Shown: piece by piece, positions 1 through 34,748 of the stretch | How positions within the stretch are numbered: position 1 is the stretch's first letter | Layout of the letters: each line of letters begins with the position of its first letter | Source of the DNA: Dactylosporangium siamense | GTDB taxonomy: Bacteria > Actinomycetota > Actinomycetes > Mycobacteriales > Micromonosporaceae | NCBI RefSeq assembly: GCF_016862795.1 | Contig: NZ_BONQ01000206.1 | Span: forward strand, 1-34,748 | Direction of reading: 5' to 3' | Length of the DNA: 34,748 nucleotides | Translations under genes and position numbers: made by a program | The notes under the pieces: model-generated | What the model was told of the DNA's origin: nothing | Seen by the model: the letters and a program-made list of their open reading frames with translations, nothing else | Databases searched by the model: none

Positions 1-1400
1 GCCGGCGGAATGTCGACAGCCGTGTCGTTCCAGCCGACGAGCTCGACCGCCTCCGCCGCCGTCAGCACGCCCAGGTCCGACAGGCGACGGCCCGCGTCCC
101 CGGCCACGCCGGACAGCAACTCCATGAAGTGGCCGACCAGGCGCTGGATCGTCGCGTGGTCGAACAGCGCCGTCGCGTATTCGAAGCCGCCGGCCACGCG
201 GCCGTCGGCGTGCTCGATCAGGGTGAGGGCGAGGTCGAAGCGCACGACGCCGCCGGGGAGCTCGACCAGATCGCCGCTGTCCGCGCCCCAGCCCTCGCCC
301 TCGTCGCGTGGGTCGCGGGCGATGTAGTTGAACAGGACCTGGAACAGCGGGGTGCGGAACCGGTCGCGGGGTATCCCCAGTTCGTCGACGAGCCGCTCGA
401 ACGGCAGGTCCTGGTGCCCGTAGGCGTCCAGGGCCGTGCGCCGGACCCGGCCGAGCAGCTCGCCGAAGGTCGGGTCACCGGACAGGTCGGTGCGCAGGAC
501 GAGGGTGTTGACGAAGAACCCGACCAGGTCCTCGGTCTCGGCGCGGTTGCGGTTCGCGATCGGGGTGCCGACGACGACGTCGTCCTGTCCGGCGTAGCGG
601 CCCAGCAGGACGCAGAACGCGGCGTACAGCTTCATGAACATCGACGCGCCCTGGCGGGCGGCGACGACCTCGAGCGCGGCGACCAGGGGCCGGGGGATCT
701 CGAACTCGACGTTGGCGCCGTCCGAGGAGCGCTGCGCGGTGCGTGGCCGGTCGGTCGGGAAGTCGAGGGTCGGCGCCGCGGCGAGCTGCCGCTGCCAGTG
801 GTCCAGCTGCACGGCCAGCACGTCGCCGGTGAGCCAGTGGCGCTGCCAGACGGCGAAGTCGGCGTACTGCACGCGCAACGGCGACAGCGGCGCCGCCTCG
901 CCGCGCCGGAAGGCCTCGTAGCAGGCGCCCAGCTCGCGCCGGAGGATGCCGGTCGACCATTCGTCGGCGACGACGTGGTGGACGACGATGCTGAGCACGT
1001 GGCTGTCGGGTGCGGTGCGCAGCAGGCGGGCCCGCAGCAGGGGACCGGCGGCGAGGTCGAACGGCACTGTCGCGTCGGCCATGACGGCCGCGCGCAGCGC
1101 CGCCTCCGGGTCGGGTTCGCCGGACAGGTCGACCACGGGCAGGTCGCAGCCGCGGGCCGGGTCGATGATCTGATACGCCACCCCGTCCACCGCCACCAGG
1201 CGGGTCCGCAGCACCTCGTGCCGCTCGAGAACGGCGTCGAGGGCGGCCCGGAGCGCGGCCACGTCGAGCTCGCCGCGCAGGCGGATCGGCAGCGGGATGG
1301 CGTATTCCGGCGAGCCGGGCTCCAACTGGTCGAGGAACCACAGCCGCTGCTGGGCGAACGACAGCGGCATCCTCGCCTCGCGCGCCACCGGCTCGATCGC
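1..1400 (-). other. NRPS2 module 4: condensation domain only
   Basis: The C domain starts [20 protein letters not shown] near 1375-1310 and carries HHVVADEWS (HH at 975-980), then [21 protein letters not shown] near 515-570. Its end and the linker WNDTA lie within the last 50 bases of the window. The A and PCP domains of this module are not visible, so its substrate cannot be read. Confidence 0.85.
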
Positions 1401-4400
1401 CGGCACCGGCGCGCCGGGCGCCGTCCCGTCCACCATGGCCGCCAGCCCGCGGATGGTCGGTTGGGCGAACAGCGCGGCGACGGGCAGCTCGACCGCGAAC
1501 GCCTGCCGGATCCGGGAGATCACCTGGGTGGCGAGCAGCGAGTGCCCGCCGAGTTGGAAGAAGTCGTCGGTCGCGCCGACCCGCTCGACCCCGAGCAGCC
1601 CGGCCCACACCGCGGCCAGCTGGACCTCGACCGGCCCGTGCGGCGCCTCGAACCCCGAGGCGAGGTCGGGTCGCGCCGCGTCGGGCTCGGGCAACGCCGC
1701 CCGGTCGACCTTCCCGTTGGGGCTCAGCGGGATCGCGTCCAGCGCCACGAACGTCGACGGGATCATGTAGTCGGACAGGGTGGCGCGCAGGAACGTGCGC
1801 AACGCGCCCTGGTCCGGCAGCGCCGAGCTGCCCGCGATGTAGGCCACCAGCCGCCGGTCGCTGCCCTCGCCCTTGGCCACGACGACCGCGCCGGTGATCT
1901 CCGGATGCGTCAGCAGCACGGCCTCGATCTCGCCCGGCTCGATCCGCACACCGCGGACCTTCACCTGCAGGTCGACGCGGCCCTGGTACTCGATCTGCCC
2001 GTCCGTCCGCCATCGCGCCCGGTCCCCGGTCCGATACGCCCGCGCCCCGCCCGGCCCGTACAGGTCCGCGACGAACCGCTCCGCGGTCAGCTCCGGCCGG
2101 CCGACATACCCCCGCCCGACACCGACCCCACCGACGTAGACCTCGCCGAACACTCCGACCGGCACCGGCCGCAACCCACGATCGAGGATCAGCAGCCGGA
2201 CATTGCCGATCGGCCGCCCGATCGGCGGCGGCCCCACCAGCGTTGCGCCGCGCTCGATCTCCGTCGACGAGGACTCGATCGACGCCTCCGTCGGCCCGTA
2301 CAGGTTCCCGATCGTCGTCGTGTCGTTGCGCGCGTAGAACCGGGCCACGTCCTCGGCCGCCAGGGCCTCACCACTGCAGAACAGCAGCCGCAGGTCGGGC
2401 AGGGCCGGCAGCAACGGATTCGCGACCAGGAGCCGGAACAGCGACGGCACGAACTGCACCACACTGATCCGCTCGCTGACCAGCAGGCCCAGCAACCGAT
2501 CCAGATCACGGTGGCTCCCCGGCTCGGCCACGACCAGCTCCGCACCCGCCGCCAACGGCCAGAACAACTCCCACACCGAGGCGTCGAACGTCAGCGGCGC
2601 CTTGTGCATGACCCGATCCGACCCGGTGAGCCGATACTTCTCCTGCATCCGCACCAGCCGGTTGACCACGCCCCGGTGCCCGACCAGCACGCCCTTCGGT
2701 CGGCCTGTCGACCCTGACGTGTAGATGACGTAGGCCAACTGATCGGGGTGGGTCACCCCGCCGACGGGCGCCGCGTCGACGTCCTCATCGACATCGACAT
2801 CGACGATGGTGGCCACGACGTCGGTGAACGGCGCCGCCGTCGCCTGCGTGCCGATCACCACCGACGCGCCGCTGTCCGTCGCCATGTACCGCAGCCGGTC
2901 CACGGGATAGTCGGGGTCCAGCGGTAGGTAGGCCCCGCCGGCCTTCCAGATGCCCAGCAGGGCCGCGACCATCGTGATGCTGCGCTCAAGGGCGATGCCG
3001 ACGACGACGTCGGGACCGACGCCGGCCCGGCGGAGGCGGGCGGCCAGCCGTTCGGCCGCCGCGTCCAGCTCGGCATACGTCAACGCCACCGGGCCGCAGC
3101 GCACCGCGACCGCATCCGGGGTCCGGGCGGCCTGCGCCTCGAACAGCTCGTGCACGCCGTGCTGCTCGGCGATCGGCGCGTCGGTGGCGTTCCATTCCTG
3201 CACGACCAGGCGACGCTCGGCCTCGTCGAACACGGGACAGTCCGACACCCGCGCCTGCGGATCCGCGCCGAGCGCGTCGAGCACGACGAGCAGGTGCCGG
3301 ACCATCCGCCGGACCGTGTCGTCGTCGAACAGCGCGGTGCTGTACTCGAACAGCCCGACCAGGCCGCCGCCGGCGGTCTCACCCAGGGCCAGGGACAGGT
3401 CGAACTTGTTCACCGCCGGCACCGGCCCCGCGTCGACGTCCTGGACGTCCTCGCCGTCGGTGAAGTAGTGGAACAGCACCTGGAACAACGGCGTGCGGGA
3501 CAGGTCCCGGTCCGTGCCCAGCTCGTCGACGAGCTGCTCGAACGGCACATCCTGATGCGAGTACGCCGCCAACGCGTTCGCCCTGACCCGCTCCAGCACC
3601 TCCTCGAACGTCGGATCCCCGGACAGGTCCGTGCGCAGCACCAGCATGTTGACGAAGAACCCGACCAGATCCTCGGTCTCCACCCGGTTGCGACCCGCGA
3701 TCGGCGAACCGACCACGACGTCGTCCTGACCGCTGTACCGGCCGAGCAGGACCGTGAACGCACCGAACAGGGTCATGAACATGGTCGTGCCGCAACGCCG
3801 CGACAGCTCCCGCAGCCGGTCGGCCGTCGCGCCCGGCACGGCGAAGCGCAGCAGCGCCCCGTCCGTGGACCGCACGGCCGGCCGCGGCCGATCCGTCGGC
3901 AGCTCCAGCAACGGCGCCCCGGCCAGCTCGCCCCGCCAGAACGCCAACTGCCGCTCCAGCACGTCCCCGGTCAGCCACTGCCGGTGCCAGGCGGCGTAGT
4001 CCGCGTACTGCACCGCCAACGGTGGCAGCACCTCGCCCGCATACAGCGCCAGCAGCTCGCGGCGCAGGATGGTCGCCGACCCCTCGTCACACACCACGTG
4101 ATGTACGCACAGCCACAACAGCTGCTCGCCCGGCCCGAGCCGGTACACCCGGGCGCGCAGCAGCGGGCCGTTCGCCAGGTCGAACGGCGCCATACGCTCC
4201 TCGAGCAGGCTCCGTTCCAGCGCTGCACCGCGCACGTCGACGACCGGCAGGTCGACCTCGGTCGGTGGGTCGATGACCTGATACGGCACCCCGTCGGCAT
4301 CCGCGACCAGCCGGGTGCGCAGCACCTCGTGCCGCGCCACCAACGCGGTCAACGCCACCCGCAACCGCGCCGGGTCAAGGTCGCCGGGCAGCGGGATCGG

Positions 4401-7400
4401 CAACGGCACGTTGTATTCGGCCGAGCCGGGCTGCAACTGGTCGAGGAACCACAGCCGCTGCTGACCGGACGACAGCGGCAACCGCCGATCCCGGCCGACC
4501 GGCACGATCGACCCGGTCAACGCGCCGGCGCCGGCGTCCGCATCCGTGACCGCGGCCGCCAGCCCCGCCACCGTCGGCCGGTCGAACAACGCCGCCAACG
4601 GCAGGTCGACACCCAACGCCGTCCGGACCCGCGACACCACCTGCGTCGCCAGCAGGGAATGCCCACCCAGCGCGAAGAAGTCGTCGTGCGCGCCGACCCG
4701 GGCCGCGCCGAGCACGTGCGCCCAGATCCCGGCCAGGATCTCCTCCACCGGGGTGGCCGGGGCGACGTACGCCTCGCCGAGCCGGATCCGCTGACCGTCC
4801 GGGTCGGGCAACGCCGCCAGGTCGACCTTGCCGTTGGGCGTCAACGGCAGCCGCGGCAGCGACACGAAGACCGCCGGCACGAGGAACGCCGGCAGCCGCT
4901 GAGCCAGGAACTGCCGCAGCACGGTGACCGGCGGGGCCCCGGCCTCGACGTCAGCGGGCACGACATAGGCCACGAGCCGCTGCTGCGCACCGTCGGCGGC
5001 CACGACGGCGGCCGCCACCCCCTCGTGCGCCGTCAGCGCGGCCTCGACCTCGCCGGGCTCGATGCGGAAGCCGCGGACCTTCACCTGCCGGTCAAGGCGG
5101 CCCAGGAACTCCAGCTGGCCGTGCGCGCCCCAGCGGACGCGGTCGCCGGTGCGGTACAACCGCGATCCGTCGCTCGTGAACGGGTCCGCGACGAAACGCT
5201 GCGCCGTCAGCTCGGGCCGACGCACATAGCCGCGGGCCACCGCGGCGCCGCCGATGTACAGCTCGCCGGCCACCCCGACCGGGACCGGGCGCAGCCACCG
5301 GTCGAGGACGGTCACCCGGGCCCCGGGCAGCGGCCGGCCGATGGGCACGGGGCCGGTGCCGGACACGTCCGCAGGGTCGCCGGACGTGGAGTCGATGGTG
5401 GCCTCGCTGACGCCATAGCCGGTCAGCACCCGCACGTCGGGCCCGAGGACCTGTCGCGCCCGGGCCGCGGCCGGCAGCCGCCACACGTCGGTGGTGACGA
5501 TCAGCAGCCGCAGCCCCGGCAGGGCCTGCCCGGTGCGGCGGACGTGCTCGACGAGCTCGTCGGCGTAGCGCGGCGCGCACTCCAGGGCGCCGATGTGCTC
5601 GTCGCGCAGGACCGCCGCCCAGCGTTCGGTGCTGACCTGCAGACCCACGTCGCCGAGCACCAGCGTCCCGCCGGAGCACAGCGCGCGGACGAGGTCGCCG
5701 ATGAACACGTCGAAGCTGGCGCTGGCGACGGACAGCCAGCGGTGCCGGTCGTCGGGCCCGAAGTGGACGGCCCGCCATCCGGCGAGGACGCCGCCCAGGC
5801 TGGCGTGCGTGACGGCGACGCCCTTGGGCCGGCCGGTCGAGCCGGACGTGTAGATCACGCACGCGAGCGAGCCGGCGGCGACCCGGGCCGCCACGGGTTG
5901 CCCGTCCGTCGCCGGGTGCGGCTCGTCGACGCGCAGCACCGGGACGGCCCAGTCGGCGACGGCGGCCGTGTGCTCGTCGGCGAGGACCAGCACGGCGCCG
6001 CTGTCGTCGGCCATGAAGTCGAGCCGCTCGACCGGGTACTCCGGGTCGAGCGGCAGGAAGGCGCCGCCGGCCCGCCAGGCGGCCAGGACGGCGACCACCA
6101 GGTCCACCCCCCGGCCGAGGCACACGCCGACCACCGACTCGGCGGTGACGCCGGCCGCCCGCAGCCGGCCCGCCAGCCGGCCGGCCCGCGCATCCAGTTC
6201 GCCGTAGGTGAGCTCGGCGCCGCCGGCGCGCACCGCAACGGCGTCCGGGGTCGTGGCGGCCCGCTCGGCGATCAGCTCGTGCATCGTGGTTTCCGCGGGA
6301 ACGACCGGCCGGCCGGTCCCCCAGTCGCGCACGAGGCGGTCCTGTTCGTCCGGGGACGCGACGGGCAGTTCGGAGAGGCGCCGGTCCGCCCCGACGGCCA
6401 TCGCCTCCAGGAGGTTCACGAGGTGGGCGGCGAGCCGTTCGACGCCGGCGGCTTCGAAGATGTCGGTGCTGAACTCGAGCCGGCCGGCGAGGCCGCCGTC
6501 GGCGAGCTCGACGAGACTCAGGGTGAGGTCGAACAGGGCGGTGCCGCGCGCGACGCGTTCCGGCGTGGCCCGCAGGTCGCCCAGCGCCGGGGCGGTGTCG
6601 AGCCGGCCGTAGTCGAACATGGCCTGGAACAGCGGGGACCGGGACCGGTCGCGCTCGCCGACGAGCGCGTCCACGAGCCGTTCGAAGGGCACGTCCTGGT
6701 GGGAGTGGGCGGCGAGCGTGTCGGCACGGACCCGGCCGAGCAGCTCGGCCACGGTCGGGTCGCCCGACAGATCGGTGCGCAGCACCAGGGTGTTGACGAA
6801 GAACCCGATGAGTCCCTCGGTCTCGAGCCGGTTTCGGTTGGCGACCGGGGTACCGATGAGGACGTCGTCCTGGTCGGCGTGCCGGCCGAGGACGGCGGCG
6901 AACGCGCCCAGCAGGGTCATGAACATGGTGGCGCCCTGCGCGCGGGCCAGGGCGCGCAGCCGCTGCGCGAGGTCCGGCGGAACGGTGACGTCCACCGATG
7001 CGCCGCGGCCGGACCGCACGGGCGGGCGGGGGCGGTCCTCGGGGAGCTCGAGGGCGGGCGGGGCGGCCAGCCGCTGCCGCCAGTAGGCGAGCTGAGCGTC
7101 GAGCACCCCGGTGGCGGCCCACTCACGTTGCCAGATCGCGAAGTCGGCGTACTGGACGGGCAGCGGCGCGAGCCGGGCCCGGTCGCCGGTGCGGGCGGCC
7201 TCGTACAGCTCGGAGGCCTCCCGCAGCAGGATGCCGGCCGACCACTGGTCCGCGACGGCGTGGTGGAGGATCAGGCTGAGGATGTGGTCGTCGGCCGCGA
7301 CCTGGTAGAGCCGGAACCGGTACAGCGGGCCGGCCGCCAGGTCGAACGGGGTGGCCGCGTCGGCGGCGACGAGCTCCCGGGCCGCCGGCAGCGGTTCGTC

Positions 7401-10400
7401 GCGGTCGGTCACGTCGACGTGCCGCAGGGCCCCGCCGGGCGCCGGGTCGACCGCCTGGTAAGCGCTGCCGGCCCCGTCGGAGACGAGGCGGGTGCGCAGT
7501 GCCTCGTGCCGCGCCACGACCGCGTCGAGGGCCGCGGCCAGCGCGGCGGGGTCGAGCGTCCCGGCGAGGCGCCACACGACGGTGACGTTGTATTCGGCCG
7601 AGCCCGGCTCGAGCTGGTCGAGGAACCACAGCCGCTGCTGGCCGAAGGAGAGCGGTGGGCGAGGGCCGCGCTCGGCGCCGACGACCGGGGCCGCGGCGGT
7701 GCCGGGCAGGGCCGCGTCGACGACGCCGGCGAGGGCCCGGACGGTGGGCTGGGCGAACAGCGCGGCGAAGGGCAGCTCGGTGCCGAACGTCGCCCGGATC
7801 CGCGAGGCGACCTGGGTGACCAGCAGCGAGTGGCCGCCGAGCTCGAAGAAGTCGTCGTCGGCGCCGACCCGCTCCTGGCCGAGCACTTCGGCGAAGATGC
7901 CGGCGAGCAGCTCCTGCGTGACGCCGGAGAGGCCGGCGACCGGCCGATCGGGTGCGGCATCGGGGTCGGGAAGGGCACCCCGGTCGATCTTGCCGTTGGT
8001 GTTCAGGGGCAGGGCGGCGAGTTCGACGTACACCGCCGGCACCAGATGCTCAGGGAGCCGTTCCCGCAGCCGTTCCCGCAGCTGCCCGGCCGCCGGGATG
8101 CCCGCCGCCGCGTCGGCCGGGACCAGGTAGGCCACCAGCCGCTCCTGGCGGGCGGCCACGACCGCCGCGGCGATCTCGGGCAGCTCGGTCAGCGCGGCCT
8201 CGACCTCGCCGGGCTCGACCCGGAAGCCGCGGACCTTCACCTGGTGGTCGATGCGGCCGAGGAACTCCAGCTGGCCGTCGGGCCGCCACCGCGCCCGGTC
8301 GCCCGTGGCGTACCACCGGGACCCGTCGCCCGCCACCGCGTCGGCGACGAAGCGCTGCGCCGTCAGGTCTGGCCGGCCGCCGTACCCCCGCGCGAGACCG
8401 ACCCCGGCGAGCCACAGCTCGCCAACCACGCCCACCGGCACGGGCCGCAGCGAGCCGTCCAGCACGTGGACGCGCGTGTTCGAGATCGGCGCCCCGATCG
8501 GGATCGCGGTTGCGTCGCCGGGCCGCGGGCACGTCCAGGCGGTCACGTCGATCGACGCCTCGGTCGGCCCGTACAGGTTCTCCACGACCGCCGTCGGGTG
8601 CCGGGCGTAGAACCGGGCGACATCGGCGCCGGCCAACGCCTCACCGCTGCACACCACCAGCCGCAGGTCGGCCATCGGGGCCGCCCACTCGGGCCCGACG
8701 AACCGGGCGAACAGCGACGGGACGAAGTGCACGACGCCGACGCGTTCCCGATCGATCAGGTCGACGAGGTACTCGACGTCCCCGTGCCGGCCCGGCTCGG
8801 CCATCACCACCGTCGCGCCGACCGTCAGCGCCCACACCAGCTCCCACACCGACACGTCGAACGTGATCGGCGTCTTGTGCAGCACCCGCTCGCCCGGCCG
8901 CAGCCCGTACGCGCGCTGCATCCACCAGATCCGGTTCTGCAGCCCCGCGTGCCCGACCTGCACGCCCTTCGGCCGGCCCGTCGAACCCGACGTGTAGATC
9001 ACGTACGCCAGCCCGTCGGCCGGGACCGGCACCTCGGGTGGCCGCACGTCACACCCCGCCAGCCCGGCGGCCGTGGCCGGGTCGTCCACGCCGACCCACG
9101 CCCCCGGCTGCCAGCCGCCGGGGCCCGTGCCGACGACCGCGGCCGCGCCCGCGTCGCTCGCCATCAGACCCAGACGCTCCGGCGGGTATCCCGGATCCAG
9201 CGGCAGATAGGCGCCGCCCGCCCGCCACACGCCGAGCACCACCGGCAGCAGGTCCAGCCCGCGTTCGAGGCACACCCCGACCACCGACTCGACGCCGACG
9301 CCCAGCCCGCGCAGGTGCCACGCCCACCGGTTCGCCCGCTCGTCCAGCTCCCGGTACGTCAGGCTCGCCGTCCCCGACATCACCGCCACCGCGTCCGGGT
9401 GCCGCTGCGCCACCGCCCCCATCTGGTCCACGACCCGGCCGATCGCGGGGACCGCCGCAGCCGTGTCGTTCCAGCTGGCGATGAGCTCCAGTTCGGCGGC
9501 GGGGAAGAGCTCGGCGACCGGCCGGTCCGGCCCGGCCAGGAACGCCTCGAGGACGGCGACCAGGTGGCCGGCCAGCCGCCGGAGGGCGGGGCCGGGGTAG
9601 ACGGCGCGGTCGTAGGCGATGCGCACCCCGAGCTGCGGGCCGGGCGACACCATGACCGTCAGCGGGTGGTTGTCCCGCTCGCTGACCGGGCCCTGGGTCA
9701 TCCGCAGCGCCGGCTCGCCGTCGGGCTCGCCGGCCGGGAAGTTCTCGAAGACGAACAGGGTCGTGAACATCGGCTGCCCGGCCGGGATCTCGCCGCACGC
9801 CTGGATCCGCACCAGCGAGGTGTGCTCGAAGGCCCGGGCGGCCGCCTGCTCGGCCTGCACCCGGCGCAGCCAGGAACCGGCCGGCTCGGCGCCGTCGACC
9901 CGCACGCGGGCGGGCGTGGTGTTGATCAGCATGCCGACCATGGACTCGATGCCCTCGAGCTGGTCGCCGCGGCCGGAGGTCGTCACGCCGAAGAGCACGT
10001 CGTCGACGCCGGCGTAGGCGGACATCAGCGCGGCCCAGGCACCGAGCACGACGGTGTTGATGGTGAGGCGCTCGGCGCGGGCGAGGCGGGCAAGGCCGGC
10101 GGTCGCCCCGGCGGACAGCCGGACCCGGTGCTCGCCGGTGCCCTCCTCGCCGGTGTCGCCCTCGATCTGCAGCGAGGTGGCCGACGTGAAGCCACGCAGC
10201 CGCCCGGCCCAGTAGGCCTCGGCCCGGGCCGGGTCCTGCGCGGCGAGCCAGGAGACATGGTCGCGGAACGGGCGGCGCGGGGCGAGGGCAGGTTCGCGGC
10301 CGGCGACCAGCGACTCGTAGGCGGCGCCGACATCGGCCAGGACGATGGGCACGCTCCACCCGTCGAGGAGCAGGTGGTGGTAGCTCCACAGCAGGCGGTG

Positions 10401-10805
10401 CCGCCGCTGCCCGAGCCGGATCAGGGTGAGCCGCACAAGGGCGGAGCCGTCGAAGTCGGGGCCGCGGCGGCGATCCTGCTCCACCAGTCCGGCGAAGGCG
10501 TCGTCCTGCTCGGCCTGGGTCCTCGCGGTCCAGTCGAGCACCTCGATCGGCACGGGGACCGACCGGAAGACGACGCTCAGCGGCGCCGGGACGCCCTCCC
10601 AGATGACGCCGCTGCGCAGCACCGCGTGCCGCTCGAACACCAGCTCCCAGGCCCGCGTGAACGCCGCCAGGTCGAGGTCGCCGTCCAGCTCCTGGCAGTT
10701 CTGGATCCAGTACACACCGGAGCCGGGCGCCATGCGGGTGTGCACCAGCATGCCTTGCTGCAGCGGCGTCAGCGGGTAGATGTCCTCGATGGCACGGGCG
10801 TTCAC
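1..10805 (-). CDS. Non-ribosomal peptide synthetase NRPS2 (partial, 3' end beyond left edge)
   Basis: Multimodular NRPS read continuously for about 3,601 codons to the left edge. Domain order seen: C-A-PCP, C-A-PCP, C-A-PCP, C. The start is GTG at 10805, preceded by GGAGG at 10811-10815; the protein then reads [20 protein letters not shown], a C-domain C1 motif of the kind that follows an E domain. In-frame landmarks: C-domain HH pairs at residues about 142-143, 1180, 2234 and 3275; phosphopantetheine-site serines in GGHS at about 993, 2050 and 3089; A-domain [11 protein letters not shown] cores at about 602, 1651 and 2694. No E, methylation or oxidase domain is seen. It probably acts in the cytoplasm, taking the peptide from an NRPS ending in E. 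A 43-codon E-domain remnant ends two bases before its start. The adenylation domain of module 4 and everything after it lie outside the window. Confidence 0.95.
1430..4500 (-). other. NRPS2 module 3: C-A (Gln-like, tentative)-PCP
   Basis: The C domain begins [12 protein letters not shown] and its catalytic motif is HHVVCDEGS (HH at 4098-4103), with Cys before the Asp and Gly in place of Trp; the second His and the Asp are intact. The A core is at about 2694-2728. Pocket residues are D-A-W (FDASVW), Q (VQFVPS), F and S (LFCSGE), L, I, E (SIE): DAWQFSLIE. This resembles the Gln-type code DAWQFGLIDK but differs at two positions, so an unusual Gln/Glu analogue is possible. It is nearly the same code as NRPS1 module 1. 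PCP serine codon at 1539-1541. Confidence 0.65.
4520..7680 (-). other. NRPS2 module 2: C-A (Orn-like, tentative)-PCP
   Basis: C domain motif HHAVADQWS (HH at 7260-7265). The A core is at about 5821-5855. The A domain is atypical: the usual NxYGPTE motif reads GYGVSE, and the region around position 301 reads VTTDVW instead of xxGGE. Hand-read pocket residues are D-V-G (FDVFIG), E (LECAP), I, T, G, I, D. The nearest code I recall is ornithine DVGEIGSIDK; a basic residue is plausible but not secure. PCP serine codon at 4656-4658 in the motif ALGGHS. Confidence 0.65.
7690..10805 (-). other. NRPS2 module 1: C (D-donor type)-A (Ser)-PCP
   Basis: The C domain has the active-site motif HHLLLDGWS (HH at 10374-10379) and the N-terminal signature [13 protein letters not shown], both typical of DCL domains that accept a chain from an E-domain NRPS. 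The A domain core motif lies near 8963-8998. Pocket residues read by alignment to GrsA are D-V-W (FDVSVW), H (VHFVPS), V and S (VVCSGE), L (NLYGPTE), I and D (SID), i.e. DVWHVSLID plus the usual Lys. This is close to the published serine code DVWHLSLIDK. PCP serine codon at 7827-7829. Confidence 0.8.
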
Positions 10806-10806
10806 G

Positions 10807-10938
10807 TCATCCTCCGAAGCGCGCATCGAGGCGCTGCCGGGCCGGGCCGATGGCGGCCCGATCCAGCCCGGTCAGCGGGGAGTCGGCGGGGGTGGGAGTG
10901 CTGCCGGCGGTGGGCGTGCAGCGTTGGTCGATCAGTTC
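10807..10938 (-). pseudogene. Remnant of an NRPS epimerisation-domain C-terminus (43 codons)
   Basis: The frame runs from ELIDQRC to LDARFGG and stop. It matches the last 42 residues of NRPS1, which run from ELIEHCC to LGARFDG and stop. Both contain AG, PL.GLD.AA and QRL.ARF.G in order, with only a one-codon indel, so the reading frame has been kept. The rest of the E domain and the NRPS it belonged to are absent: homology stops at 10938 and a leader sequence begins. The stop codon (10807-10809) overlaps the region between the ribosome-binding site and the GTG of NRPS2, as expected for the end of an NRPS gene that directly preceded NRPS2. It could still be translated within a longer frame starting near 11130, but no intact catalytic domain remains. 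Confidence 0.8.
10811..10815 (-). promoter_or_regulatory. Ribosome-binding site deciding the NRPS2 GTG start
   Basis: GGAGG on the minus strand, five bases before GTG at 10805. The nearer ATG at 10810-10808 is followed by ACG TGA and cannot be the NRPS2 start. The site overlaps the last codons of the E-domain remnant, so the two would be translationally coupled if the remnant is translated. Confidence 0.75.
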
Positions 10939-10941
10939 GAA

Positions 10942-11125
10942 TCTCCCGGTGTCATGTGTTTCATCGCGGGCCCGGCAGCCGTGCGGATGATCGCCACAAT
11001 ATTCAGCCCGGGCCGCAGTTTGTAAGTGCACGTTGGCGGCACTCTCGGGCGACCCCATGAGCACTCCACCCTGGCTCCAGCCGGACTCGAAATGCATCCG
11101 GAGCAGCCCGAAGAATGCGTTGAAC
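10942..11125 (-). repeat. Leader/promoter copy B, upstream of the remnant and NRPS2
   Basis: Diverged copy of the sequence upstream of the ABC exporter (copy A, 33404-33625). Shared blocks, read on the plus strand, are gtcatgt at 10951, tcagcccgg at 11003, ggctccagccg at 11073 and gaatgcgtt at 11113. Their spacings (52 and 70 for the first three) match copy A (50 and 69). The last block is about 46 bp closer than in copy A. The lower GC content of this stretch suggests a non-coding promoter/5' leader, probably giving NRPS2 its own transcription. Confidence 0.75.
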
Positions 11126-11126
11126 A

Positions 11127-11160
11127 GCAATTCAAGAATCGGCGGGACGGCAATTCAAGA
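11127..11160. repeat. Direct repeat gcaattcaaga, two copies 23 bp apart
   Basis: GCAATTCAAGA occurs at 11127-11137 and again at 11150-11160, 23 bp start to start, roughly two helical turns. On the minus strand it reads TCTTGAATTGC twice, just upstream of leader copy B and just downstream of the sulfotransferase stop. The AT-rich, phased repeat is a candidate binding site for a regulator of NRPS2. No cognate regulator can be named. Confidence 0.5.
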
Positions 11161-11175
11161 TATGGCCGGCCCGGT

Positions 11176-12006
11176 CTATCCGGCTTCGTAACCGAATTGC
11201 CGTACGAGCGCGGCGAGTTCGCGTTCCTCGGCCAGCCGCTTGCGGTAGGCGGCCTCGACGTCCTCGCCGATGTCCATGAGGGACAGCTCGGCGTCGTCGA
11301 CCTCAACGACGGGCGGCGGGTTGTCCTGGAACGCCGCCAGGCCCCGGGCCGGCGCCCTGCGGGCCGCCGCGAGGATGTCCCGCAACGCGGATCGCTCGAC
11401 GGTCCGGCGCACCCGGTCGGCGTCCACCCCACCGGCGACGTCGAGGAACTCCAGGACCACGCGCAGCGCCGCGGCCGGGTCCCGCCGCAGGTCCTCGAAC
11501 CGCACGACGCACACGTCCTCGACGTGCGGAAAGTGGCGCCGGACCCGCTCCGCCGACGTCCAGTCGCGCACGTGCTGCAACCACGTGCCCGACGCGCCCG
11601 AGATGCCGGCGTCCTGCGATGGCCGGCCGACCGGTGCGAGCTGCTCCACCATCCACAGGGCGAGCCAGCGCCGCTCCTCCCCCGCCAGCCGCTGGGCGCG
11701 GACGTGGCTCGAGATCACGCCGCGGGGGTCGCGCACCAGGCAGACCACCTTGCCGGTCGCCTCCCGGTACGGGCGCAGGGCCTCCACGCCCGGGTGGAAC
11801 TGCGTCTTCACCAGGTACGGCCGATCGTCGCCGCGCGGCACCATACGGCCGTGGTTGAACAGGTCCATCAGGTCCGGGGCCACCCGGTCCGCCTCATCGG
11901 TGTCGAGGTCGGGCGCGGGAACGTCCAGCAGATAGCTCGCCACCAGGACCCGGGTCCAGTCGCAGCCGGACCGCGGGTATGAGCTGACCCAGGTAAGTGC
12001 GCGCAT
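11176..12006 (-). CDS. Sulfotransferase-family protein with altered PAPS loop
   Basis: 276-residue protein of the PAPS-dependent sulfotransferase family. ATG at 12006 is chosen because GAGGG lies four bases upstream and the N-terminus aligns with the neighbouring sulfotransferase; the longer upstream frame has shadow-type composition. The 5'-phosphosulfate loop reads SSYPRSGCDWTR (residues 8-19) where the family usually has YPKSGNTW: Lys to Arg, Asn to Cys, Thr to Asp. The KTH segment that normally supplies the catalytic His reads VKTQFH (residues 66-71), with Gln at that position and a His two residues later. The 3'-phosphate motif is better kept: VRDPRGVISS at 91-100 and VVRFEDLRRDP later. 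It follows the second sulfotransferase by 44 bp and was probably cotranscribed. It may use a modified mechanism, modify a different group, or be inactive. Confidence 0.8.
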   Translation of the reverse strand: MRALTWVSSYPRSGCDWTRVLVASYLLDVPAPDLDTDEADRVAPDLMDLFNHGRMVPRGDDRPYLVKTQFHPGVEALRPYREATGKVVCLVRDPRGVISSHVRAQRLAGEERRWLALWMVEQLAPVGRPSQDAGISGASGTWLQHVRDWTSAERVRRHFPHVEDVCVVRFEDLRRDPAAALRVVLEFLDVAGGVDADRVRRTVERSALRDILAAARRAPARGLAAFQDNPPPVVEVDDAELSLMDIGEDVEAAYRKRLAEERELAALVRQFGYEAG

Positions 12007-12050
12007 CAATCCCTCGCTCTCGTGGTGGCGAACGGTGCGGCCGCGCCGGA

Positions 12051-12839
12051 TCAGCCGCCGTAGCCGAACCGCTCGACACAACCGGCGAACTGCGGGTCGT
12101 CGCGCAGCAGCGCCTGGTAGGCGTCCTCGATGCCGGGGCCGTAGGACGTCAGCGACTGGCCGCTCAGCCCGGTGCCGAAGAAGGCAGGCTTGTCGGGGTC
12201 GGGCCGTTCCGCCGCGCGCAGCTTGTCCAGCGCCGAGTGCCCGACCGCGCGGCGGATGCGGCCGAGGTCGGGCATGCGGTCGAGGCCGAGGAACTCGATC
12301 GCTGTGTGCAGTGAGGTCACCGGGTCGCGTTTGATGTCCTCGTACCGCAGGACGCAGAGCTCCGCGCGCGGGAAGTGCCGTCGCAGCACGTCCGGGGTGG
12401 TCCATTCCCGCACGTGCTGCGGCCACGTCCCGTAGCCGTAGCGCTGCCAGCCCTCCATGCCGCGGTGCGCGATGAAGTGCCGGGCGAAGGCCTCCCGGTG
12501 CCGGGCGCTGACCGTGAGGAAGCGCTCGGCGCTCGGCATGATGTCGCGCGGGTTGCGCACGACGTGGAGCACCTTGGTGGTGGCGTCGCGGTACGGCTCG
12601 AACACTTCGGCGCTCGGCAGCAGGTGCGTCTTCACCGTCAGCAGCCGCGGGTCGTCGAGCGGCAGCATCCGGCCCTCGGCGAACAGGTCATACAGGTCGG
12701 GATCCGTCGCATCGAGGTTCTTGAACCCGTCGCCGGCCCAGCGTAGCCGCACCCCCCGGTCCTGCCGGTAGCTGGCCAGCAGGATGCGGACCCAGGTGTT
12801 GCCGGACTTGGGATAGGAACTGATCCAGGCCAGCGGCAT
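12051..12839 (-). CDS. PAPS-dependent sulfotransferase, canonical motifs
   Basis: 262-residue protein with the full sulfotransferase signature: 5'-phosphosulfate-binding YPKSGNTW at residues 9-16, VKTHLL at 69-74 with the expected catalytic His72, 3'-phosphate-binding RNPRDIMPSA at 95-104, and RYEDIKRDP further on. The length fits a single-domain enzyme. ATG at 12839 has GAAGGAGA about nine bases upstream. It would transfer a sulfuryl group from PAPS to a hydroxyl of the peptide or its precursor. The Tyr-like module and the Ser modules of the NRPSs offer candidate acceptors, but the substrate is inference. It lies downstream of the permease-less ABC cassette (174 bp gap). Confidence 0.88.
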   Translation of the reverse strand: MPLAWISSYPKSGNTWVRILLASYRQDRGVRLRWAGDGFKNLDATDPDLYDLFAEGRMLPLDDPRLLTVKTHLLPSAEVFEPYRDATTKVLHVVRNPRDIMPSAERFLTVSARHREAFARHFIAHRGMEGWQRYGYGTWPQHVREWTTPDVLRRHFPRAELCVLRYEDIKRDPVTSLHTAIEFLGLDRMPDLGRIRRAVGHSALDKLRAAERPDPDKPAFFGTGLSGQSLTSYGPGIEDAYQALLRDDPQFAGCVERFGYGG

Positions 12840-12912
12840 CGGCCCTCATCTCCTTCGTCGGCCGTCCGTGCGCAGCCCCATGAGCCGGATCAAGTATTTC
12901 ACCGGAAACCGC

Positions 12913-12933
12913 CCGCCCGGGCCGGCCGGGCGG
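12913..12933 (-). terminator. GC hairpin between ABC ATPase 1 and the sulfotransferases
   Basis: Arms ccgcccgg (12913-12920) and ccgggcgg (12926-12933) with a five-base loop form an 8-bp GC stem, followed on the minus strand by GTTTCC. It is a weak candidate intrinsic terminator or RNA-stability element in the 174-bp gap 12841-13014. Nothing else clear is seen in that gap. Confidence 0.35.
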
Positions 12934-13014
12934 CCGCTCCAGCGACCGGCCAGCGGCGCACCGCGACCGGGCCGTCCCGGGCCCAGGCGGGCTCTGGTCC
13001 GCCGACCCCGGCGC

Positions 13015-13740
13015 TCAACGGCCGCTGGTCACCGGCAGCAGCAGCGACTCGGGGCCTGGCGGCGGCGCGGTCTGGTCGACGAGCCGGCCGTCGCGCAGGA
13101 ATACGACGCGCTCGGCCCACGAGGCCAGCTGAGCGTCGTGCGTGGCCACCACGACGGCCACGCCGCGCTTGCACGCGGCGTTGATGAGGCGCATGACCGC
13201 CTCGCCGTGGCCCGAGTCGAGGGCCCCGGTCGGCTCGTCGGCCAGCAGGAGACGGCAGTCCCCGACCAACGCCCGGGCAAGCGCGACCCGCTGGCGCTCG
13301 CCGCCGGACAACTGGCTCGGAAACGAGGACGCCCGGTGGCCGAGGCCGAGCCGGTCGAGCGCGGCCGTCCCGGCGGCCCGGGCACGGCGCACCGACATGC
13401 CGTCCAGCTCCAGCGACAAGGTGACGTTCTCGAGGGCGGTGAAGCCGGCCAGGAGGTTGTAGTCCTGGAAGACGTGCCCGATGGAGCGCCGCCGCAGGCG
13501 GGCCTGCTCGCGGCCCGACATCGCCGACAGCCTGGTGCCGTCGATGAGCACCTCGCCGCCGGACGGCTTTTCGAGGGTGCCGGCGATCGACAGCAGCGTG
13601 CTCTTGCCGGAGCCGCTCGGCCCCATGACGGCCACCATCGTGCCGGCCTCGACCGAGAGGTGCACGCCGTCGAGCGCCACGACGCCGTTGGCGCCGTGCC
13701 CGAACACCCGGGACACGCCCCGCAGCTCGAGCACGCTCAT
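13015..13740 (-). CDS. ABC transporter ATPase 1 (MacB/LolD-like), no adjacent permease
   Basis: 241-residue ATP-binding subunit: Walker A GPSGSGKST at 40-48, Q-loop FQDYNLL at 91-97, signature LSGGE at 144-148, Walker B LLLADEP at 164-170, H-loop His201. The HVFQDYNLL and LADEPTGALDS motifs are typical of ATPases that pair with FtsX/MacB-type permeases. ATG at 13740 overlaps the stop of PadR 1 in ATGA, so the two are coupled. It is the same length as ATPase 2 (16973-17698) and very similar to it, evidently a cassette duplication. No FtsX-type permease follows it; the next genes are sulfotransferases. It may drive the single permease at 14502-16976 or be left over. Confidence 0.93.
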   Translation of the reverse strand: MSVLELRGVSRVFGHGANGVVALDGVHLSVEAGTMVAVMGPSGSGKSTLLSIAGTLEKPSGGEVLIDGTRLSAMSGREQARLRRRSIGHVFQDYNLLAGFTALENVTLSLELDGMSVRRARAAGTAALDRLGLGHRASSFPSQLSGGERQRVALARALVGDCRLLLADEPTGALDSGHGEAVMRLINAACKRGVAVVVATHDAQLASWAERVVFLRDGRLVDQTAPPPGPESLLLPVTSGR

Positions 13741-14321
13741 CGGCGTGCTCCCATCCTCCGGCCCGGCCTTGGCGACGGTCGGTCGTGGCTTCTGGCCGGG
13801 GTCGGCGTCGCCGCCTCCCGCCGCAGGCGGGCGTCGGTGGCGTCGAGCCAGAGGATGACGGAGTCGAGGCGATACAGCTCGGCGTCCAGCAGCAAGGCCA
13901 GGCCAAGGTCGTATTGCGCCTCGTCCTCCTTCAGCCGGGTCCACTGCTGCATCAGCTCGACCAGCCGACGGCGATGGACCTGGATCACCTCCTGGACGTC
14001 GACGTTGGGTAGCCGGACCGCTGCCAGCACTTTGATGACGAGCTCGTCCCGGGGCGGGGAGGTCATGTCCGGCGGCGTGCGGAGCCACTCGGCGAGCTCC
14101 GCTTCGCCGCGACCGGTGATCCGGTAGCTCTTCTGCGGCCCGGAGTCGACGTCGTCGGACTCGACGAACCCGTCGCGCTCCAGTCGTTGCAGGGTGGTGT
14201 AAACCTGACCGACGTTCAGCGGCCAGATCTCGCCCGTCCTGGCCTCGAACTCCTCGCGAAGTTGGAGGCCGTATTTCGGCCCCTCGGCCAGTTGGGCCAG
14301 CAGGGCGTGCCGGACGCTCAC
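13737..14321 (-). CDS. PadR-family transcriptional repressor 1
   Basis: 194 residues. The N-terminal winged helix-turn-helix begins MSVRHALLAQLAEGPKYGLQLREEFEAR... with the family's NVGQVYTTLQRLERDGFVES recognition region at about 36-55. The C-terminal helical part (LMQQWTRLKEDEAQYDLGLALLLDAELYRLD) would form the dimer. The GTG start at 14321 lines up with PadR 2, which is also 194 residues. PadR proteins are ligand-released repressors, often of multidrug transporters. Its gene overlaps ATPase 1 and has a 28-bp operator-like site 42 bp upstream of the start, so autoregulation and co-regulation of the ATPase are expected. Confidence 0.93.
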   Translation of the reverse strand: MSVRHALLAQLAEGPKYGLQLREEFEARTGEIWPLNVGQVYTTLQRLERDGFVESDDVDSGPQKSYRITGRGEAELAEWLRTPPDMTSPPRDELVIKVLAAVRLPNVDVQEVIQVHRRRLVELMQQWTRLKEDEAQYDLGLALLLDAELYRLDSVILWLDATDARLRREAATPTPARSHDRPSPRPGRRMGARR

Positions 14322-14362
14322 GGCACGAGCCGACGGGCACGAACAAGCACCCTACCGCATAC

Positions 14363-14390
14363 CATGCCACGTACTATACCGCGTATATGG
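14363..14390. promoter_or_regulatory. PadR-type operator S1 overlapping the PadR 1 promoter
   Basis: First of three gap-free alignable 28-bp sites starting CATGCC and containing GTA, ATAC and TATA at fixed positions. Its centre is ATAC-CGC-GTAT, a perfect dyad. On the minus strand it contains TATAGT, a good -10 box, so a bound repressor would block polymerase. It lies in the 180-bp gap between PadR 1 and the permease stop. Confidence 0.7.
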
Positions 14391-14449
14391 ATTCGGAGCC
14401 AGGCATCCGGCGACCTCGCCGGCGGTGCACCCTGACGACACGACCCGCG

Positions 14450-14480
14450 CGTGCGGCCGGCGATGATCGCCGGCCGCACG
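14450..14480 (-). terminator. Hairpin terminator after the FtsX-type permease
   Basis: Perfect 14-bp inverted repeat, arms CGTGCGGCCGGCGA (14450-14463) and TCGCCGGCCGCACG (14467-14480), with a three-base loop. It sits 21 bp past the permease stop. There is no U-tract, which is common for actinomycete terminators. It separates the two PadR cassettes transcriptionally. Confidence 0.75.
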
Positions 14481-14501
14481 CATGGGTCGAATCCCGGTGG
14501 C

Positions 14502-16976
14502 TCAGTCCAGCGGCTGGCGCGCCAGGCCGGGCGCTTCCTTTCCGGCCAGCAGCCACCCGCCGATGTACGCGATCAGCGGCAGGCCGAGCAGGATGGCGCC
14601 CAGGTTGACCCAGGGCACGTGTGCGAGCCAGTGCAGCTCCCGGTGATACCAGGCGCCGAGAGCCAGATACGCCCCGATGGTGCCGATCAGGGCACCGAGC
14701 AGGGCGAGCGCTCCGGCGGTCGCAGCGGTGAGCGTCCGCCGGGTGCTACGCCGCGCACCGGCCGCGGTCAACGTGCGCAGGTCCCCCGCGGTCTCGCTGC
14801 GGATCAGCCCGACCGTCATGACCAGCACGCCGAGGGCGACGGCGATGCCGCTGCCGGTGGCGTTGTCGGCCAGCCGCTCCAGGTCCGCGCCCGTCGGGCG
14901 GGTCTCGACGACGAGCCCGGCGGCCAGCGCCGTCTGCTGTGCCCGGTCGATCTGGGCCTGGGTCAGCGGTCGCGGCGTCTGGACGAGCCAGCCGACCGGG
15001 ATGGCCGACAGGTGCAGGGTCTCCATGCCGTGCGTCGTCATCAGCGCGGTGGGCTGGGACGAGTACGTCGGCAGCGACACCTGCTGCAGATGCGGGCGCG
15101 GCGGCGTCCCTCCGAACGGATACAGGTCGTAGCCGTCGATACCGGTCTTCGAGGTGATGACGTCGGTGTCCGCGCCGATGCTGGCCTGGTTGATCCCGTA
15201 GTGCGACAGCATCTCGGGCGTGGCGACGAACAGCCGCACCGACAGCTTGCTGCTGTACTCGACGCCGGGCCGCTCCCCGCCGGACGACGTGATGGTCGGC
15301 TTGCCCAGCTGGACCACTGACAGCCCGCCGCCGTCCTGCGGGGTGTCCTTGCCCACCGGCGCCTGCAGCGCCAGCACCGAGGTGGCGTGCAGGTCACCGG
15401 TGATCGCGTCGACCCGCAGCCGCGCGCTGGCCGTCTGCTCCGGCGTGAGTGACTGCACCGCCCCGTCGACGGCGTGCGGGAACAGCCAGACGATGAGCTG
15501 GTCGGGCGGCAGGTTGCCGCCCGTGGGTTGCGCCGCCTTCGCCACGGCCGTCGCGCCCGTCAGCGCGATGGCGGCGGCGATGCCCACGGCGAGCGCGATC
15601 GCCGCCAGCGCCGCACCCGACCGGGCCCGGTATCGCGACAGGTCACGCAGCGCCAGCCGCGGCGCCAGCGGCGCGACCCGCGCGAGCCGGCCGAGCACGG
15701 CGATGCCGACCGGAGCGAGCAGGAGCAGCCCGAGGGCGGTCGTCACGACGCCGCCGACGATGAACAGCTGCTTGGTCTGCTGCGCCGCCACGAGGCAACC
15801 GATTCCCACGGCCAGCAGCGCCGCGCCGATCAGCGCGAAGCGGTGCGCGGGCCGCGGGGTCGCCGGGCGCGCGGACAGGGCGGAGACGATCGGCACCCGA
15901 GCAGCCGAGCGGGCCGGCCACCATGAGGCGCCGATCGAGGTCAGGATCGCCAGCAGCACCGCGAACAGCAGCGTCGTCCACGGCAGATTGAAGCGGTCGA
16001 TGCGGTGCCCGAAGGAGCTCTCCAGCTGTGTGCTCAGCGCGAACCAGGTCGCCAGGCCGAGCACGGCGCCGGCCAGTGCGCCGACCGTGCCGATGACGGC
16101 CCCGTTGGCGACCATGACCAGCCGGATGTGCCGGTGGCTCGCTCCGATCGCGCCCAGCATGCCGAGCGCCCGCAGCCGGCGCTGTGCCATCACCGTGAAC
16201 CCGGCCACGGCCAGCAGGCCGACGAAGAGCAGGCCGATCGTGGCCAGAACGAGGACCGCAGCGCTGCTGTTGTCCTCCTCCGGGCTGCGCAGCTCGATCG
16301 ACGAGCCGGATGGCAGGGTCTTGGCGGCGAACTCCGCCGCGGTCGCCCGGATCAGCACGGTGACGTGGTCGACCGGGGTGGCCTGGCCCGGCGCCGCGAG
16401 CACGAAGCGGTCCAGCAGGTTCAGCGGGTTCTCGACCAGGCCGACCACGGGGCGCTGCCGGCCGCCGAGGTCCCAGGTGCCGCCCACGTGCAGGCCGAAG
16501 ATCTGGGCCACGCGTTCGGTGACCGCGACCTCGTCCGGGCCCTGCGGATACCGGCCGGAGTCCAGCCGCAGCATCGACCGGCCGTAGGGGCCGTTGGGGT
16601 CCTGCGCCCGAAGGTCGATCGTGTTGGCCGAGCCGGGAATCGGGACCTTCTGGTACTGGATCACCTCGGCCGTGCCGAACGCGGCGCGCAGGGCGTCGAT
16701 GTCCGCGCTCAGCTGCGACTCATCGGTGCTGCCCAGCGTCACCAGGTGATCGGCGGTGCCGAACGACGACGCCTGGGAGCTCGCCGAGTTGGTGGCGGCG
16801 CCGAGACCGACCGTGATGGCGGCAACGGCGACCAGCAGCAGCACCAGCACCAGCGACTGCTGGCGCCATTCCCGGCGGAACAGCCGCCAGGCCCAGCGGA
16901 TCACGGCACGGCGGGCGGCCATGCCGCCGTGGCCGGTGCCGAGCACCAGCGGCGGGTCCTCAACGGCGAGACTCAT
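14502..16976 (-). CDS. FtsX/MacB-type ABC transporter permease
   Basis: 824-residue membrane protein. One membrane segment at about 41-60 is followed by a large extracytoplasmic region (about 61-235), then segments near 238-263, 288-312 and 345-365 in the first FtsX core. A second extracytoplasmic region and a final group of segments close to the C-terminus complete the two-FtsX-domain layout usual for 800-residue actinobacterial permeases. ATG at 16976 overlaps the ATPase 2 stop (ATGA), so PadR 2, ATPase 2 and the permease form one operon. Such systems extrude or release envelope-targeting peptides and lipids; here self-resistance is the likely role. It ends 21 bp before a hairpin terminator. 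Confidence 0.9.
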   Translation of the reverse strand: MSLAVEDPPLVLGTGHGGMAARRAVIRWAWRLFRREWRQQSLVLVLLLVAVAAITVGLGAATNSASSQASSFGTADHLVTLGSTDESQLSADIDALRAAFGTAEVIQYQKVPIPGSANTIDLRAQDPNGPYGRSMLRLDSGRYPQGPDEVAVTERVAQIFGLHVGGTWDLGGRQRPVVGLVENPLNLLDRFVLAAPGQATPVDHVTVLIRATAAEFAAKTLPSGSSIELRSPEEDNSSAAVLVLATIGLLFVGLLAVAGFTVMAQRRLRALGMLGAIGASHRHIRLVMVANGAVIGTVGALAGAVLGLATWFALSTQLESSFGHRIDRFNLPWTTLLFAVLLAILTSIGASWWPARSAARVPIVSALSARPATPRPAHRFALIGAALLAVGIGCLVAAQQTKQLFIVGGVVTTALGLLLLAPVGIAVLGRLARVAPLAPRLALRDLSRYRARSGAALAAIALAVGIAAAIALTGATAVAKAAQPTGGNLPPDQLIVWLFPHAVDGAVQSLTPEQTASARLRVDAITGDLHATSVLALQAPVGKDTPQDGGGLSVVQLGKPTITSSGGERPGVEYSSKLSVRLFVATPEMLSHYGINQASIGADTDVITSKTGIDGYDLYPFGGTPPRPHLQQVSLPTYSSQPTALMTTHGMETLHLSAIPVGWLVQTPRPLTQAQIDRAQQTALAAGLVVETRPTGADLERLADNATGSGIAVALGVLVMTVGLIRSETAGDLRTLTAAGARRSTRRTLTAATAGALALLGALIGTIGAYLALGAWYHRELHWLAHVPWVNLGAILLGLPLIAYIGGWLLAGKEAPGLARQPLD

Positions 16977-17698
16977 CGTGCCGGCTCGCCGGTGAGCAGG
17001 GAGTCCGGCCCCGAGCGCGCGGAGGTGCGGTCGACCACCCGGCCGTCGCGGATGAACACCACCCGGTCCGCCCACGAGGCGAGCTGGGCGTCGTGGGTCA
17101 CCACGACCGCGGCCAGCCCGCGCTTGCAGGTGGCCAGGATCATGCGCATCACCGCCTCGCCGTTGGCCGAGTCGAGGGCGCCGGTGGGCTCGTCGGCCAG
17201 CAGCAGCCGGCGGTCGCCGACCACGGCCCGGGCGATCGCGACCCGCTGACGCTCGCCGCCGGAGAGCTGGTCCGGGAAGCGGGTCGCCCGCTCGGCCAGG
17301 CCCAGCTCCTCCAGTCCCCGCAGCCCCGCGGCGCGCGCCTTGCCGGCCGAGACCCCGTCCAGCTCCAGCGGCATCGCCACGTTTTCGACCGCGGTCAGCC
17401 CGGGCAGGAGATTGTAGTTCTGGAACACGTATCCGATCGCGCGCCGGCGCAGCCGGCTGCGGTCGTCACGCGACATCGAGGAGAGCGACTGACCGGCCAC
17501 GATCACCTCGCCGGCGGTCGGCGTCTCGAGCGCGCCGGCGATGGTCAGCAGCGTGCTCTTGCCCGAGCCGCTGGGCCCCATCACCGCCACCAGCTTCCCG
17601 GGCTCGACGACCAGGTCCACCTCGCGCAGCGCATACACCTCGTCCGCGCCGTCCAGGTAGGTCTTCGACACTCCACGCAGCTCCAGGACCCCGCTCAT
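16973..17698 (-). CDS. ABC transporter ATPase 2 (MacB/LolD-like)
   Basis: 241 residues: Walker A GPSGSGKST at 41-49, Q-loop FQNYNLL, signature LSGGE, Walker B LLLADEP, switch His in THDAQLASW. ATG at 17698 overlaps the PadR 2 stop as ATGA, and its own stop overlaps the permease start as ATGA, so the three genes are translationally coupled. It would energise the permease at 14502-16976. ATPase 1 is its close paralogue with nearly identical motifs and the same length. Confidence 0.95.
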   Translation of the reverse strand: MSGVLELRGVSKTYLDGADEVYALREVDLVVEPGKLVAVMGPSGSGKSTLLTIAGALETPTAGEVIVAGQSLSSMSRDDRSRLRRRAIGYVFQNYNLLPGLTAVENVAMPLELDGVSAGKARAAGLRGLEELGLAERATRFPDQLSGGERQRVAIARAVVGDRRLLLADEPTGALDSANGEAVMRMILATCKRGLAAVVVTHDAQLASWADRVVFIRDGRVVDRTSARSGPDSLLTGEPAR

Positions 17699-18279
17699 CG
17701 ACGCACCCCCGCCCGGCGGCGGATCAGCGGAGCGGCCGGCGCCTTGGCCGGTGGTGGCGGCTCCAGGCCGGCCCGCTTGAGCCGGCCGTCGGCACTGTCG
17801 AGCCACTGCACGACCGCATCGAGGCGGTAGAGCTCCGCGTCGACCGCCAGGGCGAGTCCAAGGTCCACGTCGGCCTCCTCTTCCTTGAGTCGGGTCCACT
17901 GCTGCATCAGCTCGACCAGGTAGCGCCGGTGCGCCTGGATGACTTCGTGCACGTCGACGCCCGGCAGCCGGATCGCGACCAGCACCTTGATGACCAGTTC
18001 GTCGCGCGGGGGCGAGCCCAGGTCGGGCGGCGTGCGCAGCCAGCCCGCGAGCTCCTCGGCCCCGTCGGCGGTGATCCGGAAGTCCTTCTGCGGCCCGAGG
18101 TCGGCGTCGTCGTCGGACTCGACCAGCCCGTCGCGCTCCAGCCGCTGGAGGGTGGTGTAGACCTGACCGACGTTGAGCGGCCACACCTCGCCGGTCCGCG
18201 CCTCGAACTCCTCACGCAGCTGAAGGCCGTACTTGGGGCCCTCGCTGAGCAGCGCCAGCAGCGCATGGCGGATGCTCAC
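17695..18279 (-). CDS. PadR-family transcriptional repressor 2
   Basis: 194 residues, aligned with PadR 1 along most of its length (EGPKYGLQLREEFEARTGE.WPLNVGQVYTTLQRLERDG). The N-terminal winged helix binds DNA and the C-terminal helices dimerise. GTG at 18279 is the only start that keeps this alignment; the ATG at 18290 leads to an immediate stop. Two operator-like sites sit 10 and 30 bp upstream, so strong autorepression of this PadR-ATPase-permease operon is expected. The inducing ligand may be the cluster's peptide, which is inference. Confidence 0.94.
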   Translation of the reverse strand: MSIRHALLALLSEGPKYGLQLREEFEARTGEVWPLNVGQVYTTLQRLERDGLVESDDDADLGPQKDFRITADGAEELAGWLRTPPDLGSPPRDELVIKVLVAIRLPGVDVHEVIQAHRRYLVELMQQWTRLKEEEADVDLGLALAVDAELYRLDAVVQWLDSADGRLKRAGLEPPPPAKAPAAPLIRRRAGVRR

Positions 18280-18288
18280 GGCGTCACC

Positions 18289-18301
18289 ATACTCGATATA
18301 C
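18289..18301. promoter_or_regulatory. Accessory PadR half-operator
   Basis: ATACTCGATATAC, identical over 13 bp to part of operator S3 (33764-33776). It lies between full operator S2 and the PadR 2 start, covering the likely 5' end of the transcript. Confidence 0.55.
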
Positions 18302-18308
18302 CCGTTCT

Positions 18309-18336
18309 CATGCCCAGTATGATACTACGTATACAG
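18309..18336. promoter_or_regulatory. PadR-type operator S2 upstream of PadR 2
   Basis: Second 28-bp site, starting CATGCCCAGTATGATAC, with a central ATAC-TAC-GTAT dyad. On the minus strand it contains TATCAT, a candidate -10 box, 30 bp upstream of PadR 2. The rest of the 157-bp gap to NRPS1 (18337-18436) shows a TTGACA at 18371-18366 but no matched -10 and no clear terminator for NRPS1. Confidence 0.7.
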
Positions 18337-18436
18337 ACGGCCGTCGAGCATGCCGGTGGCGCGCTTGTCAAGATTCGCCCGCGCCTTCTCGCTCCCCGCG
18401 CACAAGCGATCCGGCACGGGGCCGCCGGGCGTCGGG

Positions 18437-19850
18437 TCAGCCGTCGAAGCGCGCGCCGAGGCGCTGCTGGATCATGTCGAGGGCGGCCTGGTCCAGTCCC
18501 GCGAGCGGGAAGTCGCCGGGCACCGGCCCGCCGGCGGCCGGCGCGCAGCAGTGCTCGATCAGCTCGTCCAGGACCTCGGTGTACCGCCGGGCGAGCCGCT
18601 CGATCGTCTCCGGCCGGTGGACGCGGTCGCAGTAGGTCCACGTGAGCCCCAGCCGCCCGTCGACGACCCGGCAGTCGAGCTCGACCAGGTGCCCGCGCGG
18701 GCCCGAGGGCGCCCGGTCGGGGCCGAGCGAGTCCGGCAGCGCCCGGAAGCGCGGCGTGCCGTCGTGGCCGGCGTCGGCCTGGCCGAGGTAGTTCAGGGCA
18801 ACCTCGGCGCCCGGTCGGACGCCGAGCGCGGAGGTCGCCAGATGACGCAGCACACCGTGGCTGAGCCCGCGGCGCGGCAGCGCGCGCATCCGTTCCTTGG
18901 TATGCCGCAGCTGCGCACCGAGGTCGCCGTCGCCGACGTGCAGCGGCACCGGGAACAGGGTGGTGAACCAGCCGACTGTGCGGGAGACGTCGTAGCCCGA
19001 TCCGACGTCCTCGCGGCCGTGGCCCTCGAGGTCGACGGTGACCGCCGGGTCGCCGGTCCACTCGGCGACCGCCAGCGCGAGCGGCGTCAGCAGGACCTCG
19101 GTGACGTGCGTGCCGTACGCCGCCGGCACGGTCTGCAGCAGCCGCCGCGTCTGCTCGGCGGGCAGCAGCTGCTGGAAGGTCCGGGCGTGCGCGAGGTCGT
19201 TGCGCCCGTCGGGATGGTCGCGTGGCAGCGGCACCGGCGCGTCGGCGTCGAGCCAGTAGCCGGCCTCGGCCCCGATCTCGCGGCCGAGCTCCACGAGGCG
19301 GTGCGCCCACCGGCGCAGCGACGTCGTCTTGGCCGGCAGCCTGATCGCCGAGCCGCGGGCGGCCTGCTCGTAGGCGGTGTGCAGGTCCTCGATGAGGATG
19401 GGCCACGACACGTGGTCGACGGCGAGGTGGTGCACGACGAGCAGCAGGCTCTGCCCGGCCGGCCCGTCGTCGAACAGGACCGCCCGCAGCAGCGGGCCGG
19501 CGGCGAGGTCGAGCCCGCCGTGTGCCTGCGCGGCGGCCTCGGCCAGGCGGGCCCGCCGGCGCGGCTCGTCGAGCCCGGTCAGGTCGACCTCGGCGAGCAC
19601 CGGCGGGGTCGCCGCGGCCGGGTCCGCGCATTCGAGCCGGTGCCCGCCGGCGGGCGAGGCGGTGAGGCGCAGCCGCAGGGCGTCGTGGTGCCCGGCCAGT
19701 GCGGCGAGGGCCTCGCGCAAGGGGCCGGCGGCGGCCGGGCGCAGCACCTGCAGCAGCCGCGACTGGTTGTAGTGCGACGGCCGCGGCAGCTGCCGGTCGA
19801 CGAAGTCGTGGATGATCGGCGTCAGCGGCAGCTCGCCGGTCACGGGTCCC
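18437..19850 (-). other. NRPS1 epimerisation domain and docking tail
   Basis: Begins [18 protein letters not shown]. The catalytic motif is [10 protein letters not shown] (HH at 19427-19432), and later motifs include [22 protein letters not shown] and ALNYLGQ, all E-domain marks. It would convert the Ser-bearing chain end to D. The last residues ([21 protein letters not shown] region, 18437-18500) look like a short C-terminal communication helix for the next NRPS. Confidence 0.88.
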
Positions 19851-22800
19851 TGCTCGGCGTCGACCGGCCCGGGCGCCGTGCCGGCCGCGGCGGCCAGCTC
19901 GGCCACCGTCTGGTGCTCGAACAGCTGCCCGGCCGACAGGAACAGCCCGGCCCGGCGGGCCCGCGCCACGACCTGGATGCCGATGATCGAGTCGCCGCCG
20001 AGCTCGAAGAAGTTGTCGGTCACGCCGACGCGCTCGACGCCGAGCAGCTCGGCCCAGATCTCGGCGAGGGCCGCCTCCCGGACGTCGCCCGGGGCGACGA
20101 ACGCCTGCTCGGGCCGGGCCGGCGCCGGGTCGGGCAGCGCCTTGCGGTCGACCTTGCCGCTGGAGGTCAGCGGCAGCGCCGTCAGCTCCACGAACACGCT
20201 CGGGATGAGATAGTCCGGCAGCCGCTCCCGCAGCCGCTCCCGGGCCCGCGCCGCCGACGGCACCACGTAGGCCACCAACCGGTCCCGGTGTGCCACCACC
20301 ACCGCCGCCGTGATCTCCGGCAGCGCGGTCAGTGCCGCCTCGACCTCGCCCGGCTCGACCCGGAACCCGCGCACCTTCACCTGGTGGTCGGCCCGGCCCA
20401 GGAACAGCACCTGACCGTCGCCGCGCCACGCCGCCACGTCCCCGGTCCGATACCGGCGGCCGCCGCCCGCGGCCGCCACGAAGCGCTCCGCCGTCAGCTC
20501 CGGCCGGCCGTGGTAGCCCCGCGCCAGTCCCACGCCGCCGAGATACAGCTCGCCCGACACCCCGACCGGCGCCGGCCGCAGGGCCGGGTCCAGCACCTGC
20601 ACCTGCGTGTTCGCGATCGGCGCCCCGATCGGCACCACCCCGCCGGCGTCCGGCCGCGGGCACACCCACGACGTCACGTCGATCGACGCCTCCGTCGGCC
20701 CGTAGAGGTTCGCCACCACCGCCGACGGGTGCCGCGCGGAGAACCGCGCCACATCACCGCCCGACAGTGCCTCGCCCGAACAGACCACCAGCCGCAGTCC
20801 GGCCATCCCCGACGCCCACTCGGCGCCCACGAACCGCGCGAACAGCGACGGCACGAAGTGCACCACCGCGACGCGCTCGCGCTCGATCACATCGACCAGA
20901 TACTCGACGTCCCCCTGCCGGCCCGGCTCCGCCATCACCACCACCGCACCGACCGCCGGCGCCCACACCAGCTCCCACACCGACACGTCAAAGGTGATCG
21001 GCGTCTTGTGCAGCACCCGCTCGCCCGGTGCCAGGCCGAACTCCCGCTGCATCCACCAGACCCGGTTGGCCAGGCCGTCGTGCGTCGACAGCACCGCCTT
21101 CGGCCGGCCCGTCGACCCCGACGTGTAGATCAGATACGCCAGCCGCCCCGGTCGGAACGCCGGCGCCGGCACCCGCAGGGTCTGCGTCTGCGCCGCGCGC
21201 ACCCCGTCGGCGTCGAGCACCAGCACGGCGCCGCTGTCCGCGACCAGCTCCGCCCGCCGCGCCGCCGGATACCCCGGGTCCAGCGGCAGATACGCCGCGC
21301 CCGCCTTCCACACGCCCCACACCGCCACCGCCAGCTCCACGCTGCGGTCCAGGCACACCCCCACGACCGACTCCGGGCCCACGCCCGACGCCGCCAGGAA
21401 CCCGGCCAGCGCGTCCGAGCGCTGGTCGAGCTCGCGGTAGGACAGCCACTCCCCGCCCGACACCACCGCCGGGGCGTCCGGGGTCGCGGCCACCGCGGCC
21501 GCGAAGGCGCCCAGGACGCCGCCCGTCCACGGCACCGCCGCGGCCGTGTCGTTCCAGCGGGCCAGCTCGGCCGGTGCGAGCGGCGGGAGCAGCGACAGCG
21601 GGGTGCCGGGCGCGGACGCGAGCTCGGTGAGCACCGCGACGAGATCGTGGGCCAGGCGCTCGACCGTCGCGTGGTCGAAGAGGTCCTTGCTGTACTCCAG
21701 GGTCGCGACCATGCCCTGCGCGCCGATCTCGGCCCGCGTGAAGAGGGTGAGATCGAACTTGGCCGTCGTGTGTGGCAGCCGCAGCTCCTCCTCGGCCAGC
21801 GCGCCGCCGAAGGTGCGACCGCCGCCGTCGGCGACGCCGAGGTGGTTGAAGTACACCTGGAACAGTGGCGTGCGGCTGCGATCGCGCTGCGGCTGCAGGG
21901 CGTCGACGAGCTGCTCGAACGGCAGGTCCTGGTGCGCGTACGTGCCGAGTGCGCTGTCGCGGGCACGGCGCAGCACCTCGGTGAAGGCCGGGTCGCCGGA
22001 CAGGTCGACGCGCAGCACGAGCGTGTCGAGGAAGTGCCCGATGAGGTTCTCGGTCTCGGTCCGGGTCCGCCCGGCGATGGGGCTGCCGACCACGACGTCG
22101 TCGGTGCCGGCGTAGCGGCCGAGCAGCACGGAGAAGCCGGCCAGCAGCACCATGAACATCGTGGCGCCCTCGTCCCGGCCGAGCCGGGTCAGGCGGTCCA
22201 TCACCGGGCGCGGCACGACGACGTCGACGAGGCCGCCGGCCGAGGAGCGCACCGGCGGGCGGGGCCGGTCGGCCGGCAGCTCGAGGGTGCTCAGGCCGGC
22301 CAGCCGGTCGCGCCAGTAGCCGAGCTGCCGGTCGAGCTCCCCGCCGAGCAGCCAGTCGCGCTGCCAGACGGCGTAGTCGGCGTACTGCACGGGCAGGTCC
22401 GGCAGGCGCGGTTCGCGGTTGTCGCGCGCGGCGCTGTACAGCTCGGACAGCTCGCGACGCAGCACGCCGGCGGACCATTCGTCCATGACGGCGTGGTGCA
22501 TGACGACGCACAGGACGTGGTCGTCCGGGGCGAGGCGGATGAGCCGGGTGCGGATGAGCCGGTCGGCGCCGAGGTCGAACGGCGTGGCGGCGTCGCCGGC
22601 GGCGACGGCGAGGGCCCGCGCGAGCCCCGCCGGGTCGCCGGTCAGGTCCGTCACGACCCAGTGCGGCTCGCCGGGCGGGTCGATGTGCTGGTGCGCGACG
22701 CCGTCGACGGTGACCAGGCGGGTCCGCAGCACCTCGTGCCGGGCCACGAGCGCGGCCACGGCCCGCCGCAGCGCGCCGGCGTCGAGCTCGCCGCGCAGGC

Positions 22801-25800
22801 GCAGCGCCGTCGGCACGTTGTAGTCGGCCGAGCCGGGCTCCAGCTGGGCCAGGAACCACAGCCGCTGCTGGGCGTAGGACAGCGGCAGCGGCGCGGCGCG
22901 ATCCACCGGGACGATGGGCGGCGCGGCCCCGTCCCGCTCGCCGGCGCCGGCCAGGACGGTGTCGATCGCCGCGGCGCAGGCGCGCAGGGTGCGATGGTCG
23001 AACAGCACGGCGAGGGGTAGCTCGGCGCCGGTGGCCTCGCGCAGGCGCGACACCGCTTTGGTGGCGACGAGCGAGTGGCCGCCGAGCTCGAAGAAGTTGT
23101 CGTCGGCGCCGATCGGGCCGACGCCGAGCACGTCGGCCCAGATGCCGGCGAGCAGCTCCTCGGTCGGGGTCGCGGGCGGGACGTGGCGGTCGGCGGCGCG
23201 CTCGACGCCGGGCTCGGGCAGCGCCGCGCGGTCGATCTTGCCGCTGGCCGACAGGGGCAGCGCGGCGAGCTCCATGAAGACGGTGGGGATCAGGTGCTCG
23301 GGCAGCCGGCCGGCGAGGAACTCGCGCAGGGCCGCGCCGGTCGGGATCCCGTCGGCGGCCTCGGCCGGGACGGCGTAGGCGATGAGGCGCCGCTCGTCGC
23401 CGGCCCGGTCGGCGGTGACGATCGCGGCCGCGACGGCCGGGTGCGCGGCGATGGCCGACTCGACCTCGGCCGGCTCGATCCGGAAGCCTCTGACCTTGAG
23501 CTGGCGGTCGGCGCGACCGACGAACTCGAGCTCGCCGTCGGCGCGCCAGCGCACGAGGTCGCCGGTGCGGTACAGGCGGGAGCCGTCGGCGGCGAAGGGG
23601 TCGGCGACGAACCGCTCGGCGCTCAGTCCGGGCCGGCGCAGGTAGCCGCGGGCGACGCCGTCGCCGGCGACGTAGAGCTCGCCGGTCACGCCGACGGGCA
23701 CGGGCCGCAGGGCCTGGCCGAGGACGTAGGCGCGGGTGTTGACGATCGGCCGGCCGATCGGCGGGGCACCATCCGCGCCGGCGTCGCACACTCCGATGGA
23801 GGCGCAGACTGTGGTCTCGGTCGGGCCGTAGGCGTTGAGCAGCCGCACGCGGCCGGCCCAGTCGCGCGCGAGGCCGGCGCCGATCGCCTCGCCGGCCACG
23901 ACGAGCGTCGCCACGCCGTCCAGAGCGGCCGGGGCGAGGGTGGCGAGCAGCGACGGCGGCAGGGTCAGCACCGTGACGCCGCTCGAGCGCACCAGGCGCC
24001 CGAGGGCCGCGGTGTCGGCGCGCTCGTCCGGGCCGGCGACGACGAGCCGCGCGCCGGCGGCGAGCGTCACCGCGATCTCCGAGACGGCGGCGTCGAATCC
24101 GAGGGCGGCGAACTGCAGCACCGTCGCGTCCTGATCCACGCCGAAGACCGGGGCCTGGCCCAGGATGAGGTTGGTGACGCCGCGGTGGCTCACCGCGACG
24201 CCCTTGGGGCGGCCGGTCGAGCCCGAGGTGTAGATGACGTAGGCGAGCTGGTCCGGGTGCGGCGGTGCCGGCGCCGGCGGCTCGGGCGCGGCCTCGATCG
24301 CCGCCGCCGTCGACGGGGAGTCGAGGGCGATGAGGCGGGTGCGGCCGCCGGGCAGGTGCTCCAGCGCGGACTTCGAGCCCACCACGACCGAGGCCCGGCT
24401 GTCGGTGAGCATGAACGCGAGGCGCTCCACCGGATATTCGGGGTCCAGCGGCAGGAACGCCCCGCCGGTCCGCCACACCGCGAGGATGGCGACCACCGGG
24501 TCGAGGCCGCGTTCGGCGCACAGGCCGACGACGGTCTCGGGGCCGACGCCGAGCGTGCGCAGGTAGGCGGCGAGCCGGGCGGCGCGGCGGTCCAGCTCGG
24601 CGTAGGTGAGTGCGGCGGGGCCGGCGACGACGGCGACCGCGTCGGGGTGGGTGCGGGCCCGGGCGGCGACGAGCGCGGGGACGGCGGCGGGGCCGGCCGG
24701 CGCGGCGGTGTCGTTCCAGTCGCACACCACCTGCCGCCACTGTGCGGGCGGCAGCGACGGGAGCTCCGAGAGCCTCTGGTCGGGGGCGGCGCAGATGGTG
24801 CCGAGGATCAGCGCGAGATGCTCCGCCAGTCGTTCGACGGTGGCGTGGTCGAAGACGTCGGTGCGGTACAGCAGGCTGCCGCTGATGCCGTCGGCGCCCT
24901 CGGCGAGCGCGACGGTCAGGTCGGAGCGGGCCTCGTCGGTGCCGAGCGGGAACGGCTCGCCGGCGAGGCCGGGGAACGTGAAGCGCGCCTCGCCGGCGCC
25001 GCCGCCGACCCGGTCGACGCCGAACATCACCTGGAACAGCGGCGCGACCGACCGGTCGCGCGCGGTCTCCAGCACGTCGACGAGCTGCTCGAACGGCACG
25101 TCCTGGTGCGCGTATCCGGCGAGGGCCTCGCGCCGGACGCGGCCGACGAGCTCGGCGAACGTGGGATCGCCGGACAGGTCGGTGCGCAGCACGAGGGAGT
25201 TGACGAAGAACCCGACGAGTCCCTCGGTCTCGGTGTGGTTGCGGTTGGCGATGGGCGTGCCGACCACGACGTCGTCCTGGCCGCAGTGGCGCGACAGCAC
25301 GACGGTGAACGCGGCGAGCAACGTCATGAACATCGTGGCGCCGCTGCGGCGGGCCACCGACCGCAGGCCGTCGGCGACCGCTGCGGGCACCGCGAACTCG
25401 GCCGCGGCGGCGCTCGAGGAGCGCACCGGGGGCCGCGGCCGGTCCAGCGGCAGCTCGAGCATGGGCGCGCCGGCCAGCCGGTCACGCCAGAACGCGATCT
25501 GCTCCTCGACGACGGCGCCGCGCAGCCAGGAGCGCTGCCAGGCGGCGAAGTCGGCGTACTGCACGGCCAACGGCGCCAGGGCGGGCGACCGGCCGGCGCG
25601 GGAAGCCTCGTAGACGGCGCCGAGCTCGTGGCGCAGGATCAGCGCCGACCACTCGTCGGAGACCACGTGGTGCAGGTAGAGGCAGAACACGTGGTCGTCG
25701 GCGCCGAGCCGGACCAGCCGGGCCCGCACGAGCGGGCCGCGGGCTAGGTCGTACGGGCGCCCGGCGTCCGCCGCGAGGAGGTCCCGGGCCGCGCGCGGCG

Positions 25801-28800
25801 GGTCCGGTCGCGCGGACACGTCGGACTCGATCAGCTCGACGCCGCCCGGCGGGTCGACGACCTGCTGTGGTACACCATCCGGACCCGTCACCAACCGGGT
25901 GCGCAACACCTCGTGCCGCTCGGCGACGGTGTCGAGGGCCGCCCGCAGCGCCGCCGCGTCGAGGGGCCCGCGCAGCCGGATGGTCTCGGCGTTGTTGTAC
26001 TCGATCGAGCCGGGCTCGAGCTGGTGGAGGAACCACAGCCGCTGCTGCGCGAAGGACAGCGGCAGCGGGCCGGACCGGTCGGCCGGGGTGATCGCCGGAA
26101 CTGTGTGCCCGGCGTCGGCGCGGCCGGGCGCGGCGGCGTCGAGGAACGCGGCGAGGGCGGCGACCGTGGGCCGGTCGAAGAGCACGACGAGGGAGACCTC
26201 GACGCCGAACGCCGCCCGGATCCGCGAGACGACCTGGGTGGCGAGCAGCGAGTGACCGCCGAGCTCGAAGAAGTTGTCGCCGGTGCCGACCCGCTCGAGG
26301 CCGAGCACGTCCATCCAGATGCCGGCGAGCAGCTCCTCGGCGGGCGTGCGGGGCCGCAGGTAGGCGCTGGGCAGGTCCGGGCGGTCGGCGCCTGGGGCGG
26401 GCAGGGCGGCCCGGTCGATCTTGCCGTTGGCGGTCAGCGGCAGCTCGGGCAGCGCCACGAACGCGGCCGGGATGAGCGCGTCGGGCAGCGTCCGGGCGAG
26501 GTGGGCGCGCAGGTCCACGGGGACGGCGGGCACGACGTAGGCGACGAGGCGGCGGTCGTCGTGCTCCTCGCGGACGGTCACGACGGCGGCCGTGACCGAG
26601 CGGTGTGACAGCAGCGCGGCCTGGATCTCGCCCGGCTCGATCCGGTGGCCGCGGATCTTCACCTGGTGGTCGAGCCGGCCGAGGAACTCGATCCGGCCGT
26701 CGGGGCGGCGGCGGGCGCGGTCGCCGGTGCGGTACAGGCGGGCGCCGCCGCCGGCGAACGGGTCGGCGACGAAGCGCTCCGCGGTCAGGGCCGGGTGGCC
26801 GCCGTAGCCGCGGCTGACGCCGGCGCCGCCGATGTACAGCTCGCCGGTCACGCCGACGGGCGCCTCGGCGAGGCCACCGCCGGTCACCACGTGGAGCCGG
26901 ACGCCGGCCAGCGGCAGGCCGATCGGCGCGGGGCCGCCGGACAGCCGGCTGGCGGCGGCGCCGATCGTCGTCTCGGTCGGCCCGTAGTGGTTGTACACCG
27001 CGACGTCCACATCGGACAGTGCGGCCAGCAGGTCGGGCGATGCCGCCTCGCCGCCGAGCACCAGCGTCCGGGCCGGCATGAGGTCGGGCAGGGGCAGCTG
27101 CCGGGTGAGCGCGGCGAGGTGGGACGGCACGATCTTGAGGTAGTCGATCCGGTGCCGGCGCAGGTAGCCGGCCAGGCCTTCCGGGTCGGTGGCCAGGGAC
27201 CGTTCGGGGGCGTACAGCGTCCCGCCGGTGGTCAGGCAGACGAACACGGTGGTGTTGCCGAAGTCGGTGCCGAGCGGCTGCAGCAGCAGGTAGCGGCGGC
27301 CCTCGCCGCCCAGTCCGGTCCGCTCGGGCGCGGCCCGCACGTAGTTGGCCAGCCCGCGGTGCGTGACCCAGGCGCCCTTGGGACGGCCGGTCGAGCCGGA
27401 GGTGTAGATGACGTACGCCGTCTGGTCGGGGTGCACCGGGACGTCGGGCGCCGTGTCCGGCTCGGCGTCGACGGCGGCGGCCACCGCGGGGTCGTCGAGA
27501 GCGACCGCGCGGGCCCGGCCGACGGGCAGATCGTCGAGGCGCTCGGACGCGCCGAGCACGACGGCGGCGCGGCTGTCGCTGAGCAGGTACCGCAGCCGCG
27601 CGACCGGATAGGCCGGGTCGAGCGGCAGGTAGGCGCCGCCGGCCTTCCACACCGCGAGGACGGCGACGACCGAGTCGACAGACCGGTCGAGGCACAGCGC
27701 GACGACGGTCTCCCGGTCGACGCCGATGCCGCGCAGGTGATGGGCGAGCCGGTTGGCCCTGGCGTCGAGCTCGGCATAGGTGAGGCGGCCGTCCCCGTCG
27801 AGCAGCGCGGTCACGCCGGGGGCCCGCCGGGCGGCGGCGGTGATGAGCTCGTGCACCCCGGCACCCGCGGCGAGATCGCGGCCGGTGTCGTTCCAACCGG
27901 CGAGTTCGTCGCGCTCGGCCGGGGCGAGCGCCGGCAGGGCGGACAGCGGCCGGTCGGCGGCGTGCGCGGCGGCGTCGAGCAGCACGAGCAGCCGGCCGGC
28001 GAGCCGCTCGATCGTGGTGCGGTCGAACAGCGCCGTGGCGAACTCGACCGAGCCGGTGAGGGTCTCGCCGTCGTCGGAGCACACCAGCCGCAGGTCGAAC
28101 TTGGCCGCGACCGGGGCGGGCATCTCCTCCAGCCGCATCCCCTCCACCTCGGCCGCCACGTCCAGGTTGTAGTTGAACAGCACCTGGAACAGCGGCGTGC
28201 GGGACCGGTCGCGGTCGGTGACGAGCGCCTCGACGAGCTGCTCGAACGGCACGTCCTGGCGGGCGAACGCGGCCAGCGCCTCCTGCCGGGTGCGGGCGAG
28301 CAGCTCGGCGAAGGTCGGGTCGCCGGACAGGTCGGCCCGCAGGACCAGGGTGTTGACGAAGAAGCCGATCAGGTCCTCGGTCTCGGCGCGGTTGCGGCCC
28401 GCGATCGGCGTGCCGACGAGCAGGTCGTCCTGGCCGGTGAACCGCCCGAGCAGCGCCGCGTAACCGGCGAAGAGGGTCATGAACATCGTCGCGCCGGTGT
28501 CGCGCGACAAGGCCCGGAGGCGGGCCGTCACCGGGGCGGGCACGGTGAAGCGGACGCGGTCGCCGGCCGACGAGCGCACGCGCGGGCGGAGCCGGTCGGT
28601 CGGCAGCTCGATCGCCGGAGCGCCGGCGAGGTGCTCGCGCCAGTAGCCGAGCTGGCGGTCCAGGACGTCGCCGGTGAGCCAGTCGCGCTGCCAGACGGCG
28701 AAGTCGGCGTACTGCACGGCCAGCGGCGGCAGGGGCGGCTCCTCGCCGTGGACGAACGCGGTGTACAGGGTGCTGATCTCGCGATGCAGCAGCGCAACCG

Positions 28801-31480
28801 ACCACTGGTCGGACACGACGTGATGCGCGCACAGGCTGAGCACGTGGTCGGTGCCCGACAGCCGCAGCAGCCGGGCCCGCAGCAGCGGCCCCTGGGCCAG
28901 GTCGAAGGGTGCGACGGCATCGGCGGCCAGCCATGCCTCGGCGGACGCCCGCGGGTCCGGCTCGCCGCTCAGGTCGATGTCGAGCAGGCCAGCCGGCCCG
29001 GCGGGGTCGATGACCTGGTGTGCGCCGCCGTCGGCGCCGGCGACCAGGCGCGTGCGCAGCACCTCGTGCCGAGCGACGACGGTGTCGAGGGCGGCCCGCA
29101 GCGCGGCGGCGTCGAGCGGGCCGGTGAGGCGCAGGGCCAGGGGCTCGTTGTAGTCGGCGGACCCGGGCTCGAGCTGGTGGATGATCCACATACGCTGCTG
29201 GGCGAACGACAGCGGCAACGCCCGGTCGCGGCCGGTGGGCCGGATCGGCGGGGCGGCGCCGCCCCTGGGCGCGGCGTCGACGGCGGCGGCGAGCTCGGCG
29301 ACCGTCGGGCCGTCGAACAGGGCCGACAGGTCCAGCTCCACGCCGAAGTCGGCGCGGACCCGCGACATGACGCGGGTGGCGAGCAGCGAGTGGCCGCCGA
29401 GCTCGAACAGGTCGTCGTGGATGCCGACCCGCTCGACGCCGAGGAGGTTCTCCCAGATCGTTGCGAGCGCCGCTTCGGTGCCGCTGCGGGGCCCGGCATA
29501 GGCGACGGAGAGCCGGGGCCTGGCAGTGTCGGGCTCGGGCAGGGCGGCGCGGTCCGTCTTGCCGTTCGGGTTGAGCGGGATGCGGTCAAGCTCGACGAAG
29601 GCCGACGGGATGAGGTACGTCGGCAGGGTCCCGGCCAGAAACGCGCGCAGCTCGCTCGGGTTGGGCGGCGGGCCGGCCGGCACGTAGTAGGCGACGAGCC
29701 GGCGCTCGGCGGCCTCGCCCCGCGCGACGACCACGGCCTCGGCGACGCCGGAGTGGGCCAGCAGGGCGGCCTCGACCTCGCCGGGCTCGATCCGCACGCC
29801 GCGGACCTTCACCTGATGATCGACCCGGCCGAGGAACACGAGCTGGCCGTCCTCGCGGGAGCGGACGCGGTCGCCGGTGCGGTACAGCCGTGCGCCGTCG
29901 GCGGCGAACGGGTCGGCGACGAAGCGCTCGGCGGCCAGCGCGGGCCGGCCGGCGTAGCCGCGCCCGACGCCGGCGCCGCCGATGTACAGCTCGCCGGGCA
30001 CGCCGGGCGGCACCGGGTTCATCGCGCGGTCGACGACGTGGACGCGCACGTTGCCGATGGGCCGGCCGATCGGCGGCGGCCCGCTGTCGCCGCGGGCGCA
30101 GGTCGCGATGACCGCCTCGATCGACGTCTCGGTCGGCCCGTAGAGGTTGCCGACGGTGGCGGTCGAGTTGCGCTCGTAGAACCGCCGCACGTCCTCCTCG
30201 GGCAGCGCCTCGCCGCTGCACATCATGAGCCGCAGGGCGGGCAGCGCCGGCGGCTGCGGATGCCGCACGAGCACCCGGAACAGCGAAGGGACGAACTGCA
30301 CGACGGCGATGCGGGCCGAGTCGAGCAGCCCCAGCAGGTAGTCGATGTCGCGGTGCCGGCCCGGCTCGGCGATCACCAGGTGGGCGCCGACGGACAGCGG
30401 CCAGAACAGCTCCCAGACGGAGGCGTCGAAGGCCAGTGGCGCCTTGTGCAGGACGCGCTCGGTGACGTCGAGGCGGAAGTCGTCCTGCATGCGCACGAGC
30501 CGGTTGACGACGCCGCGGTGCCCGACGAGCACGCCCTTGGGCCGCCCGGTCGACCCGGAGGTGTAGATGACGTAGGCGAGCTGTTCCGGGTGGGTCCGCC
30601 GGGCCGGCGGGTCGGCGGGCGCCGCCGCGACGGCCGCGGCGGTGGCGGGGTCGTCGAGGTACACGGCCGGGACGTCGCCGACGGCGGGCTGTCCGGTGCC
30701 GGTGAGCACGAGGGCGGCGCCGCTGTCGGCGGCCATGTAGGCACGGCGCTCGGCCGGGAAGTCGGGGTCCAGCGGCAGGTAGGCGCCGCCGGCCTTCCAG
30801 ATCGCCAGCAGCGCGGTGACGCTGCCCAGCCCGCGCTCCAGCGCGACGCCGACGATGGTCTCTGCGGTGACGCCGAGGCTTCGCAGGTGATGGGCGAGCC
30901 GGTTGGCGGACGCGTCGAGCTCGGCGTAGGTGAGCGACTCGGTGCCGCAGGACGCGGCGACCGCATCCGGGGTGCGGGCCGCCTGAGCGGCGAACAGCTC
31001 GTGAACCCCGGCGACGGTGGCCGGCGCGGCGTCGGTGCGGTTCCAGCCGTCGAGCTCGGCGCGCTCCGCGGCGGTGAGCATCGGCAGCCGCGACACGGGC
31101 AGCGCGGGGTCGGCGACGGCGCCCGCCAGCAGCGTCAGCAGATGGCCCGTGAGCCCGGCCGCGGCCTCCGGCGAGGCGCAGGAAAGCGTTGCGGCGTCCG
31201 GGCCGAGCGCGACCTCGACGGCGCCCTCGCCCGGCCCGGGCCGGGCGTCGCGCGCCCGGGCCACCAGGTCGGCGAAGCGCGGGTCGTCCGACAGGTCCAG
31301 CGACACCGCGCCGGCTGAGCCGACGCCGACGGTCACCGTGTCGCGGTCGTCGCGGCGGGCGAGCGCGGCGGCGAGGCCGGCCAGCACCACGTCCGGCACG
31401 TGCGCCCCCGTGCGGCCGGCGAGGCCGGCGAGGCCCGCGGTCAGCTCGGCGGCCGGGTGCAGGGGCAGTTCCGTTCGCAT
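18437..31480 (-). CDS. Non-ribosomal peptide synthetase NRPS1 (four modules, terminal E domain)
   Basis: 4,347-residue NRPS. Domain order: eroded C stub (1 to ~155), A-PCP, C-A-PCP, C-A-PCP, C-A-PCP, E. ATG at 31480 is chosen because it lies 23 bp after the ABC exporter stop with a GGGACGGG region upstream; the frame stays open up to 33448 only because it shadows the exporter gene. A-domain cores lie near residues 304, 1356, 2415 and 3451; PCP serines near 698, 1744 and 2803 (GGHS) and 3831 (GGDS, the form usual before E domains); C-domain HH near 886, 1937 and 2995; E-domain HH near 4017. Module spacing is a regular 1,030-1,060 residues. The missing complete N-terminal C domain makes module 1 a chain-initiating module. 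The E tail should dock on the DCL-type C domain of NRPS2. It is probably cotranscribed with the exporter. Confidence 0.96.
19890..22890 (-). other. NRPS1 module 4: C-A (Ser)-PCP
   Basis: C domain HHAVMDEWS (HH at 22493-22498). A core at about 21095-21130 reads SGSTGRPKA, with Ala replacing the usual last Gly. Pocket: D-V-W (FDVSVW), H (VHFVPS), V and S (VVCSGE), L, I, D: DVWHVSLID, the serine type and identical to NRPS2 module 1. The PCP motif is LGGDS (serine codon 19988-19990), expected before an E domain. Confidence 0.82.
22940..26075 (-). other. NRPS1 module 3: C-A (Tyr-like aromatic)-PCP
   Basis: C domain HHVVSDEWS (HH at 25667-25672). A core at about 24201-24240. Pocket: D-A-S (FDAAVS), T (LTLPPS), V and A (VVAGE), A (NAYGPTE), V, C: DASTVAAVC, matching a published Tyr-type code and close to the Phe/Trp family. 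A tyrosine here would be a natural acceptor for the cluster's sulfotransferase, which is inference. PCP serine codon at 23072-23074. Confidence 0.75.
26130..29225 (-). other. NRPS1 module 2: C-A (Asp/Asn-like)-PCP
   Basis: C domain HHVVSDQWS (HH at 28820-28825). A core at about 27380-27415. Pocket: D-F-T (TDFGNT), K (LKIVPS), V and G (VLGGE), H (NHYGPTE), I, G: DFTKVGHIG. One residue differs from the Asp code DLTKVGHIGK. PCP serine codon at 26249-26251. Confidence 0.8.
29270..31004 (-). other. NRPS1 module 1: A (Gln-like, tentative)-PCP, initiating
   Basis: A core at about 30536-30570. Hand-read pocket: D-A-W (FDASVW), Q (VQFVPS), M and S (MMCSGE), L, I, E: DAWQMSLIE. It is nearly the same as NRPS2 module 3 (DAWQFSLIE) and resembles Gln-type DAWQFGLIDK. 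PCP serine codon at 29387-29389. With no complete C domain before it, it would load the first residue. Confidence 0.7.
31005..31480 (-). other. NRPS1 N-terminal eroded condensation-domain stub
   Basis: About 155 residues resembling only the C-terminal half of a C domain: [18 protein letters not shown] aligns with the [16 protein letters not shown] region of the other C domains here, and [19 protein letters not shown] with [19 protein letters not shown]. The HHxxxDG half is absent, so it cannot condense. It leads directly into A1 ([17 protein letters not shown] near 30890-30940). Confidence 0.75.
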
Positions 31481-31503
31481 ACGTTCCCGTCCCGACTCGT
31501 TCG

Positions 31504-33399
31504 CTACAGCGGGTTGGTCGACATCTGGACCGGCTCGTCGGCGATGCCGTCGCCGATCACGGCCTCGACGTCTTCGTCGTCCAGGAAGCCCGACGCCTGG
31601 ATCGAGAACAGCTCGGCGTAGAGGCCGCCGGCGGCCATCAGCGAGGCGTGGTTGCCTTGCTCCACGATCCGGCCCTGCTCCAGCACGACGATGTGGTCGG
31701 CCGTGCGCACCGTCGAGAAGCGGTGCGAGATGAGCAGGACCGTGCGGTTGCGGTAGAGCTCGCGCACGCTGTCGAACAGCGCCCGCTCGGCCCGCGCGTC
31801 GAGCGCGGCGCTCGGCTCGTCGAGCACCACGACCGGCGCCGAGCGGAAGAACGCGCGGGCGAGCGCGACCCGCTGCCACTGGCCGAGCGACAGGTCCTGA
31901 CCGTCGCCGAACTGGGGCGACAGCATGGTGTCGTAGCCCTCCGGCAGGGCGGAGAGGAAGCCGTCGGCGCCGGCCGCCCGGGCCGCCTGGTGGATGTCGT
32001 CGGGGCCGGGCTCGCGCTCGACCGCGCCCAGCCGGATGTTGTCGGCGGCCGGCATGGCGTACTTGATGAAGTCCTGGAACAGCACGGCGACCGAGTTGCG
32101 CCACGCCTCCGTGTCGATGTCGCGCAGGTCGACCCCGTCGACCCGCACGGCGCCGGTCTGCGGCGTGTAGAGCCCGGCGAGCAGCTTCGCCAGCGTCGTC
32201 TTGCCCGACCCGTTCTCGCCGACGAGCGCTACCACCTGGCCGGCCTCGATCCGCAGCGAGACGTCCCGCACGGCCGGGCGTTCGGCGTCCTGGTAGGTGA
32301 AGCCCAGGCCGTCGAGCTCGATGCGCGAGAACTGGGCCGGCGCCGGGACGCCGTCGTGCCGGCCGCGCAGCTTGGGCCCGAGCGCCAGGAACTCGTCGAG
32401 GTCGGCGATGAGGGGCGCGGACTCGAAGAAGGCGTTGGTGGCCGAGATGGCCTCCATCAGCTTCTGGCTGAGCACGAGCAGGATGCCGGCGAGTGTCGCG
32501 GTCTGCGCCAGCGACAGCACGTGGTAGTGGGTGAGCAGGATGAGCCCGCCGGCGACCAGCGCGATGACGGCGTTGCTGCCCAGCGAGGAGATCATCGACG
32601 AGCGCAGCCGGCGGCGCAGCATCGCGCCGAGCAGCCGCAGCCGCTCGTTCATGGAGTCGCGCCAGGTCGTCGCGAGGTGGTCGGCGAGGTTGTACGCCCG
32701 GACCTCCTTCGCCGGATCGCGCGTGGTCAGCAGGACGTAGAGGTAGCTGCGGCCCCGGTCCGAGCTGGTGGTCTCCTTGACGAATTCGTAGTACTGCTCG
32801 CCGCCGCGGGTGCCGCCGATCCACACCGGGAAGATCACGGCCAGCACACACACCGCGATCACCGGCTGGATGGTGGACAGCGCGATCCACAGCGAAATCA
32901 CGGTGAAGAGCGCCTGCATGACCAGCGTCAGCGACGACACCATCTGGATCGGACGGTGCTGCGCACTGGCCGACGCGCGCTGCAGCCGGTCGTGGAAGCG
33001 GGAGTTGTCGAAGTCGTCGAGCTCCGCCTGGGAAACGACCCCGATCACCTCGCCGCACGCGTAGATGCTGGTCCGTTCGCCGAGCATCGTGCGCCGGTTG
33101 GCGATCACCGCCTCGGCCAGCACGATGACGATGTTGGCGGATATGAAGATGATCAGATTGCTGGCCAGTGCGGGGGCGCTGGCGCCGTTGTCGGAGCCGA
33201 TCAGGCTGGACAGCACCTTCTGGACCTGGATCACCAGCACGAAGATGCCGACGGCCTGCAGCACGTCCATCGCCACGACGATCAGGAACTCGCGGCGCGA
33301 GGCCCGCCACACGAGTCTGATCGCGGCGGCGACGGCGCGCATCATGCCGCGGAAGCCCCGAATTCGGGGGCCGGGAACGCTGGTCGGTCGCTCTGTCAC
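31504..33399 (-). CDS. ABC exporter half-transporter (membrane plus ATPase domains)
   Basis: 631 residues. The N-terminal membrane domain (about 20-330) has several hydrophobic segments, e.g. [20 protein letters not shown] and [19 protein letters not shown]. The C-terminal ATPase has Walker [10 protein letters not shown] near 392-400, signature [14 protein letters not shown] near 500, Walker [13 protein letters not shown] near 525 and H-loop LLISHRFST near 556. It probably works as a homodimer exporting the finished peptide; transporters of this type sit next to NRPS genes in many actinomycete peptide clusters. GTG at 33399 has GGAGG at 33404-33408. A 95-codon upstream frame ends on this start (GTGA overlap) but is probably non-coding. 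The stop is 23 bp from NRPS1, so the two form one operon. Confidence 0.94.
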
Positions 33400-33403
33400 G
33401 TTG

Positions 33404-33625
33404 CCTCCGCGTCATGTCCTTCACGGCGGGCACGGCACCCAGGGACAAATGGCAGGATAGTCAGCCCGGACAATTTTGCGTAAGGACTCGGCGATCCCCT
33501 TCGATCAGCGGCCATCGGCACGCCAGTCCGGCTCCAGCCGCTCCCCAAATGACATTTCACCGGCTTTGCCGCGCTACTTTCCGCGCCAATTTCAATGACC
33601 GGCAAATCCTGCCGTGAATGCGTTT
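33404..33625 (-). repeat. Leader/promoter copy A, upstream of the ABC exporter
   Basis: Plus-strand blocks gtcatgt at 33411, tcagcccgg at 33461, ggctccagccg at 33530 and gaatgcgtt at 33616 recur in the same order upstream of NRPS2 (copy B). The stretch has lower GC than its surroundings and lies between a terminator and the exporter's ribosome-binding site, so it most likely holds the promoter and 5' leader of the exporter-NRPS1 operon. Confidence 0.75.
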
Positions 33626-33631
33626 GAAATA

Positions 33632-33678
33632 GGGCCCGGCACGACCGACCTCGAGGGTGAATCGGTCGTGCCGGGCCC
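33632..33678 (-). terminator. Strong hairpin terminator after the thioesterase NRPS
   Basis: Perfect 17-bp inverted repeat, arms GGGCCCGGCACGACCGA (33632-33648) and its complement (33662-33678), with a 13-base loop. On the minus strand it is followed by TATTTC, a short U-rich tail. It would end transcription coming from the NRPS at 33795-34748, or act as an attenuator for a promoter at S3. Confidence 0.8.
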
Positions 33679-33741
33679 ACCACGCGGGCGGCGTGCGGGG
33701 GTCACGCGCCAGCGTGCACCTGACGCCCGTCAGGCCGTCAT

Positions 33742-33753
33742 ATGCAATTGCAT
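33742..33753. repeat. 12-bp perfect palindrome ATGCAATTGCAT
   Basis: Perfect self-complementary sequence touching the left end of operator S3. It is a possible second regulator site. A small 6-7 bp hairpin (CCTGACG at 33719-33725 with CGTCAGG at 33728-33734) lies beside it. Nothing else is recognised between 33679 and 33741. Confidence 0.4.
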
Positions 33754-33778
33754 GCCGAGTATGATACTCGATATACAG
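33751..33778. promoter_or_regulatory. PadR-type operator S3, without an adjacent PadR gene
   Basis: Third 28-bp site, starting CATGCCGAGTATGATAC. It differs from S2 at only five positions. It lies 16 bp past the thioesterase stop, and its minus-strand TATCAT -10 candidate points toward the exporter/NRPS1 operon, with the 33632-33678 hairpin in between. Confidence 0.6.
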
Positions 33779-33794
33779 CCGTCTGGTCCATGGC

Positions 33795-34748
33795 TCACTC
33801 GCCCCGGCGGCCGGCCAGTTCCTCGCTCAGCCACCGCCCGGCGGCCTCGGCCCCCGCGTCCTCGCGGATCAGCGTCATATGCGTGCCCGGGAACGAGTGG
33901 ACCTCGCGGAGATCCGCCACCGTCGCCCGCCACTGCTCGAGCGTCGAGCTCTGCACCTCGGCCGGGTCGTCCTGCGGCATCAGCAGCACCACCCGGCCCT
34001 CGTGGCGGGCACCGCGGCGACCCATGCGCATGCGGTACTCCAGGCTGGCCAGCGTGTTGAGCAGGTTGATGCGAGCGGCCCGCAGCTGCCCCGTGTCGCC
34101 GGCCTTGACCGCGGCCACACCCTGCTCGTCGAGCTGCCAGATGTCGAGCAGCTCCCGCTCGGCGCCGTCCGGCAGCGGCGTGCCACCGTCGATCGCGCGC
34201 GTGATGTCGCCGACCAGCTTGCGGGTCTGGGCGCGCTGACGGCGCACCATCCGCCGGGAGCGCGGCATGTGCCGCGGCGGCCCGACCAGGATAACGTCGG
34301 CGGCGCCGGGACCGGCCTGCCGGGCCATCTCGAGGGCGACGTAGCCACCCATCGACCACGCCGCGAACAGATACGGGCCTTCGGGCTGGATGGCGCGGAC
34401 CTCCTCGAGGTACACCCGCGCCATCTCCTCGACCGTGGTCAGCGGCTCCTCGTCGTCGGTGAGCCCGCGCGACTGCATCGCGATGACCCGCTGCCCACCG
34501 GCGAACTGCGCCGCGATCCCGTTGTAGTCCGTCACCCCGCCCGTGCCGGAGTGCACGAAGAAGATCGGCGGCCCATCGCCACCGCGCCGGATCTCCACCG
34601 CCGACCGCGGCCGCCACGCCTCCACCGGCTCCTGGAGCACCGGCGCCAGCCCGGCAACGGTCGGATGGTCGAACAGATCGCCGACGCTCATCTCCCGCCC
34701 GGTGGCCCGGATGCGCGCGATGACCTGGGTGGCGAGCAGCGAGTGGCC
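33795..34748 (-). CDS. NRPS C-terminal fragment: PCP end plus thioesterase (5' part beyond right edge)
   Basis: 317 residues, open at the right edge. It starts inside the PCP motif [14 protein letters not shown], with the phosphopantetheine serine codon at 34739-34741. It continues through VGDLFDHPTVAGL into a type I thioesterase: FFVHSGTGG near the start, the nucleophile in AAWSMGGYVALEMA (codon near 34350), a likely catalytic Asp in MPQDDPAE and His in PGTHMTLIRED (near 33883). The thioesterase releases the finished peptide by hydrolysis or cyclisation. Being terminal, this protein should act last, yet its gene lies first in transcription order here, so the cluster is not collinear. A strong terminator follows at 33632-33678. 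Confidence 0.93.
   Translation of the reverse strand, partial: GHSLLATQVIARIRATGREMSVGDLFDHPTVAGLAPVLQEPVEAWRPRSAVEIRRGGDGPPIFFVHSGTGGVTDYNGIAAQFAGGQRVIAMQSRGLTDDEEPLTTVEEMARVYLEEVRAIQPEGPYLFAAWSMGGYVALEMARQAGPGAADVILVGPPRHMPRSRRMVRRQRAQTRKLVGDITRAIDGGTPLPDGAERELLDIWQLDEQGVAAVKAGDTGQLRAARINLLNTLASLEYRMRMGRRGARHEGRVVLLMPQDDPAEVQSSTLEQWRATVADLREVHSFPGTHMTLIREDAGAEAAGRWLSEELAGRRGE

Follow-up and report, generated by a model that had tools for sequence, protein, structure and literature searches.

Organization of the NRPS locus

The short stretch in front of one NRPS gene of this locus (NRPS2) begins like the leader of a distant ABC exporter gene and ends like the 3' end of a second NRPS gene (NRPS1), which raises the question of how these two pieces came to be joined there. 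The window, i.e., the whole stretch of 34,748 bases that was analysed, is one entire contig (C206) of a 12.7 Mb genome in 296 contigs, and both of its ends break within NRPS genes. All genes concerned sit on the minus strand, and the main ones are listed here:

34748-33795, minus strand: NRPS 3' end with thioesterase
31504..33399, minus strand: ABC exporter, 631 aa (Pfam ABC_tran, 4.3e-31; translation)
18437..31480, minus strand: NRPS1, 4347 aa (translation; motifs and by-eye domain reading)
17695..18279, minus strand: PadR-family regulator (Pfam PadR, 1.1e-17)
11176-12839, minus strand: two tandem sulfotransferase genes
1..10805, minus strand: NRPS2, with its GTG start at 10805; it begins with a C domain and runs off the contig

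From motifs and by eye, not from Pfam, NRPS1 was read as an incomplete C region at the N terminus, followed by four A-T modules and closed by an E domain (three of the four A domains were recovered in the motif scan, and the fourth was read only by eye). By eye, its N terminus (31480-31000, minus strand) appears to hold just the latter part of a C domain, and the start of N180, a paralogue on another contig, is similar. The NRPS1 frame is open across the entire exporter gene (18437-33448, minus strand; 5003 codons), which is probably an effect of high GC. Judging by their ends, the E-ending NRPS1 and the C-starting NRPS2 look like successive subunits. Their genes are separated by 7.6 kb holding six genes, which encode the PadR regulator, an ABC protein, an FtsX protein, a further ABC protein, and the two sulfotransferases. 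With regard to the sulfotransferase pair, tandem relatives were observed in three examined genomes (G320, G334, and G331), and an exporter match at 1e-25 was absent from the stretches fetched around them.

A divergent copy of the exporter leader in front of NRPS2

The two leaders and the likely ribosome-binding site of the exporter are located as follows:

33400..33559, minus strand: leader A, 5' of the ABC exporter; homologous to leader B
10942..11098, minus strand: leader B, 5' of NRPS2; divergent copy of leader A
33404..33408, minus strand: GGAGG, likely Shine-Dalgarno sequence of the exporter (GTG at 33399), read by eye

A preliminary description of this DNA had claimed that the exporter leader is duplicated 5' of NRPS2 as four blocks, and for the first three of these blocks the claim holds. 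Local alignment of 33650-33400 with 11175-10939 (minus strand) gave a score of 78, which is better than any of 2000 dinucleotide-preserving shuffle pairs (mean 24.1, s.d. 3.8, maximum 43). The fourth block (33616/11113) was dropped from the repeat as a chance match, its score of 20 being equalled by 416 of 2000 shuffles. In the MAFFT alignment of the leaders (167 columns, 156 of them ungapped), 98 of the 156 positions were identical. Searching the window by blastn with one copy recovered the other over 174 columns at 62% (E about 5e-9), and this match extends into the first exporter codons. By eye, the leaders end in purine-rich sequence as had been described, with GGAGG in leader A and GGGAGA (10947-10942) in leader B; no ATG, GTG, or TTG follows immediately after the latter (by eye).

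Mismatches between the leaders were unclustered (p values of 0.30 by window variance, 0.14 by runs, and 0.27 by the longest run), and most of the gap lengths were not multiples of three, as expected for drifting sequence. The unclustered identities speak for common descent with even decay and against a set of short conserved sites. Upstream of leader A, an inverted repeat (33632-33678) was observed between the thioesterase end and the leader, on the leader side of the PadR-type box described below; no terminator-like T run was scored there.

An NRPS1-like E-domain tail joined to leader B

Between leader B and NRPS2 lies a short coding piece, given here with its paralogue and the ribosome-binding site that it contains:

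10807..10939, minus strand: E-domain tail remnant, the last 43 codons and stop of an NRPS1-like gene
18437..18566, minus strand: NRPS1 3' end, comprising the E-domain tail with its stop codon; paralogous to the remnant
10811..10815, minus strand: GGAGG in the last (Gly) codons of the remnant, likely Shine-Dalgarno sequence of NRPS2

Homology to the NRPS1 3' end starts at 10939, a few bases past the GGGAGA of leader B, in agreement with the earlier claim that an E-domain remnant begins where leader B ends. Bases 1-132 of the remnant align with the NRPS1 end through the stop codon (96 of 129 aligned bases, score 119, one 3-base gap), and 25 of 43 aligned residues are identical (43 vs. 42 residues). 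The two also share the subunit end QRLxARFxG followed by a stop. Weaker matches to the remnant occur inside the NRPS1 coding sequence (E of 4e-5 and 3e-4).

When the whole genome was searched with the leader B region, the NRPS1 end was found at E 9.1e-15 and the next match at an E of at least 0.014 (40 of 165 candidates scored). Because that search may miss relatives, the remnant was directly compared with six E-domain ends (genome matches at E up to 1e-30). The five tails other than that of NRPS1 scored 73 (83/122 bases) and 69 (82/109 bases) for the two E domains on contig C111, and 57, 47, and 35 for the three on contig C155, where the last match (L105) stops short of its tail. By identity alone, the second C111 tail equals NRPS1 in its closeness to the remnant, though its alignment contains more gaps. 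The E domains on C111 and C155 are internal to proteins of 9778 and 7745 codons, in which a C domain or further sequence follows them, and among the E-domain matches in the assembly (E up to 1e-30) that of NRPS1 was the only one seen at the end of a subunit. Given the top score among the six tails and the same subunit end as in NRPS1, we conclude from these sequence comparisons that the remnant derives from an E domain that resembled the one of NRPS1 and closed a subunit.

The remnant stop codon (10809-10807) lies beside the NRPS2 GTG, directly after the GGAGG; the current end of NRPS1 (TTCGACGGCTGA) has no GGAGG-type site. The remnant frame is open to 11130, with start codons at 11130, 11097, 11064, 11058, and 11031. 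Since these in-frame starts fall in or just above leader B, we think that translation of the remnant does not begin at a start codon of its own. The GC content at third codon positions of the remnant is 36/43, compared with 95% in NRPS2; a value this low was reached in just one window out of 81 in NRPS2 and one out of 98 in NRPS1. This suggests a decaying gene end, an argument that is weakened by the fact that the Shine-Dalgarno sequence itself, as GGA GGA, accounts for two of the seven codons ending in A or T (by eye). Differences between the remnant and the NRPS1 tail number 9, 10, and 14 of 43 at the three codon positions, a bias too weak to indicate selection.

The junction itself and the other gene boundaries were also compared. 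No vestige of exporter coding sequence beyond chance was detected in the remnant (score equalled or exceeded by 604 of 1000 shuffles), nor any trace of an NRPS2 start in the NRPS1 3' flank (917 of 1000). By eye, the first exporter codons of A match the E tail at 11/14 positions in register, and this candidate microhomology was rejected, as a gapped local test was not significant. In an all-against-all comparison of ten gap and flank stretches (45 pairs), four pairs besides the leader pair and the PadR-type box exceeded a z of 2.5. The strongest of these four, the gap before the first sulfotransferase against the E tail, was set aside, as on repetition 11 of 2000 shuffles reached the score, which is about the expectation for 45 tests.

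A probable relic of a deleted exporter-NRPS1 copy

The region in front of NRPS2 retains, in order and orientation, both ends of the leader-exporter-NRPS1 segment, and the 14.8 kb between them are absent. Each preserved end is closest to its parent within the genome (the next match to the leader has an E of 0.048, and the E tail scores 119 vs. at most 73). We consider it probable that this region is the relic of a duplicated and internally deleted exporter-NRPS1 copy that once abutted NRPS2. With both segment ends present in order and the middle missing, one duplication and one deletion would explain the leader, the E tail, and the ribosome-binding site.

The course of events that we consider most likely is as follows. 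A second leader-exporter-NRPS1 copy would have stood directly 5' of NRPS2, its last codons holding the ribosome-binding site of NRPS2. Such a copy could have originated within the cluster, through duplication, or could have come from a related cluster by recombination, and our data fit both. An internal deletion, amounting to 14.8 kb if the copy equalled the present segment, would then have fused the leader end to the E tail. At present the fused relic would have no role other than that of a 5' region for NRPS2, and the E tail may have been kept for supplying a Shine-Dalgarno sequence and a stop codon beside the GTG start. It is from the arrangement of the retained pieces that we infer the duplication, the deletion, and this present role, and the scar suggests which genes formerly preceded NRPS2.

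Gene remnants are known as rearrangement scars in biosynthetic gene clusters. As in those scars, duplication and deletion would have left behind a short synthetase piece flanked by intact genes; unlike in gene-remnant scars in general, both ends of the lost segment can here still be recognised, the noncoding leader being joined to the coding tail. The setting also recalls NRPS pairs in which an E-terminal donor is followed by a C-starting acceptor, where communication-mediating (COM) domains are found, as in the tyrocidine synthetases. The remnant ends as NRPS1 does and NRPS2 opens with a C domain, as in such pairs, but the donor end is here a detached remnant, and the intact E-terminal NRPS1 is 7.6 kb off. 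Among the literature matches listed, none concerned a scar of leader and E tail. The feature looks ordinary in kind and mainly a record of cluster rearrangement, and it illustrates, down to single bases, a way in which collinearity may be lost in an NRPS operon. It may also mean that a ribosome-binding site together with an E tail needs keeping when such operons are cut and joined.

Relatives in the genome, family, and class

A paralogue of the exporter (57% at the amino acid level) is encoded at 22614-24473 of contig C180 in the same genome, about 14 kb from the NRPS1 paralogue N180 (C180, 38254-47570). Among nine A domains compared, A domains 1-3 of N180 were the reciprocal best matches of A1-A3 of NRPS1, in the same order (75, 64, and 57%). 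N180 runs off its contig and its 3' end is missing. This shows that exporter and NRPS1 relatives coexist in the genome; the time and place of the copy in front of NRPS2 are not given thereby. No overlap was found among the contig ends of C206, C180, and C111 (for C111, in the first 40 of 105.6 kb), and C180 could not be linked to the window. The exporter search of the genome's contigs returned only three distant ABC proteins. Contig C180 also carries genes suggesting a supply of hydroxyphenylglycine, as well as a CmlA-type hydroxylase.

Exporter relatives passing 1e-130 were found in 4 of 354 family genomes, the own genome included, at 42-61% identity and none above 61%. In the class, 1 of 394 genomes passed 1e-150, and this was the own genome. 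An intact intermediate was found neither by the exporter and leader search of the 354 family genomes nor by the exporter search of the 394 class genomes.

The preliminary description had further proposed to look for the leader in other clusters, and neither the own genome nor the 354 family genomes yielded a convincing match. In the own genome, six matches had an E of up to 10, of which two were leaders A and B. The match on C152 (E 0.048) was rejected as a GC-rich chance match with no NRPS beside it, and the other three had E values of 0.9 to 8.7. In the family scan, which used stricter filters at the loss of weak matches and scored 8 candidates per genome in the rows listed, 6 of 354 genomes, the own included, gave a match at E up to 0.01, with about 3.5 expected by chance. 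The best of those outside the own genome (L065) was discarded, no NRPS being recognised by eye among the frame starts. The regions upstream of four exporters (C180, G336, G040, and G322) were each compared with both leaders, and none held a clear leader: in seven of these eight tests the score was reached by 70 to 202 of 500 shuffles, and leader A vs. the G322 upstream region was borderline (6 of 500 shuffles). The leader model had no full match at G322 at E up to 10, and it gave weak partial matches elsewhere in L057 and L058 (E 0.2 to 3.7).

PadR-type boxes, promoters, and alternative explanations

A further repeated element may bear on how the two operons came to be arranged:

33751..33781, minus strand: PadR-type box, above leader A; it overlaps with a sigma-70-like promoter (33790-33761)
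18309..18339, minus strand: second copy of the PadR-type box, in front of the PadR gene

The boxes agree at 26 of 31 bases, with a score that was reached in 2 of 2000 shuffles, and their likeness is confined to these 31 bases. A degenerate pattern made from the two had no other match in the window at up to three mismatches, and none in 100 shuffles. We infer that the PadR regulator may control both its own operon and the exporter operon via this shared box as a putative operator. A weaker look-alike (about 14363-14390, minus strand; 8/28 mismatches) is situated between the FtsX gene and the second ABC gene.

The box, the leader, and the E tail are each repeated at changed boundaries, although the box may be an operator. 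Such a pattern could result from tandem duplication with reciprocal loss, in which the unit box-PadR-ABC-FtsX-ABC-two sulfotransferases-leader-exporter-NRPS1 was doubled and complementary halves were lost. This would swap the order of the two operons and leave the box, the leader, and the E tail as three scars. It is a special form of the deletion relic and compatible with it, and taken as a specific course of events we regard it as unlikely. The PadR box heads both halves of the proposed unit, and each gene of the unit occurs once in the window. However, the box is a palindrome-like operator at the regulator's own promoter, and regulation alone explains its repetition; a longer likeness is also lacking, as it ends at 31 bases. 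Tandem duplication-random loss has been described for mitochondrial genomes, with which this scenario shares the change of order, the repeated boundary scars, and the single occurrence of each gene; it differs in concerning a bacterial biosynthetic cluster, where it is here suggested only. If true, it would mean that large NRPS operons can be reordered without loss of function, both copies coexisting before they are trimmed.

The preliminary description had left two options for the leader copy, deletion of an exporter-plus-NRPS copy and promoter capture by NRPS2. The former is better supported, as the joined ends in front of NRPS2 resemble the segment ends, and exporter and NRPS1 paralogues occur on another contig. 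Under the latter, a copy of the exporter leader was put before NRPS2 after NRPS1 and NRPS2 had been split, by which NRPS2 gained a promoter of its own. The leader does precede a long gene or operon at both sites, and with six genes parting NRPS2 from NRPS1 an own promoter would be useful. Both leaders have in common, by eye, a weak TATCCT/TATTGT with an upstream TTACGC/TTACAA at a spacing of 18. Against this, a scan restricted to the sigma-70-type consensus found no promoter in leader A or leader B, and none in the whole B region. The only sigma-70-like match near A (33790-33761) is the promoter at the PadR box, outside the copied part, and there is no PadR-box match at B. Capture would moreover require two separate duplications, one of the leader and one of the E tail. 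We judge it rather improbable and less likely than a relic.

The leader could instead be a cluster-specific regulatory element under selection before several operons. An 11-mer of block 1, CGGCTGGAGCC, is also present in the gap before N180 (C180:38125) as a possible shared site, and it occurs three times in the window and C180 against 0.15 expected; two of these three are, however, the defining copies, and the 11-mer is also found antisense within an NRPS on C111. The remaining leader fails to align upstream of N180 (495/1000 and 219/1000 shuffles reach the score), and the leader matches are not grouped into blocks. Selection on the leader would also leave the fused E tail unexplained, and we find this explanation quite doubtful. 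A structured RNA leader was likewise considered and rejected, with no gathering match to Rfam in the window and no unusual fold in three stretches taken from the leaders and the remnant (z of 1.00, 0.28, and -0.69, no better than shuffles).

An assembly artefact or a chance similarity seems very improbable: the window is a whole contig with both ends breaking in NRPS genes, but differences between the copies amount to 26% of the compared positions in the E tail and 37% in the leader, which is not what a collapsed repeat would give, and chance is excluded by the shuffles for blocks 1-3.
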